A stretch of 64,000 nucleotides of DNA from Parasphingorhabdus cellanae (GTDB taxonomy: Bacteria > Pseudomonadota > Alphaproteobacteria > Sphingomonadales > Sphingomonadaceae), in the NCBI RefSeq assembly GCF_017498565.1, contig NZ_CP071794.1:2098001-2162000 (forward strand), written 5' to 3'. The notes beneath the pieces are model-generated. The model saw only the letters and a list, made by a program, of their open reading frames with translations, was not told where the DNA came from and did not search any database. This document shows, in pieces, positions 1-64,000 of the stretch. How positions within the stretch are numbered: position 1 is the stretch's first letter; the number at the start of each line of letters is the position of its first letter. A program made the position numbers and the translations under genes.

Positions 1-543
1 ATCGGTCAGGTTTGCCTTGATCGCATTGGCTTCGGCATTGGCCTTGCCGAGATTGGCTTTTGCCACCGCGACCTCGTTTTTGCCAATCGCTTCATATTGG
101 TCGAGTTCGACGTTTGTTTTATACGTCACATTATAGGCATTGGCCGCCGCCTGCGCAGCTTTCAACTCTGCGCGAATGGCTGAGCAATCAAATTTTGCGA
201 GCAGCGCGCCTCTGCGGAAACTCTGTCCTTTGCCAAAGGGCATGGACGTAATCCGCGCGGTCATTCGTGATGCGACGGTTGATTCCTGCTTGGGCTTGAT
301 CACGCCGCGTACGTCCGGATCAGGCCTGGGTTCCGGCTTTTTCACCTCGGCTTCAGCAGTTTCTGCCGCTTTTTCTTCCGTGGTGCCCCTTGCCGCTTCA
401 TTGCTCGACCAATTGGGGCCATCGCCGCTACTGGCAACGCCCACGCCTATGGCTGCGGCCAGCGCAATGCCGCCACCCCAAAGCCATGGGGCTTTTGATT
501 TTTCTTCTATGTCCGGAGTACCATCTCCGGTTTCTTCGCTCAT
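1..543 (-). CDS. Periplasmic adaptor (membrane fusion, HlyD-type), 3' part cut off
   Basis: This is the first 181 codons of a membrane-fusion protein; the C-terminus lies left of the window. An N-terminal cytoplasmic stretch (MSEETGDGTPDIEEKSKAPW) is followed by one hydrophobic anchor (WLWGGGIALAAAIGVGVAS) and an acidic/proline linker. Next comes a biotinyl-lipoyl-like hairpin half (GVIKPKQESTVASRMTARI ... FRRGALLAKFD) and the start of an Ala/Lys-rich coiled coil. The start is the ATG at 543, preceded by GGAAG nine bases after the TolC stop, so it is translationally close to that gene. Adaptors of this type bridge an inner-membrane transporter and a TolC channel. With the giant adhesin upstream, export of that protein is the likely job, but no ABC ATPase is visible in the window. 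An RND-type adaptor is the alternative. Confidence 0.85.
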   Translation of the reverse strand, partial: MSEETGDGTPDIEEKSKAPWLWGGGIALAAAIGVGVASSGDGPNWSSNEAARGTTEEKAAETAEAEVKKPEPRPDPDVRGVIKPKQESTVASRMTARITSMPFGKGQSFRRGALLAKFDCSAIRAELKAAQAAANAYNVTYKTNVELDQYEAIGKNEVAVAKANLGKANAEANAIKANLTD

Positions 544-552
544 CAGGGCTTC

Positions 553-2061
553 CTATTGATCCAGTGTCATCGCCGCTTCGCGTTCCTGCCACAAATTGGT
601 CAGGGATGCGGTCAATGTGCTGACATCCTCACGGCCTGTCAGGTCGGGGGCAAAATCATCTATGCCCATGGATGCGAACAGATTGGCATAGGCATTTTGC
701 GCCTCGGCATAGGCTATATCATATTTTACCTCTGCCACGAGCGTATTCATTTCCTCGCGCAACAAGGTCTGCTGGCTCATGGCCCCTGCCTTGTGGCCCG
801 CGCGAATCTGATAGAGGATCTTGTCCTGCACCCGGTGCTGATGTTCAGCCGTCTGCAATTCTTCTTGCAAATGACCAAAGCGCGCCCGCGATACATGGAC
901 CTGTGTCATCACCGCCATGGTCAGCGCCAGTTCGCGTTGCCGCAGCAGATCATCCTGCGCGCGTATCGCTTTTTTCTTGGGGCCTATTTTGAACAGATTA
1001 AGCACATTCCAGCTCGCCTGCGCGCCATATTGGAACCAGTTATTGTTGAACAGGAAGTCGTTGGAATCGACATTCACGCCCAATATGCCGCGGAAACTTG
1101 GCAAGGCCGAAAGCAGTGCAGCATCCAGTTCCTTGCTGTTAATCCGCTGACGATAGCTAACCTCACGCAGCTCGGCGCGATTTTTCAGCGCGGTCATCAT
1201 CATGTCCTCGCCCGAATATTTCACGGCGGGCAAATTCTCGGTGCGATCTGGCAATACCAGCGAGAAATTGGTGCCGGGACGCAGGTTCATCAAGGCGGCC
1301 AACTGCGCCTTGGCAACCACCAGCTCGCGCTGCAATTTGCGGATTTCTGCCTGTATCTGGACCAGTTCCCGCTGATAGGTGAGCGCAGTGAGCGGCGCCG
1401 ACATGCGGCGTTCTGCAAGCCGTTCACTATTGTCGAGCGTGGTGCTGACATTGCCTTCCAGTTCTTTCAGCTTGGTCAGCAGCCGTTCGGCACTGACCGC
1501 GCGCCAATAGGAGGTGCGGACATCTTCGATAATCCGGTTGGCAACCTTGCGCCGGCGTTCCTGAGAGATCAAAAACTCATCCGCCTTTTGCTGCGAACGG
1601 ACATAGGACAAGCCAAAGTCGAGCACATCCCAGCTGAGCGACAGGTCGCCGGTGAAAATATCCCGTTCGGATGAGGTTGACGGTTCGAGCGACTGACGCC
1701 GGGTGATCAAAGACAGCGAACTTGCACCGGAGAAATTATTCCGCCCGGCATAGCCAGCATTGGCCACGAGTTGCGGCAACATATCGTAGCGCGACAGGTT
1801 AAGCTCCCGGTTCTTGAGCGCCTCTTCCATCAGCTCGACCTTATAGTCGAGATTATATTTCAGCGCCCGGGCCATGGCTTCGTATAGGTTTATCGGCGCG
1901 GTCACCGGCTCCTGCTCGGCATCCACCGCAACGATATTCTCGCGCGCGGTCGTGTCGATCTGCGTTGGCGTCAGCGGCTTGGGATTAACCGCACAGCCAG
2001 CCAGTAAGGCCAATGCCGAAATACTCAGAGTGTGTTTCATGTACATTTTCTGCTTCCCCAT
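553..2061 (-). CDS. TolC-family outer-membrane efflux/secretion protein
   Basis: A 502-residue TolC-family protein, the usual length for outer-membrane factors. The N-terminus carries a short signal ending in a lipobox (LLAGC), so it is probably a lipoprotein. Long helical stretches with two related halves follow, as expected for the alpha-barrel tunnel. The ATG at 2061 has AAGG upstream; in-frame ATGs at 2046 and 2040 give a shorter signal peptide and are possible. It lies 15 bases downstream of the giant adhesin stop and 9 bases upstream of the adaptor, so the three genes look like one operon. The inferred role is the outer-membrane exit duct for the adhesin. The family call is firm; the substrate is inferred from position. 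Confidence 0.9.
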   Translation of the reverse strand: MGKQKMYMKHTLSISALALLAGCAVNPKPLTPTQIDTTARENIVAVDAEQEPVTAPINLYEAMARALKYNLDYKVELMEEALKNRELNLSRYDMLPQLVANAGYAGRNNFSGASSLSLITRRQSLEPSTSSERDIFTGDLSLSWDVLDFGLSYVRSQQKADEFLISQERRRKVANRIIEDVRTSYWRAVSAERLLTKLKELEGNVSTTLDNSERLAERRMSAPLTALTYQRELVQIQAEIRKLQRELVVAKAQLAALMNLRPGTNFSLVLPDRTENLPAVKYSGEDMMMTALKNRAELREVSYRQRINSKELDAALLSALPSFRGILGVNVDSNDFLFNNNWFQYGAQASWNVLNLFKIGPKKKAIRAQDDLLRQRELALTMAVMTQVHVSRARFGHLQEELQTAEHQHRVQDKILYQIRAGHKAGAMSQQTLLREEMNTLVAEVKYDIAYAEAQNAYANLFASMGIDDFAPDLTGREDVSTLTASLTNLWQEREAAMTLDQ

Positions 2062-2076
2062 CTAGGCCTTGCCCAA

Positions 2077-5000
2077 TTAGCTTTTGAACGCAGCCAGAAG
2101 CTGCGCTGTTTCATCTGCGACACTGGCATCCGCCATTGCCATGGCGCTGCCCAGGGGAGCAGCGCCGTTCATGTTTTGAGAAAGCTCGCGCCCCTCATCA
2201 ATCTGGATTTCCCCGGTTGCCCCTTGAACAATAACCGGAATTTCAATGACTTGGCCATCGGCGCGGATCGCCCGAACGATCAAGCGCACGGTTTCCGCGT
2301 CCACTGGCCGTTCGATAATCGCAAGGCCGCGGGCATCCATACGGATCCAGCCGGGCAGCGGGCTACCATCGCGGGTGCGCAGTTGATATTCGGTGATACG
2401 CGGATCGCTATCGGCCCCGATATCGCGGACCTCCATGTATATGACCCGGTCGCGAACGACGGATTCAATCATCACTTGGTCACTGCCGGTGGACAGCTGA
2501 CGAACCGAAAAGCCGGTGAGACCTTCGACCAGGAAGTCACCGAAGCGGGGATCGAACAAACGGTCCGCCCCGAAACGCAGGTCGCGAATCTGGTCGAGCT
2601 GATCAACGACTTCGCCAATCGGGCTGCCATCGACATCCAGTTCACCCATGCCATTGAGCGGACGCAAGCCGTTCACTGCCGTCAACAGCGGCCGGCTTCC
2701 GTTCAGATCCGGCGTGTTGTTCAGCGACCGGAAGCTGTTCGCCGTATCATCAATGATCAATGGCGTGGTAATAAACTGGTTGACCGGGTTGACGGTCGTG
2801 CCGGGCAGTTCGCTGTCTGGATATCCGATGCCCGGATTGCCGAGCAATTCATTCACATTGGCATTGGCCTGCGTGACAATCACGGTCGCGGTGGATTCCA
2901 CAAATCCGCCCTGCCCATCGCTGACAATATAGGTGATCGTCGCGACGCCCTGAAACTCTGGATCGGCAAAATGGGAAATTGTGCCGTCGGGGTTGATCAC
3001 TACCGTGCCGATATCGACCTTGGCGGTGAACACGCTGAGCGGATCGCCATCTGGATCGGTGCCATTGGCAAGCACGTCGATTATCGTTTCTGCGCCGCCA
3101 ATGCCGAACACTTCTTCATTGCCGTCAACCGGCACTTCATTGGTATTGCGGACGGTGACTGCGACGGTCGCCGTGGACGTTCCGCCATTGCCGTCGCTAA
3201 TCGTGTAGGTGATCGTATCAGTACCGAAAAAATCGACATTGGGCGTGTAAGTGATCGTGCCATCTGGGTTAATGACTATGGTGCCGTTGGCCGCCGTCGC
3301 ATTGGTCACGGTTAGCGGGTCACCATCCAGATCGACATCATTAGCGAGCACCGGAATGACCAGCGGCCGTTCTTCGTCGGTATCGGCAATATCATTGGCG
3401 GCTATGGGAGGATCATTGACCGGGCTGACGGTGACGGTGATGGTCGCGGTGGTAAAGCCGCCATTGCCGTCGCTGACCTGATAGGTGATCACATCGGTGC
3501 CGTTGAAATTGGGATCGGGCGTATAGGTGATCGTGCCATCGGGATTGATTGTCACAGTGCCGTTAGGCGATGTGGCACTGATAATGGTCAGCGGATCGCC
3601 ATCAACATCGCTCGCGTTGCCCAGCGGCGACAAAGTGACCGGCGTATCTTCTGGTGTAGCGGCCTCACTAGGTACCACTGCGGGCGGATCGTTGACCGGC
3701 GTTACATTGACCGTGACCGTCGCCGTAGATGTTCCGCCCTGACCGTCGCTGACCGTATAGGTGATGGTAGTCGGACCGTTGAAATTCGGATTGGGTGTGA
3801 AGGTGATTGTGCCGTCAGGATTGACGACCACCATACCATCTGGCGATGTCGCATCAGTCACCGCCAGCGGATCGCCATCGGCATCCGTATCGTTGCCGAG
3901 CACCGGGATCGTGACCGGCGCATCTTCAGGCGTCGAGACATTGTCATTCACGGCCACCGGCATATCGTTCACCGGGTTGACGGTGATCGTCGCCGTCGTC
4001 GTGGCAAAGCCGCCATTGCCGTCCGAAACAGTGTACGTGATGGTGTCGGTGCCGTTAAAATTCGGGTTCGGTGTATAGGTTACGGTGCCGTCCGGATTGA
4101 TCACCACCATGCCATTGGGCGCCGTTGCTGCCGTAATCGTTAACGGATCACCATCCGCATCTATATCATTATCAAGAACAGAAACCGTTATCGGCGTATC
4201 TTCATCGGTCTGACCGACATCCGGCGTTGCGATGGGTGCATCATTGACTGGATCAACCGTCAGCGTAACCGTTGCCGTTGCGGTGCCGCCATTGCCATCA
4301 CTAACCGTGTAGGTCACGGTCGTCGTGCCATTGAAATTCGGATTGGGCGTGAAGGTCACAGTGCCATCGGGATTGATCGTTACCTGACCGTCAGGAGACG
4401 TCGCCCCTGTTACGGTCAGCGGATCACCGTCCACATCCGTATCATTGCCAAGCACATTGAGCGTGACAGGTGTATCTTCCGGCGTGGTCGCGATATCGTC
4501 AACCGCAACTGGCGCATCGTTCACCGGATTGACTGTCACAGCAACCGTTGCCGTCGCGGTGCCGCCCTGACCATCGCTAATCACATAGGTGATCGTATCG
4601 GTGCCGTTGAAATCTGGATCAGGGGTATAGGTGACGGTCCCGTCAGGATTAATCACCACCGTGCCATTGGGCGCGGTCGCGCTAGTCACGGTCAGCGGAT
4701 CGCCGTCCACATCGCTGTCATTGGACAGCACGGGAATCGTCACAGGTTCTTCTTCTTCAGTGACCGCCGTATCATTGACCGCAACCGGCGGATCATTGAC
4801 CGCACCGACGGTTACTGCAACCGTGGCTGTCGACGTGCCGCCATTGCCGTCACTGATCGTATAAGTGATCGTGTCGGTGCCGTTGAAATCGGGGTCAGGG
4901 GTATAGTCAATCGTGCCATTGGGCTGGATCACGACGGTGCCGTTGGCCGCGCTGGCCGTGGTGACGGTGAGCGTATCACCATCGGGATCATTATCATTAC

Positions 5001-8000
5001 CCAGCACGGGGATATTGACCGGCAAGTCTTCAGACGTCGATGCGGTGTCGTTTACGGCCACTGGCGGCGGATTGGTGATGGTCCAGGTAAAGCTCTGGTC
5101 GACCGTGCCGCCATTGCCGTCGTCAGCGGTTATGACGACCGTATAGATGCCGCCTGCTGGTTGGCTCGCATTGCTGTCAATCGTGCCGGAGATGACACCG
5201 GTATTGGGATCAATCGAAAGCCCAAGCGGCAATCCAGCCGCGGTAAAGGTCAGCGTGTCACCGTCAACGTCGGAGAAATTGGCTGCCACGGGCACGGAAA
5301 CCACAGCGCCATCAACGGCGCTACGCGGCGCGATCGGGCTGGCTACCGGATCGTCATTCGCCGCGCCAACATTGATTTCCACCGTCGCGGTGGAAGTGCC
5401 GCCATTGCCATCACTGATCGTATAAGTGATCGTATCAGGACCGTTATAGTCCGGATCAGGCATATAGTTCAGCGTGCCATCCGGATTGATCGTCACGTCG
5501 CCATTGCCGGCGGTCGCCAATGTCACGGTGAGCGTATCGCCATCAGGGTCCGTATCATTGCTGAGGACGTTGATATCCAGCGGCGTATCTTCGGTCACCG
5601 CTATCGGCCCATCATCATTCGCCACTGGCGGCGGATTGGTGACGGTCCAGCTGAACGTGCTCGACACCGTTCCGCCATTGCCGTCATCGGCGGTTATGGT
5701 GACGGCGTAAATACCGTCACCATCAGGCCCGCCCTGCGAAGCGGAGGGATTAATCGTACCGGTGATATTGCCTGCGGCATCAATCGATAGTCCGGGGGGC
5801 AGACCGGTTTCGGTAAAGGTCAGCGTGTCGCCATCCAGATCATCAAAGCTGCCGCTGACATCAATCGCTATAACATCCGCATCGGCATTGCCCAGTGCCG
5901 CAAGCGGCGTCACGGTTGGATCATCATTTTCAGCGCCCACGGTCACCGTCACAGTCGATGTGGAGCTGCCGCCCTGTCCGTCGCTAATCACATAGGTAAT
6001 CGTATCGGTACCGTTGAAATTCTCGTCTGGTGTGTAGACGAGCGTTCCATCCGGATTGATCACCACCGTGCCATTGGGCGCTGTGGCTGCGGTGACGGTC
6101 AGGTCATCGCCATCCGGATCATTGTCGTTGGCCAAGACATCGATCGGCGCGCTCGCCGTATCTTCGGTGGTCGATGCGGTATCTGCATTTGCCGTCGGTC
6201 CGGGGTTTGTGATCGTCCAGATAAAGCTCTGCGTCGTTTCCTCACCGCCATCATCTGTTGCGGTGATTTCAACCTGATAGACACCACCATTGGCTTGGCT
6301 GGCATCGGGATCGACGGTGCCGGAAATTTCGCCAGTCATCATGTCAATCGACAAACCGGCAGGTAGATTATTGGCTGTAAAAGTTAGTGTATCGCCTTCC
6401 GGGTCACTGAACAAAGATCCAAAATCAGCGCTGACAGCATCACCGTCCTCATTATCGCGATCGGGCAATATGGTGCCGTCGGGCGCATCATTAACCGGAT
6501 CAATGACGATCGTGGCAACGGCTGTAGCAAATTCGCCATTGGCGTCCTGAATCGTATAGGTGACGGTCGCCGTGCCATTGAAATCTGGATCCGGCGTAAA
6601 GTCGATCGTGCCATTTGGAAGGATAACAGCCGTCCCGTTTGTCGCCGTTGCCGAAACAATCTCGATCGGTGTCATCGGATCACCATCCGGATCAACATCA
6701 TTGGTCAGGACATCGAGATTGATCAGCGTGTCCTCTGTGCCGGTATAATTGTCGTTGACTGCCCGCGGTGGTTCGTTGGTGATCGTCCAGGTAAAGGTTG
6801 TGCTTTCCGTCAACCCGTTCGCATCGGTTGCGGTAACGGTCACGGTATATTCGCCGTCCGTCACATCGGAAGAGGCTGTCGCGCCGGTCGTGCCGGTTAC
6901 TTCTCCGGTAGCCGGATCAAAAGTCAGCCCGGTAGGCAGACCGGTAATATTAAAGGTCAGCGTCGCATCATCGACATCGCTAAAAGCTGATCCCAACGGG
7001 ACAGTGATCGCTTCGTTGTTCGAGTCAAACAGATCGGGCAATCCAACCGTTTCCGGTGCATCGTTGACTGCGGTTATGGTCACTTCCACCGTCGCGGTCG
7101 CGGTACCACCATTGCCGTCGCTGATCGTATAGACAATCGTGTCGGTACCATTGAAGTTTGGATCTGGCTGATAGGTCAACGTGCCATCGGGCTCGATCAC
7201 TATGGTGCCATTCGCGCTGTCGGCGGATATCACCGTCAGCGTATCGCCATCGGGGTCGCTGTCATTGGTCAGCACAGGGATGTTGACCGCCGTATCTTCG
7301 GCAGTGGTCGCTATATCATTGGCCGCAACCGGCGGCGGGTTATTCACCGTCCAGGTGAACACGGAATCTACCGTGCCGCCGTTGCCGTCATCGGCAGTAA
7401 TTGTGACGGTATAGACACCGCCGCCAACCTGACTGGCATTCGGATCAATCGTACCGGTGATCACACCATTGCCGTCGATCGACAAGCCAGCTGGCAAGCC
7501 AGCAGCGGTAAAGGTCAGCGTATCGCCATCGAGATCTTCAAAACTGCCACTAACGTCAACCGAGATGACATCGGCATCATCGTTGACCTGATTGTTCAGC
7601 GGTGGATCAGCGGTCGGGGCGTCGTTGACGGCCACCACGGTGATTTCAACGGTCGCTGTCGAGGTCCCGCCATTACCATCGCTGATCGAATAGGTGATGA
7701 TATCGGTGCCATTGAAATTGGCGGCTGGTGTATAGACCAATGTACCATCAGGATTGATAACGACCGTGCCGTTGGGCGCCGTAGCGCTGGTAACGGTTAA
7801 ACTGTCACCATCCGGATCATTGTCATTGGCCAGAACCGCAATCGGTGCGCTCGGTGTATCTTCGTTGGTCGTCGCGGTGTCATTGACCGCAGTCGGAGCC
7901 GGGTTGGTCACCGTCCACGTAAAGGTGCCATCAACGGTTCCGCCATTGCCATCATCGGCAGTGATCGTAATCGTGTAGACGCCGCCATTTATCTGGCTCG

Positions 8001-11000
8001 CCTGATTATCAATTGTGCCGGTAATCAGGCCATTGGCAGCGATTGAGAGACCGGCAGGAAGGCCAGCAGCCGTGAAGGTCAGCGTGTCACCATCCAGATC
8101 GCTAAACTTGTCACTCACATCAACGGAAATGACATCGGCATCTTCGTTGTTGAGATTGGAAATCGGGATATCGACTTCTGGCGCATCATTGACTGGCGCT
8201 ACCGTGACTTCAACCGTGGCAGTGGAGGTGCCGCCATTGCCATCGCTAATCGTATAGGTGATCGTGTCGGTGCCGTTGAAATCCTGATCGGGCGTGTAGG
8301 TAATCGTACCATCGGCATTGATCACCACCGTGCCATTGGGCGCGCTCGCCACGGTGACAGTCAGGTCATCTCCATCAGGATCATTGTCATTGGCCAGTAC
8401 GGCGATGGTGATGGGCGTATCTTCATCCGTGGTGGCGCTATCATTGGTTGCGGTCGGGGCCGGGTTTGTAACTGTGTAGGTGAAGGCGGTAGAGACCGTT
8501 CCGCCATTGCCGTCGTCAGCGGTCACCGTGACGGTATAAACCCCGCCATTGAGCTGGCTGGCCTGATTATCAATCGTGCCAGTAATCAACCCTGTATCTG
8601 GATCAATCGTCAAACCCGCGGGAAGGCCAGCAGCCGTAAAGGTCAGGGCGTCACCATCCACATCGCTGAAATTGCCAGCGGTGGGAATGGAAGGCATTTC
8701 GCCATCAACCCCTGTGACATTGGGCAGCGGGCTATCCACCACCGGTGCGTCATTAACCGGCGCTACAGTCACTTCAACTGTTGCAGTGGAAGTGCCGCCA
8801 TTGCCGTCGCTAATAGTATAGGTGATCGTATCGGTGCCATTGAAATCCGGATTGGGCGTGTAGGTGATCGTGCCATCCGGATTGATCGTAACCAGGCCAT
8901 TGGAAGCCGTCGCCGATGTCACGCTTAGCGCATCGCCGTCCGGATCATTATCATTGGCCAGAACCGGGATAGTGACCGGCGTGTCTTCATCGGTGGTTGC
9001 GGTGTCGTCGGTGGCCACAGGTGCCGGGTTGTTCACTTCCCAGACAAAAGTCTGACTCACCGTCCCGCCATTGCCATCATCGGCCGTAACCGTGACATTA
9101 TAGATACCGTCAGAACCAGGGCCGCCTTGCGAAGCGCCAGGATCAATCGTACCCGTGATGTTGCCCGCAGCGTCAATCGAAAGCCCCAGGGGCAATCCTG
9201 CGGCGGTAAAGGTCAGCGTGTCGCCATCGACATCAGTAAAATTACTCGCGACCGAGAGATTTATGACATCCGCATCATTGTCATTTTGTGGAGCGATTGG
9301 AGTCGCAACAGGCGCGTCATTCACCGCATTGACCGTCACCTCGACAGTGGAGGTGGAGAATCCGCCCTGACCGTCGCTGATCGTATAAGTAATCGTATCC
9401 GTACCGTTAAAGTCTGGGTCAGGTACATAAGTCACTGTACCATCGGGATTAATTGTCACTGTGCCATTGGGCGCATCGGCAGCAGTCACGTTCAGCGGGT
9501 CGCCGTCCACATCTGTATCGTTGGCGAGGACCGCGATGTCTACCGGCGTATCTTCATCGGTGGTCGCGCTGTCTATATTGGCAACCGGCGGATCGTTGAC
9601 CGCATCAACCGTGACAGCAACCGTCGCCGTCGATGTGCCGCCATTGCCGTCGCTAATCGTGTAAGTGATCGTTGTTGGACCATTGAAATTCGGCGCAGGC
9701 GTGAAGGTGATGGTGCCATCCGGATTGATCACCACCGTACCATTGGGCGATGTCGCCGCGGTGACCGTCAGCGGATCGCCATCCGTATCGGTATCATTGC
9801 CGAGCACACCAATTGTAACCGGCATGTCTTCATTGGTGGTCGCAACATCATCAACAGCCACCGGTGGATCATTGACGGGATTGACGGTCACCTCGACCGC
9901 AGCGGTGGACGTACCGCCATTGCCGTCGCTAATCACGTAGGTGATCGTGTCGGTGCCATTAAAGTTGGCATCCGGCTCATAAGTCAGCGTGCCATCAGGA
10001 TTGATCGTCACAGTGCCATTCAGCGCGGTTGCCATGGTCACCGTCAGCGGATCGCCGTCCGGGTCCGTATCATTGGTCAGCACTGTGATATTGACGGGCG
10101 TGTCTTCGTCGGTCGTCGCGGTGTCATTAACCGCCGTCGGTGCCGGGTTTGTCACTGTCCAGCTAAAGGTCTGGCTGGTGGTCAGGCCATCGGGATCAGT
10201 GCCCGTCACGGTGACAGAATAGACGCCGCCATTGGGTTGGCTGGCATTGCGATCAATCGTCCCGCTGATGATACCGGTAGCGGGATCAATGCTGAGACCG
10301 GCTGGCAGACCAGTGACCTCAAAAGTCAATGTGTCGCCGTCAAGGTCGCTAAAGAAGCTGCCCGTATCAACCGAAACAGCCTGATTGTCTTCATTGGTGA
10401 CGTCCGGGATTGGCAAGGATTCCGGTGCATCGTTCACAGCCACCACATCGACGGTCAGCGTCGCGGTCGCAACGCCGCCCTGACCATCCGATACGGTGTA
10501 GGTGACCAGCGCCTCGCCATTGAAATTTTCGGCAGGCGTGAAGGTCAGCGTGCCATCAGGATTGACGACCACCGTGCCGTCCTGACTGCTCGCCGCAGTG
10601 ATGGTCAGGGGATCGCCATCAGGATCGCTATCGTTGGTCAGCACCGCGACGGTTACTGGAGTATCTTCTGGCGTGGTGGCCGTGTCATTGACTGCTATTG
10701 GCGGGATATTCTGGATCGAATAGACAAAGGTCGTCGATACGGACTCGCCCGATGGATCGGTTGCCGTGACGGTCACAACAAAAGGTCCATTGACCGAGCT
10801 ATCCGAAGCCAGCGTGCCTGTTATCAAACCGGTATCGGGATCAATTGACAAAGCAGGCGGCAGACCGGAAGCGGTGAAGGTCAGGTCATCGCCGTCTATG
10901 TCGTCAAAGCCTTGCGCCGTCGGGATCGATACATCGGCCCCATCTTCGCCATTTTGATTAGCCAGGCCGACAGTGGTCGGGCCATCATTCACGGCATTGA

Positions 11001-14000
11001 CCGTGACCGTGACGGTCGCGGTTGAGAAGCCGCCTTCGCCATCGGTAACCGTGTAGATGATTGTATCTTCGCCGTTGAAATTGGCATTGGGCTTATAAGC
11101 CAGCGTGCCATCAGGATTGATTGTGACCGTACCATTGCCGGCCTCTGCCTCGGTAATCGTCAGCGGGTCACCATCGGCATCCACGTCATTGGCCAGCACG
11201 GTGACTTTAACCGCCGTATCTTCGTCAGTCGTCACACTATCATTGCTTGCCACGGGCGCCGGGTTGGTTACCGTCCACTCGAAGCTTGTGGAAACAGTTC
11301 CCCCGCGACCGTCATCGGCGTTCACAGTAATCGCATAGACGCCGCCATTCACCTGGCTCGCGCTGCGATCAATTGTACCGGAGATAACACCGGTTGCTGG
11401 GTCGATAGTGAGGCCCGCGGGCAGCCCCGTCGCAGTGTAGCGCAGGCTGTCGCCATCAGGATCGCTGAACGCGCCTGCAACCGGAAGGCTGATGACCTGG
11501 CTATCCAAATTGGTCTGATCGCCAATACTGCCATTGGTAGTTGGCGTGTCATTAACATCCGCGACAGTGACCGTAATCTCGGCCATTGAGGTTCCACCCT
11601 CACCATCCGAAATTTCGTAAGTGATGGTATCCGTACCATTAAAGCCCGGGTTCGGCGTGTAGGTGACCGTGCCATCAGGGTTGATCACCACATTGCCGTT
11701 TTGCGCGCTCGCCGCTGTGATGGTCAGATCATCGCCATCCGGATCGCTGTCATTGGCGAGCGGCGAAATCGTGACCGGCACATCTTCATCGGTCGATGCG
11801 CTATCATCAACGGCCGCCGGGCCGGGGTTGCTGACATTAAACGTGATCGTTTGCGTCGTTGTACCACCATTACCGTCCGACACTGTGATAGTGGCGGTAT
11901 AAGTCCCACCACTTGTCTGGCTGGCGCTGTTGTCGATCGTGCCGGAGATAACACCGCTGTCCGGATCGATGGACAGCCCGGGCGGCAAGTCAGCCGCCGC
12001 GTAGGTTAGGGTATCGCCATCCACATCGCTGAAATTGCCCGCAACCGGAACAGAGATAACCGCTCCATCTTCGGTATCCTGCGACGGCAAAGCTGTGCCA
12101 ACTGGCGCATCGTTTACCGGTGCAACCGTGACCGTAATCGTCGCGGTTGCTGTTCCGCCTTCCCCATCGCTGATCGTATAGGTGATCGTCGCGGTACCAT
12201 TGAAATTGGCCGGCGGAACATAGTTGACCTGATTGCCAACCACGGTTGCCTGCCCGACCGACGCAGCGGCGGCGATCAGCGTAATCGGATCGCCATCAGG
12301 ATCGGAGTCATTGGGCAGCACATCGATGAGAACGGGCGTATCTTCGTTGGTAGTCGCCGTGTCATTGACGGCGACAGGTGCCGGATTGGTTACGCTCCAG
12401 CTAAACGATTGCGTCGCACTAAGTCCACCAGCATCCGTCGCCGTCACGGCAACAGTATAGACACCGTTTGACCCGCCCTGACTGGCGGACCGATCAATGG
12501 TTCCGGTAATCTCCCCCGTATTGGCATCAATAGAAAGACCAGCTGGTAGCCCGGATACACTATAGTTCAAGGTCGCATCGTCGCTATCGGTAAAGCCGCC
12601 TGCCGTCGCGATGCTGATACCGCTATCTGCATCGACATTGGTTTGCGGCGGCAAGGAGCCCAAAGGTGTCGGTGCGTCGTTAACCGCAGCAACCGTGACT
12701 TCAACCGTAGCGGTTGATGTTCCGCCCTCGCCATCGCTGATCGTATAGGTAATCGTGTCCGTGCCATTAAAATTAGCATTGGGTGTGTAGGTTATGGTGC
12801 CATCGGGATTGACGACAACCGTACCATTGGATGCACTCGCCGCTGTTACCGTCAAATCATCGCCATCAGGATCATTATCATTGGCCAGCACGTTGACCGT
12901 GACCGCCATATCTTCATCGGTGGAAGCCGTATCATTGGCCGCCATTGGCCCAGGATTGGTGACAGTCCACGCAAACGTCTGGGTTGCCGGTGTGCCCTGA
13001 AAATCTGTTGCGGTTATAGTGACGGTATAGACGCCATTGGTACCGCCCTGACTGGCGCTATTGTCTATCGTGCCGGTAATTTCGCCGGTATTGGAATTGA
13101 TCGAGAGACCCGGCGGCAGGCCAGCCGCGCTATAGCTGATCGATGGACCGTCAATGTCCGTAAAGCCGGATGCCGTGGCAACGCTGATTCCTGTCGCTGC
13201 ATCAATATTGCTCTGCGGTGGCAAGGTGCCAACCGGCTGCGGCCCGTCATTCACGGCAACAACAGTCATATTATAGACCGCCGTGTCCGTCCCGCCCTCG
13301 CCATCGCTAATCGTATAGGTGATCACGTCATTGCCGTTGAAATTGGCATTGGGTGTATAGGTCAGCGTGCCATCAGGATTAATCACCACCGTGCCATTGG
13401 GCGCGCTTGCGGCGATCACCGTCAGCGGTGCATCACCATCGGGATCGCGGTCATTGGCCAGCACGTTGATCGTGGCCGGCGTATCTTCATTTGTCGAGCC
13501 ACCATCATTATTGGCTTGCGGCGGCGGATTGGTAATCGTCCAGGCAAAGCTCTGGTTGGCGGACGCACCGTCCGGATCGGTTGCGGTTACAACGATATTA
13601 TAAACGCCGCCCGAACCACCCTGACTCGCGCTATTGTCAATCGTACCGGTAATGGCGCCTGTATTTGTGTTAATGGACAGACCCGGCGGTAGCCCGGTCG
13701 CCGAGTAGCTTAGCTCACCAAAACCATTGTCTGCATCTCTAAACCCTTGCGACGTGTTGACAAAAATCCCCTGCGCCGCATCCACATTGCTTTGCGAAGG
13801 TAGGCTACCCACCGGCACAGGCGGATCGTTTACCGCCGCTATGGTTACGTCAAAAGTTGCGGTCGACGTACCGCCGCGCCCATCGCTGATCGTATAGGTA
13901 ACGGTGTCGGTGCCAGAAAACCCGCTATTCGGTGTGTAATTTAACGTGCCGTTCGCATTGATAGTAACGGCGCCATTATTCGCACTGGCCGACGCGACAG

Positions 14001-16539
14001 AAAGGGCATCTCCATCGCCGTCAAAATCATTGGCGAGCACATTAATGCTGGTAATCGCCGTGTCTTCGTTGGTGCTCTGGGTCGCATCATTGACCGCTGT
14101 TGGCGGGTCGTTAATTTCCACGACCCGGATCGTCGATGTCGCGACGTTGGAACTGAGCGCCGCATTCGCAAAGCTGATATTGATGGTACGGTCCACTTCA
14201 GATGGCCGTTCTGTCGTGTTTTCAAAAGTGATCGCACGCAACGCAAGGCGATAATCCCTCGCGCTATCTGCGCCTGTCAACTCCACACCGCTATCCGTGC
14301 GTGTGTAGCTAATCCCCCTCACTGTGCCTGATGCCGCCGCCGAGCCATTAACCAGCAACCGGTCGCCAGCTTGCGCGTTGGTCAGCACAATGCTGGCGCT
14401 TTGCACTTGGCCATCGGGATTGGTAATCCGGACGTCCCGGTCCACAATGCCGACACTATTTCTGTTTTCGACGTAAGTGCCCTGATAACCCGATCCGCTA
14501 GAGGTACTGTCATTACGATCCAGATCCAACCGCGGGATGGAGATCGTTGTACCGCCACTACCAAGATTAAAATCCAGATCGCCATCATGGCTGAAACCCG
14601 CTGTACCGGCTGCATTGGGATTGACGTTATAGGTAATTGCAAAACTACTGGTGTCGAGCCAGTTAAAACGTGCCGCAGAACTAGCGTCACCGCCTTCATT
14701 TTGGGTGCCCGACGCGGTTACTTCACCTGCTATACTGGTATCAAATTCAATATCCGATGGTCCGGCATTTTGAAAAGAGGACAGGGTGTCTGTATCGACA
14801 GTGACCCACTCCCGGCTTCGTGAATCACCGTTCCGCCCGTCAATATCTGCCACCGTGAATGATACATCAACATCTACCGGTACACCGCTGGCCGTATAAA
14901 ATATGTCCCACTGAATCTCGGCTGTAGCGGTAGTCCGGGGCCCGCTGGACACCAGCAAAAAGGCCGGATCGTCATCGCTGCCGCCAAATGGGCGATCAAA
15001 GCGGATCGTCTCGCCTTGCGTAAGAGAAGCAATAGTTGCGCGAATGGAAATCGACTGGCCATTTACCGTGCCGACATTTTCCCAAGTCCCGGTCGCTCCA
15101 ACGGTCTGTCCAGCCGAGCGGTTGCCATTTTGATTAAAGCCGTTGCTGCCGGACGCGACAATATTGCCATTCGCGTCGCGCACGGTAAGAGAATCGCGCG
15201 GTGCGGAAATGGCTGCCGGTGCCAGCAACCCATCCCAATCACGCGCGACCAGTGACGCCGATTCCACCTGACCAAGCCGGTTTTCCAGCGTCCAGTCTCC
15301 GCCGCGCAATATGCTGCCGGTATCGTCGATGGAAGCCGCAATATCTGCACCCGTGGTCGCTGCGAGCGCGTTCATCAACTGCTGCCCCGCCTCGCTGCTG
15401 CCAACTTCGCAACCATAAATCAGAATGTCACCATCGGCAGACAATTTGGCACCAATGGACGCCAGCGAAGATGCCAACACACCAGATACTGACGCGCTGT
15501 CAATCTGCGTTGTGCCCAGCCAGAATACGCCCTCGTCACCATGGCTGACCAGATGGATGGCACCAATATTGTCGACACCCGCCAAAGCGGTCATGATCTG
15601 GTCGACGCCGTCGCTATTGCCATCAATGAAGACAATGACACCCTTGCCAGCCCAAGTATCGGCCAGCTCTTGATAATTTTCCACATTGGTGTCGATAAAA
15701 ATATAGTCTTGCCCAGTCGCCGCCGCGCTTTCTCCGACCACGACATCATCGGACAGGGCCGGCTCACCAATATACAACACCCGATTCATGGCAAAGCGGG
15801 AGTCATTGTCATCTATGATGAAATAGTCCCGGAAGTTGGCCGGCCGTACACCCGGCTCTCTGATATCATAAGCGGCCGGCTCGGGCAGCGCTGCTTGCTT
15901 ATAAACAATATCGTTCGGCGCCACGTCTGCAGCCGAGGGAGAATTTGAAATTGCACCATTGCCAACAGGCTCATTGGCAAATACTTCCTTTGAAACAAGT
16001 TGCTCTTTTACAGTAATATTCTCGGAAATATTTGAAGACAATTGCGCCGGGTCAACGGGTATAAGAACGGGATCATTATTCACAGGAATGGTAGCTACCG
16101 TTTCCACGATGGGCTGCGATGATTCTGACCCGTTTCCGACCGTAGAAAATGCCTCTATATCGTCTGATCCGGCCTCATCACCCACACCGTTGAGCGACGA
16201 TGCCTCTGCAATATTGCTATTGTCTAAAACCGAGCTCATGCTGTCCGAAAACGGGCCTTGAACCGCTGGAACGGGCACGTTTACAGGTGTTAAGTCGGTA
16301 TGATCCTCTCCGGTCTCCTGCTCGGACGTAATTGGCGGCGCCAAGCCGATATTAGGAATCGTATCACCAGTAAGGCCGTTACTACCGGCAGTAAAAGGAC
16401 CGGCCGATGAAGAATCATTTTCCAACATATCAGCGGATGACAATGTGGCCGCCGCAGTAACGACTGCTGCGCCGTCAAACATCATTCGTGGCTCTAGAGC
16501 GATGAGATGGGATTGCGGAATCCGGGTTTGCTTGGCCAT
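2077..16539 (-). CDS. Giant DUF4347 / cadherin-like repeat surface protein (type I secretion adhesin)
   Basis: One uninterrupted ORF of 4820 codons. There is no Sec signal; residues 15-24 are LEPRMMFDGA, the motif seen at the start of giant type I-secreted adhesins. A Ser/Asp-rich linker leads to a DUF4347 domain at about residues 253-430 (VFIDGNSDGVDQ, HLVSHGDEGVFWLG, LIYGCEVG). A region with beta-rich features follows to about 810. From about 814 to 4557 come tandem modules: 25 'tandem-95'/cadherin-like units (NDTATTDEDTPV ... DPDGDPLTVT ... NFNGTDTITYTISDGNGG) and 15 He_PIG-type units (GLPAGLSIDPATG ... SGTID). The C-terminus (about 4560-4820) is non-repetitive and ends LLAAFKS. No RTX nonapeptides were seen. 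GGAGAG precedes the ATG. DxDGD motifs suggest calcium binding. Probable role: cell-surface adhesion or biofilm, exported by the adjacent TolC/adaptor. Confidence 0.93.
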   Translation of the reverse strand: MAKQTRIPQSHLIALEPRMMFDGAAVVTAAATLSSADMLENDSSSAGPFTAGSNGLTGDTIPNIGLAPPITSEQETGEDHTDLTPVNVPVPAVQGPFSDSMSSVLDNSNIAEASSLNGVGDEAGSDDIEAFSTVGNGSESSQPIVETVATIPVNNDPVLIPVDPAQLSSNISENITVKEQLVSKEVFANEPVGNGAISNSPSAADVAPNDIVYKQAALPEPAAYDIREPGVRPANFRDYFIIDDNDSRFAMNRVLYIGEPALSDDVVVGESAAATGQDYIFIDTNVENYQELADTWAGKGVIVFIDGNSDGVDQIMTALAGVDNIGAIHLVSHGDEGVFWLGTTQIDSASVSGVLASSLASIGAKLSADGDILIYGCEVGSSEAGQQLMNALAATTGADIAASIDDTGSILRGGDWTLENRLGQVESASLVARDWDGLLAPAAISAPRDSLTVRDANGNIVASGSNGFNQNGNRSAGQTVGATGTWENVGTVNGQSISIRATIASLTQGETIRFDRPFGGSDDDPAFLLVSSGPRTTATAEIQWDIFYTASGVPVDVDVSFTVADIDGRNGDSRSREWVTVDTDTLSSFQNAGPSDIEFDTSIAGEVTASGTQNEGGDASSAARFNWLDTSSFAITYNVNPNAAGTAGFSHDGDLDFNLGSGGTTISIPRLDLDRNDSTSSGSGYQGTYVENRNSVGIVDRDVRITNPDGQVQSASIVLTNAQAGDRLLVNGSAAASGTVRGISYTRTDSGVELTGADSARDYRLALRAITFENTTERPSEVDRTINISFANAALSSNVATSTIRVVEINDPPTAVNDATQSTNEDTAITSINVLANDFDGDGDALSVASASANNGAVTINANGTLNYTPNSGFSGTDTVTYTISDGRGGTSTATFDVTIAAVNDPPVPVGSLPSQSNVDAAQGIFVNTSQGFRDADNGFGELSYSATGLPPGLSINTNTGAITGTIDNSASQGGSGGVYNIVVTATDPDGASANQSFAWTITNPPPQANNDGGSTNEDTPATINVLANDRDPDGDAPLTVIAASAPNGTVVINPDGTLTYTPNANFNGNDVITYTISDGEGGTDTAVYNMTVVAVNDGPQPVGTLPPQSNIDAATGISVATASGFTDIDGPSISYSAAGLPPGLSINSNTGEITGTIDNSASQGGTNGVYTVTITATDFQGTPATQTFAWTVTNPGPMAANDTASTDEDMAVTVNVLANDNDPDGDDLTVTAASASNGTVVVNPDGTITYTPNANFNGTDTITYTISDGEGGTSTATVEVTVAAVNDAPTPLGSLPPQTNVDADSGISIATAGGFTDSDDATLNYSVSGLPAGLSIDANTGEITGTIDRSASQGGSNGVYTVAVTATDAGGLSATQSFSWSVTNPAPVAVNDTATTNEDTPVLIDVLPNDSDPDGDPITLIAAAASVGQATVVGNQVNYVPPANFNGTATITYTISDGEGGTATATITVTVAPVNDAPVGTALPSQDTEDGAVISVPVAGNFSDVDGDTLTYAAADLPPGLSIDPDSGVISGTIDNSASQTSGGTYTATITVSDGNGGTTTQTITFNVSNPGPAAVDDSASTDEDVPVTISPLANDSDPDGDDLTITAASAQNGNVVINPDGTVTYTPNPGFNGTDTITYEISDGEGGTSMAEITVTVADVNDTPTTNGSIGDQTNLDSQVISLPVAGAFSDPDGDSLRYTATGLPAGLTIDPATGVISGTIDRSASQVNGGVYAITVNADDGRGGTVSTSFEWTVTNPAPVASNDSVTTDEDTAVKVTVLANDVDADGDPLTITEAEAGNGTVTINPDGTLAYKPNANFNGEDTIIYTVTDGEGGFSTATVTVTVNAVNDGPTTVGLANQNGEDGADVSIPTAQGFDDIDGDDLTFTASGLPPALSIDPDTGLITGTLASDSSVNGPFVVTVTATDPSGESVSTTFVYSIQNIPPIAVNDTATTPEDTPVTVAVLTNDSDPDGDPLTITAASSQDGTVVVNPDGTLTFTPAENFNGEALVTYTVSDGQGGVATATLTVDVVAVNDAPESLPIPDVTNEDNQAVSVDTGSFFSDLDGDTLTFEVTGLPAGLSIDPATGIISGTIDRNASQPNGGVYSVTVTGTDPDGLTTSQTFSWTVTNPAPTAVNDTATTDEDTPVNITVLTNDTDPDGDPLTVTMATALNGTVTINPDGTLTYEPDANFNGTDTITYVISDGNGGTSTAAVEVTVNPVNDPPVAVDDVATTNEDMPVTIGVLGNDTDTDGDPLTVTAATSPNGTVVINPDGTITFTPAPNFNGPTTITYTISDGNGGTSTATVAVTVDAVNDPPVANIDSATTDEDTPVDIAVLANDTDVDGDPLNVTAADAPNGTVTINPDGTVTYVPDPDFNGTDTITYTISDGQGGFSTSTVEVTVNAVNDAPVATPIAPQNDNDADVINLSVASNFTDVDGDTLTFTAAGLPLGLSIDAAGNITGTIDPGASQGGPGSDGIYNVTVTADDGNGGTVSQTFVWEVNNPAPVATDDTATTDEDTPVTIPVLANDNDPDGDALSVTSATASNGLVTINPDGTITYTPNPDFNGTDTITYTISDGNGGTSTATVEVTVAPVNDAPVVDSPLPNVTGVDGEMPSIPTAGNFSDVDGDALTFTAAGLPAGLTIDPDTGLITGTIDNQASQLNGGVYTVTVTADDGNGGTVSTAFTYTVTNPAPTATNDSATTDEDTPITIAVLANDNDPDGDDLTVTVASAPNGTVVINADGTITYTPDQDFNGTDTITYTISDGNGGTSTATVEVTVAPVNDAPEVDIPISNLNNEDADVISVDVSDKFSDLDGDTLTFTAAGLPAGLSIAANGLITGTIDNQASQINGGVYTITITADDGNGGTVDGTFTWTVTNPAPTAVNDTATTNEDTPSAPIAVLANDNDPDGDSLTVTSATAPNGTVVINPDGTLVYTPAANFNGTDIITYSISDGNGGTSTATVEITVVAVNDAPTADPPLNNQVNDDADVISVDVSGSFEDLDGDTLTFTAAGLPAGLSIDGNGVITGTIDPNASQVGGGVYTVTITADDGNGGTVDSVFTWTVNNPPPVAANDIATTAEDTAVNIPVLTNDSDPDGDTLTVISADSANGTIVIEPDGTLTYQPDPNFNGTDTIVYTISDGNGGTATATVEVTITAVNDAPETVGLPDLFDSNNEAITVPLGSAFSDVDDATLTFNITGLPTGLTFDPATGEVTGTTGATASSDVTDGEYTVTVTATDANGLTESTTFTWTITNEPPRAVNDNYTGTEDTLINLDVLTNDVDPDGDPMTPIEIVSATATNGTAVILPNGTIDFTPDPDFNGTATVTYTIQDANGEFATAVATIVIDPVNDAPDGTILPDRDNEDGDAVSADFGSLFSDPEGDTLTFTANNLPAGLSIDMMTGEISGTVDPDASQANGGVYQVEITATDDGGEETTQSFIWTITNPGPTANADTASTTEDTASAPIDVLANDNDPDGDDLTVTAATAPNGTVVINPDGTLVYTPDENFNGTDTITYVISDGQGGSSTSTVTVTVGAENDDPTVTPLAALGNADADVIAIDVSGSFDDLDGDTLTFTETGLPPGLSIDAAGNITGTINPSASQGGPDGDGIYAVTITADDGNGGTVSSTFSWTVTNPPPVANDDGPIAVTEDTPLDINVLSNDTDPDGDTLTVTLATAGNGDVTINPDGTLNYMPDPDYNGPDTITYTISDGNGGTSTATVEINVGAANDDPVASPIAPRSAVDGAVVSVPVAANFSDVDGDTLTFTAAGLPLGLSIDPNTGVISGTIDSNASQPAGGIYTVVITADDGNGGTVDQSFTWTITNPPPVAVNDTASTSEDLPVNIPVLGNDNDPDGDTLTVTTASAANGTVVIQPNGTIDYTPDPDFNGTDTITYTISDGNGGTSTATVAVTVGAVNDPPVAVNDTAVTEEEEPVTIPVLSNDSDVDGDPLTVTSATAPNGTVVINPDGTVTYTPDPDFNGTDTITYVISDGQGGTATATVAVTVNPVNDAPVAVDDIATTPEDTPVTLNVLGNDTDVDGDPLTVTGATSPDGQVTINPDGTVTFTPNPNFNGTTTVTYTVSDGNGGTATATVTLTVDPVNDAPIATPDVGQTDEDTPITVSVLDNDIDADGDPLTITAATAPNGMVVINPDGTVTYTPNPNFNGTDTITYTVSDGNGGFATTTATITVNPVNDMPVAVNDNVSTPEDAPVTIPVLGNDTDADGDPLAVTDATSPDGMVVVNPDGTITFTPNPNFNGPTTITYTVSDGQGGTSTATVTVNVTPVNDPPAVVPSEAATPEDTPVTLSPLGNASDVDGDPLTIISATSPNGTVTINPDGTITYTPDPNFNGTDVITYQVSDGNGGFTTATITVTVSPVNDPPIAANDIADTDEERPLVIPVLANDVDLDGDPLTVTNATAANGTIVINPDGTITYTPNVDFFGTDTITYTISDGNGGTSTATVAVTVRNTNEVPVDGNEEVFGIGGAETIIDVLANGTDPDGDPLSVFTAKVDIGTVVINPDGTISHFADPEFQGVATITYIVSDGQGGFVESTATVIVTQANANVNELLGNPGIGYPDSELPGTTVNPVNQFITTPLIIDDTANSFRSLNNTPDLNGSRPLLTAVNGLRPLNGMGELDVDGSPIGEVVDQLDQIRDLRFGADRLFDPRFGDFLVEGLTGFSVRQLSTGSDQVMIESVVRDRVIYMEVRDIGADSDPRITEYQLRTRDGSPLPGWIRMDARGLAIIERPVDAETVRLIVRAIRADGQVIEIPVIVQGATGEIQIDEGRELSQNMNGAAPLGSAMAMADASVADETAQLLAAFKS
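2870..14115 (-). repeat. Protein-coding tandem repeat array of the adhesin (25 tandem-95 plus 15 He_PIG modules)
   Basis: Counted by eye in protein order. Units 1-7 and 10-17 of the tandem-95 type are each followed by a He_PIG unit. Units 8 and 9 are followed directly by the next tandem-95 unit, and units 18-25 form an uninterrupted run at the C-terminal end. Each unit is about 90-95 residues. Protein sequence is highly conserved while third codon positions differ from copy to copy, which argues against very recent duplication. The last unit (25) is the most divergent. Confidence 0.9.
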
Positions 16540-16961
16540 CTAACTCTCCGATATGAGCACATCATTATTATATCAGTTTTGTGCCGGTAACAGCTTGAAA
16601 CAAAACAAATAGCCAATGCCCCAGACCGATTTGTTACCACAGGTAGTTAACAGAGATGTATAATATGCTGCAACCCCCAAAAACCCCGGACTTTCAGGGA
16701 TAATGTAAAATCTATGCATGATAATCGCAGATTAGCGACGCCGATCATCTGAAATAGGATCAGGAACACAATATTTTACAATTTCTTGTAAAAAGAAGTC
16801 TAGACGATCTTTTTACATTATATCATCATTGCAGCGAATGGTAATTGCATACCACAAAATGATACAGAAAACACCAGATTTTCGTACTTCCCGACACCGG
16901 TCTATTTGAGAGAATTGTATAACCAGCCGTCTATGATCAGGTTGGATATTGTTCTGAAAAA
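16540..16961 (-). promoter_or_regulatory. A/T-rich upstream region of the adhesin operon
   Basis: No convincing gene lies here; the longest ORF (62 codons, 16813-17001) has no family resemblance. Read on the minus strand, a TATAAT lies at 16567-16572, 28 bases before the adhesin ATG, without a clear -35 partner. A second TATTAT-like box lies further upstream. The region also contains an 8-bp inverted repeat (16774-16793). The promoter is placed by position only. Confidence 0.35.
16774..16793. promoter_or_regulatory. Perfect 8-bp inverted repeat upstream of the adhesin
   Basis: TTTTACAA, a 4-base spacer (tttc), then TTGTAAAA. It lies about 235 bases upstream of the adhesin start in A/T-rich DNA. 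It could be an operator for a dimeric regulator or a weak hairpin; no strong U-tract makes it a clear terminator. Confidence 0.4.
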
Positions 16962-16979
16962 TGGTGCCAGAAGAGGACT
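16962..16979. repeat. Distal attachment-site remnant (tRNA-Leu 3' end copy)
   Basis: tggtgccagaagaggact matches the tRNA 3' end at 27002-27020 (tggtgcccagaagaggact) with one missing C; the last 13 bases (16967-16979) are identical to 27008-27020. Orientation is direct, as required for a site-specific insertion. A further piece of the tRNA T-arm (ggactcgaac) occurs at 17098-17107, so the original site may be split by about 118 bases. Confidence 0.65.
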
Positions 16980-17112
16980 TTCTATCCAGTACATCAAGCA
17001 ATTGATATTAAAGGTTTTTATTCCAACGAACTGTAACAGTTGGATTATACGAATGTAATAGTTTTGGCAAGCACGTTGCGATGTGAGTTCTCAACAGGGA
17101 CTCGAACTTACC

Positions 17113-18822
17113 TTATTCGCCGCTGCCTTCGTCTTCTAACGAGATGCCGAATGCCTTTACCTTACGCTCTCTCATTGGCGATTTTCTGCCTATCCTCCTG
17201 AGCGCTTCGGTAGCGGAAACAAGCAGGTCTTCGGCACCGTCGCGGTTTGATTTTCCCATGGCCAACAATGCCTCAATTGTAATCTTCAAACTGGGGCCGC
17301 TCAATTCCTCGAAGAACTTCTCAAAATCTTCAGGGGTCTGCTTAGACATCAGCACTAGATCATCATCATTCCATGGAGAATTGCTTCCAATTTGTTTTAA
17401 GACTTCGAACGGGTCTCTATGGTCTTCAAAATTATCCAATTTATTCGCGAGCGTTTGGCGCAACCCTTGGTCGATGTCATTATACCTCGCATAGATGTGG
17501 TTTTTAATATCGAAGAAATTTCGTGCTTCGCCATCATGTGCTTGCATGTACAAACCAATCAAGTTGTCAGCTCGTTCATCCGTATCATATTCTCTGAGCA
17601 TATAAATCGCGCTGCTCAAGTTGGTTATTGAAACTTGAGCAATCGACTCGACAGCCGCACCATAGAGCGCCTCGATAAACTCATCATCTTCGGTGGTAAG
17701 CGAGCCATGGTACTTATCCTTCCAAACCTGGCTGAGCGAGCTGTCATTTCCAGATAATCGCCGGGTGTGCTGTAGTACCTCAGCCGCAGAGCGAAGTGCA
17801 GCACCGTCAAAATATCCCGCTTTGGCTCCGACTAAGATTATCTCATCCATCTCGTGAGACTCGAAGTACGGATAGCCTTTCAATACTTCAGCCCAAGGGT
17901 GTGACGGGTTTTCATTGTTCCCATCTTGGTCTCTCATTGCCTCAATAAGCGGATTATAACTAAAATACTCTCTTGTCGGCGGAGCAAATTCGGGCTGATG
18001 AATCGACCATCCGGTAGCAGTAAGAGTCGCAATCGCCTGCTCCAATACGATTTCGTCCAAACCCTTTAGATGATCGAGCAGCACGTCGGCCAAGCGTTCG
18101 ATCTTCTTGATCACCCTGATATTGACTATCCCCAAGTCTTCGATCCGGGGTCGGATAAGATCTTGTGTCTTCCTATCGTCGGGCAATGCAATCTGAGTTG
18201 CTTCTTTAGGTGTCAGGTCGAAAAGGATTGAGAGGTCCGCGACCTTCTCTAATTGCGCGTTAAACTCTTTTTTTGATGCCGCATCCATTTGCTCGTCATT
18301 GAGCAATAAGACGACTTTGCAATTGCGCTCCTCCTTCAAAGAAGAGGCCAACCCCAAGACGTCCCTAACTTCGAGATTTTTGCCAGCTCGCTCAAGATCG
18401 TCCAAGCAAACGATCTGTTCGCGGACGGTGAGAAAGGAAGCCTTGGCCAGCACATCCACGGCGTTCTCGCGACCGAAAAGCGCAGCACCGAACTCAAGCG
18501 CAGGTTTTAGCTTGCGCGCTAGGCTAGAGCCGTTGGCCAAACGCGCGCCAAATGTTTCGATGTCCGGCCCTTTAGCAGCGTGTTTGCTCCCGACGGTATT
18601 TTCAAAAATGCTGTACCTAAGTTGGTCCAGCGAACCTAAACCGAAAAGCGATACGTAAGCGTAGTTTTCGAGGGCAACATTGCCTGCCTCAACGGCATCT
18701 GAAAGATACTGCTTCCATGCAAATGTCTTACCGACCCCCCACTTCCCCTGTATGCAAAGAACTTCGGGTTCTGTGCTCAACAAAAAACGGTCAATCTCCG
18801 CTCTAATTAGTGCTAAAGTCAT
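17113..18822 (-). CDS. KAP-type P-loop NTPase
   Basis: A 569-residue protein with Walker A GKWGVGKT at residues 26-33 and a Walker B-like IVCLDDLER about 115 residues later, followed by a KVVLLLNDEQM sensor-like strand. This arrangement is typical of KAP/STAND-type NTPases. The C-terminal half is acidic and helical with no domain I can name and no membrane segment. The start is the ATG at 18822; only GAGAGA is upstream. It lies 47 bases downstream of the restriction-methylation gene on the same strand, so co-expression is likely. KAP NTPases occur often in defence islands. Inferred role: NTP-driven partner or effector of the neighbouring R-M protein. It could instead be an independent defence ATPase. 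The exact family was not checked by search. Confidence 0.75.
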   Translation of the reverse strand: MTLALIRAEIDRFLLSTEPEVLCIQGKWGVGKTFAWKQYLSDAVEAGNVALENYAYVSLFGLGSLDQLRYSIFENTVGSKHAAKGPDIETFGARLANGSSLARKLKPALEFGAALFGRENAVDVLAKASFLTVREQIVCLDDLERAGKNLEVRDVLGLASSLKEERNCKVVLLLNDEQMDAASKKEFNAQLEKVADLSILFDLTPKEATQIALPDDRKTQDLIRPRIEDLGIVNIRVIKKIERLADVLLDHLKGLDEIVLEQAIATLTATGWSIHQPEFAPPTREYFSYNPLIEAMRDQDGNNENPSHPWAEVLKGYPYFESHEMDEIILVGAKAGYFDGAALRSAAEVLQHTRRLSGNDSSLSQVWKDKYHGSLTTEDDEFIEALYGAAVESIAQVSITNLSSAIYMLREYDTDERADNLIGLYMQAHDGEARNFFDIKNHIYARYNDIDQGLRQTLANKLDNFEDHRDPFEVLKQIGSNSPWNDDDLVLMSKQTPEDFEKFFEELSGPSLKITIEALLAMGKSNRDGAEDLLVSATEALRRIGRKSPMRERKVKAFGISLEDEGSGE

Positions 18823-18869
18823 TTCTCTCGATCGCCCATGGTGTTCGGTAATCTCCCTGTCCTCGCTAA

Positions 18870-21800
18870 TCAGATGTTGGCTTCGAGTAACTCGATCTCT
18901 TCCGCGGTCAGGTCGAACAGTTCATAGACTTTCGCGTTGATCTCGTTTTCCGTCTGCGCGATTTCTGCTGTGAGCGCGTTGATTTGGTCCCGCGTCTCTT
19001 TGATCAGGTCTTCCCAATCGTTGCGGTCTTTCAACGGGATGTCGGCCCTGAGGGTCTTTTCGACCTCTTTTTGGAAGGCGGCGAAGTCGGGCAGCAGCCA
19101 CCATTCTTTGAGTTTGGTGGAAAGCTTTGCAGCGGCTGGATCAGCAGCAAGATCAGGGATGCGCCGGTTGATGCTTTGTTGGAGCGAGTAGCGCTTCTCA
19201 GCAGCAGCCTGCGCGGCTTTGGCAAGTTTGCCGATAGCAGCTTTCTGTTCGGGTGTGGCATCAGGGATGGGGAGTGGCTCGATATATTGAGCCTTGAATC
19301 GGTAATAACCTCCTCTTGCTTTAGTGGTCTGAGAGAGCAACGAAAACCAAAGTAAAGCCGAGTTCAACAAGCCTAACAAGAACGGGTCGGAAGTAGGGAG
19401 GAAATAGCTCGTTGTATCATTTATCTTCGAGCGATTGTCGCAGAAGAATGTCGGGGCAGCAGCTATGTCGCGATAAATGATCTTCGCCCTGTGAAGGGCA
19501 TCATAATAAGCGCATGAGCGCAGTTCCCACCAAAAAAAACCTTTGTCTGTTCTGCGCTTTAAGCTCTCTTCATGCTGTGCCAAATGCGCCCAGATCGCGG
19601 GAAATCGTCTCGCGAGTAATTGCTTGGCTTCATTCTCATTCACCGCACCGAATTGCTCGTTGGTCCACCCTTTGGGAAGCAGAATAAGGCTCTGCTCCGA
19701 ATCTTCTTCTCGCCATTTTTGAACCGCTGCACCATCAATCCATGGTTTCAAAATATCAGACGATTTTGGATCTTGCGCAATCAACCGGTCCCGCGTTGCG
19801 CGGTCGATCACAAACGCATCATTGCGGCCCGTCTTGATGCCATAGAGCGGCGAGCCATAGATCTCTTTTAGCGTCTTGCGCCCTTTGACAATCTTGGCTC
19901 TCAGAGCGCGCAGTGCTGGCGATTCCAATTGCCACGATCCCGCTGGCAGCACCCTTTGCGGATAGGGTGCCTTGGCGGTCTCAAAACCATCTGCAAAGCT
20001 GCCTTTAGGCAATTCGGCGATGTTCCAGAATTGCAATTCGTGATCCACATTGGGCGCGCCTGCACGCATAGTCAGGATTGCGGGATAAGTTGTTACACCT
20101 TCAAAAATCTGATGATCGCCAAAATCGACTACATTCTCAATCGTGGCGCTCTTGCGCAGATACTCACGAAGTGGTGCGCCCGAACCAGTCTTAAAGAATG
20201 TGCTCGAGCTGATATAGCCCAGCCGCCCGCCGGGCTTCAAAATGCGTAAGCCGCGCTCAAAGAAGTAAGCGTAAAGGTCCGCAACACCGTGGTAGACTTC
20301 GAAACGGTCTTTTAGATAGGGCTTTAGTTCTTTGAGCAATTCCTGTCGCACATAGGGCGGATTGCCCAGCACTACGTCAAAGCCGCCCTCGGCAAACACA
20401 TCTGGAAACGCCTCTTTCCAGACAAAGCCGTGCTCGCGGTAAGCATAGGAGCTGTCTTCTATCAGGCTATCGCCAACGCGCAGATTGCCATCCAGACTGT
20501 CCAGCACTTTGCCGCGCCGAGCGGTTTTGATCCAGAGCGATAGTTTGGCAATCTCCACGCTCTCACTGTTCACATCCACGCCGAACAGATTGTTGGTAAG
20601 GATTTCGCTGTCAGGATCAAACAGGTCGCGCCCGCCCGATAGTGCAGCAAGCTTGCCATTCACCCGCTCAAGCTCGGCCTTCATCCAATCGAACGCAATC
20701 ACCAGAAACACGCCAGAGCCGCAAGCGGGGTCCACAATGCGTAAAGATGTTAGGCGTTTGCGGTAAGCCTCCCACGCTTCTTGCTCTGCACTTTTGCGCT
20801 TCCACTTGATCTCTTCATCATCGGCCAGCGCGCCCTTGGCAGCATATTCGACCAAAATGCCGTCAAAGATTTCGCGGCAATGGGTGCCTAGTGTCTGCTC
20901 AACAATAAATCGTGCGACATAGTCGGGCGTATAAACCACGCCATCACGCTTGCGCCGCCCGCTGGTGCCGCTAGTCTTTTTCTCGGCTGGTGCTTCGCCT
21001 AGCGCTTCGGCCTGCAATTGCTCCACATCAGCAATCGACTGCTCGAAAATGTGTCCGAGAACTGTGACTGAAATTTCGCTGGCAAAGTCATAGGCGCCCA
21101 GCCGCTTGAACCCCTCGCAAATGTCATCCGGAATCTCAAGCGAGCGGATAATAGGATCGCGGGCAAACAGACCGCCATTGTAGCGTGGTATCTTGAGCTG
21201 ATCGGAGCCCTTATCAATCGCGGTGAACAGACCCAGGAAATTCTCCCAAACCGGTTTCGGATTGTAGGGGTCATTATGCTCGAAGGCGTTCTGGAGACTG
21301 TTATCTGGCACAAGGTTGTTATCTTCAGCAAAGGCGATGAACAACACGCGATCCAGAATGGTCTGACCTACGCTGATCGCTTCGAGCGGGTCCATGTCAG
21401 GCTTAGCTGTTTGCACCGCACCGATCAGATCTGATCGCAACATTTTGTAGTCAGCATAGAGCTCGTCGGTGATGTCTTTGTCTTCTGAGCGGCTGTCTGC
21501 CAACAATTGTTCTGTTTGACCCGTGAGCAAGTGTTCAGCGGCCAGCATGAGCATGAAGCGCTGATACTCTTCCGGCTGGTGCAATTTGGCGAGGTCAAAG
21601 CTCTCGTGGAATTGCCGCCCGTCTGCGTATGAGTAGAGCCGGATTTCGAGATAATTGGAAACCAGAATCCATTTTGTGCCGACATTGTTCGCAGCATATT
21701 CCCACGCCTGATCGATCGGGCTCTTGGCGCGGCCCGGCATGATCGCATCGAGGTCTTTGGTCTTTGCGCCTTTCAGCTCGAACGGGGCAATGATTTCGCT

Positions 21801-22085
21801 CGACTCAGGGGAGAACTGCCCTAGGGCGAGATCAACCTCGCCAGCTCCAATCGCTTTCTTTGATGCGACACTCCATTCCCCGCTTGAGCCAAACGAAATG
21901 TAATCCAAAACATCGCAGACAATACGTTGCTTAAAGGAGTCTTCAATTGCAGTTTCGTTCTGTGTTTGGATCGAACCATCTGCGATTGTCGCTGCCCATT
22001 CCCGCAAAATTTCAAGCTTGGCTTGATCGGCTGGTTCAGCGCGCTCGACATAACGGGCGATGGTTTTGCGATTGAAAAGCTGCAT
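18870..22085 (-). CDS. Eco57I-like fused nuclease / adenine-specific DNA methyltransferase (type IIG-like)
   Basis: A 1071-residue single-chain restriction-modification protein. The N-terminal domain carries a PD-(D/E)xK-like pattern (GEVDLALG at about residue 85, PFELKG at about 102). The methyltransferase domain has VVYTPDYVARFI, motif I DPACGSG (about residue 450) and motif IV VVLGNPPYVRQ (about residue 573), the gamma-class adenine methylase order. The C-terminal part resembles TaqI/Eco57I target-recognition regions and ends in a coiled-coil stretch (TRDQINALTAEIAQTENEI). Length matches type IIG/IIL enzymes. It is first in a two-gene unit with the KAP NTPase. The ATG at 22085 lacks a good ribosome site. 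BREX PglX is a relative but normally lacks the N-terminal nuclease. Confidence 0.85.
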   Translation of the reverse strand: MQLFNRKTIARYVERAEPADQAKLEILREWAATIADGSIQTQNETAIEDSFKQRIVCDVLDYISFGSSGEWSVASKKAIGAGEVDLALGQFSPESSEIIAPFELKGAKTKDLDAIMPGRAKSPIDQAWEYAANNVGTKWILVSNYLEIRLYSYADGRQFHESFDLAKLHQPEEYQRFMLMLAAEHLLTGQTEQLLADSRSEDKDITDELYADYKMLRSDLIGAVQTAKPDMDPLEAISVGQTILDRVLFIAFAEDNNLVPDNSLQNAFEHNDPYNPKPVWENFLGLFTAIDKGSDQLKIPRYNGGLFARDPIIRSLEIPDDICEGFKRLGAYDFASEISVTVLGHIFEQSIADVEQLQAEALGEAPAEKKTSGTSGRRKRDGVVYTPDYVARFIVEQTLGTHCREIFDGILVEYAAKGALADDEEIKWKRKSAEQEAWEAYRKRLTSLRIVDPACGSGVFLVIAFDWMKAELERVNGKLAALSGGRDLFDPDSEILTNNLFGVDVNSESVEIAKLSLWIKTARRGKVLDSLDGNLRVGDSLIEDSSYAYREHGFVWKEAFPDVFAEGGFDVVLGNPPYVRQELLKELKPYLKDRFEVYHGVADLYAYFFERGLRILKPGGRLGYISSSTFFKTGSGAPLREYLRKSATIENVVDFGDHQIFEGVTTYPAILTMRAGAPNVDHELQFWNIAELPKGSFADGFETAKAPYPQRVLPAGSWQLESPALRALRAKIVKGRKTLKEIYGSPLYGIKTGRNDAFVIDRATRDRLIAQDPKSSDILKPWIDGAAVQKWREEDSEQSLILLPKGWTNEQFGAVNENEAKQLLARRFPAIWAHLAQHEESLKRRTDKGFFWWELRSCAYYDALHRAKIIYRDIAAAPTFFCDNRSKINDTTSYFLPTSDPFLLGLLNSALLWFSLLSQTTKARGGYYRFKAQYIEPLPIPDATPEQKAAIGKLAKAAQAAAEKRYSLQQSINRRIPDLAADPAAAKLSTKLKEWWLLPDFAAFQKEVEKTLRADIPLKDRNDWEDLIKETRDQINALTAEIAQTENEINAKVYELFDLTAEEIELLEANI

Positions 22086-22303
22086 AGCTTATCGAACTAA
22101 ATCAAACGCCAGCACAAGTACAACATAAGTTCCAACAAAGTCAGACCAACTAGTTTAGCGCCATTCAACCGTCGCGCTATCTCAACGGACGTCTAGCCAG
22201 CACTTCATGGCCTGAATTCCAAATAGTCACGCGCGCTAAGGCCTAACAACTCCAAGGTGCTGAGTTTCCCCAATACCCCCTAAGGTCGCTCATCAAGAAT
22301 GAA

Positions 22304-22412
22304 GGCTCAAAAGTTGTAACTTATTAGCCATAGCTCAAAAGATATGTTGACGAGCCATTGATCCACTCTTATGAGCTAGCTTAACAGCAACACTAACTTA
22401 TGAGCTACCTTA
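22304..22412. promoter_or_regulatory. Repeated-box array over the serine recombinase promoter (candidate res site/operator)
   Basis: Four near-copies of a 10-base box occur: ggctcaaaag (22304-22313) and agctcaaaag (22332-22341) in one orientation; cttatgagct (22368-22377) and cttatgagct (22397-22406) in the other. The layout is nearly symmetric about 22354. A weaker fifth box is cttattagcc (22320-22329). A promoter candidate TTGACG (22347-22352), 17-base spacer, TATGAG (22370-22375) overlaps the third box, and the fourth box covers the ATG of the recombinase. The gene-free stretch 22086-22399 contains nothing else that I can identify. Confidence 0.6.
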
Positions 22413-23008
22413 TGCCACATCAGATCGCCTACTACCGAGTATCCACCAAGGACCAGAGCATTGAAGCACAACGTAGTGCGATGGGTGGGGCCTTCGACCA
22501 AGAGTTTAAGGACGAGGGAGTAAGTGGTGGAACCCTAGCTGCTAAGCGTCCCGGCTTTAATGCCTTGCTAGGTGCTGTGCGCAACGGAGATACAGTATAT
22601 GTATATGCCGTTGATAGACTGGGAAGAGACGCACTAGATGTTCAGGCCACGGTGCGCAGACTCATTGATGCTGGAGTGACTGTAAACGTCCAAGGTATTG
22701 GTCCAATCGGTCGCGGTGCAGGAGAGATCGTTTTAGCAGTTCTCGCCCAAGTAGCAGAGATGGAGAAAAGGCGGATTGCAGAGCGCACTGCCGATGGCCG
22801 GGAAACGGCTAGAAAGGCCCTCGCAGCGACAGGAAAGACGCACAGGGGAAAAGACAGCCTTGGGCGTCCAAAAGCTCTCAGCGAGGCCTCTGTGTCCAAA
22901 TGGCGTCAGGATGAAAAGGCTAGTATCCGAGAGACTGCTTTGCACTTCGGTATATCGCCCGCCACCGTGAAGCGATATTGCGCTGCCGTTCCGGCTAAGC
23001 TCACTTAG
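22400..23008 (+). CDS. Serine recombinase (resolvase/invertase family)
   Basis: A 202-residue small serine recombinase. The catalytic serine is in YYRVSTKDQ (Ser15) and the arginine motif is VDRLGRDALD. The E-helix region (VLAQVAEMEKRRIAERT) follows, and a C-terminal helix-turn-helix (RETALHFGISPATVKRYC) binds DNA. This is full length for resolvases of the Tn3/Gin type. Two starts are possible, ATG 22400 or ATG 22412, neither with a strong ribosome site. It is divergent from the R-M gene. The repeated boxes upstream suggest it binds its own promoter. Possible jobs are dimer resolution, DNA inversion or island mobilisation; no partner transposase is present. Confidence 0.9.
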   Translation: MSYLMPHQIAYYRVSTKDQSIEAQRSAMGGAFDQEFKDEGVSGGTLAAKRPGFNALLGAVRNGDTVYVYAVDRLGRDALDVQATVRRLIDAGVTVNVQGIGPIGRGAGEIVLAVLAQVAEMEKRRIAERTADGRETARKALAATGKTHRGKDSLGRPKALSEASVSKWRQDEKASIRETALHFGISPATVKRYCAAVPAKLT

Positions 23009-23071
23009 TTGGCGAGATTAATCTCAAAACCCATAACACAGCACGGAGTAGCTAGTATTGCTACCTCCTTT

Positions 23072-23827
23072 TCAAGACGGTAGGCGAGCGTTGATCGCCC
23101 TCTTATCGATACAAACCCTTGAGCGTCTTAGAAACACCCCCATTATCCCAAAACCAAGTATTAGCATTAGCCAACTAGCGGGTTCTGGCACAGCGGTAAG
23201 CACCGAGCTTTCCACCGTAGCGTTTAGTCCTACGAACAATTCCGTGTCTGCATTGAGCAGCCCATAGCTAAGGGTTTGCGCACCGAAGGCAGAGAGGGGA
23301 GCCAACTGTGAGATAAGGTCATTGTCCCGCGCCATTGCAGTAAAATCAAATGCGGAGAAGCCTAAGCTCTCCGAAATTTGTCCAGTTCCAACCTCAAAAG
23401 AATTTGTGTCTATGGGTACAAAGTCGAAATTGAAAAACCTGAATGACTGCGCATCGGTTGTGTCCACGACTACCCTGTCGTCCCAAAGTTGTAACGATGA
23501 GTTGAAATTGAACCGAGGGGTAAATTCTGTGGTGTACCCTCCAATGGATGCAAAGACCTTAGTGTTACTTAAGCTGTACACGTTCACCGTAGGGTCGGCG
23601 TCAAACAAGTCACTAAGCTCTGCCGTAGAGAAGTCCATTACCGCTTTCAGTTCGTATCTATCGCCTACTGCGATCTGACCGTCAGGAACGCTGGCGACTT
23701 CCCCATCTTGGCGCGCAAAAATGTCAGAGACCTTGCCCGTGACGGTCAAGATATGAGTAGCAGAAAACGCGGGGCTTCCAAAAACCAATAACCCCAATAC
23801 AACGAGCAACCTTGGCAATTGATTCAT
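23072..23827 (-). CDS. PEP-CTERM sorting-signal protein
   Basis: A 251-residue exported protein. The N-terminus is a Sec signal (LLVVLGLLVFGSPAFSA). The C-terminus has the PEP-CTERM tripartite signal VPEPASWLMLILGFGIMGVF followed by RRSR. A further 14 residues follow the basic cluster, a longer tail than usual. Such proteins are sorted and cleaved by exosortase; none is encoded in this window, so a chromosomal exosortase would be needed. The middle is beta-rich with no recognised function. Its presence as island cargo between a recombinase and unknown genes is unusual. Confidence 0.85.
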   Translation of the reverse strand: MNQLPRLLVVLGLLVFGSPAFSATHILTVTGKVSDIFARQDGEVASVPDGQIAVGDRYELKAVMDFSTAELSDLFDADPTVNVYSLSNTKVFASIGGYTTEFTPRFNFNSSLQLWDDRVVVDTTDAQSFRFFNFDFVPIDTNSFEVGTGQISESLGFSAFDFTAMARDNDLISQLAPLSAFGAQTLSYGLLNADTELFVGLNATVESSVLTAVPEPASWLMLILGFGIMGVFLRRSRVCIDKRAINARLPS

Positions 23828-23944
23828 ATTTTCTCTACGAATTGTACAAATATTAAATAACGAATTACATTACTCAACAAATTGGTCAACATATTAAATT
23901 GATACCGTCTTGAACAACACATGGCCTGAAAAATTCAGAAGCGC

Positions 23945-24000
23945 GCGGAATATCTGTCTTGTTTTGTTCTGCTAATCAGTCCTATTCGAGCGGAATATCT
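23945..24000. repeat. 11-bp direct repeats upstream of the 192-aa gene
   Basis: gcggaatatct occurs at 23945-23955 and 23990-24000, 45 bases apart, ending 30 bases before the ATG of the next gene. It could be a regulator site or chance. The longer form aagcgcgcggaat (23939-23951) recurs outside the island at 27266-27278. Confidence 0.35.
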
Positions 24001-24030
24001 TCCAAATCTACAGACACAGGTTTAATTTAG

Positions 24031-24609
24031 ATGATCAAAGATACGCGGATTAAAGCAGCTAACATGGAACTCCAGTCGATATTGAAGGATGCAGCCGATC
24101 AATGGTTTGCCAACCAACCCGACAATGCGCGCTTGACTATGTCACCTGACAAAAGAGTTTATCGCGCTCGTCCAAAAGGTTTTTCAAAGGCAATCAGTAA
24201 CGTGTGTGTTCTATTGGTTGAATCCACGCTCTTCCGCAGAAAAACAAACCAACAGATAGTTGAGCATCTACAGGGCCTCTTCTCAGGTTACCCGGTTTCA
24301 ATCACCGTGCTAAATAAGCCGTTGTTGCCCTCTCATAAAACAGCCATTCAATCTGCACTCAACGGCAAAGGATGGAAGATTGATTTGGATAGGCAGAATA
24401 CGCCGTCAAAGTTAAAGAGAGCCCTGAGGGCAATCGCAGCGGGACAAGAGGCGACAGATAAGAGAACTTTTGATGCTACCGTTATCTTCACAACCAGTTC
24501 GGTGATAGTAAACGATAGAGAATACAAAATTTCGTCCGAAGGTAGAATAAGAAAGAATGGACGATGGATTGCTGTCGATACACTGGAAAGTTTACTATCA
24601 TCATCATAA
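24031..24609 (+). CDS. Hypothetical island protein (192 aa)
   Basis: I do not recognise this family. The protein is basic, has no signal peptide or membrane segment, and looks like a mixed alpha/beta cytoplasmic protein. Residues 50-90 (SKAISNVCVLLVEST ... QIVEHLQGLFSGYPVSITVL) suggest a small alpha/beta fold. Near the C-terminus is a strand-rich part (TFDATVIFTTSSVIVNDREY). The start is the ATG at 24031, about 30 bases after the second of two 11-bp direct repeats. It stands alone on the plus strand between two minus-strand genes. It is probably island-specific cargo. Confidence 0.6.
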   Translation: MIKDTRIKAANMELQSILKDAADQWFANQPDNARLTMSPDKRVYRARPKGFSKAISNVCVLLVESTLFRRKTNQQIVEHLQGLFSGYPVSITVLNKPLLPSHKTAIQSALNGKGWKIDLDRQNTPSKLKRALRAIAAGQEATDKRTFDATVIFTTSSVIVNDREYKISSEGRIRKNGRWIAVDTLESLLSSS

Positions 24610-24623
24610 CTACGTTATATTTC

Positions 24624-24641
24624 TTTCTACCTGTAGAAAGT
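24624..24641. terminator. Inverted repeat after the 192-aa gene
   Basis: ctttctac, two bases, then gtagaaag: a perfect 8-bp dyad 15 bases past the stop. There is no clear U-tract, so transcription termination is only a guess. Confidence 0.3.
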
Positions 24642-24728
24642 AGAAGAAAGTGTCCAAATGGAACTATCTGGCAATATTCACAGGCCTTCTCCGTCGGCCT
24701 TGTTGACAGCTATGCCCACATATTAGTT

Positions 24729-25172
24729 TTAATGCTCGGGCGTGTTAGAAGCCCTATTGCTGGCAATCTGAAGCGTTTCCCAAGCTATCATTACAGACTC
24801 ATGGTCAATTGCTGGAATCGATAAAGAACCCTGTCCCGTCCCATAGATTTTAACCATCGAGACAACCGCTTTGGAAACCGAATTTGAGTGTTCCTGATAC
24901 CTCGGATTGCCTATCGCAAATGTTAAAGCAGCGGCAGCATGGCCCACTGGCCCTAGTGATTGAGTGCTTTGACCGATAACCGCCACGGGAGAGTCGTCCC
25001 ACGAGTCACGCATCATTGCCTCGACCAACTCTCGTTCAGCTAAAGCCTTGTTACCGGATAGCTGAAAATGACTAGCCAATAGCTCGGTGGCACCGCTCCG
25101 TTTTGACGGACGTTTAGATAGAATAATTACGAACGATATTAAAACCAGAACAAGCAGTAATGCAATTTCCAT
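24729..25172 (-). CDS. Hypothetical membrane-anchored protein (147 aa)
   Basis: The N-terminal 20 residues form one hydrophobic helix (IALLLVLVLISFVIIL) followed by a basic cluster (SKRPSKRSG), giving an inner-membrane anchor with the rest probably cytoplasmic by the positive-inside rule. The remaining 115 residues are helical with small residues (GPVGHAAAALTFAIGN). I recognise no family. It is divergent from the XRE regulator with a 72-base shared promoter region. It may be regulated by that protein, but nothing in the sequence proves it. Confidence 0.55.
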   Translation of the reverse strand: MEIALLLVLVLISFVIILSKRPSKRSGATELLASHFQLSGNKALAERELVEAMMRDSWDDSPVAVIGQSTQSLGPVGHAAAALTFAIGNPRYQEHSNSVSKAVVSMVKIYGTGQGSLSIPAIDHESVMIAWETLQIASNRASNTPEH

Positions 25173-25244
25173 TAGGTCTTTCTCCAGATTTAATGGGTCT
25201 TAAATACCGTGGCCTATGAGTGCACATTCAGCAACTAAAAACAT

Positions 25245-25490
25245 GTGCCGCGCCAATCGATCAAAACTGACAAAGATGGAAACCTTAAGAAATTGGGTGA
25301 CGCAATTCGTGCGGCTCGAAAGGCCCGAGGATTCTCACAGGAGGCGTTTGCAGACGCGGCTGGCATCGACAGGTCACACATGGGTAAAATTGAGCGTGGT
25401 GAACGAAATTTGAGCGTTCTCAATATAATTCGCATTGCTTCCGCACTTGACGACCGAGCATCGGATGTTTTCCGCGCGGCTGGTCTTTAA
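25245..25490 (+). CDS. XRE-family helix-turn-helix regulator (81 aa)
   Basis: A compact Cro/CI-like HTH domain fills the whole protein: LGDAIRAARKARGFSQEAFA, then DAAGIDRSHMGKIERGERN with the recognition helix, then LNIIRIASALD. The start is GTG at 25245; no in-frame ATG gives the same domain. Its last four bases overlap the 3' end of the convergent integrase gene. Small stand-alone regulators beside integrases typically control excision or integrase expression. A perfect palindrome in the integrase promoter (26922-26935) is a candidate binding site. Confidence 0.9.
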   Translation: MPRQSIKTDKDGNLKKLGDAIRAARKARGFSQEAFADAAGIDRSHMGKIERGERNLSVLNIIRIASALDDRASDVFRAAGL

Positions 25491-26911
25491 TCAGCCACTT
25501 CAAAGCGAGGGAATTTTGCAAGCTCTTCAGCTTTGAATGGCAACGATACGCTCCCGTAATCATCATTAACGGTACGACCCGAATGTCCCATAATAGCTAG
25601 CCTTGCTCGCTCGTTCATCCCACAACTAGTGCCGATAGTATTAAACAAGTGACGCCATCCATGGTTAGGTTTAACGCCGCTAACTCCAAGCCCTCTAACC
25701 CATTCAGCAATCTTTGAGCCCAACCTGTTAGCTTGCCGATTGATCGCATTGTCGGCGCTACGAAGACTAGGGTTAAAAAATAGTGGGCCATCCAGCCTAC
25801 CATCAACAAAGGATAGAAAGCCCTGCTCTAACAGGTGCGCGTGCAAGGGAACCATTCGAGCCTCGTTAGTCTTAACCCTTCCTGCCTCTGGCGTTATTCG
25901 CATACACGGAATTCCCTCATGCGTTTGGATGTCTTCCTTTCGCAATTGGGTCACTTCTCCTACGCGAGCACCGCTATATGCCATAAGCCAAGGGCACCAT
26001 CTAACGGCATTGCGAAAATCGTCCCTAGGTCGGCCCTTTAACTCTAAGAGCGTTGCAGAGAGGATCGTTCGCCATTCCTCATTGGTAAACTCCTTCTCCC
26101 TAAGTTTGGGTTGCTTGGGTAGCTTAACTCTAGTCACTTCGGTCGTCGGGTTCTTAGCTATTAGACCATCCCCTTTTGCCCATGCGAACAAGGCAGAAAC
26201 AGAACCTAGATAACTACCATTTATTGTCTTGGCTGCGAGGGGCTTGCCTTTGTACCTTACCTTGTCCCGAAGATGGTTTCTCCAAGCGACAACTTGATCA
26301 TGGTTAACTGCATTGGCATCGTCATGCCTTATAAAGAGGACTAGCGACTTTATATAAGACCTCCACTGAGCCATCGTTTTTGGGTTACGTCCAGCGACGG
26401 CAGCATACTGGTCAAAGAGACTTAAAATGGAGAATTTGTTGGCTAACGCTTCCTCTCGTTTGATCTCAGCTAGAAACTCTAACTCCTGCTCCCTCTGTTT
26501 TATCCTCGCGGCCTCTCCTCGCACTACTGCCCTCGCAGCATAGTCAAGATCAGTTTCCATGAGGTGATCATGTTCTTGCAGGTCTTGATAAGCCAATTTT
26601 TCTAACTCAAGTTGTTCCTCGCTTATCGCATAGTCAGCACTCGGCTTTCGTGGATTCAACTCGGTATCCAGCAAATGGTTGGGTTCCGACGGCTCGATCA
26701 ATCCAGCCCGTGCATCAGATATGAGTTGATCCGTTTTTATTACGTGACTTGGAATTAGCGATTTAGCCGTAGCTCTGTCTTTGGTCCTCAACGACCAAAC
26801 CCATTCGTCTTTGCGTTTGCCACTCGACGTCTTGAAAAAGATTCGAATGTCCAAAGGTATCGGCCTACGGAAATAATATACTGAACTGCGCTTTTGGAGG
26901 TATGTTGACAT
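25487..26911 (-). CDS. Tyrosine site-specific recombinase (island integrase)
   Basis: A 474-residue phage-type integrase. The N-terminus resembles the DUF6538 arm-binding segment (SSVYYFRRPIPLDIRIFF). A SAM-like core-binding domain (about 180-270) is followed by the catalytic domain. Active-site residues seen: Arg in YSGARVGEV (about 315), Lys in GRVKTNEARMV, HxxR in HGWRHLF (about 418), His in MGHSGRT, and nucleophile Tyr in NDDYGSV (about 452). All are present, so the enzyme should be active. GGAGAAG precedes the ATG at 26911. It lies 90 bases from the 3' end of tRNA-Leu, the expected place for an integrase that uses that tRNA as attachment site. Confidence 0.95.
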   Translation of the reverse strand: MSTYLQKRSSVYYFRRPIPLDIRIFFKTSSGKRKDEWVWSLRTKDRATAKSLIPSHVIKTDQLISDARAGLIEPSEPNHLLDTELNPRKPSADYAISEEQLELEKLAYQDLQEHDHLMETDLDYAARAVVRGEAARIKQREQELEFLAEIKREEALANKFSILSLFDQYAAVAGRNPKTMAQWRSYIKSLVLFIRHDDANAVNHDQVVAWRNHLRDKVRYKGKPLAAKTINGSYLGSVSALFAWAKGDGLIAKNPTTEVTRVKLPKQPKLREKEFTNEEWRTILSATLLELKGRPRDDFRNAVRWCPWLMAYSGARVGEVTQLRKEDIQTHEGIPCMRITPEAGRVKTNEARMVPLHAHLLEQGFLSFVDGRLDGPLFFNPSLRSADNAINRQANRLGSKIAEWVRGLGVSGVKPNHGWRHLFNTIGTSCGMNERARLAIMGHSGRTVNDDYGSVSLPFKAEELAKFPRFEVAD

Positions 26912-26921
26912 CGTTCTTCTC

Positions 26922-26949
26922 CGTTACATATGTAACAGTCAGCTGTCAA
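26922..26949 (-). promoter_or_regulatory. Integrase promoter with a 14-bp palindromic operator candidate
   Basis: On the minus strand a consensus -35 TTGACA (26949-26944) is followed 17 bases later by a weak -10 (TAACGG). The perfect palindrome GTTACATATGTAAC (26922-26935) lies between them, directly upstream of the ribosome site. This position suits repression by a dimeric regulator such as the XRE protein in the island. Confidence 0.55.
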
Positions 26950-27001
26950 AAACCTTATATTTTCCAATGGTTTCTTGCGATTTCAACCACTTAAAAGTGA
27001 C

Positions 27002-27088
27002 TGGTGCCCAGAAGAGGACTCGAACCTCCACATCCTTGCGAATACTAGCACCTGAAGCTAGCGCGTCTACCAATTCCGCCATCTGGGC
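27002..27088 (-). tRNA. tRNA-Leu (anticodon CAG)
   Basis: Read on the minus strand, the acceptor stem GCCCAGA pairs with TCTGGGC, followed by A and an encoded CCA. The D-arm (GGAATTGGTAGACGC), the anticodon stem CTAGC/GCTAG with loop TTCAGGT (CAG at 34-36), a long variable arm typical of Leu, and T-loop GGTTCGAGTCC are all present. It is 87 bases long with CCA. Its 3' end is repeated at 16962-16979 and marks the island attachment site. The 231 bases to the next gene hold no other feature that I can support. Confidence 0.97.
27008..27020. repeat. Proximal attachment-site core inside tRNA-Leu
   Basis: ccagaagaggact is identical to 16967-16979 at the other island end; the similarity extends to the CCA end of the tRNA with one gap. 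Confidence 0.65.
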
Positions 27089-27319
27089 CAACCGACTTGT
27101 CGTCGTGTAGGAGCGGGCGATTAGCGTTACAGGAGCGATATTGTCAATGATTCATCTACAATATCGGTGATCTAATGCTCAGCCGCGCGTGGACGGGAGA
27201 AATATGCTATCATCGATCGTAATAAAGTAGATTCGGATATTGCGCGCGAGCGGTCGGTCATGCAAAAGCGCGCGGAATGAATATCGGATGATAGCCTAGA
27301 AGAAACGGACATTAGGACT

Positions 27320-28267
27320 ATGGCGCTCGACGGACAATTGGTTTGCATTTTTGGCGGTGGCGGCTTTCTGGGTCGCTATATCTCGCAACAGCTGTTGTCG
27401 CGCGGTGCGCGCGTGCGAATAGCGGAACGCAATCCTAAAAACGCGATGCATATCAAGCCGCTTGGCAATCTGGGACAGACGCAATTTGCCAGTGCGGATG
27501 TAACCAAGAAAGATAGCGTCGCGCGCGCAGTGCATGGCTGTGATGCCGTTATCAATCTGGTTGGTATATTGGACGGCGACTTTGAAACTGTCCATGTCAC
27601 CGGAGCACGCAATGTTGCCGAAGCGGCAGCCGAGGCCGGATGCAGCACGCTTGTGCAAATGTCAGCCATCGGCGCAGATACCGGATCACCATCTCGCTAT
27701 GGACGCAGCAAGGGGGATGCCGAAGAAGTCGTACTCACCGCTTTTCCAAGCGCAATCATCATGCGGCCGTCGATTGTATTCGGCCGCGAAGACCAGTTTA
27801 TCAATCGTTTTGCGGGTATGATCCGGATGATGCCGATCGTTCCGATTATTGGCGGCAGCACCAATTTCCAGCCCGTCTTTGTCGGCGATGTAGCTCAGGC
27901 TGTTGCCACAGCGCTGGAAAATCCGGCGCAATATGCAGGACGGACATTCGAACTGGGCGGTCCCGAAGTCATCTCTATGGGTGACCTTAATCGCCGGATT
28001 GCCAAGATGACCAAGCGAGATCGCGGATTTATCGAGATACCTGATTTCGTCGCAGAGCTTATGGCAACTTGTACCGGCTTTTTACCAGGCGCGCCGATAA
28101 CATCTGATCAATATAAAATGCTGCAAAAAGATAATGTCGTCGCAGAAGGTCAGGCAGGTTTGGAGGCTTTTGGCATCACGGCAACGCCGCTAGCCAGCGT
28201 TGCCCGTGGATGGATGGACAAATATACCACCCATGGCCGTTTTGGCGCGCGTGCAAAGGCGGGATAG
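27320..28267 (+). CDS. Complex I NDUFA9-family NAD-dependent epimerase/dehydratase-like protein
   Basis: A 315-residue extended SDR protein. The N-terminal Rossmann fold has GGGGFLGRYISQQLLSRG, then a second strand with Arg (RIAERNP) and DAVINLVGIL. The active-site region is atypical (LVQMSAIGADTGSPSRYGRSK), as in the NDUFA9-like group that associates with respiratory complex I rather than acting on sugars. RBS AGGA precedes the ATG. It is convergent with uppP with only 13 bases between stops. The family assignment rests on overall resemblance; a role in ubiquinone-linked respiration is inferred from the family. Confidence 0.8.
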   Translation: MALDGQLVCIFGGGGFLGRYISQQLLSRGARVRIAERNPKNAMHIKPLGNLGQTQFASADVTKKDSVARAVHGCDAVINLVGILDGDFETVHVTGARNVAEAAAEAGCSTLVQMSAIGADTGSPSRYGRSKGDAEEVVLTAFPSAIIMRPSIVFGREDQFINRFAGMIRMMPIVPIIGGSTNFQPVFVGDVAQAVATALENPAQYAGRTFELGGPEVISMGDLNRRIAKMTKRDRGFIEIPDFVAELMATCTGFLPGAPITSDQYKMLQKDNVVAEGQAGLEAFGITATPLASVARGWMDKYTTHGRFGARAKAG

Positions 28268-28280
28268 ATCGTTTCGGTAG

Positions 28281-29075
28281 CTAAAACCAGACTAGTAACG
28301 CAGCGCCCATGGCGACACGGTATATCACGAATACCATCATCGATGCCTTGCGCAGGAACTGCATGAGGAAAGTCATCGTGGCGAAGGCGGCCACAAAAGT
28401 CAGCACGCCCGTTATTAGCGCCTCCTTAAGCAGATCGCTACTGGCATCCATAAGATCGGGAACAATCAAAATACCGGCACCAGCGACAGCCGGGATCGAC
28501 AGCAGGAAAGAGAAACGCGCTGACTCCACGCGGCTATAACCAAGGAAACGGGCAGCCGTCATCGTAACACCCGACCGGCTTGTACCGGGTATAAGCGCAA
28601 GAGCCTGAGCCAGACCGACAATCAACCCGTCTTTCAATGTCATATCCTCGAACGACTTAACCTGCCGACCTACGCGGTCAGCAATGCCCAATAATATGCC
28701 ATAGATGATCAAATTAATGCCAACTAAGGTCGTGCTGCGAAACCCTTCCAAATACCCTCCGGTTTTGAGGAACAATCCAACGATGACGGCAGGAATCGTT
28801 CCAATGATAATCCACCAGAGCAGGCGCCGTTCTGCGTCTGCCTTACCAATGCCAATGGTTGCAAAGCCGCCCTTTCCCAAAGAAATGACATCCTTGAAAA
28901 AATAGGTGATGATCGCGAGCAACGAACCGACATGAACCGCAATATCAATCATCGGTCCCTGATCGGCATAGCCTGTGAAAACGGGAAGCAATATGAGATG
29001 GCCGGACGAGGAAATTGGCAAAAATTCGGTAACACCCTGCACAACGGCGAGGAGCAGCATTTGAATAAATGTCAT
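28281..29075 (-). CDS. uppP: Undecaprenyl-diphosphatase UppP/BacA
   Basis: A 264-residue polytopic membrane enzyme that dephosphorylates undecaprenyl diphosphate to recycle the lipid carrier for peptidoglycan. Diagnostic motifs are present: VQGVTEFLPISSSGHL near the N-terminus with its catalytic Glu/Ser/His environment, and PGTSRSGVTMTAARFLG in the second half. About eight hydrophobic segments are seen, the usual number. The start is the ATG at 29075. It is divergent from gltD. Overexpression of this family gives bacitracin tolerance. Confidence 0.96.
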   Translation of the reverse strand: MTFIQMLLLAVVQGVTEFLPISSSGHLILLPVFTGYADQGPMIDIAVHVGSLLAIITYFFKDVISLGKGGFATIGIGKADAERRLLWWIIIGTIPAVIVGLFLKTGGYLEGFRSTTLVGINLIIYGILLGIADRVGRQVKSFEDMTLKDGLIVGLAQALALIPGTSRSGVTMTAARFLGYSRVESARFSFLLSIPAVAGAGILIVPDLMDASSDLLKEALITGVLTFVAAFATMTFLMQFLRKASMMVFVIYRVAMGAALLVWF

Positions 29076-29348
29076 GATGGAACCCGGAACAAGTGAAGGA
29101 AACCGACTTATAGAAGCGACATCTCCCTTTGTCGTCGATCAATTTAGGTCCGATATGATACTTTTATTGCTTGCACCTCCATGCCAGAACCCCAGAAACA
29201 GCTGAAACACGTTATATAGGTTAGTGATACTGTCCTTAATCGCTGTTTTTGCGTGACTCTGCCCCGAGTTTCGCCTATCACAAGCGCAACGCCCGCTCAG
29301 AAGGGCAGGGTCACCCTAATCGAAAAACATAAAAAGCGAGCGATCTGC

Positions 29349-30803
29349 ATGCCAAAAGGCACGAAAAAATTGGATATGTTGAAATTTGTGGGTACCGGGC
29401 AAACCTATCCCGACAAGCGCGAACCGAAGCTGCGCGCCGAAGATTTTCAAGAAATTGCCGATCGCTATGCGCCCGAAAAGGCTGCGGAACAGGCGGCACG
29501 CTGCTCACAATGCGGCGTGCCTTATTGCTCGACCCACTGTCCGTTACACAATCATATCCCGGATTGGTTGCGGTTGACCGCAGAGGGGCGAGTTCGCGAA
29601 GCCTATGAAATGTCGAATCTGACATCGACCATGCCGGAAATCTGTGGGCGCATTTGCCCGCAGGACCGTTTGTGCGAAGGCAATTGCGTGATCGAATTTT
29701 CCGGCCATGGCGCCGTGACCATTGGTGCGGTGGAAAAATATATTACCGACACCGCCTGGGAAGAAGGTTGGGTCGAACCGCTGGTACCCGGAAAGTCTCG
29801 CGGCCAATCCGTCGGCATTATCGGTGCTGGCCCAGCTGGTTTGACCGCTGGAGAATATCTGCGGGTCGCCGGCTATGACGTCCATATCTATGATCGCCAT
29901 GACCGCGCTGGCGGATTGCTGACTTACGGTATTCCCGGTTTCAAGCTGGAAAAAGATGTCATCATGCGGCGGGTCCAGCGGCTGAAAGACGGCGGCATCC
30001 AATTCCATGAAAATTTTGAAGTCGGCAAGGATGCGACATTGGAAGAGCTACGCACAAAGCATGACGCCATCCTGATTGCGACAGGTGTATATAAAGCGCG
30101 TGAAATCAAAATGCCGGGCGTTGGCGCGCCAGGCGTCGAGGAAGCACTCGACTTCCTGACTGCATCTAATCGCAAAAGCTTTGGTGATGACGTGCCGGAT
30201 TTCGACAATGGCCGGTATAATGCCCAAGGCAAGGACGTCGTTGTGATTGGCGGAGGCGACACCGCAATGGACTGTGTGCGCACATCGGTCCGGCAGGGCG
30301 CAAAATCTGTAAAATGTCTTTATCGCCGCGACCGTGCCAATATGCCGGGGTCGCAGAATGAAGTGAAAAATGCCGAAGAAGAGGGCGTGGAATTTGTCTG
30401 GCTGTCTGCCCCCAAAGCGGTTGAGGGTACGGATCACGTCACGGCGGTGAAGGCGACCAAAATGCGTCTCGGCGCCCCTGATGCCAGTGGCCGGCGCGCA
30501 CCAGAGGTTCAGCCAGATAGCGAATTTACGCTAGAGGCCGATCTGGTTATCAAGGCTTTGGGCTTTGACGCCGAAGAGCTGCCCAGCTTGTTTGATTGTC
30601 CCGATCTTAGTGTTACGCGCTGGGGTACATTGCGGGTCGATCACAAGTCGATGATGACCAATCTCGACGGTGTTTTTGCCGCCGGTGATATTGTCCGCGG
30701 TGCCAGCCTTGTGGTATGGGGCATTCGCGACGGTCGCGACGTGACCGAGCATATGCATAAATATCTGCGCGAAAAAGCGCGGGCGGAAAAACAAGCCGCC
30801 TGA
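29349..30803 (+). CDS. gltD: Glutamate synthase (NADPH) small subunit
   Basis: Beta subunit of glutamate synthase; it passes electrons from NADPH through FAD and iron-sulfur centres to the large subunit. Cysteine clusters CSQCGVPYCSTHC and CGRICPQDRLCEGNC lie in the N-terminal domain. The FAD-binding motif GIIGAGPAGLTAGEYL and the NADPH-binding motif VVIGGGDTAMDCV follow, with C-terminal GVFAAGDIVRGASLVVW. I chose ATG 29349 (MPKGTKKLD); the frame stays open upstream to 29253, but that extension has no family resemblance. The protein is 484 residues, a normal length. It lies upstream of gltB with one gene between, an order different from the common gltBD. Confidence 0.95.
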   Translation: MPKGTKKLDMLKFVGTGQTYPDKREPKLRAEDFQEIADRYAPEKAAEQAARCSQCGVPYCSTHCPLHNHIPDWLRLTAEGRVREAYEMSNLTSTMPEICGRICPQDRLCEGNCVIEFSGHGAVTIGAVEKYITDTAWEEGWVEPLVPGKSRGQSVGIIGAGPAGLTAGEYLRVAGYDVHIYDRHDRAGGLLTYGIPGFKLEKDVIMRRVQRLKDGGIQFHENFEVGKDATLEELRTKHDAILIATGVYKAREIKMPGVGAPGVEEALDFLTASNRKSFGDDVPDFDNGRYNAQGKDVVVIGGGDTAMDCVRTSVRQGAKSVKCLYRRDRANMPGSQNEVKNAEEEGVEFVWLSAPKAVEGTDHVTAVKATKMRLGAPDASGRRAPEVQPDSEFTLEADLVIKALGFDAEELPSLFDCPDLSVTRWGTLRVDHKSMMTNLDGVFAAGDIVRGASLVVWGIRDGRDVTEHMHKYLREKARAEKQAA

Positions 30804-30848
30804 ACACCATTTTTCGGCCCGGTTAGGCCCCCATTCTCGGAGTTTTAG

Positions 30849-31736
30849 ATGAAAAAATTCTTTGCGGTTACCGTCAGTTCGTTGGCTCTGGCTTTGAGCA
30901 CACCTGCTACAGCACAAAATACTGACACACCAGATACAGCTGAAACTGAAACAGCACCAATCGACCCAGCCCGCCTCGAAGCCGCGAAAAGCACTGTCGA
31001 TTATCTCTTCCCGCTTGGCACTTATGAGCGGATGATGAAGGGCACAATGGACCAGATGATGGACCAGATGATGATGAGCATGGGCAATATGCGCATGGGT
31101 GATCTCGCTGGGGCCGGCGGCGTTGCCAGAGACGATATGCCCGATGGCATGGGCGACAAAACGCTGGCAGAGATGGCCACCGAAATGGATCCGGCTTATG
31201 CAGAGCGGACAAAAATCTCGACCAAGGTGATAATGGACGAGATGGTCGATCTGATGATCACTATGGAACCGGCTGTCCGCGAAGCCCTGACCAATATTTA
31301 TGCGCGCAAGTTCACGGTTGGCCAGCTCACTGAAATGAATGACTTTTTCGCTACCGATACCGGCAGTGCCTTTGCGCGAGACTACATGATGGTATTCGTC
31401 GACCCGGAAATGATGCAATCGATGATGACGATGGTGCCTGAAATGATGCAGGCGATGCCTGACATCATGAAAAAAGTGGAAGCGGCCACGGCCCATTTAC
31501 CGCCCGTCAAAATGCCTGGTGCCGGTGATCCTTTCGGCTCGGTCGAAGACGCCATGGAAGATGCCGACAGCTCGGCTGATGCAGTGGACTTCGAAGATCC
31601 CGAAAACTGGTCGGCGGAAGATCGGGAGCTGGTCGATAAGCTCAGCGCCGAGTCCGACACGGCCTTTGAGGCATATTACGCCGCGCTCGAAAAAGCGCAG
31701 AAGAACGCCAAAGCGAAAATAGCAAATAACAAATAG
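30849..31736 (+). CDS. Exported methionine-rich DUF2059 protein
   Basis: A 295-residue protein with a Sec signal (MKKFFAVTVSSLALAL ... ATAQ). The mature part has clusters of methionine (MMKGTMDQMMDQMMMSM) and a DUF2059-type region (LTNIYARKFTVGQLTEMNDFF, then GSAFARDYMMVF). An acidic region and a short lysine-rich tail follow. GGAG precedes the ATG. It lies between gltD and gltB on the same strand with short gaps (45 and 48 bases), so it is probably co-transcribed. Its function is unknown. Methionine clusters could bind copper, but this is speculation. Confidence 0.8.
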   Translation: MKKFFAVTVSSLALALSTPATAQNTDTPDTAETETAPIDPARLEAAKSTVDYLFPLGTYERMMKGTMDQMMDQMMMSMGNMRMGDLAGAGGVARDDMPDGMGDKTLAEMATEMDPAYAERTKISTKVIMDEMVDLMITMEPAVREALTNIYARKFTVGQLTEMNDFFATDTGSAFARDYMMVFVDPEMMQSMMTMVPEMMQAMPDIMKKVEAATAHLPPVKMPGAGDPFGSVEDAMEDADSSADAVDFEDPENWSAEDRELVDKLSAESDTAFEAYYAALEKAQKNAKAKIANNK

Positions 31737-31784
31737 ACAGCAGCACGCAAAATCGCTGCTCTTACCTACCGAAATGAAACTGAT

Positions 31785-34700
31785 ATGACGCATCACTATC
31801 CAACGCCCGAACATAAGCGCCTTGCCGAAACCGGCATGTACCGGCCTGAATTTGAATCCGATGCCTGCGGCGTCGGTCTGGTCGCGGCAACTGACGGCAA
31901 GCCATCGCGGCGGGTGGTGTCTTCGGCGATTGATGCGCTGAAAGCGGTGTGGCATCGCGGCGCGGTGGATGCAGACGGAATGACGGGCGATGGCGCTGGC
32001 CTGCATGTCGATTTGCCGGCACGCTTCTTTGACGATGCGATTGCCGATAGCGGCCATAAAGTGCTTCCCAACCGGCTCGCCGTCGGCATGATCTTTCTGC
32101 CGCGCACGGATTTAAGCGCGCAGGAGACCTGCCGGACGATTGTCGAGGCGGAAATTATCGAAGCGGGCTATAAGATTTACGGCTGGCGGCAAGTCCCGGT
32201 CAATGTCTCGGTCATCGGTTTGAAAGCGCAAAATACCCGGCCGGAAATTGAACAGATCATGATTGCCGGACCGCTGCCGGACCGTCAAAGCATCGCCGAA
32301 TTTGAAAAAAATCTCTATCTCATCCGCCGCCGGATCGAGAAAAAAGTGATAGCAGCGCAGATTCGCGATTTCTATATTTGCAGCTTGTCCTGCCGGTCGA
32401 TCATCTACAAAGGCCTGTTCCTCGCGGAATCCCTGTCGGTCTTTTATCCCGACCTGACCGACGAGCGTTTCGAAAGCCGTGTCGCAATTTTCCATCAGCG
32501 CTATTCCACCAATACCTTCCCGCAATGGTGGCTGGCTCAGCCGTTTCGCACACTAGCGCATAATGGCGAAGTCAACACGATCCGCGGCAATAAAAATTGG
32601 ATGAAGAGCCACGAGATCAAGATGGCGAGCCTCGCCTTCGGCGATCATTCCGAAGATATTAAACCGGTTATTCCAGCCGGGGCTTCGGATACGGCAGCGC
32701 TCGACGCTGTATTTGAGACCATTTGTCGTTCCGGCCGCGACGCGCCAACAGCCAAACTGATGCTGGTTCCAGAGGCCTGGCAGAATGAAGCGGATATCGA
32801 TCCGGCCCACAAAGCCATGTATGAATATATGGCCAGCGTCATGGAGCCATGGGATGGCCCCGCCGCTCTCGCCATGACCGATGGCCGCTGGGCTGTCGCC
32901 GGCGTGGACCGCAATGCGCTGCGCCCCCTGCGGTACAGCAAGACTTCAGATAATCTGCTGATCATTGGGTCGGAAACCGGCATGGTTGTTGTCCCGGAAA
33001 GCCAGATTATCGAGAAGGGTCGCCTAGGCCCCGGTGAGATGATCGCGGTGGATCTGCAGGAAGGCACCGTCTTCGCAGACAAGGAAATCAAGGACAAGAT
33101 TGCGTCCGAAGAACCCTATCCAGAACGGGTTAAAGGCTTCCAGACCATGGACGACCTGCCGCCCGCACCAGCCGATGCGGGGATGAATTTTTCCAAGGAA
33201 GAGTTAATCCGTCGCCAGACTGCTGCCGGACATACGCTTGAAGATATGGAAGTCATCCTCGCCCCGATGGTCGAAGACGCCAAGGAAGCGATCGGCTCAA
33301 TGGGCGATGATACGCCGCTGGCCGTGATCAGCCTGAAACCACGCCAGATCAGTCATTTTTTCCGCCAGAATTTCAGCCAAGTCACCAATCCGCCAATCGA
33401 CAGTCTGCGCGAACGCCATGTGATGAGCCTGCGCACCCGCTTTTCCAATCTCGCCAATATCCTGGAAAAGGACAGCCAGAATGAGAATGTGCTGGTACTC
33501 GACAGTCCCGTGCTCAGCTGCGGGGCGTGGGAGCGGCTGAAGGCGAGTTTTGGCGACGCTGTTGCCGAAATTGATTGCACCATGTCCAACACGGGTGGTG
33601 CGATCGAATTGCGCGATGCCATTGCCCGGATTCGCGAAGAAGCCGAGCAAGCCGTGCGGCAGGGCAAGACAGAAGTCTTCCTGACTGACGAAAATATCGA
33701 TGAAGATCATATGGCGATCAGCATGATCATCGCCACCGCTGCCGTGCACACCCATTTGGTGCGCAAAGGATTGCGGGCTTATGCCTCAGTCAATGTCCGG
33801 GCAGCGGAATGCCTCGACACCCATTGTTATGCCGTGCTCATCGGCGTCGGCGCGACCACCGTGAACGCCTATCTGTCGGAAGCGGCGATAGTAGACCGCC
33901 ATGCCCGCGGGCTGTTCGATGGTCTGTCCCTCGACGAGTGCATTGCCCGCCACAAAAAAGCGGTCGACGAAGGCTTGCTGAAAATCATGTCCAAAATGGG
34001 CATTGCCGTCATTTCCAGCTATCGTGGCGGCTATAATTTTGAAGCCGTCGGCCTGTCGCGCGCTTTGTGCAATGACCTGTTCCCGGGCATGCCGACCAAG
34101 ATTTCCGGCGAAGGCTATGCGTCGCTGTTTATCAACGCGCAGGATAAGCATGAAGCGGCGTTTGAAGCAGCGGTTGTGCGATTGCCCGTTGGCGGCTTTT
34201 ACAAACAGCGTGATGGCGGCGAAGCCCATGCGTATAGCGCGCATCTGATGCACTTGCTGCAAAGCGCGGTCGCGCATGACAGCTATTCCTCTTACCTGCA
34301 ATTTTCGCAGGGCGTGCGCGAGCTGGAGCCGGTTTATCTGCGCGACCTGATGGAATTTAACTACGCGCCGGAACCAATTCCGATCGACGAAGTGGAAGCG
34401 ATTACCGAAATTCGCAAACGTTTCAACACGCCCGGCATGTCGCTTGGCGCGCTCAGCCCGGAAGCGCATGAAACACTGGCCATTGCTATGAACCGCATTG
34501 GCGCGAAATCCGTGTCCGGTGAAGGCGGCGAAGAGAAGCGCCGCTATAAGCCCTTTGCCAATGGCGACAATGCGTCGAGCCCGATCAAGCAGGTGGCATC
34601 CGGCCGCTTTGGCGTGACGGCAGAATATCTCGGCGCCTGTGAAGAGGTTGAGATCAAGGTCGCTCAGGGTGCCAAGCCTGGTGAAGGTGGACAATTGCCC

Positions 34701-36311
34701 GGCTTCAAGGTCACGGAATTTATCGCCAAACTGCGCCACTCAACCCCGGGTGTCACGCTCATTTCACCACCGCCACATCATGATATCTATTCGATCGAAG
34801 ATCTGGCGCAGCTGATTTACGATCTCAAGCAGATCAACCCAAAAGCACGCGTCTGCGTCAAGCTGGTTTCTGCCGCTGGTATTGGGACAATTGCCGCTGG
34901 CGTGGCCAAGGCCCATGCCGATGTCATCCTGATCTCCGGCAATACCGGCGGGACCGGCGCATCGCCGCAAACGTCGATCAAATTTGCCGGAACACCATGG
35001 GAAATGGGCCTGACCGAAGCCAATCAGGTGCTGACCCTGAATGGTCTGCGTCACCGCGTGAAGCTGCGCACCGATGGCGGTCTGAAAACCGGACGTGACA
35101 TTGTGATCGCGGCGATTTTGGGCGCGGAAGAATTTGGCCTCGGGACGCTGAGCCTTGTCGCCATGGGTTGTATCATGGTCCGGCAATGCCACAGCAATAC
35201 CTGCCCCGTTGGTGTCTGTGTGCAGGATGAAAAACTGCGCGAGAAATTTACCGGCACGCCGGAAAAGGTCATTAACCTCATGACCTATATGGCCGAAGAA
35301 GTGCGCGAGATACTGGCGCGTCTCGGCTACCGGAAGCTTGAAGAAGTGATCGGGCGCACGGAATTGTTGCGGCAAGTCAGTCGCGGGGCCGAGCATCTCG
35401 ATGATCTCGACCTCAACCCGATCCTTGCCAAGGTAGACGCGCCGGATACCGAGCGTACGTTCAACCTGCCCACCCATCGCAATGAAGTGCCCGACAGTCT
35501 GGACGCCCAGATGATTGCCGACGCACAGCCGGTTTTTGAACGGCGCGAAAAAATGCAGCTGACCTATACGGTGCGTAACACGCATCGGGCCGTCGGCACG
35601 CGTTTCTCGGCAGAGGTCACAGCGAAATATGGCATGACCGCGCTGAATGAAGACCATGTCCATGTGCGCCTGCGCGGCAGTGCCGGTCAATCGCTCGGCG
35701 CGTTCCTCTGCCAGGGGATCACGCTGGAAGTCTTTGGCGATGCCAACGACTATGTCGGCAAGGGCCTGTCCGGTGGCAAGATTGTCGTGCGCCCAATGGT
35801 CAGCTCTCCGCTCGACAGCAAGGCCAATACGATTATCGGCAATACGGTACTTTATGGCGCAACCTCCGGTCAGCTTTTTGCAGCCGGCCAGGCGGGCGAA
35901 CGGTTCGCGGTCCGCAATAGCGGCGCGGATGTGGTTGTTGAAGGCTGCGGTGCCAATGGCTGCGAATATATGACCGGCGGCAATGCGGTTATCCTTGGCG
36001 CGGTCGGCAACAATTTCGGCGCGGGCATGACCGGCGGCATGGCCTTCATCCTCGACCTTGATCGCAATTTTGAGAAGCACGCCAATCCCGAAAGCATTAT
36101 CTGGCAGCGGCTGGATAGTGATTATTGGGAAGAGCATCTCAAATCCCTGATCGAAGCGCATCATCGAACCACCGACAGCAACTGGTCGGAGACCATCTTG
36201 CGCGACTGGGACCGCTGGCGGGAACGTTTCTGGCAGGTTTGTCCGAAAGAAATGGTCGAACGGCTGGATCATCCGCTGTCGGATAGCGAAGCAATTGAGG
36301 CCGCGGAGTGA
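31785..36311 (+). CDS. gltB: Glutamate synthase large subunit
   Basis: A 1508-residue alpha subunit that makes glutamate from glutamine and 2-oxoglutarate. The class II glutaminase domain begins at Cys28 (DACGVGLVA) after a short propeptide, as usual for removal before the nucleophile Cys. The central domain follows. The FMN-binding synthase domain contains GEGGQLPGFKV, ISGNTGGTGASP and the 3Fe-4S cluster cysteines in CIMVRQCHSNTCPVGVC. The C-terminal beta-helix domain (GANGCEYMTGGNAVILG) is complete. Full length for the family. It is downstream of gltD and the DUF2059 gene in a likely operon; a GNAT gene starts 10 bases after the stop. Confidence 0.97.
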   Translation: MTHHYPTPEHKRLAETGMYRPEFESDACGVGLVAATDGKPSRRVVSSAIDALKAVWHRGAVDADGMTGDGAGLHVDLPARFFDDAIADSGHKVLPNRLAVGMIFLPRTDLSAQETCRTIVEAEIIEAGYKIYGWRQVPVNVSVIGLKAQNTRPEIEQIMIAGPLPDRQSIAEFEKNLYLIRRRIEKKVIAAQIRDFYICSLSCRSIIYKGLFLAESLSVFYPDLTDERFESRVAIFHQRYSTNTFPQWWLAQPFRTLAHNGEVNTIRGNKNWMKSHEIKMASLAFGDHSEDIKPVIPAGASDTAALDAVFETICRSGRDAPTAKLMLVPEAWQNEADIDPAHKAMYEYMASVMEPWDGPAALAMTDGRWAVAGVDRNALRPLRYSKTSDNLLIIGSETGMVVVPESQIIEKGRLGPGEMIAVDLQEGTVFADKEIKDKIASEEPYPERVKGFQTMDDLPPAPADAGMNFSKEELIRRQTAAGHTLEDMEVILAPMVEDAKEAIGSMGDDTPLAVISLKPRQISHFFRQNFSQVTNPPIDSLRERHVMSLRTRFSNLANILEKDSQNENVLVLDSPVLSCGAWERLKASFGDAVAEIDCTMSNTGGAIELRDAIARIREEAEQAVRQGKTEVFLTDENIDEDHMAISMIIATAAVHTHLVRKGLRAYASVNVRAAECLDTHCYAVLIGVGATTVNAYLSEAAIVDRHARGLFDGLSLDECIARHKKAVDEGLLKIMSKMGIAVISSYRGGYNFEAVGLSRALCNDLFPGMPTKISGEGYASLFINAQDKHEAAFEAAVVRLPVGGFYKQRDGGEAHAYSAHLMHLLQSAVAHDSYSSYLQFSQGVRELEPVYLRDLMEFNYAPEPIPIDEVEAITEIRKRFNTPGMSLGALSPEAHETLAIAMNRIGAKSVSGEGGEEKRRYKPFANGDNASSPIKQVASGRFGVTAEYLGACEEVEIKVAQGAKPGEGGQLPGFKVTEFIAKLRHSTPGVTLISPPPHHDIYSIEDLAQLIYDLKQINPKARVCVKLVSAAGIGTIAAGVAKAHADVILISGNTGGTGASPQTSIKFAGTPWEMGLTEANQVLTLNGLRHRVKLRTDGGLKTGRDIVIAAILGAEEFGLGTLSLVAMGCIMVRQCHSNTCPVGVCVQDEKLREKFTGTPEKVINLMTYMAEEVREILARLGYRKLEEVIGRTELLRQVSRGAEHLDDLDLNPILAKVDAPDTERTFNLPTHRNEVPDSLDAQMIADAQPVFERREKMQLTYTVRNTHRAVGTRFSAEVTAKYGMTALNEDHVHVRLRGSAGQSLGAFLCQGITLEVFGDANDYVGKGLSGGKIVVRPMVSSPLDSKANTIIGNTVLYGATSGQLFAAGQAGERFAVRNSGADVVVEGCGANGCEYMTGGNAVILGAVGNNFGAGMTGGMAFILDLDRNFEKHANPESIIWQRLDSDYWEEHLKSLIEAHHRTTDSNWSETILRDWDRWRERFWQVCPKEMVERLDHPLSDSEAIEAAE

Positions 36312-36321
36312 GCCGGTCACA

Positions 36322-36846
36322 ATGACGACGACAGCCAATGTTGTTGTTCAAAGCCTCACCGCCGCTGACGCCGATGCTATTCTGGATATCTACCAGCAGG
36401 GTATGGACACCGGCCACGCTACGTTTCAGGAATTTGCGCCAAGCTGGGATGAGTGGAATCAGAGTCATTTGCAAAAACCGCGTCTTGGCGCATTTGTAGA
36501 TGCAGAGCTGGCCGGTTGGGCCGCTTTAAGTCCGACATCTTCGCGCTGCGTCTACGTAGGTGTTGCCGAAGAAAGTGTTTATGTCGCCTCAAAATTCGCG
36601 GGCATGGGAATTGGTTTAATGCTTCTGCAAGCCATCGTCGCTGCCTCTGAAGAAGAAGGTATCTGGACGCTGACCGCAGGGGTTTTTCCAGAAAATGAAG
36701 CAAGCATGAAGCTGCACCAAAAGGCCGGCTTCAAAACCCTGGGCCGAAGAGAACGGATCGGGAAAATGACCTTTGGGCCTCTGGCTGACCAATGGCGAGA
36801 CGTTATATCTTTTGAGCGGCGTAGCGATGATCCCAAATTCGGTTAG
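36322..36846 (+). CDS. GNAT-family N-acetyltransferase (phosphinothricin acetyltransferase-like)
   Basis: A 174-residue acetyltransferase. The N-terminus (LTAADADAILDIYQQGMDTG, then ATFQEFAPSWDEW) matches the Pat/MddA-like group. The acetyl-CoA pyrophosphate loop is modified around SKFAGMGIGLMLLQAIV, and the C-terminal part EASMKLHQKAGFKTLGRRER is typical. ATG 36322 avoids overlap with gltB, whereas an upstream ATG (36295) would overlap it. Substrate is uncertain: methionine derivatives or another amino-acid analogue. It is probably read through from gltB. Confidence 0.85.
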   Translation: MTTTANVVVQSLTAADADAILDIYQQGMDTGHATFQEFAPSWDEWNQSHLQKPRLGAFVDAELAGWAALSPTSSRCVYVGVAEESVYVASKFAGMGIGLMLLQAIVAASEEEGIWTLTAGVFPENEASMKLHQKAGFKTLGRRERIGKMTFGPLADQWRDVISFERRSDDPKFG

Positions 36847-36958
36847 CGTAAAATAGCTCGGACCAACATTCTGTATGTTCTTGTTTTGATCTCAACGTAG
36901 GCTATACTTAAATGAACAGCGGAACATTGTCTGATTCGCCGTTTGAGGAGCCAAAACC

Positions 36959-37294
36959 ATGCCCAAAATCACGCCCAATTATCTCGAAATGAAAGCGACC
37001 GACCTTGGCGCCAGCAAGGCCTTTTATGGAAAAGCCTTTGGCTTTGCCTTTACCGATTATGGCCCGGAATATGCCGCTGTTGAAGGTGGTCCGGTACAGA
37101 TTGGGCTCGCGACCGGACAAGAACCGCCCGCGCCCATACCGACCTTTGAAAGTGATGATCTGGAGGCAGCGCTGACACAGGTGAAAGCGGCCGGCGGCGC
37201 CATCGTCAAAGAGATTTTCGCCTATCCCGGCGGTCGGCGCTTTGAATGTCTCGATCCTGCGGGCAATCGGCTTGCCATTTATCAGGTCGCTTAA
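36959..37294 (+). CDS. VOC-family (glyoxalase/bleomycin-resistance-like) protein
   Basis: A 111-residue single VOC domain: NYLEMKATDLGASKAFYGKA at the start, GPVQIGLATGQ in the middle, and FECLDPAGNRLAIYQV at the end with the metal-ligand Glu position. This is the typical length for small stand-alone VOC proteins. GAGGAG eight bases before the ATG supports the start. Substrate is unknown. It probably has its own promoter in the 112-base gap. Confidence 0.88.
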   Translation: MPKITPNYLEMKATDLGASKAFYGKAFGFAFTDYGPEYAAVEGGPVQIGLATGQEPPAPIPTFESDDLEAALTQVKAAGGAIVKEIFAYPGGRRFECLDPAGNRLAIYQVA

Positions 37295-37435
37295 TTTCGG
37301 CTTTCCGTGCTGGATTTACGCCAGTTTACGACCCTTGCTGAATGACTCTGCGCCGGTTCAGCTTTGACTCAGATCAGGGCTGCTAGACGCCAAGTGTCGT
37401 TGGCGAACAACGATGACTGTTTAGGAGGCTCAGCT

Positions 37436-37873
37436 ATGCGATCACTTTTCTCTCTCCCTTTATTGGCCGTGTCGCTGAGCCTTTCAGTCCCCGCTGCGGC
37501 GCAGGATGAAGGCGTTGAATCCGAGATGATCGAGAAGCTCAACGATCCTGACTTTCAGGATGGCATGGTCACCATGATGTCGGGCTTTATGACGGCGATG
37601 ATGGACTTGCCTATTGGCCAATTGGCAGCCGCTATGGAAAAAGCTGTCCCTGAAAACTTGGACGATGGCGAGACATTTTCCCACATTGATCCGGACGCAA
37701 CATTGGGCGATCTGGCGACGCGCGATAATCCGGATTTCGACGCGGACATGGAAGGCAATATGCGCAAAGGCACCGCAATGATGGGCATTATGGCGAGTGA
37801 ACTGGGCGCAATGCTGCCGCAGCTTAAGGCCATAGGCGAACGAATGAAACGCCGGATGGATGACCTCGAATAA
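37436..37873 (+). CDS. Small exported protein of unknown function (145 aa)
   Basis: A Sec signal (MRSLFSLPLLAVSLSLSVPAAAQ) precedes an acidic, methionine-rich mature part (GMVTMMSGFMTAMMDLPIGQ). It resembles the Met-rich style of the DUF2059 protein at 30849, but I do not recognise a named family. A strong RBS (TAGGAGG) fixes the start at 37436 rather than at the upstream in-frame ATG. A REP-like sequence follows the stop. Confidence 0.75.
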   Translation: MRSLFSLPLLAVSLSLSVPAAAQDEGVESEMIEKLNDPDFQDGMVTMMSGFMTAMMDLPIGQLAAAMEKAVPENLDDGETFSHIDPDATLGDLATRDNPDFDADMEGNMRKGTAMMGIMASELGAMLPQLKAIGERMKRRMDDLE

Positions 37874-37909
37874 GGTGAATGCCGGGCTTGGTTCGACAAC
37901 CCAAAATAT

Positions 37910-37935
37910 CCGTTCGTCCTGAGCCTGTCGAAGGA
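37910..37935. repeat. REP-like sequence (single arm)
   Basis: The stretch around cgttcgtcctgagcctgtcg followed by aagga is a repetitive extragenic motif commonly seen in alphaproteobacteria, recognised here from general knowledge. Only one copy is present in this form; a related form is at 62092-62190. Confidence 0.5.
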
Positions 37936-38042
37936 TGGCTCAAAGGCGGTTTATGCAAATTTGCTCGCGCTCCGACCCCTAATCGGCATTTCCCGCATCA
38001 ACCCCCTTCCCCCGCAACCCATTCCAGATTAACAGCAATAAT

Positions 38043-38714
38043 ATGTGGCAGTTATTTCAGTTTCCCCTTTGTCCGTTTTCGCGCAAAGTCCGCCTGCTAA
38101 TGGGCGAAAAGTCGGTCGGCTATGAACTGGTTCGCGAATCACCATGGCTGCAACGGGACGAATTTCTGGATATGAACCCCGCTGGCCGGACTCCTGTCTT
38201 GCGACATGCGGAACGCGGTACGATACTCGCCGACAGCAATGCGATTTGTGAATATATCGAAGAGACCGTCGAAAAGACGCCGATGATCAATGGCACCGCA
38301 ACCAACCGGGCCGAGATTCGCAGGCTGACAGCGTGGTTTGACGAACAATTTTATGGCGATGTCACTGCGCCGATGCTGTACGAACGCATGCAAAAGCGCA
38401 TTGTCCATCGCGCGCCACCGGATGCCAAGATGCTCCGCGAAGCGATGCGGCGGGCCAATGTCCATCTCGACTATATCGACTATCTGATCGATCACCGCAG
38501 CTGGCTCGCCGGAGCAACCATGAGTCTGGCGGATCTGGCCGCTGCGGCCCAAATTTCGGTTGCGGATTATCTCGGCGGGATCGACTGGACCGGCCATGAG
38601 CAGACCAAAGCGTGGTATGCGATGTTCAAATCCCGGCCTTCTTTCCGGCCCCTATTGTCTGAACGCATGGAAGTGATTGCGCCGCCAAGTCACTATGAGA
38701 AGGTGGATTTTTGA
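38043..38714 (+). CDS. Glutathione S-transferase family protein
   Basis: A 223-residue cytosolic GST-like protein. The thioredoxin-like N-terminal domain has FPLCPFSRKVRLLMGEK (Cys-Pro-Phe-Ser at the active-site turn), the cis-Pro strand (NPAGRTPVLRH) and the glutathione gamma-Glu site LADSNAICEYIEE. The all-helical C-terminal domain contains SWLAGATMSLADLAAAA, the usual N-capping box. Substrate is not predictable. The gene stands alone, bounded by repeats on both sides. Confidence 0.9.
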   Translation: MWQLFQFPLCPFSRKVRLLMGEKSVGYELVRESPWLQRDEFLDMNPAGRTPVLRHAERGTILADSNAICEYIEETVEKTPMINGTATNRAEIRRLTAWFDEQFYGDVTAPMLYERMQKRIVHRAPPDAKMLREAMRRANVHLDYIDYLIDHRSWLAGATMSLADLAAAAQISVADYLGGIDWTGHEQTKAWYAMFKSRPSFRPLLSERMEVIAPPSHYEKVDF

Positions 38715-38750
38715 CGCGCCGCGCAATGCTCTAGCGTTCCGAAGCGTCAA

Positions 38751-38862
38751 CCCCCGCGCAGGCGGGGGTCCATCTCCTAACCGCAATTCCTAGCGCAGCT
38801 GCCAAGTTTGCTGATTCGAAAAGACGATCTTATGGGAGATAGGCGCCCGCCTGCACGGGAGC
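38751..38862. repeat. Inverted-repeat REP/BIME-like element
   Basis: The left arm begins cccccgcgcaggcgggggtc and continues to atctccta; the right arm (38830-38862) is an imperfect inverted copy (tgggagataggcgcccgcct and onward). Each arm has its own small GC-rich hairpin. It fills the gap between GST and ubiG (convergent genes) and may terminate both. Confidence 0.7.
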
Positions 38863-38913
38863 ACGGCATGAGAAGGCAGCACAGCGTAAGAATGCAAAAG
38901 GACAGGTTTCAGA

Positions 38914-39678
38914 TTATTGCTGCTTCACCACTGTCATCAGATAGTTGAGCGCGAGATTGTCGGACAAGGAAAAACCGTGAGATGGACTATAGGATAGGCC
39001 GGTGGTATCAATCACTTTCAAACCCGCCTCGCCCAAAAGCGCTTCCAGCTCGCCGGGGGTGAAAAACTGGTCGTGATGATGTGTCCCCTTGGGAATACGC
39101 CCGGTCATCTCCGCCAGATCAACGAGCATCAGTTTCGACATGGTGGTGCGATTGGGGGTCGATAAGACCATCAACCCGTCATCCGCCAGCGCATGGGCCA
39201 ATCCTGTCACGAACCCGTCAGGATCATCGACATGCTCAATCACTTCGAGCGATGTCACCAAATCAAAACCGCTTTCTCCAAACGCCTCAATCCCTACGTT
39301 CCGATAGTCGATATCCAACCGCTGGGGCTCTGCATGCGCCGCCGCTGCGGCAATATTTTCCGGTGCTGCATCCAGTCCGGTCACTTTCGCGCCCATGCGT
39401 GCCAATGGCTCGCAGACCAGTCCGGCCCCACACCCAACATCCAGCGCGCGTTTGCCGGTCAGTGGCCGCAAATGAGCCGCATCGACGCCAAAATGCCGAT
39501 TGATGGCTTCCCGGATATAGCCCAGCCGCACCGGATTGAGCCGATGAAGCATGGCCGAGGATCCTTTCGGGTCCCACCAATCGGCCGCCAAAGCGCCAAA
39601 ATGCGCCGCTTCGTCGGGGTTTATCGTGCTTTTGGTTTCGCCTGAAACGGCCATGTTGCTGGTGCTTGCGTTTGTCAT
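38914..39678 (-). CDS. ubiG: Ubiquinone biosynthesis O-methyltransferase UbiG
   Basis: A 254-residue SAM methyltransferase performing both O-methylations in ubiquinone synthesis. The N-terminal INPDEAAHFGALAADWWDP is the UbiG signature; motif I is LDVGCGAGLVCEPLA, followed by VTGLDAAPENI and DLVTSLEVIEHVDDP. The end (GLSYSPSHGFSLSDNLALNY) also matches. The start is ATG 39678 with GAGG upstream. It is divergent from lysC across 71 bases. The COQ7-type gene at 47270 belongs to the same pathway but is not adjacent. Confidence 0.96.
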   Translation of the reverse strand: MTNASTSNMAVSGETKSTINPDEAAHFGALAADWWDPKGSSAMLHRLNPVRLGYIREAINRHFGVDAAHLRPLTGKRALDVGCGAGLVCEPLARMGAKVTGLDAAPENIAAAAAHAEPQRLDIDYRNVGIEAFGESGFDLVTSLEVIEHVDDPDGFVTGLAHALADDGLMVLSTPNRTTMSKLMLVDLAEMTGRIPKGTHHHDQFFTPGELEALLGEAGLKVIDTTGLSYSPSHGFSLSDNLALNYLMTVVKQQ

Positions 39679-39749
39679 AACGCCTCTTTATCACAGCCGA
39701 CGCGTCGCGTTCAGACCCTTTTTCAACAGAAAGACAGATAAGTAGCATC

Positions 39750-41015
39750 ATGGCACGGATAGTGATGAAATTTGGCGGGACGTCGATGGCGGGCATTGAG
39801 CGTATCCGCCGGGTCGCGCAGATCGTCAAGCAACAGGCAGATGCCGGACATGAGGTCGCGGTTGTCGTCTCCGCCATGGCGGGCGATACCGACCGGCTGG
39901 TCAATTTCTGCCGCGAAGCCAGCTCGCTTTATGATGCCGCTGAATATGACGTGGTGGTAGCAAGCGGCGAACAGGTGACATCCGGCCTGCTCGCGATCGC
40001 GTTGCAATCGCTGGGCGCCAAGGCGCGCAGCTGGCTCGGCTGGCAAATGCCGATCCGCACTATCGAGGCCCACAGCAAGGCTCGGATCGAAGCGATTGAT
40101 GCCGATGCTCTCACCGCCTCCATGAAAAGCGGCGAAATTGCCATTATTCCAGGCTTTCAAGGCATTAGTCAGGATGGCCGGATTACCACATTGGGCCGCG
40201 GCGGTTCCGATACCAGCGCAGTGGCTATCGCCGCAGCCGTCAAAGCCGATCGCTGTGATATCTATACCGATGTCGACGGTGTCTATACCACCGACCCGCG
40301 CATCGTGACAAAAGCGCGCAAACTGAAAACCGTGACCTTTGAAGAGATGCTGGAGCTGGCCAGCGTCGGCGCGAAAGTGCTGCAAACACGGTCGGTCGGT
40401 CTGGCGATGAAAGAAAATGTACGTATTCAAGTGCTGTCATCCTTTACCGAGGATGGCGCGCCCAGCGCTGATGATCTGCCCGGAACGATGATCGTCAGCG
40501 AAAGCGAAATGGAGAAGGAAGATATGGAGCGTCAACTCATCACAGGCATCGCCCATGACAAGAATGAATCCAAAATCACTCTGACCCGCGTGCCCGATAA
40601 GCCGGGCGCTGTGGCCAATATCTTCGAGCCGCTGGCCAAGGCCGCGATCAATGTCGATATGATCATTCAGAATGTTGGCCGCGAAAAAGGCGAGACGGAC
40701 GTGACCTTTACCGCCCCGACCAGCGACCTTGACCGTACCATGCAGGTGCTGGAAAAAGCGCAGGAAAGCATTGGCTATAACCGGCTGATTTCCGACACGA
40801 ACGTCGCGAAAATATCGGTCGTCGGCGTCGGTATGAAAAGCCACGCCGGTGTGGCCTCCACGATGTTTAAATCGCTGGCCGATCGCGGCGTTAATATTCA
40901 GGCAATTACGACGTCGGAAATCAAGGTCAGCGTGCTGATCGAGGAAGACTATACCGAATTGGCGCTCAGGGTGCTTCACACCGCCTATGGCCTGGATGCA
41001 GAGGATGCAGCTTAA
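39750..41015 (+). CDS. lysC: Aspartate kinase
   Basis: A 421-residue enzyme for the first step of the Lys/Thr/Met/DAP pathway. The kinase domain starts with VMKFGGTSM and contains GRGGSDTSAVAIAAA, DVDGVYTTDPRI and the FEEMLELASVGAKVLQ signature. Two ACT domains follow (ESKITLTRVPDKPGAVANIF and ISVVGVGMKSHAGVASTMF), which normally bind Lys/Thr for feedback inhibition. The length matches the ACT-containing class. It is followed by a GC-rich inverted repeat that may end transcription. Confidence 0.97.
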   Translation: MARIVMKFGGTSMAGIERIRRVAQIVKQQADAGHEVAVVVSAMAGDTDRLVNFCREASSLYDAAEYDVVVASGEQVTSGLLAIALQSLGAKARSWLGWQMPIRTIEAHSKARIEAIDADALTASMKSGEIAIIPGFQGISQDGRITTLGRGGSDTSAVAIAAAVKADRCDIYTDVDGVYTTDPRIVTKARKLKTVTFEEMLELASVGAKVLQTRSVGLAMKENVRIQVLSSFTEDGAPSADDLPGTMIVSESEMEKEDMERQLITGIAHDKNESKITLTRVPDKPGAVANIFEPLAKAAINVDMIIQNVGREKGETDVTFTAPTSDLDRTMQVLEKAQESIGYNRLISDTNVAKISVVGVGMKSHAGVASTMFKSLADRGVNIQAITTSEIKVSVLIEEDYTELALRVLHTAYGLDAEDAA

Positions 41016-41019
41016 CAAT

Positions 41020-41113
41020 CTCCCTCCCCTTCAGGGGAGGGATTAAGGGAGGGGCTGTCTGGGCAAGTCTCGATAGCCCCCTCTCCCAACCCTCTCCCCT
41101 GAAGGGGAGAGGG
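41020..41113. repeat. GC-rich inverted-repeat element after lysC
   Basis: The left arm (41022-41055, ccctccccttcaggggaggg then attaagggaggggct) and right arm (41075-41113) are imperfect inverted copies; each arm contains a nested palindrome around ccccttcagggg or cccctgaagggg. This is a common repetitive intergenic element in sphingomonads and other alphaproteobacteria, by general knowledge. It could also act as a terminator. Confidence 0.75.
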
Positions 41114-41131
41114 CATTTAGAAAGAAACCCA

Positions 41132-42135
41132 ATGACCCAATCCAAACTCTCAACCTTAATGCAGCGCGGCACCGACCTGCTGGGCAGCGAAACCGCCATC
41201 ATGTGCGGCGCGATGAGCTGGGTATCGGAGCGCAATCTGGTGAGCGCCATTTCCAATGCAGGCGGCTTTGGCGTGATCGCTTGCGGTGCAATGACCCCGA
41301 ATTGCTTGATACGGAAATTGCTGAAACCAAGAAGCTGACAAGCAAACCCTTTGGCGTCAACCTGATCACCATGCATCCCGATCTGATGAAACTGATCGCA
41401 ATATGCGGTAATCACGGCGTCAGCCATGTGGTGCTCGCCGGCGGTTTGCCGCCCAAAGGCAGCCTTGAGGCAATCAAGGAAATCGGCGCAAAAGTGATCT
41501 GCTTTGCGCCGGCCATGGCGCTGGCCAAGAAGTTTATCCGCTCCGGCGTGGATGCCATCGTTATCGAAGGCATGGAAGCAGGCGGCCATATCGGACCGGT
41601 CTCGACTTCCGTGCTCGCACAAGAAATCCTGCCTGAAATAGCCGATCAGCTGCCGGTCTTTGTTGCCGGGGGCATCGCCCGCGGCGAAGCCATTGCCAGC
41701 TATCTTGAAATGGGTGCAAGCGGCGTCCAGCTCGGCACGCGCTTTGTCTGTGCGCACGAATCGATCGCGCATGAAAACTTCAAGAAAGCCTTCATGCGCG
41801 GCAATGCCCGTGACGCGATTACCAGTGTTCAGGTCGATCCGCGGCTGCCGGTCATTCCGGTGCGCGCGTTGAAGAATAAAGGCACCGAAGAATTTACCCG
41901 CAAGCAGATAGAGGTCGCCAAGCTGCTGGATGCTGGCGAGATCGAAATGGGCGAAGCACAATTGCAGATCGAGCATTTCTGGGCCGGCGCGCTGCGCAAG
42001 GCGGTGATTGATGGTGATGTCGAAAATGGCTCGGTCATGGCCGGACAGTCGGTCGGCATGGTCAAGGCCGAGGAAAGCGTTGCGGATATTATCAAGACGC
42101 TGACTGATGAGGCAGAAGCGGCACTGGCGCGTTAG
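41132..42135 (+). pseudogene. Nitronate monooxygenase (FMN, 2-nitropropane dioxygenase family), single-base frameshift
   Basis: Two overlapping frames together make one full-length enzyme. Codons from ATG 41132 give LMQRGTDLLGSETAIMCGAM and GGFGVIACGAMTP; from about 41300 the family sequence continues in another frame as ELLDTEIAETKKLTSKPFGV, INLITMHPDL-like strands, HVVLAGGLPPKG, EGMEAGGHIG, VFVAGGIARGEA and GVQLGTRFVCAHE. One missing G (ccg|gaattg reads ccgaattg) near 41299 explains the break. All expected FMN-site glycine loops are intact downstream. It may be a true recent pseudogene or an assembly error. The downstream frame alone lacks a credible start. Confidence 0.85.
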
Positions 42136-42208
42136 AGATTACAAAGCCGGGCGGTACGCAAACTCTATCTGTCTTGCCTAAATAACACAGCTTGGGCATA
42201 GTGAAACG

Positions 42209-42751
42209 ATGAACGATATTACCATCGACCCGCTTACAGAAATGGAGCAAGACAACGCGCGGGCCTACAATCAAGGCCTGACCCCGCTCCATCCGCCGCA
42301 GAAATCACTTATCCGTCTGAATACCGGAATCTTTGCCGCTATTTTGATCATTGCGTCGGTCGCTGTCGAATTTGGGATCCGCAATGAGCTTCCATTGGTT
42401 GCTGGATCGATCATCGGGCCTGTCGCTGCCTTCGCGCTTTTCCTTTTCGTCATGCTGCCAAACCGCATCTATCGCCGTTGGGGCTATGATATTGGCCCAG
42501 ATGGACAAGGTAAGCAACTGCGCGTATTGCGCGGGTTTATGTGGCGGATCGACACGATCGTGCCGTTTAATCGCATCCAGCATATCGATGTTGCGCAAGG
42601 TCCGTTTCAGCGCATGTTCGGATTATCGACCCTGATCGTCCACACCGCTGGGACGCATAACAGCATCGTTACTCTACCAGGCCTCAGCACCCCGGATGCC
42701 GAAGCGATGCGCGACACGATCAAGGGTCATATCCGTCAAGACATGATATGA
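42209..42751 (+). CDS. bPH2-domain membrane protein (YdbS-like)
   Basis: A 180-residue protein with two transmembrane helices (GIFAAILIIASVAVEFGI and GSIIGPVAAFALFLFVML) followed by a bacterial PH (DUF304-type) domain: RVLRGFMWRIDTIVPFNRIQHIDVAQGPFQR then FGLSTLIVHTAG. This matches YdbS, which is usually paired with YdbT. Its stop overlaps the start of the next gene by 4 bases (ATGA), so the two are translationally coupled. Function of the pair is unknown. Confidence 0.88.
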   Translation: MNDITIDPLTEMEQDNARAYNQGLTPLHPPQKSLIRLNTGIFAAILIIASVAVEFGIRNELPLVAGSIIGPVAAFALFLFVMLPNRIYRRWGYDIGPDGQGKQLRVLRGFMWRIDTIVPFNRIQHIDVAQGPFQRMFGLSTLIVHTAGTHNSIVTLPGLSTPDAEAMRDTIKGHIRQDMI

Positions 42752-44274
42752 ATGAAACCCCCGTGATTTCAGCAGAACCAGAAGTGCCAGAAACAGATGA
42801 TGGCGAGTCATTCCGCCGACTGCACCCGCTCAGCATCATCCTGAAGTCCGTTGCGGCGATCGGCCAGAATCTGATCGCGATGGGCGTGCTCTATTTCAGC
42901 GTTTTCGACCGGAATCTAGCCTATACCGGTTTAGCAGCCATAGCCCTTTTGGCTTTCATTATCGGCATCACGGCATTGATTTGGTCGCGTTTCTCCTATC
43001 ATATTGGGCCCAAGGAAATTCGCATCAAAAGCGGTTTGCTCAGCCGCAACAATCGCTCCATCCCGTTTGACCGGATTCAGGATGTCAGTCTGGAGCAAAA
43101 ACTGGTCAGCCGGGTCTTGGGCCTCGCCACGGTAAAACTGGAAACCGGGGCATCGGCGGGCGAAGATGGCAAGCTCGATGCGCTGGCATTGGCGGATGCA
43201 GAAGCGCTACGGGACACGGTGCGCGACTATAAATCGGGCGTCTCCGCAATGGCGACAGATATAACCGGCGAAACGGCATCGACCGAAGATGCGGACGAAC
43301 GGCCACCGCTTTTTGCCATGGACAACCGGCGCATATTCATTGCCGGCCTGTTCAATTTCTCCTTCATCCTGCTCGCCATTCTCGGTGCTATCGCCCAAAA
43401 TCTTGACTTCCTGTTGCCCGATGACTTTTTCAACCCGTGGTATTGGGCGGAACAACTGTCGGAGCAAGATATGGTCAACGGCCTTAGCTTTTCGGCGCAA
43501 ATTGCCGGAGCGGTCGGGGCGCTGGTTTCACTTATTGCAGTGGGCATGGGCAGCGGCATCATCCGCACCTTCATCCGTGAATATGGTTTTCGGCTCGACC
43601 GCGTCGATAGAGGTCAGCCTGGATTCCGTCGGCGGCGAGGGCTCTTTACATTGACCGACATGGTCATGCCAATCCATCGGGTGCAGGCTGCGATATTGAA
43701 AACCGGCCCAATTCGCCAACGCTTTGGTTGGTATCATCTCAAATTCCAATCCCTCGCCAGCGATGGCAGCGGGGAGAGTGACCATAGCGCCGCGCCGTGC
43801 GCGCAGATGGAAGAAGTCGATCCCATATTAAACGAAACGGGTATCACCAACGTCCCGCGCGATCTTGAATTCCATAGAGTCGACCCTGCGCTTTGGTGGC
43901 GTGATGCTATCATCATCACCATCGTGCTCGGCGCCGTTGCTGTTGGTAACGGCACCTTTGTTCATACCGGTTTTTATGCACTGATATTGCTCGCGATTCC
44001 GATTATTTCAGTGATGATATTGAACTGGCGGCATCATCAATATGCCCTGACGGCCAATCAATTATTCGTGCGGGCGGGCTGGTGGCGGCGTAAGCTTACA
44101 ATAGTGCCGATCCGAAAAATACAAACGGTTGATGTCGGCCAGTCGCCGCTGGATCATCCCCTGGATCTGGCAACCATCACTGTGGGAATCGCAGGCGGAT
44201 CATCCATGGCTCCGCTCAAGATTAATGATATTCCGATAACCACGGCCATGGCGCTGCGCAAAAAGCTAATTTGA
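42748..44274 (+). CDS. PH-domain membrane protein (YdbT-like, multiple bPH2 domains)
   Basis: A 508-residue partner of the preceding gene. Transmembrane helix pairs precede each of the PH-like units, seen as RIKSGLLSRNNRSIPFDRIQ, RRRGLFTLTDMVMPIHRVQ and LFVRAGWWRRKLTIVPIRKI, so there are three bPH2 repeats. This is the YdbT layout and length. ATG 42748 lies inside the ATGA overlap. An acidic cytoplasmic linker (DITGETASTEDADERPP) separates the first and second units. Confidence 0.88.
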   Translation: MNETPVISAEPEVPETDDGESFRRLHPLSIILKSVAAIGQNLIAMGVLYFSVFDRNLAYTGLAAIALLAFIIGITALIWSRFSYHIGPKEIRIKSGLLSRNNRSIPFDRIQDVSLEQKLVSRVLGLATVKLETGASAGEDGKLDALALADAEALRDTVRDYKSGVSAMATDITGETASTEDADERPPLFAMDNRRIFIAGLFNFSFILLAILGAIAQNLDFLLPDDFFNPWYWAEQLSEQDMVNGLSFSAQIAGAVGALVSLIAVGMGSGIIRTFIREYGFRLDRVDRGQPGFRRRRGLFTLTDMVMPIHRVQAAILKTGPIRQRFGWYHLKFQSLASDGSGESDHSAAPCAQMEEVDPILNETGITNVPRDLEFHRVDPALWWRDAIIITIVLGAVAVGNGTFVHTGFYALILLAIPIISVMILNWRHHQYALTANQLFVRAGWWRRKLTIVPIRKIQTVDVGQSPLDHPLDLATITVGIAGGSSMAPLKINDIPITTAMALRKKLI

Positions 44275-44356
44275 CCAAGATCAGCAATCATCGCGCTTGA
44301 CAGAAGCCGTCGATTAATCAGGATAGCTGCAACAGATATTTTTGCAGGAGGGTATT

Positions 44357-46126
44357 ATGCGCCGGGGACATTTCGCGATATTGGTTTCACTATCGACGCT
44401 GGCGATCAGCGCGCCGCTTCATGCTCAGAACAGCGAGTCTCAAAAGTCATCAGAACTGCATCAGATTATTGATGATTTTTGGGCCTATAATCTCGAGCAA
44501 TATCCCGAATTTGCCTCATCGTTAGGCATTGATGATCCGGATGGCCAAGTTAGCGATTACAGTCTTGAGGCCGAGGATAAGCGAGTCGAAAAAGCCAAGA
44601 TGTGGCTGACCCAGCTCGACAAAATCGAACAGAACAGCCTCTCAGAAGATGATAAAACCAACTACGGCATTCTCCGCCGCAGCCTTGCGGAACAGGTTGA
44701 GGCCAGTAGCTATGGCCAGCGCACGATCAACTTCACCAACCGCAGCGGTTGGCACCAAAGTTTTGCGAGCATGCAAAATAACCTGCCGTTCCGCAACGCC
44801 GAGGATTATCAAACTTACATCAATCGGCTGAAAAAATACGGGATGGTTCACCGGCAATCGATTGCCGTTGCCAATCAGGCGCTAGAAGGCGGCTATGTCC
44901 AGCCTTGCGTTTCGATGGTCGGCTATGAGACCAGCATTTCCGGACTGATCAAGGAAGACCCAAAGGAATCACGCTTCTTCGAACCGTTTAAACGCACTAA
45001 GCCGGAAGGCATGGATCAGACGGCTTTCGATAATCTCGCCGCCACCGCCGCGGAAGCGATTAGTACGAACATCAATCCAGCGCTGAAAGAGCATCTTGAT
45101 TGGTATACCGGGCAATATGCGCCCAATTGCGCTAAAGAGCCGGGCGTCTCGGCGCAGCCGGGCGGCGACAAATATTATGATTTTCGCATTCGTCAGATGA
45201 CGACCACCGAAAAGTCAGCAGACGAGATTCACAATATCGGCTTGTCTGAAGTCGCCCGCATCCGCGCTGAGATGGTTGAGGTCGCGAAAAAAGCCGGATT
45301 TGAAACCCGTGAAGCGTTCATTGAGGATCTCCGCACCAACCCGAAATATTATGCCAAGACGCCCGAAGAGCTGATGGAAAAAGTCGCGCGGGTGACCAAG
45401 CTGATTGATGGTAAAATGCCCTCAATCATCGGCAAGCTGGCGCGATTGCCTTATGGGATCAAGGAAATCCCGGCGGAAACGGCAGAAGGCACGACCACCG
45501 CTTATTATAATCCGGGATCGCCCGATGTCGGCATTGCCGGCTTCTACTATGTCAACACGTCCAAGCTGGACCAGCGGCCCTTCTGGGAAATCCCTGCTCT
45601 GAGCGTCCATGAAGCGGTGCCCGGCCACCATATGCAGATCGCCTTGCAGCAGGAACTCGACATGCCCGATTTCCGCAAGCACGGCGCGTTTTTCACTGCC
45701 TTTGTCGAAGGCTGGGGCCTCTATTCAGAACGGCTTGGCATTGAAATGGGCCTCTATGACACGCCAGCCAAAGATATGGGCCGACTATCCTATGAAATGT
45801 GGCGCGCCACCCGGCTGGTGGTCGACACCGGTATCCACAGCAAAGGTTGGAGCAAGCAGCGCGCGATTGATTTCATGACTGACAATACCGCCCTCAGCCC
45901 CGCCAATATCGAGGCTGAGGTGAACCGCTATATCAGCTGGCCCGGTCAAGCGCTGGCCTATAAAATGGGCGAGCTGAAGATCCGTGAACTACGCACCAAG
46001 GCGACGGAAGAGCTGGGCGCAAAATTTGATCTGCGCGAATTTCACGACGTGGTGCTGGGCCAGGGCGCGGTGCCACTAGACATTTTGGAAGCGCAAGTGA
46101 ACCGCTGGATTAAAGGGAAGAAATAA
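44357..46126 (+). CDS. Exported DUF885-family protein (putative peptidase)
   Basis: A 589-residue DUF885 protein. A Sec signal (MRRGHFAILVSLSTLAISA ... HAQ) is followed by the typical IDDFWAYNLEQYPEFASSLG. A metallopeptidase-like motif ALSVHEAVPGHHMQIAL (HExxxGHH) and the downstream FFTAFVEGWGLYSERLG give the zinc-site pattern of this family. AGGAGG five bases before ATG 44357 decides the start; an upstream TTG at 44342 also keeps the frame open. Location is probably periplasmic. Substrate is unknown; some relatives cleave peptides. The next gene begins one base after the stop. Confidence 0.9.
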   Translation: MRRGHFAILVSLSTLAISAPLHAQNSESQKSSELHQIIDDFWAYNLEQYPEFASSLGIDDPDGQVSDYSLEAEDKRVEKAKMWLTQLDKIEQNSLSEDDKTNYGILRRSLAEQVEASSYGQRTINFTNRSGWHQSFASMQNNLPFRNAEDYQTYINRLKKYGMVHRQSIAVANQALEGGYVQPCVSMVGYETSISGLIKEDPKESRFFEPFKRTKPEGMDQTAFDNLAATAAEAISTNINPALKEHLDWYTGQYAPNCAKEPGVSAQPGGDKYYDFRIRQMTTTEKSADEIHNIGLSEVARIRAEMVEVAKKAGFETREAFIEDLRTNPKYYAKTPEELMEKVARVTKLIDGKMPSIIGKLARLPYGIKEIPAETAEGTTTAYYNPGSPDVGIAGFYYVNTSKLDQRPFWEIPALSVHEAVPGHHMQIALQQELDMPDFRKHGAFFTAFVEGWGLYSERLGIEMGLYDTPAKDMGRLSYEMWRATRLVVDTGIHSKGWSKQRAIDFMTDNTALSPANIEAEVNRYISWPGQALAYKMGELKIRELRTKATEELGAKFDLREFHDVVLGQGAVPLDILEAQVNRWIKGKK

Positions 46127-46127
46127 G

Positions 46128-46544
46128 ATGCACAAGTTTGGATTATGGATCGCTTTTGCTTCGCTCTTCATCAGCAACCCCGCTTTGGCGCAGGCCACGC
46201 CGGACAGCTTGGCCGATTCCGCTTTCACTGCTCTCAAAAATAATGGCTCAGCTGGATTTCTTGACGATATGGTGTCAAATGCTCCGCTTCTCGAAACAAA
46301 AATGGTAGAGAAAACAACTATTATAAACGCAATGGATCAACTGCTTTCCTATTATGGAAAAGTAGAAAGCTGGGAGATGATCCACGAAAAGAACGTATCC
46401 TCGAGATTTATTGAACGTGCATATCTGATATTTCTGGAAAAATACGCTATTCAAGTCACAATGCAGTTTTACCGGACGGGCGATGGTTGGACGACTACCA
46501 AGTTTTACTTTGACGACCAGATTCAGAAATTTCTGCCAGAGTAG
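46128..46544 (+). CDS. Small exported hypothetical protein (138 aa)
   Basis: Signal peptide (MHKFGLWIAFASLFISNPAL, cleavage near AQA). The mature 115 residues form a mixed alpha/beta sequence with helix LADSAFTALKNNGSAGFLDDM and a strand-rich end (VTMQFYRTGDGWTTTKFYF). This resembles DUF3887-like or NTF2-like small domains, but I cannot name the family with confidence. It starts one base after the DUF885 gene, so it is probably co-translated. Confidence 0.7.
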   Translation: MHKFGLWIAFASLFISNPALAQATPDSLADSAFTALKNNGSAGFLDDMVSNAPLLETKMVEKTTIINAMDQLLSYYGKVESWEMIHEKNVSSRFIERAYLIFLEKYAIQVTMQFYRTGDGWTTTKFYFDDQIQKFLPE

Positions 46545-46565
46545 CTATTCGTATATTATCGCCGG

Positions 46566-47219
46566 TCACTCATCATCCGCAGGAACCGGCGGCGGCGTTT
46601 CATCTGCTCCCGGTGGCACTGCCAGATCATTGCCAGCACGAGTCTCAGCATTTGAAGCCTCCAGCGCTTCGGCATCCTGGGCTTCCAGCCGCGCCCGTGC
46701 CTCAGCAGCACCGGCTTCGCGGGCTTCGCGCTGCGCTTCAATTTCGCGGAGGCGTTCTTCGACCGCTTCGGCTTCACCATCAATCCGGGCGAGGCGTTTC
46801 TGACGCTCTTCCTCGATTAACCGGCCCCAGTTGACCGTGTCATCCTGCCCTTTTTCGGCATAAGCCTGTTTGAGCAATTTTTGCGTGCAACCTGTAAAGC
46901 CGCCAGCACCCGAGGGGGAGCAGCTTTGCGTGCCGTCTTTGCCAACATATTCATAGGCTCTGACACGCTCTGACCATGCTTCGTTTTTGGCATCATTGGG
47001 ATTGTCACGCAACGTCTCGGGAATCCGATAGCGTTCCGATTCCGCCTTGCGCGCGCAGACGACAATCTCTCCGCCAGTACTTTGTGGACAAGGATCATCG
47101 CCATAGATGACGAGCTGATTGACCCGGTCGCCGGCTTCATCCTGAGCCATTGCGGGGGCCGCAAGCATACCGCTTGCAAGTATCAGTGGGGCGAAAAAAA
47201 GAGCAGCTTTTATCATCAT
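46566..47219 (-). CDS. Exported coiled-coil hypothetical protein
   Basis: About 217 residues. A signal peptide (MMIKAALFFAPLILASGMLA ... AMAQ) precedes a cysteine-containing N-terminal part (GDDPCPQSTGGEIVVCARK, then CSPSGAGGFTGC) and a long charged coiled coil (EEERQKRLARIDGEAEAVEE and onward). The tail is Pro/Asp-rich. AAAGGA precedes paired ATGs at 47219/47216; a longer ORF start at 47306 would overlap coq7 and lose the signal peptide, so it was rejected. The family resembles small sphingomonad-specific secreted proteins. Function is unknown. Confidence 0.72.
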   Translation of the reverse strand: MMIKAALFFAPLILASGMLAAPAMAQDEAGDRVNQLVIYGDDPCPQSTGGEIVVCARKAESERYRIPETLRDNPNDAKNEAWSERVRAYEYVGKDGTQSCSPSGAGGFTGCTQKLLKQAYAEKGQDDTVNWGRLIEEERQKRLARIDGEAEAVEERLREIEAQREAREAGAAEARARLEAQDAEALEASNAETRAGNDLAVPPGADETPPPVPADDE

Positions 47220-47269
47220 AATCCTTTGCCAGCGACTGAATGAACCCGCGCTGAAGGCCAATAATGCAG

Positions 47270-47809
47270 TCAGATACGTTTTGAAAGCCCTATTGCCACT
47301 TTGCACCCCAGCCGGATGGCCGCACTCAATACAGGATAGCCCGGCGTATCTTCCGCGCCTGATTCAATCGCGGTTTGCTTATGCTCCAGTTCCTCCTCGC
47401 GAAACTCCGCAATCTTACTGAGCAGCTCCGGATCATTTTCCGATTCCAGCTGCTCCAGCTGTTCCTTATAATGCAGGTCAATTTCGGTCTCCACGGCGGC
47501 GGTACAGGCCATTGCAGCGCGCGGCCCCATGATCGCGGTTCCGGCTCCAAGCGCGTAACCAGCGGCTTTCCAGAAAGGTTGCAACACCGTCGGTCGAACA
47601 TTGCGTTCGACAATCATCCGGTCGAAAGTATCCAGATGCCGCTGTTCCTGTTCCGCCATGTGATGGATTGCGCTGCTATCAGGGGCATCATCACCCATAA
47701 CGGCGAGCTGGCCCTTGTAGATTTGCGCTGCGCCATATTCACCGGCCTGATTGACACGGATCATTGATGCGATATCTGCTTTCGTTTTTCCCAGTGCTTC
47801 TTCAGCCAT
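47270..47809 (-). CDS. coq7: COQ7-type demethoxyubiquinone hydroxylase
   Basis: A 179-residue di-iron hydroxylase for the C6 hydroxylation in ubiquinone synthesis. Iron ligands are seen in NQAGEYGAAQIYKGQ, in HHMAEQEQRHLDTF (ExxH) and in REEELEHKQTAI, with a further Glu in VETEIDLHY. The length fits the short bacterial COQ7 form. AGGA precedes ATG 47809. It lies 13 bases after dsbB in a minus-strand run ctpA-dsbB-coq7. Confidence 0.93.
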   Translation of the reverse strand: MAEEALGKTKADIASMIRVNQAGEYGAAQIYKGQLAVMGDDAPDSSAIHHMAEQEQRHLDTFDRMIVERNVRPTVLQPFWKAAGYALGAGTAIMGPRAAMACTAAVETEIDLHYKEQLEQLESENDPELLSKIAEFREEELEHKQTAIESGAEDTPGYPVLSAAIRLGCKVAIGLSKRI

Positions 47810-47822
47810 CTTGCGCGTCCTT

Positions 47823-48302
47823 TCAGGCGTGATCTTTTCGGCCCTTTGCCAACAGTACCAAGATGAGGATTGCGCCGCCCACAGACAAGAGAAAATTATA
47901 GCCAGCCAGCGAAATACCGAAGAGCGACCAAGGCGCTACATCACAACGCACCAATGGCGCGTTCATGATCGAATCGAGCATATCACCACCAGCAGGCACG
48001 TTGGTCGCGCAGGACGTAATCCCTTCCCACCAGCCATATTCAACCCCGGCGTGAAAGCCACCGATCAGCCCGCTGATCAATATTGCCAGTGCCGCATCCG
48101 CGACAATAAACTTCGATAATTTACGGCCGCGCACAGCTATCGCACCCAGCGCGAAGATGATCGCGGCCAGATGCGGCCACCGCTGCCACATGCACATTTC
48201 ACACGGATAGAGACCAAAAACATATTCGCTGATCAATGCCCCGCCGAGCAAGGCAGAGGGTATGATCAGGGACAGCCACAGGGCTGCACGGGAAAGGGCC
48301 AT
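47823..48302 (-). CDS. dsbB: Disulfide bond formation protein B family
   Basis: A 159-residue inner-membrane quinone reductase-like protein with four hydrophobic segments. The first cysteine pair is in LYPCEMCMWQRWPH; the second pair is separated by about 26 residues (TSCATNVPAG ... PLVRC), matching the periplasmic loop of DsbB. It passes electrons from DsbA to ubiquinone. No dsbA is in the window. It lies between ctpA and coq7 with gaps of 10 and 13 bases. Confidence 0.9.
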   Translation of the reverse strand: MALSRAALWLSLIIPSALLGGALISEYVFGLYPCEMCMWQRWPHLAAIIFALGAIAVRGRKLSKFIVADAALAILISGLIGGFHAGVEYGWWEGITSCATNVPAGGDMLDSIMNAPLVRCDVAPWSLFGISLAGYNFLLSVGGAILILVLLAKGRKDHA

Positions 48303-48312
48303 AACCGGCGTC

Positions 48313-49677
48313 CTAGTTTTTAGCGGTGACCGGTTTTGCAGACTTTTTGGCTGATGCCTTGTTCATCGCCACTTTCAGCCCATCCGGTCCCAAACGCCCG
48401 ATGGTCTGCAAAGCATAGTGCAATTGAAAATCCTCAATGCCTTTTTTCTCAAGCTCTTCGGCTGTTTCGGTGAAACGCGGATCATCCTTGGCATCTTCCT
48501 CCAGCACATCATCTTCAAGTTTTACTTCGTTGATCAGATGCTTGCGCAAGTCGGATTCGCGGAAGCGCGGGCGGGTTTTGTAGTCGGGGTCGGACAGCTG
48601 CGGAACCATGATATCCGGCTCAATGCCACCTTCCTGCACCGATTTTCCAGACGGTGTATAATAGCGTGCCGTGGTCAAGCGCAACGCCGAGGTATTGGAC
48701 AGCGGCAGCAAGGTCTGCACCGATCCTTTACCAAAGCTGCGCTCGCCCATAACGAGACCGCGATGATGATCCTGCAGCGCGCCAGCAACAATCTCCGAGG
48801 CCGAGGCAGAACCGGCATCAATCAGAACAATGACCGGCAGGCCATTGGCAGCATCGCCAGATTTCGCAAAATAACGCTCAATATCGGACTTGCCGCGGCC
48901 GCGCTGCGAGACAATTTCACCGCGCGACAGGAAGACATCAGAAACATTGACCGCTTCGTCGAGCAGACCGCCGGGATTGGAGCGCATATCCAGAACATAG
49001 CCCAGCGGTTTCTTGCCAAGCGATTTGTCGATACTGGTGATTGCCGCCTTCACATCGGCCCCGGTGTCATTTGAAAAACTGTTAATGCTGATCACGCCGA
49101 CCTTGTCTTTCACTTCCCAAGTGACAGGCTTCAGATCAATAATGGCTCGGTTCATCGATACATCGAAAGGCTTGTCACGACCTGGACGAACGATCGTCAG
49201 CGCAATAGGGGAGCCCGGCTTGCCGCGCATTTCCTCTACCGCCTCATCCAGCGATCCGCCATAAATCAGCGATCCGTTAATATGGGTAATATAATCACCA
49301 GCCTTTACACCGGCTTTGTCTGCTGGCGTGTCCTTAAACGGTGCAATCACTTTGACAGCGCCATCTTCCATCGTCACCGACAGGCCGAGGCCACCATAAT
49401 TGCCGTCCGTTTGGGTCCGCAGATTTTCAAAGTCGCGAGCATCCAGAAAGCTGCTGTGCGGATCGAGGCTACCTAGCATGCCATTAATCGCACCCTTGAT
49501 GAGGTCGGCGTCATCCACCTGATCGACATAATCCGTCCGCACCCGATCAAACACGCTCATAAACTGTTCCATCTCGCGATAGGTGTTCGCATCAACAGCA
49601 GAAATGGCGGAGGTGGTCGCGGGTAACAACGCCACAGTCAACACCAGAGCAGTGGCTTGCAAGAACGGCTTTTTCAT
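48313..49677 (-). CDS. ctpA: C-terminal processing peptidase (S41)
   Basis: A 454-residue periplasmic serine protease. Signal peptide (MKKPFLQATALVLTVALLPA), helical cap (FMSVFDRVRTDYVDQVDDAD), PDZ domain (GLGLSVTMEDGAVKVIAPF, then HINGSLIYG), and S41 core with DMRSNPGGLLDEAVNV, catalytic Ser in IDAGSASASEIVAGALQ and Lys in GERSFGKGSVQTLLPL. I chose ATG 49677; the frame stays open to 49755, but the extension precedes a perfect signal peptide. First gene of a ctpA-dsbB-coq7 unit. Likely acts in peptidoglycan hydrolase turnover. Confidence 0.95.
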   Translation of the reverse strand: MKKPFLQATALVLTVALLPATTSAISAVDANTYREMEQFMSVFDRVRTDYVDQVDDADLIKGAINGMLGSLDPHSSFLDARDFENLRTQTDGNYGGLGLSVTMEDGAVKVIAPFKDTPADKAGVKAGDYITHINGSLIYGGSLDEAVEEMRGKPGSPIALTIVRPGRDKPFDVSMNRAIIDLKPVTWEVKDKVGVISINSFSNDTGADVKAAITSIDKSLGKKPLGYVLDMRSNPGGLLDEAVNVSDVFLSRGEIVSQRGRGKSDIERYFAKSGDAANGLPVIVLIDAGSASASEIVAGALQDHHRGLVMGERSFGKGSVQTLLPLSNTSALRLTTARYYTPSGKSVQEGGIEPDIMVPQLSDPDYKTRPRFRESDLRKHLINEVKLEDDVLEEDAKDDPRFTETAEELEKKGIEDFQLHYALQTIGRLGPDGLKVAMNKASAKKSAKPVTAKN

Positions 49678-50029
49678 AATCGGAATCCTGTGAGTCTCAA
49701 TATACTTCGAATATAGGCGCGAAACAGCAATAATGCCAAGCACCTTAACCAACAATGACGACGCTGGGCTTTCCTACAGGATAGGCATTATGATAATTTA
49801 CCGATTGCTCTTTCTCAATTTTAAATAAGATCCAGATCTTTTTCGGCCGTTACTTGGGGTGTCTGGACCACAGAAGCCCATCAAGCAATCAGGTGTGATG
49901 TGTGTGAACTTTGGTCAGAAAAATCTGATCCAGGCAATATTCGGCGCACCACGGGTCCAGCACTTTGCGAAGCACCCAGGACCTTGTACACTTTGTAAAC
50001 TTAACCCGAAAATCGGCTAAAATGGGGCC
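49678..50029. other. Gene-free region upstream of ctpA
   Basis: 352 bases with no supported gene. It must hold the ctpA promoter and the end of the M23-bactofilin unit. Only short hairpins are visible (for example ccgaaaatcgg near 50007); I see no clear terminator or RNA gene. Confidence 0.5.
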
Positions 50030-50530
50030 CTAAGCTGCCTTATCGTCTGCCGTCAGTTCCAATGGCGGGGACTTTTTCGCCATATCGACGGTTGTCTTTG
50101 CCAGATTCGGTGATTTGGCGCTCTTATGCTTGAACTTGCCGTCCACATGGCCGCCTTGTTCAATCGTGACATTTTCATAAGCAACATCGCCGCCAATGCG
50201 GGCACTGGAACTGATCACCAGATCGCCCGCTTCGATCGAGCCTTCGACCGCGCCGGAAAGGCTGGCATTCTGGGCGATAATAGCACCCTGAATTTTGCTG
50301 GATGGGCCCTGTACGAGCGACAGGCATCTGATGTCGCCGATGACCTCGCCATCAATATGCAGATCGACTTTCGCGTCGATATTGCCGGTTATGGTAATGC
50401 CGTCTCCGATGACAGAGAAGCTTGATCCATTGCTTGCACTGCTTCTAGCCACGGCTGGAGCCTGACTTTTCGGCACGCTTCTTTGGTGCGTTTGTTCGCT
50501 GTCTTGCGACGGCTTGGACTTTGAGAACAT
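50030..50530 (-). CDS. Bactofilin (polymer-forming cytoskeletal protein)
   Basis: A 166-residue bactofilin. An unstructured N-terminus (SKPSQDSEQTHQRSVPK) precedes the beta-helical DUF583 core: FSVIGDGITITGNIDAKVDL, HIDGEVIGDIRC, IIAQNASLSGAVEGSIEAGD, ARIGGDVAYENVTIEQGG. A Lys/Pro-rich tail follows. GGAGG lies 10 bases before ATG 50530. Its first 86 bases overlap the 3' end of the M23 peptidase gene in another frame, so the pair is coupled. Bactofilins polymerise and position peptidoglycan enzymes, and M23-bactofilin pairs are known in cell-shape control. Confidence 0.94.
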   Translation of the reverse strand: MFSKSKPSQDSEQTHQRSVPKSQAPAVARSSASNGSSFSVIGDGITITGNIDAKVDLHIDGEVIGDIRCLSLVQGPSSKIQGAIIAQNASLSGAVEGSIEAGDLVISSSARIGGDVAYENVTIEQGGHVDGKFKHKSAKSPNLAKTTVDMAKKSPPLELTADDKAA

Positions 50531-51641
50531 CTGTATTTGCCTCCAGAAATGGTCGGGGGTTTACCGCTTTGCCATTCAACCGCACTTCAAAATGTAGATG
50601 TGTGCCAGTAGAACGTCCGGTGCTTCCCATAGCCCCCACTTGTACGCCTTGTTTCACTTTTTGACCAGTGGTCACATGAATTTTGGAAAGATGCGCATAG
50701 CGCGTCATCAGGCCGTTGCCATGCGTGACTTCCACCGTCTTTCCATAACCCGACTTCCAGCCTGCATGGGTAATCTTACCGCCTGCTGCCGACAATATCG
50801 GTTGGCCATGCGGTCCTTTGAAATCGATTCCGCTGTGCATTGCGCCGCCGCCGGTAAAAGGATCGCGGCGATAGCCATAGCCGCTCGACATCATCGTGAT
50901 GTCTGCTGGCATCGCGGAGGGTATGGTGAGCAATGTCCGCTCCAGTTGGTCCATCCGCAACAAGGCGTTATTCAAACGCTCCAGCGTAGGGTGTAATTCT
51001 CTCTCACCATCAGCAAAAAAAGGAATATAGGGACCGCCGACGGCTTCTGTGGAAGATGCGGCGAACTTTTTAGGATTAAGCCCGAACTCGCGAATGGCGG
51101 CTTCGGCCCGTTCCGTGCGCTTCATCGCTGCCCGTGTGAGCCTTTGGGCAAAAGCAATTTGACGGGCTTCAAGCCGCGCAAGCTCGGCGGCTTCCGGGAA
51201 CGCGGCGCTAATTTTTTTCGTGTTTTCCGAGAGTTTCTTCTCGGTCTCGGTCAGCGTTTCCGCTTCTGCACCGGCTTCTTCACCGATAAATTGCTGTGTG
51301 ATCTGCTCGATGGCATCTTGACGCTGAATCAAATCCTGTGCGACGCCGTCAATCGATTTTTTATATTCGGCAACCCGGCTCTGACTGCTATTTACTGCGG
51401 CTTCTTTTTCCGCCAGCGCCATCCGCTCACTTGTTACGGTCAGCTGATTAACTGTCATCGCCAGCGTGATTATCAGCCAAAGGCCGACAATAGCGCTCAC
51501 AATCATCGCGACGCGCTTTTGCAACTTCCCTGAAATCGTAAGGAATCGAACCTGTCCATTTGCGCGCATGAAAAATTCGCGATCTGTGAACATATGATCC
51601 AATCGGGCAAGGAGCCCTTCCCTGGTTTTTTTAATTTGCAT
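50445..51641 (-). CDS. M23-family peptidoglycan endopeptidase, membrane anchored
   Basis: A 398-residue protein: cytoplasmic N-terminus, one transmembrane helix (AMIVSAIVGLWLIITLAMTV), a coiled coil, then an intact M23 domain. Zinc and catalytic residues are all present: MHSGIDF (H..D), TRYAHLSKIH, and THLHFEVRLNG (HxH). The start is ATG 51641; the frame continues open to 51755, but no ribosome site was seen there. A basic C-terminal tail (KKRAEKSGSSRG) overlaps the bactofilin start. It probably trims peptidoglycan at sites marked by bactofilin. Confidence 0.92.
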   Translation of the reverse strand: MQIKKTREGLLARLDHMFTDREFFMRANGQVRFLTISGKLQKRVAMIVSAIVGLWLIITLAMTVNQLTVTSERMALAEKEAAVNSSQSRVAEYKKSIDGVAQDLIQRQDAIEQITQQFIGEEAGAEAETLTETEKKLSENTKKISAAFPEAAELARLEARQIAFAQRLTRAAMKRTERAEAAIREFGLNPKKFAASSTEAVGGPYIPFFADGERELHPTLERLNNALLRMDQLERTLLTIPSAMPADITMMSSGYGYRRDPFTGGGAMHSGIDFKGPHGQPILSAAGGKITHAGWKSGYGKTVEVTHGNGLMTRYAHLSKIHVTTGQKVKQGVQVGAMGSTGRSTGTHLHFEVRLNGKAVNPRPFLEANTDVLKVQAVARQRTNAPKKRAEKSGSSRG

Positions 51642-51890
51642 GACCCGTTTTACTCTTACTAATCCCCGATCGGCGAGTAGCAGAGGGTTATTAACGGAGC
51701 GAATCCTGTTGACGCGAGTCGTGACGAGTCGAAAGAGGTCTGCGGTGAGTTGCAAAATTAATGTAAAATTAACCGACAGTAGTGAAATTTTTCGATTCGT
51801 TTGTGTTGTTTATCACTTTGTTGGCCATTTATTTTGACGCCAAATCGACTCCGATTTTTGCTTATCTGAAAGCCATAGCCATGCTAGCAG

Positions 51891-53150
51891 ATGCGCATGA
51901 GTGATCATCAGCACCTTATGGCCGATATGGGCCAACGAGCACGCGCTGCTTTTGCGGCCCTGTCCAGCGTGACGAGCCAGCAAAAGGCAGCAGCTTTGAC
52001 CGCAGCGGCTTCAGCATTGCGTGAAAACGAGACCGAAATTCTCGCTGCAAATACCAAAGATATGGAAAAAGGCCGTACTGAGGGGCTGAGTGACGCTATG
52101 CTGGATCGGCTGATGATCGACAAGGAGCGGCTTGACGCCATTGCGTCGGCGGTCGAGCAAGTGGCGTCGCTACCGGATCCTGTAGGAGCCATAATCGACC
52201 GAAATGAGCGGCCTAACGGTCTGATCATGGAACGGGTACGGGTGCCACTTGGCGTCATTGGCATCATTTACGAAAGCCGCCCCAATGTGACAGCAGATGC
52301 GGCGGCGTTGGGACTTCGATCCGGCAATGCGGTCATATTGCGCGGCGGGTCAGAGGCGATTAAAAGCAATCGGGCCATCCATAAAGCGATGGTCGAAGGC
52401 GTTGCTTCTGCTGGCTTACCGGAAGATGCCATTCAACTGGTCCAGACGACAGACCGCGCGGCCGTCGGGGCGATGCTAAAAGCCTCTGGCTTGATCGACA
52501 TCATCATTCCGCGCGGCGGCAAATCCCTGGTTGCGCGCGTGCAGGAAGAGGCCCGTGTACCGGTTCTCGCGCATCTCGACGGCATTTGTCATACCTATAT
52601 CGGTCGAGCGGCGGACCCGGACAAAGCCATTGCCATTGCGGTCAATGCCAAGATGCGCCGAACCGGCGTCTGCGGGGCGATGGAAACATTGCTGATCGAT
52701 CAGGATTATCCCGCACCTGGCCCCTTGTTGCGCGCCTTGCTCGACGAAGGCTGTGAAGTGCGCGGGGATGATGCGATTATGGAGCTTGATCCCCGGACGG
52801 TATCGGCTGAAACAGAAGATTGGGACACGGAATATCTCGCGCCCATTGTGTCGGCACGGATGGTCGGCGGGATTGATGAGGCACTGACCCATATCGCTAC
52901 CCATGGTTCGCATCATACCGATGTCGTGGTGACCGAAGATGAATCAGTAGCCAATCAGTTTATCCAACGTGCCGATAGTGCGATCGTCATGTGGAATGCC
53001 TCCAGCCAATTTGCCGATGGCGGAGAATTTGGCTTGGGCGCAGAGATTGGCATTTCAACCGGCCGCCTCCACGCACGCGGTCCGGTCGCGCTTGAAGGAT
53101 TGACCACTTACAAATGGGTAGTGCGCGGAACCGGACAGGTTCGGCCATAA
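51891..53150 (+). CDS. proA: Gamma-glutamyl phosphate reductase
   Basis: A 419-residue NADPH-dependent enzyme of proline synthesis. Motifs: VPLGVIGIIYESRPNVTADA, ILRGGSEAIKSN, IIPRGGKSLV, the catalytic Cys in RRTGVCGAMETLLID, and the C-terminal EFGLGAEIGISTGRLHARGP. ATG 51891 and ATG 51897 are both possible starts. The stop overlaps the next start (TAATG). No proB is in the window. It leads the proA-nadD-rsfS-rlmH run typical of alphaproteobacteria. Confidence 0.97.
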   Translation: MRMSDHQHLMADMGQRARAAFAALSSVTSQQKAAALTAAASALRENETEILAANTKDMEKGRTEGLSDAMLDRLMIDKERLDAIASAVEQVASLPDPVGAIIDRNERPNGLIMERVRVPLGVIGIIYESRPNVTADAAALGLRSGNAVILRGGSEAIKSNRAIHKAMVEGVASAGLPEDAIQLVQTTDRAAVGAMLKASGLIDIIIPRGGKSLVARVQEEARVPVLAHLDGICHTYIGRAADPDKAIAIAVNAKMRRTGVCGAMETLLIDQDYPAPGPLLRALLDEGCEVRGDDAIMELDPRTVSAETEDWDTEYLAPIVSARMVGGIDEALTHIATHGSHHTDVVVTEDESVANQFIQRADSAIVMWNASSQFADGGEFGLGAEIGISTGRLHARGPVALEGLTTYKWVVRGTGQVRP

Positions 53151-53590
53151 TGCTTGCAGCGCTGGATTTCGGCCAAAAGTTGCTCGTTGTTGGCGGGGTG
53201 TTGAGTTTATTGGCGAGCCTCCTGCATATTGGTGTCATTATCGGAGGACCGGATTGGTACCGATTTTTTGGAGCAGGTGAAGATATGGCCCGGATGGCTG
53301 AAAAAGGATCGCTTTACCCGACCCTGATAACCATCGGAATTGCAGCTATTCTGGCAATCTGGAGTTGGTTCGCCTTTGCTGGTGCTGGACTGGTATGGAA
53401 GCCGCCACTGCTCCGAGCCGGACTCATCGCCATAAGCGCGATCTATCTGACACGCGGGTTGGTACTGTTGCCAATGACTTTGCTGGCTCCCGAGAAGATC
53501 AACGGTTTTGCCATCTGGAGTTCGGCAATTGTGCTGGTTTATGGATTATTCTATGCGGTCGGTACTTGGAAATCGTGGTCCGCATTTTGA
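53150..53590 (+). CDS. Small integral membrane protein, unknown
   Basis: 146 residues with four hydrophobic helices (KLLVVGGVLSLLASLLHIGV, LITIGIAAILAIWSWFAFAG, LIAISAIYLTRGLVLLPMTL, WSSAIVLVYGLFYAVG). Start ATG 53150 shares a base with the proA stop and the stop shares a base with the nadD ATG, so it is tightly embedded in the operon. I do not recognise a function; a longer frame opening at 53114 is inside proA and was rejected. Confidence 0.8.
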   Translation: MLAALDFGQKLLVVGGVLSLLASLLHIGVIIGGPDWYRFFGAGEDMARMAEKGSLYPTLITIGIAAILAIWSWFAFAGAGLVWKPPLLRAGLIAISAIYLTRGLVLLPMTLLAPEKINGFAIWSSAIVLVYGLFYAVGTWKSWSAF

Positions 53591-54231
53591 TGAAGACTAC
53601 AGGCCTATTGGGTGGTTCCTTCAACCCTGCGCATGGCGCGCATCGTTCGATTAGTCTGTTCGCGATGGAGGAATTGGCGCTGGACGAGCTGTGGTGGTTG
53701 GTCTCTCCCGGCAATCCGCTGAAACAAGACGCCAGCGACATGGCACCGCTTGGCGCGCGGCTGGCGTCAGCGCAGAAAATGGCGCGGCGTAGCGCGATCC
53801 GGCCCACCGCGATCGAGCGCGAATTGGGCACCCGCTATACCTATGATACGTTGCGGGCGCTGGTCCGACGCTATCCGAAGCGGCAATTTGTCTGGATCAT
53901 GGGGTCAGACAATCTCGCGCAATTTCATCGCTGGAAAGACTGGCGGAAAATAGCCCGTTTATTGCCGATTGCAGTTATCGCGCGGCACGGCTATGATGAT
54001 GATGCTTTTGCGGCACCCGCAATGGCATGGTTCCAGCGCTCCGTCCGGCCTGCGAACCAGCGGATGAACTGGACTAACTGGAGTACGCCAGCGCTGACAT
54101 TCTTGCGCTATCGTCCCGACCCCCGCTCGGCCACCGCGATCCGGATGGCCCGGCCCCATTGGCACAAACAATATGCAGATCGCTGCGTTCGCGACGCAGT
54201 GACACGTAAATTGGTTTGCCAGACAGATTGA
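53590..54231 (+). CDS. nadD: Nicotinate-nucleotide adenylyltransferase
   Basis: A 213-residue enzyme that adenylates NaMN in NAD synthesis. The nucleotidyltransferase motif GLLGGSFNPAHGAH is at the very start, WWLVSPGNPLKQ follows, then IMGSDNLAQFHRWKDW, and the second motif RSATAIR near the end. ATG 53590 overlaps the previous stop (TGATG). The frame is open upstream to 53365, but that part lies in the membrane-protein gene. It is followed by rsfS, the usual order. Confidence 0.96.
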   Translation: MKTTGLLGGSFNPAHGAHRSISLFAMEELALDELWWLVSPGNPLKQDASDMAPLGARLASAQKMARRSAIRPTAIERELGTRYTYDTLRALVRRYPKRQFVWIMGSDNLAQFHRWKDWRKIARLLPIAVIARHGYDDDAFAAPAMAWFQRSVRPANQRMNWTNWSTPALTFLRYRPDPRSATAIRMARPHWHKQYADRCVRDAVTRKLVCQTD

Positions 54232-54242
54232 TAGGATTTGAA

Positions 54243-54653
54243 TTGACGAAATCGAAAAGCAAAGCACTGAAACCCGCTACTTCGAAAGAAGGAAAGGCCG
54301 AATCAGATGCCCTATATGCTCTCGTGATGAAATCGCTAGACGATGATCAGGCACAGGATATTGTGACGATTGCGCTAGAAGGCAAAAGCAATATTGCTGA
54401 CCATATGGTTATCGCTGAAGGACGGTCGACCCGGCAAGTCGCATCTATGGCGCAAAAGCTGGCCGAGCGCGTCAAGCAGGCAGGCGGCGAGGCACGAATT
54501 GAAGGTTTGGCCAATGCCGACTGGGTCTTGATCGATGCTGGTGATGTGATCATTCATCTCTTTCGTCCCGAAGTGCGCAGCTTCTATAATCTGGAGCGTA
54601 TGTGGGCCGTTGGCGAAGAAGACACACCCGAAGCAGAGACGGCGGAAGCCTAG
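54243..54653 (+). CDS. rsfS: Ribosomal silencing factor RsfS
   Basis: Binds L14 and blocks subunit joining when nutrients are low. The core is diagnostic: ALVMKSLDDDQAQDIVTIAL, DHMVIAEGRSTRQVASMAQK, ADWVLIDAGDVIIHLFRPEV, FYNLERMW. I favour the TTG at 54243 because TAGGA lies six bases upstream; an in-frame ATG at 54216 would overlap nadD and lacks a ribosome site. Between nadD and rlmH as in most bacteria. Confidence 0.94.
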   Translation: MTKSKSKALKPATSKEGKAESDALYALVMKSLDDDQAQDIVTIALEGKSNIADHMVIAEGRSTRQVASMAQKLAERVKQAGGEARIEGLANADWVLIDAGDVIIHLFRPEVRSFYNLERMWAVGEEDTPEAETAEA

Positions 54654-54673
54654 GCACGGCGGCTTAGTTAATC

Positions 54674-55096
54674 ATGAGGCTCCATATAGTCGCTCGCGGG
54701 AAGGTTGGCCGCGGTCCCGAGCAGGAGCTGGTGGACCGTTATGTGAAACGCATCAGCTGGGACGTGCAGCTGAGCGAGCTGCCCGAGCACGGCGGAAAAA
54801 CGCCAAAGGTTGCTGACCAAACGAAAATCATTGCGCTCGATGAAACGGGCGAAAACTGGACATCAAAGGCTTTTGCGAAAGTGCTGAATGGCTGGCGTGA
54901 CAATGGTGTGCGGGAGGCACGTTTTCTGATCGGTGCAGCGGACGGCTTGACTAACGAAGAGCGCAATAGCGCAGACCATTTCTTTTCATTTGGCAAAGCC
55001 ACCTGGCCGCACCTTATGGCTCGCGCCATGCTTGCCGAACAGTTATTTCGCGCGACCGCCATCATCGCAAATCATCCCTATCATCGGGAGGGCTAG
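54674..55096 (+). CDS. rlmH: 23S rRNA (pseudouridine1915-N3)-methyltransferase
   Basis: A 140-residue SPOUT methyltransferase. The knotted C-terminal half has ARFLIGAADGLTNEERN, FSFGKATWPHLMARAMLAEQ and LFRATAIIANHPYHR, all typical of RlmH. The start is ATG 54674. It is 20 bases after rsfS and 3 bases before the EnvC-like gene, so it is in the same operon. Confidence 0.96.
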   Translation: MRLHIVARGKVGRGPEQELVDRYVKRISWDVQLSELPEHGGKTPKVADQTKIIALDETGENWTSKAFAKVLNGWRDNGVREARFLIGAADGLTNEERNSADHFFSFGKATWPHLMARAMLAEQLFRATAIIANHPYHREG

Positions 55097-55099
55097 AGC

Positions 55100-56296
55100 A
55101 TGCTCCGCTGGCTTTTCATCCTTTTCGGTCTGGCCGCGATAGGTGCCTTTTGTGCCGCAGCACTGCCTGCACAAACCCCCGGGCCGTCACTGAACGAGGA
55201 ACAGCGGGCGCTGGTTTCTGCCCGCGAGCAATCAGAAAAAGCCCGGCAACGCAGCAATGCCTTACGCCGTCAAGCAGAGGCCGCAACAAATGAAGCTGAC
55301 CGGGTCAACGGCGAAGCCGCCGCGCTGGCAGCGCGCATACAGGCGGCAGAAGCCGATATTCGGGCAGCGCGGGCGCGCATCGCGATCGTCGAACGGTTGC
55401 AAGAACGCCAGCGTGCCCGACTGGCTGAAAAGCAAGGACCGGTGGTTCGTTTGACCGCTGCTTTACAAATGATGACGCGCAAGCCAACTGCATTGGCCCT
55501 GGTGGAACCACGGTCGCTAAACGAGCTCATCTATATCCGTTCGATCATGTCTACCGTGATTCCCGAGATAGAGCAGCGCACAGAAAGCTTGCGCAGCGAG
55601 GTTCAGCAGGGCGAAAAGCTGAGGACCCAGTCTGCACGGGCCATTGCTTCTTTGAACGAAAGCCAGCTGCAGTTAACGCAGCGGCGCAAACAGCTGTCCG
55701 GGCTGGAAGCCAACGAACGCGTCGAAACCCTTCAATTTTCCGACGATGCCGGTCTGGAACAGGACCGCGCATTGGCGCTGGGCGAAGAGGCGCGCGATAT
55801 ACTCGATTTGATGGACCAGATTCGCGAAAGTGGTGCAGTACGCGAATCGCTAGCCCGGCTCGACGGACCAATATTACGGCCGAATCAGAATGGTGCCGAG
55901 CCAGCACCCAGCCCGGCACGTAAAGCCAATATTGCCAATGCCTATCGATTGCCAGTAATCGGGGAAATAGTTACTGGACTGGGTGAGATATCCGACAGCG
56001 GCTATCGCTCGCGCGGGCTGACCATAGCTGTGGATCCCGGCGCGCAGATAGTCGCGCCGGCAGCTGGCCGGGTCGCCTTCTCCGGTCCCTATCGCGGCTA
56101 TGGCAATATCATGATCATCGAACATGATGCGAACTGGACCAGCCTGATAACCAATATGGCGACGACCAATGCAGAAGTCGGTGATCAGCTTGTGCAAGGC
56201 GCGCCAGTGGGTCGGTCCGGACAGAATAATCCCAATGTGACCGTAGAGCTGCGCCGTAATGGCCGGCCGATTGATATTGCCGCTTTGGTAGGCTGA
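55100..56296 (+). CDS. EnvC-like murein hydrolase activator (degenerate LytM domain)
   Basis: A 398-residue exported protein. Signal sequence (LFILFGLAAIGAFCAAALPA), long coiled coil (ARAR/EQ-rich, about residues 25-230), and a C-terminal LytM/M23 domain. The domain has lost zinc ligands: YRSRGLTIAVDPG, SLITNMATTN and NVTVELRRNG stand where active M23 enzymes have H..D, YAHL and HxH. This is the pattern of EnvC, which activates amidases instead of cutting peptidoglycan. GGAGGG precedes ATG 55100. Last gene of the operon; convergent with comM. Confidence 0.88.
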   Translation: MLRWLFILFGLAAIGAFCAAALPAQTPGPSLNEEQRALVSAREQSEKARQRSNALRRQAEAATNEADRVNGEAAALAARIQAAEADIRAARARIAIVERLQERQRARLAEKQGPVVRLTAALQMMTRKPTALALVEPRSLNELIYIRSIMSTVIPEIEQRTESLRSEVQQGEKLRTQSARAIASLNESQLQLTQRRKQLSGLEANERVETLQFSDDAGLEQDRALALGEEARDILDLMDQIRESGAVRESLARLDGPILRPNQNGAEPAPSPARKANIANAYRLPVIGEIVTGLGEISDSGYRSRGLTIAVDPGAQIVAPAAGRVAFSGPYRGYGNIMIIEHDANWTSLITNMATTNAEVGDQLVQGAPVGRSGQNNPNVTVELRRNGRPIDIAALVG

Positions 56297-56312
56297 TTTA
56301 AAGGCCTACGTG

Positions 56313-57821
56313 CTAATTGCGCGGTGCTTGGCGGCGGTAACTTAGTGCTTCTGCTACATGAATCCGCCCAATCTGCTTCACGCCTGCCAAATCGGCAATT
56401 GTCCGCGATACGCGTAAAACTCTTGTATAGCCGCGCGCCGAGAGGCGCATGGCTTCAGCAGCTTGGGCCAATAATTGTCGTCCCGCTTCATCTGGTGTCG
56501 CAAATTTTTCCAGCGCATCACCGTCAATCTCTGTATTTGTCCTGGCATCAAGGTCGGCATAGCGGTGACGCTGCAAGTGCCGGGCTTCAGCCACTCTTGC
56601 CGCAACCACATCAGACCCTTCCGCAGGCGGCGGCATGGTGAGATCGGCCGCAGACAAAGCTTCCACCTCAATATGCAAATCGATCCGGTCTAGCAGCGGG
56701 CCAGACACTTTCGCCTGATAGTCCGCAGCGCATTTGGGCGCGCGCGAACAGGCCAGAGCCGCATCGCCAAGATGCCCGCAGCGGCAAGGATTCATAGCGG
56801 CGACCATCTGGACCCGCGCCGGAAAGGTAACATGGGCATTGGCTCGCGCCACACTAACTTCCCCGGTTTCGAGCGGCTGGCGCAGCGAATCGAGCACCGC
56901 GCGCTGGAATTCCGGTAACTCGTCGAGAAACAACACGCCGAGATGGGCGAGGCTCACCTCGCCCGGGCGTACTTTCAATCCGCCACCAACTAAAGCGGCC
57001 ATCGAAGCGCTGTGGTGCGGATGGCGATAGGGACGGGTCCGGCTCATCTGCCCACCCTCCAGCGTACCTGCGACACTGGCGACCATCGAAACTTCCAGAG
57101 CCTCTGCCGGCGACAAGGGCGGCAATATGCCCGGCAAACAGGATGCTAATAGTGACTTGCCCGAACCGGGCGGTCCGTTCATCAGCAAATTATGTCCGCC
57201 TGCCGCCGCAATCTCTAGCGCGCGTTTGGCAGTTTCCTGACCTTTTACGTCTTTCAGATCCGGTCCGTGGTCAGGCTCTGGGGCGGCTCCGGGATCCGGC
57301 GAGCTTAAAACGGACTGACCTTTAAAGTGATTGAGCAAGGCGAGCAGATCATTTGGCGCCAATATTTCCACATCACCGGCCCAAGCCGCTTCGGGCCCCT
57401 GCAAAGCGGGACATATCAGCCCGAGATGCTCGCCCGATGCGTGTAAAGCGGCGAGCAAAACTCCTGGCGTAGCCGCCAACCGCCCATCCAATGATAGTTC
57501 ACCCACCACGACATAACCTGCCAAAGTCTCTGCATCGATAATTCCCATTGCGCCAAGCAGCGCCAAAGCAATCGGCAAGTCGTAATGCGATCCTTCCTTC
57601 GGCAGGTCTGCCGGGGATAAATTGATTGTAATTCGCTTGGGCGGCAATGACAGGCCCATGGACGCAATCGCCGCGCGAACTCGCTCTCGGCTCTCGGCGA
57701 CGGCTTTATCGGGCAAGCCCACGACATTGAAGGCAGGCAGTCCCGGGGCAACCTGACATTGCACCTCCACTCGGCGTGCTTCCAGACCCAAATAGGCCAC
57801 AGTGGAGACAAGTGCTACCAT
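56313..57821 (-). CDS. comM: YifB/ComM-family Mg chelatase-like AAA+ ATPase
   Basis: A 502-residue AAA+ protein. The N-terminal domain (VEVQCQVAPGLPAFNVVGLP, then RVRAAIASMGLSLPPKRITI) is typical of the family; Walker A is GPPGSGKSLLA, Walker B LFLDELPEF, with sensor/arginine region MNPCRCGHLGD. The C-terminal winged part (LSARGYTRVLRVSRTIADLA) matches. ATG 57821 gives the standard start MVALVSTVAYLGLEA; the upstream extension to 57926 has no resemblance. ComM promotes branch migration in natural transformation; in non-competent hosts its role is unclear. Confidence 0.94.
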   Translation of the reverse strand: MVALVSTVAYLGLEARRVEVQCQVAPGLPAFNVVGLPDKAVAESRERVRAAIASMGLSLPPKRITINLSPADLPKEGSHYDLPIALALLGAMGIIDAETLAGYVVVGELSLDGRLAATPGVLLAALHASGEHLGLICPALQGPEAAWAGDVEILAPNDLLALLNHFKGQSVLSSPDPGAAPEPDHGPDLKDVKGQETAKRALEIAAAGGHNLLMNGPPGSGKSLLASCLPGILPPLSPAEALEVSMVASVAGTLEGGQMSRTRPYRHPHHSASMAALVGGGLKVRPGEVSLAHLGVLFLDELPEFQRAVLDSLRQPLETGEVSVARANAHVTFPARVQMVAAMNPCRCGHLGDAALACSRAPKCAADYQAKVSGPLLDRIDLHIEVEALSAADLTMPPPAEGSDVVAARVAEARHLQRHRYADLDARTNTEIDGDALEKFATPDEAGRQLLAQAAEAMRLSARGYTRVLRVSRTIADLAGVKQIGRIHVAEALSYRRQAPRN

Positions 57822-57995
57822 TTCAAACGCCTTATTTCCTTGTTGTAGCCCGTGACAGTGACAAGGCGAATCACAAGAGTCGAGCGGGAAGGAAGGCTTG
57901 GCCGGAACCGTCAAAACCACCCGCAATCATAGTTAACTTTATGTAAACCAACGGTTTCTATCTTTTCGCAACAGCTATCAGGCAGAAACAGCTTC

Positions 57996-58742
57996 ATGGA
58001 ACTGCGGATATATAACGAAGATACCGATCATCAGGGCGCCAAGGGGTCCTGGGCCAGTGGCCTTTTGACCATCATCTTTGCAGCTGCCGCCTTGTTCCTG
58101 CTGCCGGCCGGGCCAGCCCAGGCGGCGGGTTCCAGCATTACCGTTACCGAAACCGTCGAAACGTTCGAATATACGATTGTCGCGCCAGAACGGTCTTCAG
58201 ATTGGACGTCCGCGCCTTCTTTGCAAACGCTGGGTCGCTATGGTCCTTTTCGAGTAGTCTCATCAGACACAGCGGAAATGTCCGGCACGGTTGATAGCGA
58301 TTCTCCAATGTTGTTTCGACAGATGCTGAAACAGCATCCTGGCATCAAACGGATACAGATGATCGATTGTGACGGTTCGGTGGATGAGGCCGCGAATTTG
58401 AGTTTGGCTCGACAAATTCGCCACGCCGGGATTAGCACACATGTACCGGCACACGGCTCCGTACGGTCTGGTGCAGTCGAACTGTTCCTCGCGGGAGTAA
58501 GACATACCGCTGACAAAGGCGCGGAATTCGTCGTCCACAGCTGGATGGATGAAGATGGCAGAGAGGCCAATGACTATCCTCCAGATGATCCGGTTCATTC
58601 GGAATATCTGAGCTATTATACGGAAATGGGTATCCCGGCTGACAAGGCTCAGGCTTTTTACGCACTGACCAACAGCGTGCCTTTTGCCGAACAGCTCAAA
58701 CTGTCCCGCAATGATCTGGCGCGTTTCCAGCTGCTGCACTAG
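57996..58742 (+). CDS. Exported ClpP/crotonase-fold-like protein
   Basis: 248 residues. A hydrophobic N-terminal segment (LLTIIFAAAALFLLPAG) after a 22-residue polar start suggests an uncleaved anchor or long signal. The middle follows the ClpP-class layout of COG3904-like periplasmic proteins: MIDCDGSVDEAANLSLARQI, THVPAHGSVRSGAVELFLAG (Ser in the nucleophile position), KGAEFVVHSWMDEDG with a His, and a late helical tail. The nucleophile loop differs from the usual S-A-C form. Function is not known. The gene stands alone, divergent from comM. Confidence 0.6.
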   Translation: MELRIYNEDTDHQGAKGSWASGLLTIIFAAAALFLLPAGPAQAAGSSITVTETVETFEYTIVAPERSSDWTSAPSLQTLGRYGPFRVVSSDTAEMSGTVDSDSPMLFRQMLKQHPGIKRIQMIDCDGSVDEAANLSLARQIRHAGISTHVPAHGSVRSGAVELFLAGVRHTADKGAEFVVHSWMDEDGREANDYPPDDPVHSEYLSYYTEMGIPADKAQAFYALTNSVPFAEQLKLSRNDLARFQLLH

Positions 58743-58877
58743 CCACAATATCCAATAACAGATGTACGGAAACGGCGATTCTGCTCCGTCTTCCATTCAT
58801 GCTATATGCATAAATTGGAACGATAATCGACCAGCAGCGTGATTTCTTCGACAACCCGGCTTGCGGGTAGCATTGCG

Positions 58878-59234
58878 ATGCATCACATAGAACGTATGAA
58901 AGTGGATATGGACGAGAAACTGGGTAAAAAACGGAGGAAATATACATCGGGATCGCGATTCGCGCTTTCGGTGCTCGGCTTTACGCTGATGATCCTGTCG
59001 CCCATTGTCGGCGCTATTCCGGGACCCGGTTTCATCATTATGTTCCCACTAGGATTGGCGCTGGTGCTGCAAAATTCGCGCTGGGCGAAGAAACGCTACG
59101 TCGATTTCAAGCAGCGTTTTCCGAAATATGGCCAATGGACCGACTGGGCGATGCGCCGCAAACGGCACAAAGAGTTGCCCGATGATTTTGAACTGCCGAT
59201 TGTAGGCAAGGTGAAGACCAAGTCCGAAAGCTGA
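58878..59234 (+). CDS. PGPGW-type small transmembrane protein
   Basis: About 118 residues with two hydrophobic segments (FALSVLGFTLMILSPIVGAI and GFIIMFPLGLALVL) around IPGPGFIIM, the PGPGW-family hallmark. A basic C-terminal tail (KKRYVDFKQRFPKYG) follows. Start uncertain: ATGs at 58878, 58896 and 58908 are all in frame and none has a strong ribosome site. Function is unknown. Confidence 0.75.
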   Translation: MHHIERMKVDMDEKLGKKRRKYTSGSRFALSVLGFTLMILSPIVGAIPGPGFIIMFPLGLALVLQNSRWAKKRYVDFKQRFPKYGQWTDWAMRRKRHKELPDDFELPIVGKVKTKSES

Positions 59235-59275
59235 GTTTTTTTGCCAGTTTTTTTGCCGAGTGCTCAGCCTAATGC

Positions 59276-59304
59276 TTGACTTTCCGCGGCTGCACACTTA
59301 TCCG
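59276..59304 (+). promoter_or_regulatory. Candidate rpmH promoter
   Basis: TTGACT (59276-59281), 17-base spacer, TATCCG (59299-59304). This would start a transcript just upstream of the hairpin at 59320-59345, about 65 bases before the rpmH ATG. Confidence 0.45.
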
Positions 59305-59319
59305 CAGCGACAACAAGAC

Positions 59320-59345
59320 GGCCGCAGCTTATGGCGGCCTTTTTT
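59320..59345 (+). terminator. Terminator-like hairpin in the rpmH leader
   Basis: GGCCGC, an 8-base loop, GCGGCC, then six T. It is a perfect 6-bp stem with a U-run, between the PGPGW gene and rpmH. It may end the upstream transcript or, given the promoter candidate just before it, attenuate the rpmH operon. Confidence 0.75.
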
Positions 59346-59374
59346 ATCGAAATTTTAGACGTAGGATAAACGCG

Positions 59375-59509
59375 ATGAAGCGCACATTTCAACCGAGCCG
59401 CCTGGTCCGTAAACGGCGCCATGGTTTCCGCGCCCGCAAAGCAACTGTCGGAGGCCGTAAAATACTGGCTGCCCGTCGTTCGCGTGGCCGCAACAAGCTG
59501 TCTGCCTGA
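59375..59509 (+). CDS. rpmH: 50S ribosomal protein L34
   Basis: 44 residues beginning [20 protein letters not shown], the complete L34 sequence with its basic, arginine-rich body and end GRNKLSA. TAGGAT precedes the ATG. A longer frame opens at 59276, but the extension contains the leader hairpin. First gene of the conserved rpmH-rnpA-yidD-yidC cluster. Confidence 0.99.
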
Positions 59510-59542
59510 AGCATCTGCTCCGGCAGATTATAGGATGATGCG

Positions 59543-59929
59543 GTGACTGATCCGCGTCTTCAACCCATCAACATTGAAGTGATTCGGAAGCGTCCGGATT
59601 TTCTCGCAGCGAATCGCGGCAAGCGATTCGTAACGCCTGGTTTTGTTCTGCTGGCCCATAAGCGAAGCGCAGAGCATGCTATAGCCCCCAACACCATCCG
59701 CTATGGCATTACAGTGACCAAAAAAATCGGTAATGCAGTGGCCCGCAACCGGATGAAGCGGCGGTTTCGAGCGTTGCTCGCTGAATTGCTCCCACAATAT
59801 GGTATAGTCGGCGCAGATCATATCATGATCGGCCGCAAGGAAGGCCGCAAACAAGATAAAGAGCGGGATTTCGCTGCGATAAAAACAGATCTGGAAAAAG
59901 CGCTGAAACATCTCGCGAAAAAACTTTAA
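59543..59929 (+). CDS. rnpA: Ribonuclease P protein component
   Basis: A 128-residue basic protein. The RNR motif and context are present ([20 protein letters not shown]). The N-terminal part ([19 protein letters not shown]) and GVQ-type strands are typical. The start is GTG 59543; in-frame ATGs were not found upstream. It partners with RNase P RNA to mature tRNAs. Six bases separate its stop from yidD. Confidence 0.96.
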
Positions 59930-59934
59930 AAACC

Positions 59935-60147
59935 ATGCTGAGGGCGATTTTCATCTTCTTCGTACGCTGCTGGCAATGGGGCCCGTCGCGTATTTTGCCT
60001 CCGACTTGCCGGTACAGCCCAACCTGTTCAGCCTATGCGATCGAAGCGATCGAAAAACACGGTGCAATTAGGGGTAGCTGGCTGGGCGCGAAACGGCTAT
60101 TGCGCTGTCATCCGTGGGGGGGCTCTGGTTATGATCCGGTCCCTTGA
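59935..60147 (+). CDS. yidD: Membrane protein insertion efficiency factor YidD
   Basis: 70 residues with three diagnostic blocks: [36 protein letters not shown] and [16 protein letters not shown]. It supports YidC-mediated insertion. Embedded between rnpA and yidC as is conserved. Confidence 0.97.
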
Positions 60148-60236
60148 ACGCATTAATATATAGAGGCAATGGAACAGGGCTGCTCTAGTCTTGCTTGGTG
60201 TAACATCAATCTTTAAGCCAGAATTTAGGAAAAACA

Positions 60237-62069
60237 GTGGACGACAAGCGTAATATCATCATGGCGGTCTTGCTAACCGGCATCATCCTTTTTGGCTGGC
60301 CGGTACTGATGGAAACATTTTTCCCTGACATGGTGAACAAGAATGAAGCGGTCGAGCAAGCCGACAGCCCAGGCAATGATCAGGCCGCGGCACCGACAGA
60401 TGGCTCCGCGCCCGCTGTTTCGACGACACCGGGCAGTGCTGCAATCGGCGCGGATGCGGCGGCTGGCACCATCCGCAAGCTTTCGGTCGTACTCGCCGAA
60501 AATCCTCGTGTCGCGATTGATACACCGCGGCTCCAAGGCTCCATCAACCTGCAGGGCGCGCGGTTTGATGATCTGACGCTGACCGATCACACCACGGAGC
60601 TGGCGAAAGACAGCCCGCCAGTGCGGCTATTCGCTCCATCGGGTACCAAAGACGCCTATTTCAGCCGCTTTGGCTGGGCCGGAGATGGCGTGGCTGTGCC
60701 GGACGACAAAACCGTATGGACAGCCGACAAGGCCAAGTTGACACCGGAAACGCCGGTTACACTAAGCTGGGCCAATGAAACCGGACAGACCTACGCAATC
60801 ACGTTATCCATTGATGAAAATTATCTGATCACCGCAGAGCAAAGCGTTACCAATCGCGGCGAAAACGCAATTGCGCTCAACCCTTTTGGCATACTCAGCC
60901 GCGTGCGCGATCTCGACAATGTCCCGCCAGGCGAAGCGGATAGCTGGACCATCCATATTGGTCCGATGGGCGTGTTTGATGGTATCGCTAATTTCGACAC
61001 CGATTATGAAGATGTCGATGAAGCAGGCACCAACGGTATAGCAGCCGATGCAACCAAGGGCTGGGTTGGCTTCACCGACAAATATTGGCTCGGGGCCTTG
61101 ATTCCCGTCAGCAATGCTAAAGTCGAAGCCAAGTTCCGCGCGGGTAGCGGCGACATTTATCAAGCGCAAATTGCCCGCGAAAATGCGCAAGTCATTGCGC
61201 CCGGCAAAGTGCTGAAGACCACCACACGCCTGTTCGCGGGCGCAAAGGAAACCGCGCTGCTCGATACCTATAAAGAGCAATATGACATCACCTTGCTCGA
61301 CCGAGCAGTCGATTGGGGCTGGTTCTACTGGTTTGAAAAACCGCTTTTCTATCTGCTCGACTGGCTGTTTAAATTTTCCGGCAATTTTGGTGTCGCGATC
61401 ATTTTGATGACCTTTGTCGTGCGCGGGATTATGTTCCCGATTGCGCAAAAGCAGTTCGCCTCGATGGCTCAAATGCGCGCTGTGCAGCCGAAGATGAAGA
61501 AAATTCAGGAAAAATATAAGGAAGACAAGCAGAAACAGCAGCAGGAAATCATGAAGCTGTATAAGGATGAGAAGGTCAATCCGCTGGCTGGCTGTCTGCC
61601 GATTTTTCTGCAAATTCCGATTTTCTTTGCGCTCTATAAAGTGTTGATGCTCTCGATCGAGATGCGCCATCAACCATTCACACTGTGGATCAAGGATTTG
61701 TCTGCGCCCGACCCACTTACGCCGGTCAACCTGTTCGGTCTGATCCCGTTTGATCCGCCGAGCTTCCTCGCGGTGGGTATCTTGCCGATCCTGATGGGCA
61801 TTACGATGCACTATCAGTTCAAGCTGAACCCGCAGCAAATGGATCCGATGCAACAACAGATTTTCAGCATCATGCCGTGGATTTTGGTGTTCATCATGGC
61901 GCCCTTTGCCGCTGGCCTGCAGCTTTACTGGACCGTTTCCAACGTCCTTACCATTGCGCAGCAGAAGTGGCTCTATTCGCGCCATCCACAGCTGAAAGAG
62001 CAAATGGCCAAGGATGCTGAGGAAAAGGCCAAGAAAGCAGAAGAAGAAAAAGCGGCAAAAACCAACTAG
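60237..62069 (+). CDS. yidC: Membrane protein insertase YidC
   Basis: A 610-residue insertase. An N-terminal anchor (IIMAVLLTGIILFGWPVLM) is followed by a large periplasmic beta domain (about 60-340) and a conserved 5-TM core with FGVAIILMTFVVRGIMFPIA, LAGCLPIFLQIPIFFALYKV and IMPWILVFIMAPFAAGLQLY. The C-terminus is lysine-rich. The start is GTG 60237 with TAGGAAAAAC upstream. An Ala/Pro/acidic linker of about 45 residues after the first helix is typical for alphaproteobacterial YidC. Confidence 0.98.
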   Translation: MDDKRNIIMAVLLTGIILFGWPVLMETFFPDMVNKNEAVEQADSPGNDQAAAPTDGSAPAVSTTPGSAAIGADAAAGTIRKLSVVLAENPRVAIDTPRLQGSINLQGARFDDLTLTDHTTELAKDSPPVRLFAPSGTKDAYFSRFGWAGDGVAVPDDKTVWTADKAKLTPETPVTLSWANETGQTYAITLSIDENYLITAEQSVTNRGENAIALNPFGILSRVRDLDNVPPGEADSWTIHIGPMGVFDGIANFDTDYEDVDEAGTNGIAADATKGWVGFTDKYWLGALIPVSNAKVEAKFRAGSGDIYQAQIARENAQVIAPGKVLKTTTRLFAGAKETALLDTYKEQYDITLLDRAVDWGWFYWFEKPLFYLLDWLFKFSGNFGVAIILMTFVVRGIMFPIAQKQFASMAQMRAVQPKMKKIQEKYKEDKQKQQQEIMKLYKDEKVNPLAGCLPIFLQIPIFFALYKVLMLSIEMRHQPFTLWIKDLSAPDPLTPVNLFGLIPFDPPSFLAVGILPILMGITMHYQFKLNPQQMDPMQQQIFSIMPWILVFIMAPFAAGLQLYWTVSNVLTIAQQKWLYSRHPQLKEQMAKDAEEKAKKAEEEKAAKTN

Positions 62070-62091
62070 GCCGCCCCCCTGCTCCGGGTTT

Positions 62092-62190
62092 GTCGTCCTG
62101 AACTTGATTACCTTCGGTGGTCTTTCGACTCAGGATGCACAGTGGATGCCGCGACTAAAATACTAGATCCTGAAACAAGTTCAGGACGAC
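62092..62190. repeat. REP-like element with perfect 15-bp inverted ends
   Basis: gtcgtcctgaacttg (62092-62106) and its exact reverse complement caagttcaggacgac (62176-62190) flank about 70 bases that include tttcgactcagg. It fills the yidC-engB gap. The 5' extension of the engB frame runs through this repeat, a reason not to start the gene there. Confidence 0.8.
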
Positions 62191-62201
62191 GGATCGATAT
62201 T

Positions 62202-62834
62202 ATGAAACCACTGCACCCAAAAATCTTTTCCGGACCGATTTCTTTCTTGAAATCTGCACCGCAGCTACAATTCTTACCGGATCCGACGGCTCCGGAAATT
62301 GCCTTTGCGGGCCGGTCTAACGTCGGCAAGTCGTCGCTAATCAATGCATTGACGGGCCGCAACGGGCTCGCGCGGACATCCAATACCCCGGGCCGGACGC
62401 AGGAACTGAATTTTTTCGACATTGGGGACACTTCAAACGGGCCGCCGATCTTCCGGATCTGCGACATGCCGGGCTATGGCTTTGCCAAAGCCCCGCCAAA
62501 AGTCGTTCAGAAGTGGCGCTACCTGATCAACGATTATCTGCGCGGGCGGCAAGTGCTCAAGCGCACTTTTGTGCTGATTGATTCGCGCCATGGGATCAAG
62601 AATACCGATGAAAATGTGCTGGAGATGCTCGACAAAGCGGCTGTCAGCTACCGGATCGTGATGACCAAGGCTGATAAGGTGAAAACCACCGAGCTGGAGG
62701 CGACCAAAGAAAAAGTCATTGCTGCGGCGAAAAAGCATCCGGCCGCACATCCCGAATTGATCATCACTTCTTCGGAGAAAAAGCAGGGCATTGACGCACT
62801 GCGCATGGCGGTGCTCGAAGCCGTTCAGATATAG
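62202..62834 (+). CDS. yihA: Ribosome biogenesis GTPase YihA/EngB/YsxC
   Basis: A 210-residue TRAFAC GTPase for late 50S assembly. G1 AFAGRSNVGKSSLINALTG, G2 Thr in SNTPGRTQELNFF, G3 DMPGYGFAKAPP, G4 MTKADK, G5 region TSSEKKQGID. ATG 62202 (MKPLHPKIFSGP) is right after the REP-like element; the longer frame from 62142 is repeat sequence. It continues the yidC cluster. Confidence 0.96.
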   Translation: MKPLHPKIFSGPISFLKSAPQLQFLPDPTAPEIAFAGRSNVGKSSLINALTGRNGLARTSNTPGRTQELNFFDIGDTSNGPPIFRICDMPGYGFAKAPPKVVQKWRYLINDYLRGRQVLKRTFVLIDSRHGIKNTDENVLEMLDKAAVSYRIVMTKADKVKTTELEATKEKVIAAAKKHPAAHPELIITSSEKKQGIDALRMAVLEAVQI

Positions 62835-62936
62835 GTTCAGATGCCAGTTAGCGTAACTTTCCTCATAAATATCGCGAATATCAGGATATAAGATTCCCGC
62901 TTCCGCTCTAATGACGAGTGCGTTAGGTATGTGTTT

Positions 62937-63608
62937 ATGAAACTGATAATCGGAAACAAAGCCTATTCCAGCTGGTCCATGCGTGGATGGCTCGCCTGCA
63001 AACAGTCCGGGCTCTCGTTCGAAGAGCTCACCGTGCCGCTCTATGGTGAGGATTGGGATGAGATGCGGGTTAGCGAAAATTTTGCGCCATCCGGCGGCAA
63101 GGTCCCCATTTTGTGGGATGGCGAAAGCGTGATCTGGGACAGTCTCGCGATCATCGACTGGCTCGCCGACAAAACCCATCGCGACCGCTTCTGGCCCAAA
63201 GATGAGACAGCGCGTGGTATGGCCCGTTCGATGGCTGCCGAGATGCACAGCGGCTTTATGGCGCTGCGTAAACAGTGCCCGATGAACACTCGCAAGCGCT
63301 TCGAAGGGCTTCAATTCACGCTAGAGGTGGTTCAGGATGCCGCCCGTATCATGCAGCTATGGGCACAAGCACGGGCGCGCTTTGGCGGTGGCGGGCCGTT
63401 TCTATTTGGTACGTTTGGTGCGGTTGATATCATGTATGCACCGATTATTTCACGGTTCCAGACTTATGGAATTCAGGTTCCCGGCTTTGCCGCATCCTAT
63501 ATGGATACCATGCTCGGCCATGACTGGATGGTTCAGTGGATGGAGGCCGCCGAAGAAGAACCATGGGTAATCGAACATTTTGATGCACCTGAAGCGGCAA
63601 GAGGCTGA
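62937..63608 (+). CDS. Glutathione S-transferase family protein
   Basis: A 223-residue GST. The N-terminal domain starts MKLIIGNKAYSSWSMRGW (Ser-rich active-site turn of the zeta/maleylacetoacetate-like class), then GGKVPILWDGESVIWDSLAI with the gamma-Glu site. The C-terminal domain contains PFLFGTFGAVDIMYAPIISR. ATG 62937 is the likely start; a GTG at 62931 is also in frame. It differs from the GST at 38043 in the active-site loop. Substrate is unknown. Confidence 0.9.
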   Translation: MKLIIGNKAYSSWSMRGWLACKQSGLSFEELTVPLYGEDWDEMRVSENFAPSGGKVPILWDGESVIWDSLAIIDWLADKTHRDRFWPKDETARGMARSMAAEMHSGFMALRKQCPMNTRKRFEGLQFTLEVVQDAARIMQLWAQARARFGGGGPFLFGTFGAVDIMYAPIISRFQTYGIQVPGFAASYMDTMLGHDWMVQWMEAAEEEPWVIEHFDAPEAARG

Positions 63609-63616
63609 ACCACAAT

Positions 63617-64000
63617 ATGAGCGACAATAGCGCCCTCGAGCTGGCCAAGCGGCTGATCGCCTGCCCGAGCATCACGCCTGCAACCGGTATCGTGTTTGAC
63701 GAAATGGAAGCGATGCTCCAACCCTTAGGGTTTGAGGTGTCGCGCTTCATTGCCGGTGACAGGCCCGAGGACGAGGGTCTTGGCGGCGCGGTTGAGAATC
63801 TTTTCGCCATCCGCAGAGGTCCAGAAGGCGCACGCCATTTTGCCTTCGCGGGACATCTCGATGTCGTTCCACCCGGCGAAGGCTGGGGCAGTGACCCTTT
63901 TGTTCCCAAAGTCAAAGGCGATCTACTACACGGACGCGGCGCGGTGGATATGAAAGGCAGCATCGCCGCCTTTGTCAGCACCTTGCACAGCCTGCCTAGC
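63617..64000 (+). CDS. dapE: Succinyl-diaminopimelate desuccinylase, 3' part cut off
   Basis: The first 128 codons of an M20 metallopeptidase-family enzyme of lysine/DAP synthesis; the C-terminus is beyond the window. MSDNSALELAKRLIACPSIT is typical of DapE. The zinc ligands begin with His in HFAFAGHLDVVPPGEGW and the bridging Asp in LHGRGAVDMKGSIAAFV. It starts 8 bases after the GST stop. lysC elsewhere in the window feeds the same pathway. Confidence 0.92.
   Translation, partial: MSDNSALELAKRLIACPSITPATGIVFDEMEAMLQPLGFEVSRFIAGDRPEDEGLGGAVENLFAIRRGPEGARHFAFAGHLDVVPPGEGWGSDPFVPKVKGDLLHGRGAVDMKGSIAAFVSTLHSLPS

Follow-up and report, generated by a model that had tools for sequence, protein, structure and literature searches.

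A tRNA-Leu island of Parasphingorhabdus cellanae probably carries two independent anti-phage genes, a type IIG restriction-modification enzyme and a KAP-family NTPase

Gene content of the tRNA-Leu island

The window, that is, the whole stretch of DNA analysed, comprises 64,000 nucleotides of the genome of Parasphingorhabdus cellanae. Two open reading frames, both on the minus strand, were confirmed at 18870..22085 and 17113..18822, separated by a gap of 47 bases (18823..18869). The first of these encodes a protein of 1071 amino acids with the features of a single-chain type IIG enzyme, and the second a KAP-superfamily P-loop NTPase of 569 amino acids. In a first-pass annotation the two had been described as a candidate defence module inside a mobile island.

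The island could be delimited. A gene for tRNA-Leu (CAG), the integration target, is found at 27002..27088 on the minus strand, and its 3' end (27002-27020) constitutes the proximal attachment site. The distal copy, TGGTGCC-AGAAGAGGACT (16962..16979), is shorter than the tRNA-Leu 3' end by one base. A repeat search revealed two copies of this 18-19 base sequence in the window, and 0 in 100 shuffles. Adjoining the tRNA gene is a tyrosine integrase with a DUF6538 N-terminus (25487..26911, minus strand; DUF6538 51.9 bits), which also matched Phage_integrase with 21.1 bits and an XerA-like model with 54.4 bits, both under the cut-off. Based on the integrase beside tRNA-Leu(CAG) and the distal repeat of its 3' end, the island measures approximately 10 kb, in agreement with the mobile setting proposed earlier.

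The remaining cargo consists of a serine recombinase of the resolvase/invertase type (22400..23008, plus strand; Resolvase 102.4 bits, HTH_7 32 bits), a protein with a PEP-CTERM sorting domain identified by family searches (23072..23827, minus strand), and a small XRE/controller-like helix-turn-helix protein (25245..25490, plus strand; HTH_3 52 bits, PADLOC Control_protein 62 bits). Two further proteins, of 192 amino acids (24031..24609, plus strand) and 147 amino acids (24729..25172, minus strand), gave no match above the cut-off in family searches. The NTPase gene is the last gene of the island ahead of the distal repeat. The GC content of the NTPase gene is 0.485 and that of the type IIG gene 0.526, a slight difference.

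A simple scan of the 47-base gap listed neither terminator-like nor promoter-like sites. At this spacing the NTPase gene may be co-transcribed with the gene for the type IIG enzyme, and the spacing does not indicate that the two proteins are functionally paired.

The type IIG enzyme

The order of functional regions along the 1071-residue chain is nuclease, methylase and target recognition. The Pfam families Eco57I (148.8 bits), MmeI_Mtase and TaqI_C (38.2 bits) were matched, and the PADLOC model REase_MTase_IIG (PDLC03609) covered residues 96-1068 with 516 bits, which upholds the initial description of the protein as Eco57I-like and single-chain. The PD-(D/E)xK-like N-terminus and the gamma-class methylase motifs noticed at that stage were likewise recovered. 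In an alignment of 20 sequences including this enzyme, the nuclease residues D85, E103 and K105 (D85 to K105 at 21771..21833, minus strand), methylase motif I (DPACGSG, residues 452-458; 20712..20732, minus strand) and motif IV (NPPY, residues 575-578; 20352..20363, minus strand) were invariant. Full-length relatives were found with identities of up to 79%.

A nuclease motif, adenine methylase motifs in the gamma order and a C-terminal specificity domain are thus present in one chain, an arrangement shared with the type IIG enzymes that make up the PADLOC family, from which nothing outstanding sets this protein apart. Judged by its motifs and its relatives, it looks like an intact and ordinary single-chain type IIG restriction-modification enzyme.

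In three of the ten genome regions examined around relatives of the enzyme, the flanking genes encode an EamA transporter, acyl-CoA dehydrogenases and a GDSL lipase. In four plasmid regions the neighbours were RloB and Abi, Hsp70, thermonuclease or AbiEii-like genes. A search of viral sequences with this single protein as the query gave no confirmed match.

The KAP-family NTPase

The match of the NTPase to Pfam KAP_NTPase (PF07693) narrowly passed the cut-off (22.9 versus 20 bits), with residues 18-39 alone being aligned. No listing resulted from a PF07693 search of the window's own genome at E <= 0.001, and in an alignment of 28 members, namely the window NTPase and 27 relatives, 18 matched this family at E <= 0.01. 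The start of the reading frame fits the N-terminus of most of the 27 aligned relatives. There was no NCBIfam match, and a search of solved structures gave no credible one.

Among 7,999 scored candidates, at least 1,175 proteins were related to the NTPase at E <= 0.001; the nearest full-length relative among the matches listed is 49% identical. Loci were collected by scanning one genome per species and taking the best 80 of 119 with flanks of up to 10 kb per side, which were nearly full in 43 of the 80 and extended at least 4 kb upstream in 58; 55 viral loci were added. Relatives above 350 bits and under 700 amino acids (109 of the 135 loci, being 78 of 80 genome and 31 of 55 viral) were used to assess conservation. 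In Walker A (GKWGVGKT, residues 26-33; 18724..18747, minus strand) G26, G29, G31, K32 and T33 were present in all 109, and W28 in 108. In Walker B (VCLDDLER, residues 138-145; 18388..18411, minus strand) D141, D142, E144 and R145 were present in all 109. The earlier assignment as a KAP P-loop NTPase is therefore retained, on the Pfam match just above the cut-off together with these intact motifs.

Apparent N-terminal fusions at three loci (L002, L010 and L035, with 1065 and 1324 amino acids), all one sequence, were rejected, since inspection by eye placed the conserved start internally and the extra stretch read as an upstream frame.

No membrane segment was visible in the NTPase, in which the highest 19-residue Kyte-Doolittle mean was 1.12, nor was a transmembrane-type stretch seen in any of the 28 aligned members, in which the highest was 1.54. 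A 2004 title by Aravind reportedly refers to KAP NTPases whose NTPase domain is interrupted by transmembrane segments. Some KAP members lack such insertions. Tmn of E. coli is described as an anti-phage NTPase of the KAP family having two transmembrane domains and an unexplained mechanism (PMC11846954). The window protein belongs to the same family, but the two transmembrane domains of Tmn are absent from it and from its 27 relatives.

Relation to known and candidate defence proteins

Two other KAP-superfamily NTPases, PifA from plasmid F and the QatA protein of the qatABCD system, have been linked to phage exclusion. Among the PADLOC families, only PDC-S49 and PDC-S20 were listed for the window NTPase at E <= 1. 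Three PDC-S49 models were matched with 66.8, 40.6 and 34 bits. All 28 aligned members matched at least two of these models (PDLC05031 and PDLC05029 in 28 of 28, PDLC05030 in 27 of 28). The lengths are similar, 569 amino acids versus models of 619-629 positions. The best match joins residues 24-196 of 569 to model positions 29-191 of 624, so that the window protein is matched in its NTPase half, and its C-terminal half lies outside the best match.

PDC models are described as candidates obtained through "guilt by embedding", both single-gene and multi-gene (PMC10855318, PMC13356809), and we infer that the S in PDC-S49 stands for single-gene. In the literature searched, neither a paper on PDC-S49 nor a name for this NTPase family was found. 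KAP NTPases have also been reported in multi-gene operons with Orc/Cdc6 proteins (PMC10853773).

Occurrence in the replication-portal slot of P2-like prophages

In 18 of the 55 viral loci (a raw count) the NTPase relative is located between a gpA-like replication protein and a portal protein. These 18 are every viral locus in which both flanking proteins were found; the other 37 do not show the slot. Clustering placed them in 13 groups at 90% identity and nine at 60%. The NTPase was the sole reading frame of at least 150 amino acids in the slot in 7 of the 18, further such frames being present in 11. Identity between the slot relatives and the window NTPase is 28-32%, and the match spans residues 1-552 or further in 17 and residues 1-479 in the remaining one (L162). 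Support for the flanking genes was obtained from PHROG matches among 100 viral-locus neighbours, in which replication-origin nicking was matched five times and several portal PHROGs three or four times each. One portal gave a weak match to a solved portal protein (E 7e-4). A terminase search returned nothing.

The gpA-gpQ slot is described as an anti-phage hotspot of P2-like phages, occupied by old and tin in P2 (PMC9122126). The NTPase relatives share this slot with old, tin and other cargo, whereas the window copy is located in a tRNA-Leu island instead.

The same tRNA site in related genomes

Eight genomes of the same genus were chosen at the same tRNA-epimerase junction; one (G018) ends there at a contig end, leaving seven informative. 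Defence genes were found at the site in three of the seven, namely Gabija (G023), a type I methyltransferase (G010) and DISARM DrmD (G012), a count which rests on ten proteins scanned from those loci. Integrases at the sites of two other congeners (G014 and G015) match solved integrases.

Neighbourhoods of the NTPase

Near neighbours were compared with genes 6-10 kb away after removal of three redundant loci of the 80 and of near-duplicates, which reduced the near set from 144 to 122 proteins and the far set from 109 to 107. No Pfam family occurred in more than three of the 122 near proteins at E <= 1e-5, which argues that the NTPase has no general partner. Upstream genes were also considered for this role and rejected. 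The 53 same-strand upstream frames formed one cluster of 12 (UDG-like), one of four, three of two and 31 singletons, and the cluster of four and one of those of two contain loci which were fetched twice or duplicated. PADLOC families numbered 92 in the 122 near proteins and 64 in the 107 far ones, these being counts of families and not of distinct proteins; they show no clear excess of defence genes near the NTPase.

Among 60 of the 80 loci, which were examined for nearby tRNAs, few had one, and the NTPase thus shows no general link to tRNA genes. Plasmid records with an NTPase match numbered 140. Among ten of these which were viewed, some had the NTPase near TIR, NACHT, ThiF/MPN or helicase genes and others near metabolic genes; among the genome loci, too, some relatives adjoin ordinary metabolic genes.

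The metabolic neighbours, together with the lack of a clear near-versus-far excess of defence genes, would fit an accessory gene of mobile elements, be it selfish or serving maintenance or house-keeping, which has no anti-phage role. This explanation is unlikely in view of the old/tin hotspot, which relatives occupy at 18 of the 55 viral loci, the relation to a defence candidate found through guilt by embedding, and the defence genes at the tRNA site of the island in three of seven congeners.

Occurrence of the two genes together

The first-pass annotation had reasoned that a conserved pair would suggest an NTP-dependent restriction-modification or abortive system, and that an NTPase found mostly without the methylase would speak against it. 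The latter was observed. A relative of the type IIG enzyme (phmmer, E <= 1e-5) was present in the fetched flanks of two of the 80 genome loci (the best 80 of 119), both weak matches, and near none of the 55 viral loci. In one of the two (L060) the match, of 77 bits and 1,184 bases from the NTPase, is an Eco57I-type methylase of 582 amino acids, after which comes an XhoI-type nuclease. The other (L039) has a match of 30 bits at 7.8 kb on the opposite strand. Ten further regions with NTPase relatives, several of which duplicate loci of the 80, contained no type IIG enzyme. A neighbour search from the enzyme side gave the same result, with the NTPase in none of ten genome regions around relatives of the enzyme, some of which end at contig ends.

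Whole genomes were searched with thresholds of 1e-100 and 1e-20 in the order and 1e-60 and 1e-3 in the class, the top two or three candidates per genome being scored. Among 396 genomes of the order, own genome included, the enzyme was found in 10 and the NTPase in seven, and both were found only in the window's genome. Without the latter (395 genomes) the counts were nine and six with an overlap of zero. In the class (385 genomes) the enzyme was found in six and the NTPase in 12, the window's genome being the sole one with both; without it (384 genomes) the counts were five and 11, again with no overlap. As the overlap expected by chance in the order, own genome excluded, is about 0.14, the zero signifies that the two genes do not track each other and does not signify mutual avoidance. 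A draw of 60 genomes including the own one yielded NTPase matches in three others, one of them strong and from the same genus (G003). On one Sinorhizobium plasmid, which was selected for matching both queries, the enzyme lies approximately 8 kb from an NTPase gene which is broken up, an insertion-sequence gene being located between the fragments. In the samples searched (2 of 80, 0 of 55 and 0 of 10 loci, and the genomes of the order) a conserved pair was not found, and an NTP-dependent type IIG system is not indicated.

A few NTPase relatives do follow restriction genes. Among ten neighbours picked by hand, the NTPase was downstream of XhoI-type restriction-modification genes (L060), Mrr_cat (L009 and L040) and GmrSD_N (L043). 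These loci, together with the shared strand, the 47-base gap and the lack of a listed terminator-like site within it, would be expected of a real two-gene system, which could be a type IIG enzyme dependent on NTP or an abortive system whose NTPase reacts to cleavage or failed restriction. Such a system is very unlikely, as no repeated pairing was seen in 80 genome and 55 viral loci, ten enzyme regions and 396 genomes of the order, and invariant motifs for both nuclease and methylase are present in the enzyme itself. It is also very unlikely that the NTPase serves as a portable partner for whichever restriction nuclease precedes it, be it type IIG, XhoI-type (L060), Mrr (L009 and L040) or GmrSD-like (L043), which if true would add an NTP-driven action to enzymes otherwise needing none.

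Probably two independent genes in one island

We favour the interpretation, with a probability of roughly 0.75, that two independent anti-phage genes, a self-sufficient type IIG enzyme and a stand-alone KAP NTPase, are present together in one tRNA-Leu-integrated island. The proposal of a candidate defence module stands insofar as both genes look like anti-phage cargo; as a single module it fails, the pair not being conserved. A defence system located beside or within another restriction-modification locus has a reported precedent (PMC12255303).

From its family, the type IIG enzyme would methylate and cut its own target without a partner. The NTPase would most likely work as a one-gene factor against phage or in superinfection exclusion. 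An anti-phage activity of the NTPase is likely, based on the P2 old/tin slot of its relatives, its relation to PDC-S49 and the defence genes at the tRNA site of congeners. How it might act is more speculative. Infection might trigger the NTPase, with binding and hydrolysis of ATP at Walker A and Walker B driving a conformational or oligomeric switch; this switch is a guess and rather doubtful. The C-terminal half, about residues 250-569, may hold the sensing or effector function.

With two independent genes as the preferred interpretation, the lead that the two genes form an NTP-dependent type IIG system is dropped. The type IIG module is ordinary, and the point of interest left is the NTPase family itself, which provides a testable lead through its presence in the old/tin hotspot, at a tRNA defence site and on plasmids. 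More defence genes are worth looking for at the tRNA-Leu(CAG) site in this genus.

Genes upstream of the NTPase relatives

A related gene was identified directly upstream of the KAP-superfamily NTPase, at a gap of 43-109 bases, in 12 of the genome loci carrying NTPase relatives (L054, L061, L062, L066-L070, L073, L074, L081 and L083, drawn from the best 80 of 119 found), mostly recorded as Desulfuromonadales. The upstream gene of L054, the one member of the 12 that was examined, belongs to the UDG superfamily. This UDG-like gene was the sole recurrent upstream partner of the NTPase observed among the loci examined.

The NTPase loci assigned to Qipengyuania pacifica (L010) and Sphingorhabdus sp. 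109 (L035) were 99.993% identical across 13.8 kb, NTPase included, so that either the region was transferred very recently or one of the two assemblies is contaminated.

Organization of the island and related regions

Two 16-base direct repeats (22368-22412), 94% alike and spaced 29 bases, lie ahead of and overlapping the start (22400) of the serine recombinase ORF, and are possibly the recombination site of this enzyme. The gene for a small HTH protein resembling R-M controllers (25245-25490, forward strand; PADLOC Control_protein, 62 bits) adjoins the integrase gene, not that of the type IIG enzyme. Immediately outside the distal end of the island is an ORF of 4820 residues (2077-16539, reverse strand) with repeated domains judged by eye to be adhesin-like.

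A plasmid-borne relative of the IIG enzyme (L122, 6001-9183; 60% identical) has a gene of the RloB family on one side and one of an abortive-infection family on the other. At the tRNA-Leu-epimerase junction, Gabija, a type I methyltransferase and DISARM DrmD were found in three of the seven informative congeners (L237, L239 and L241).
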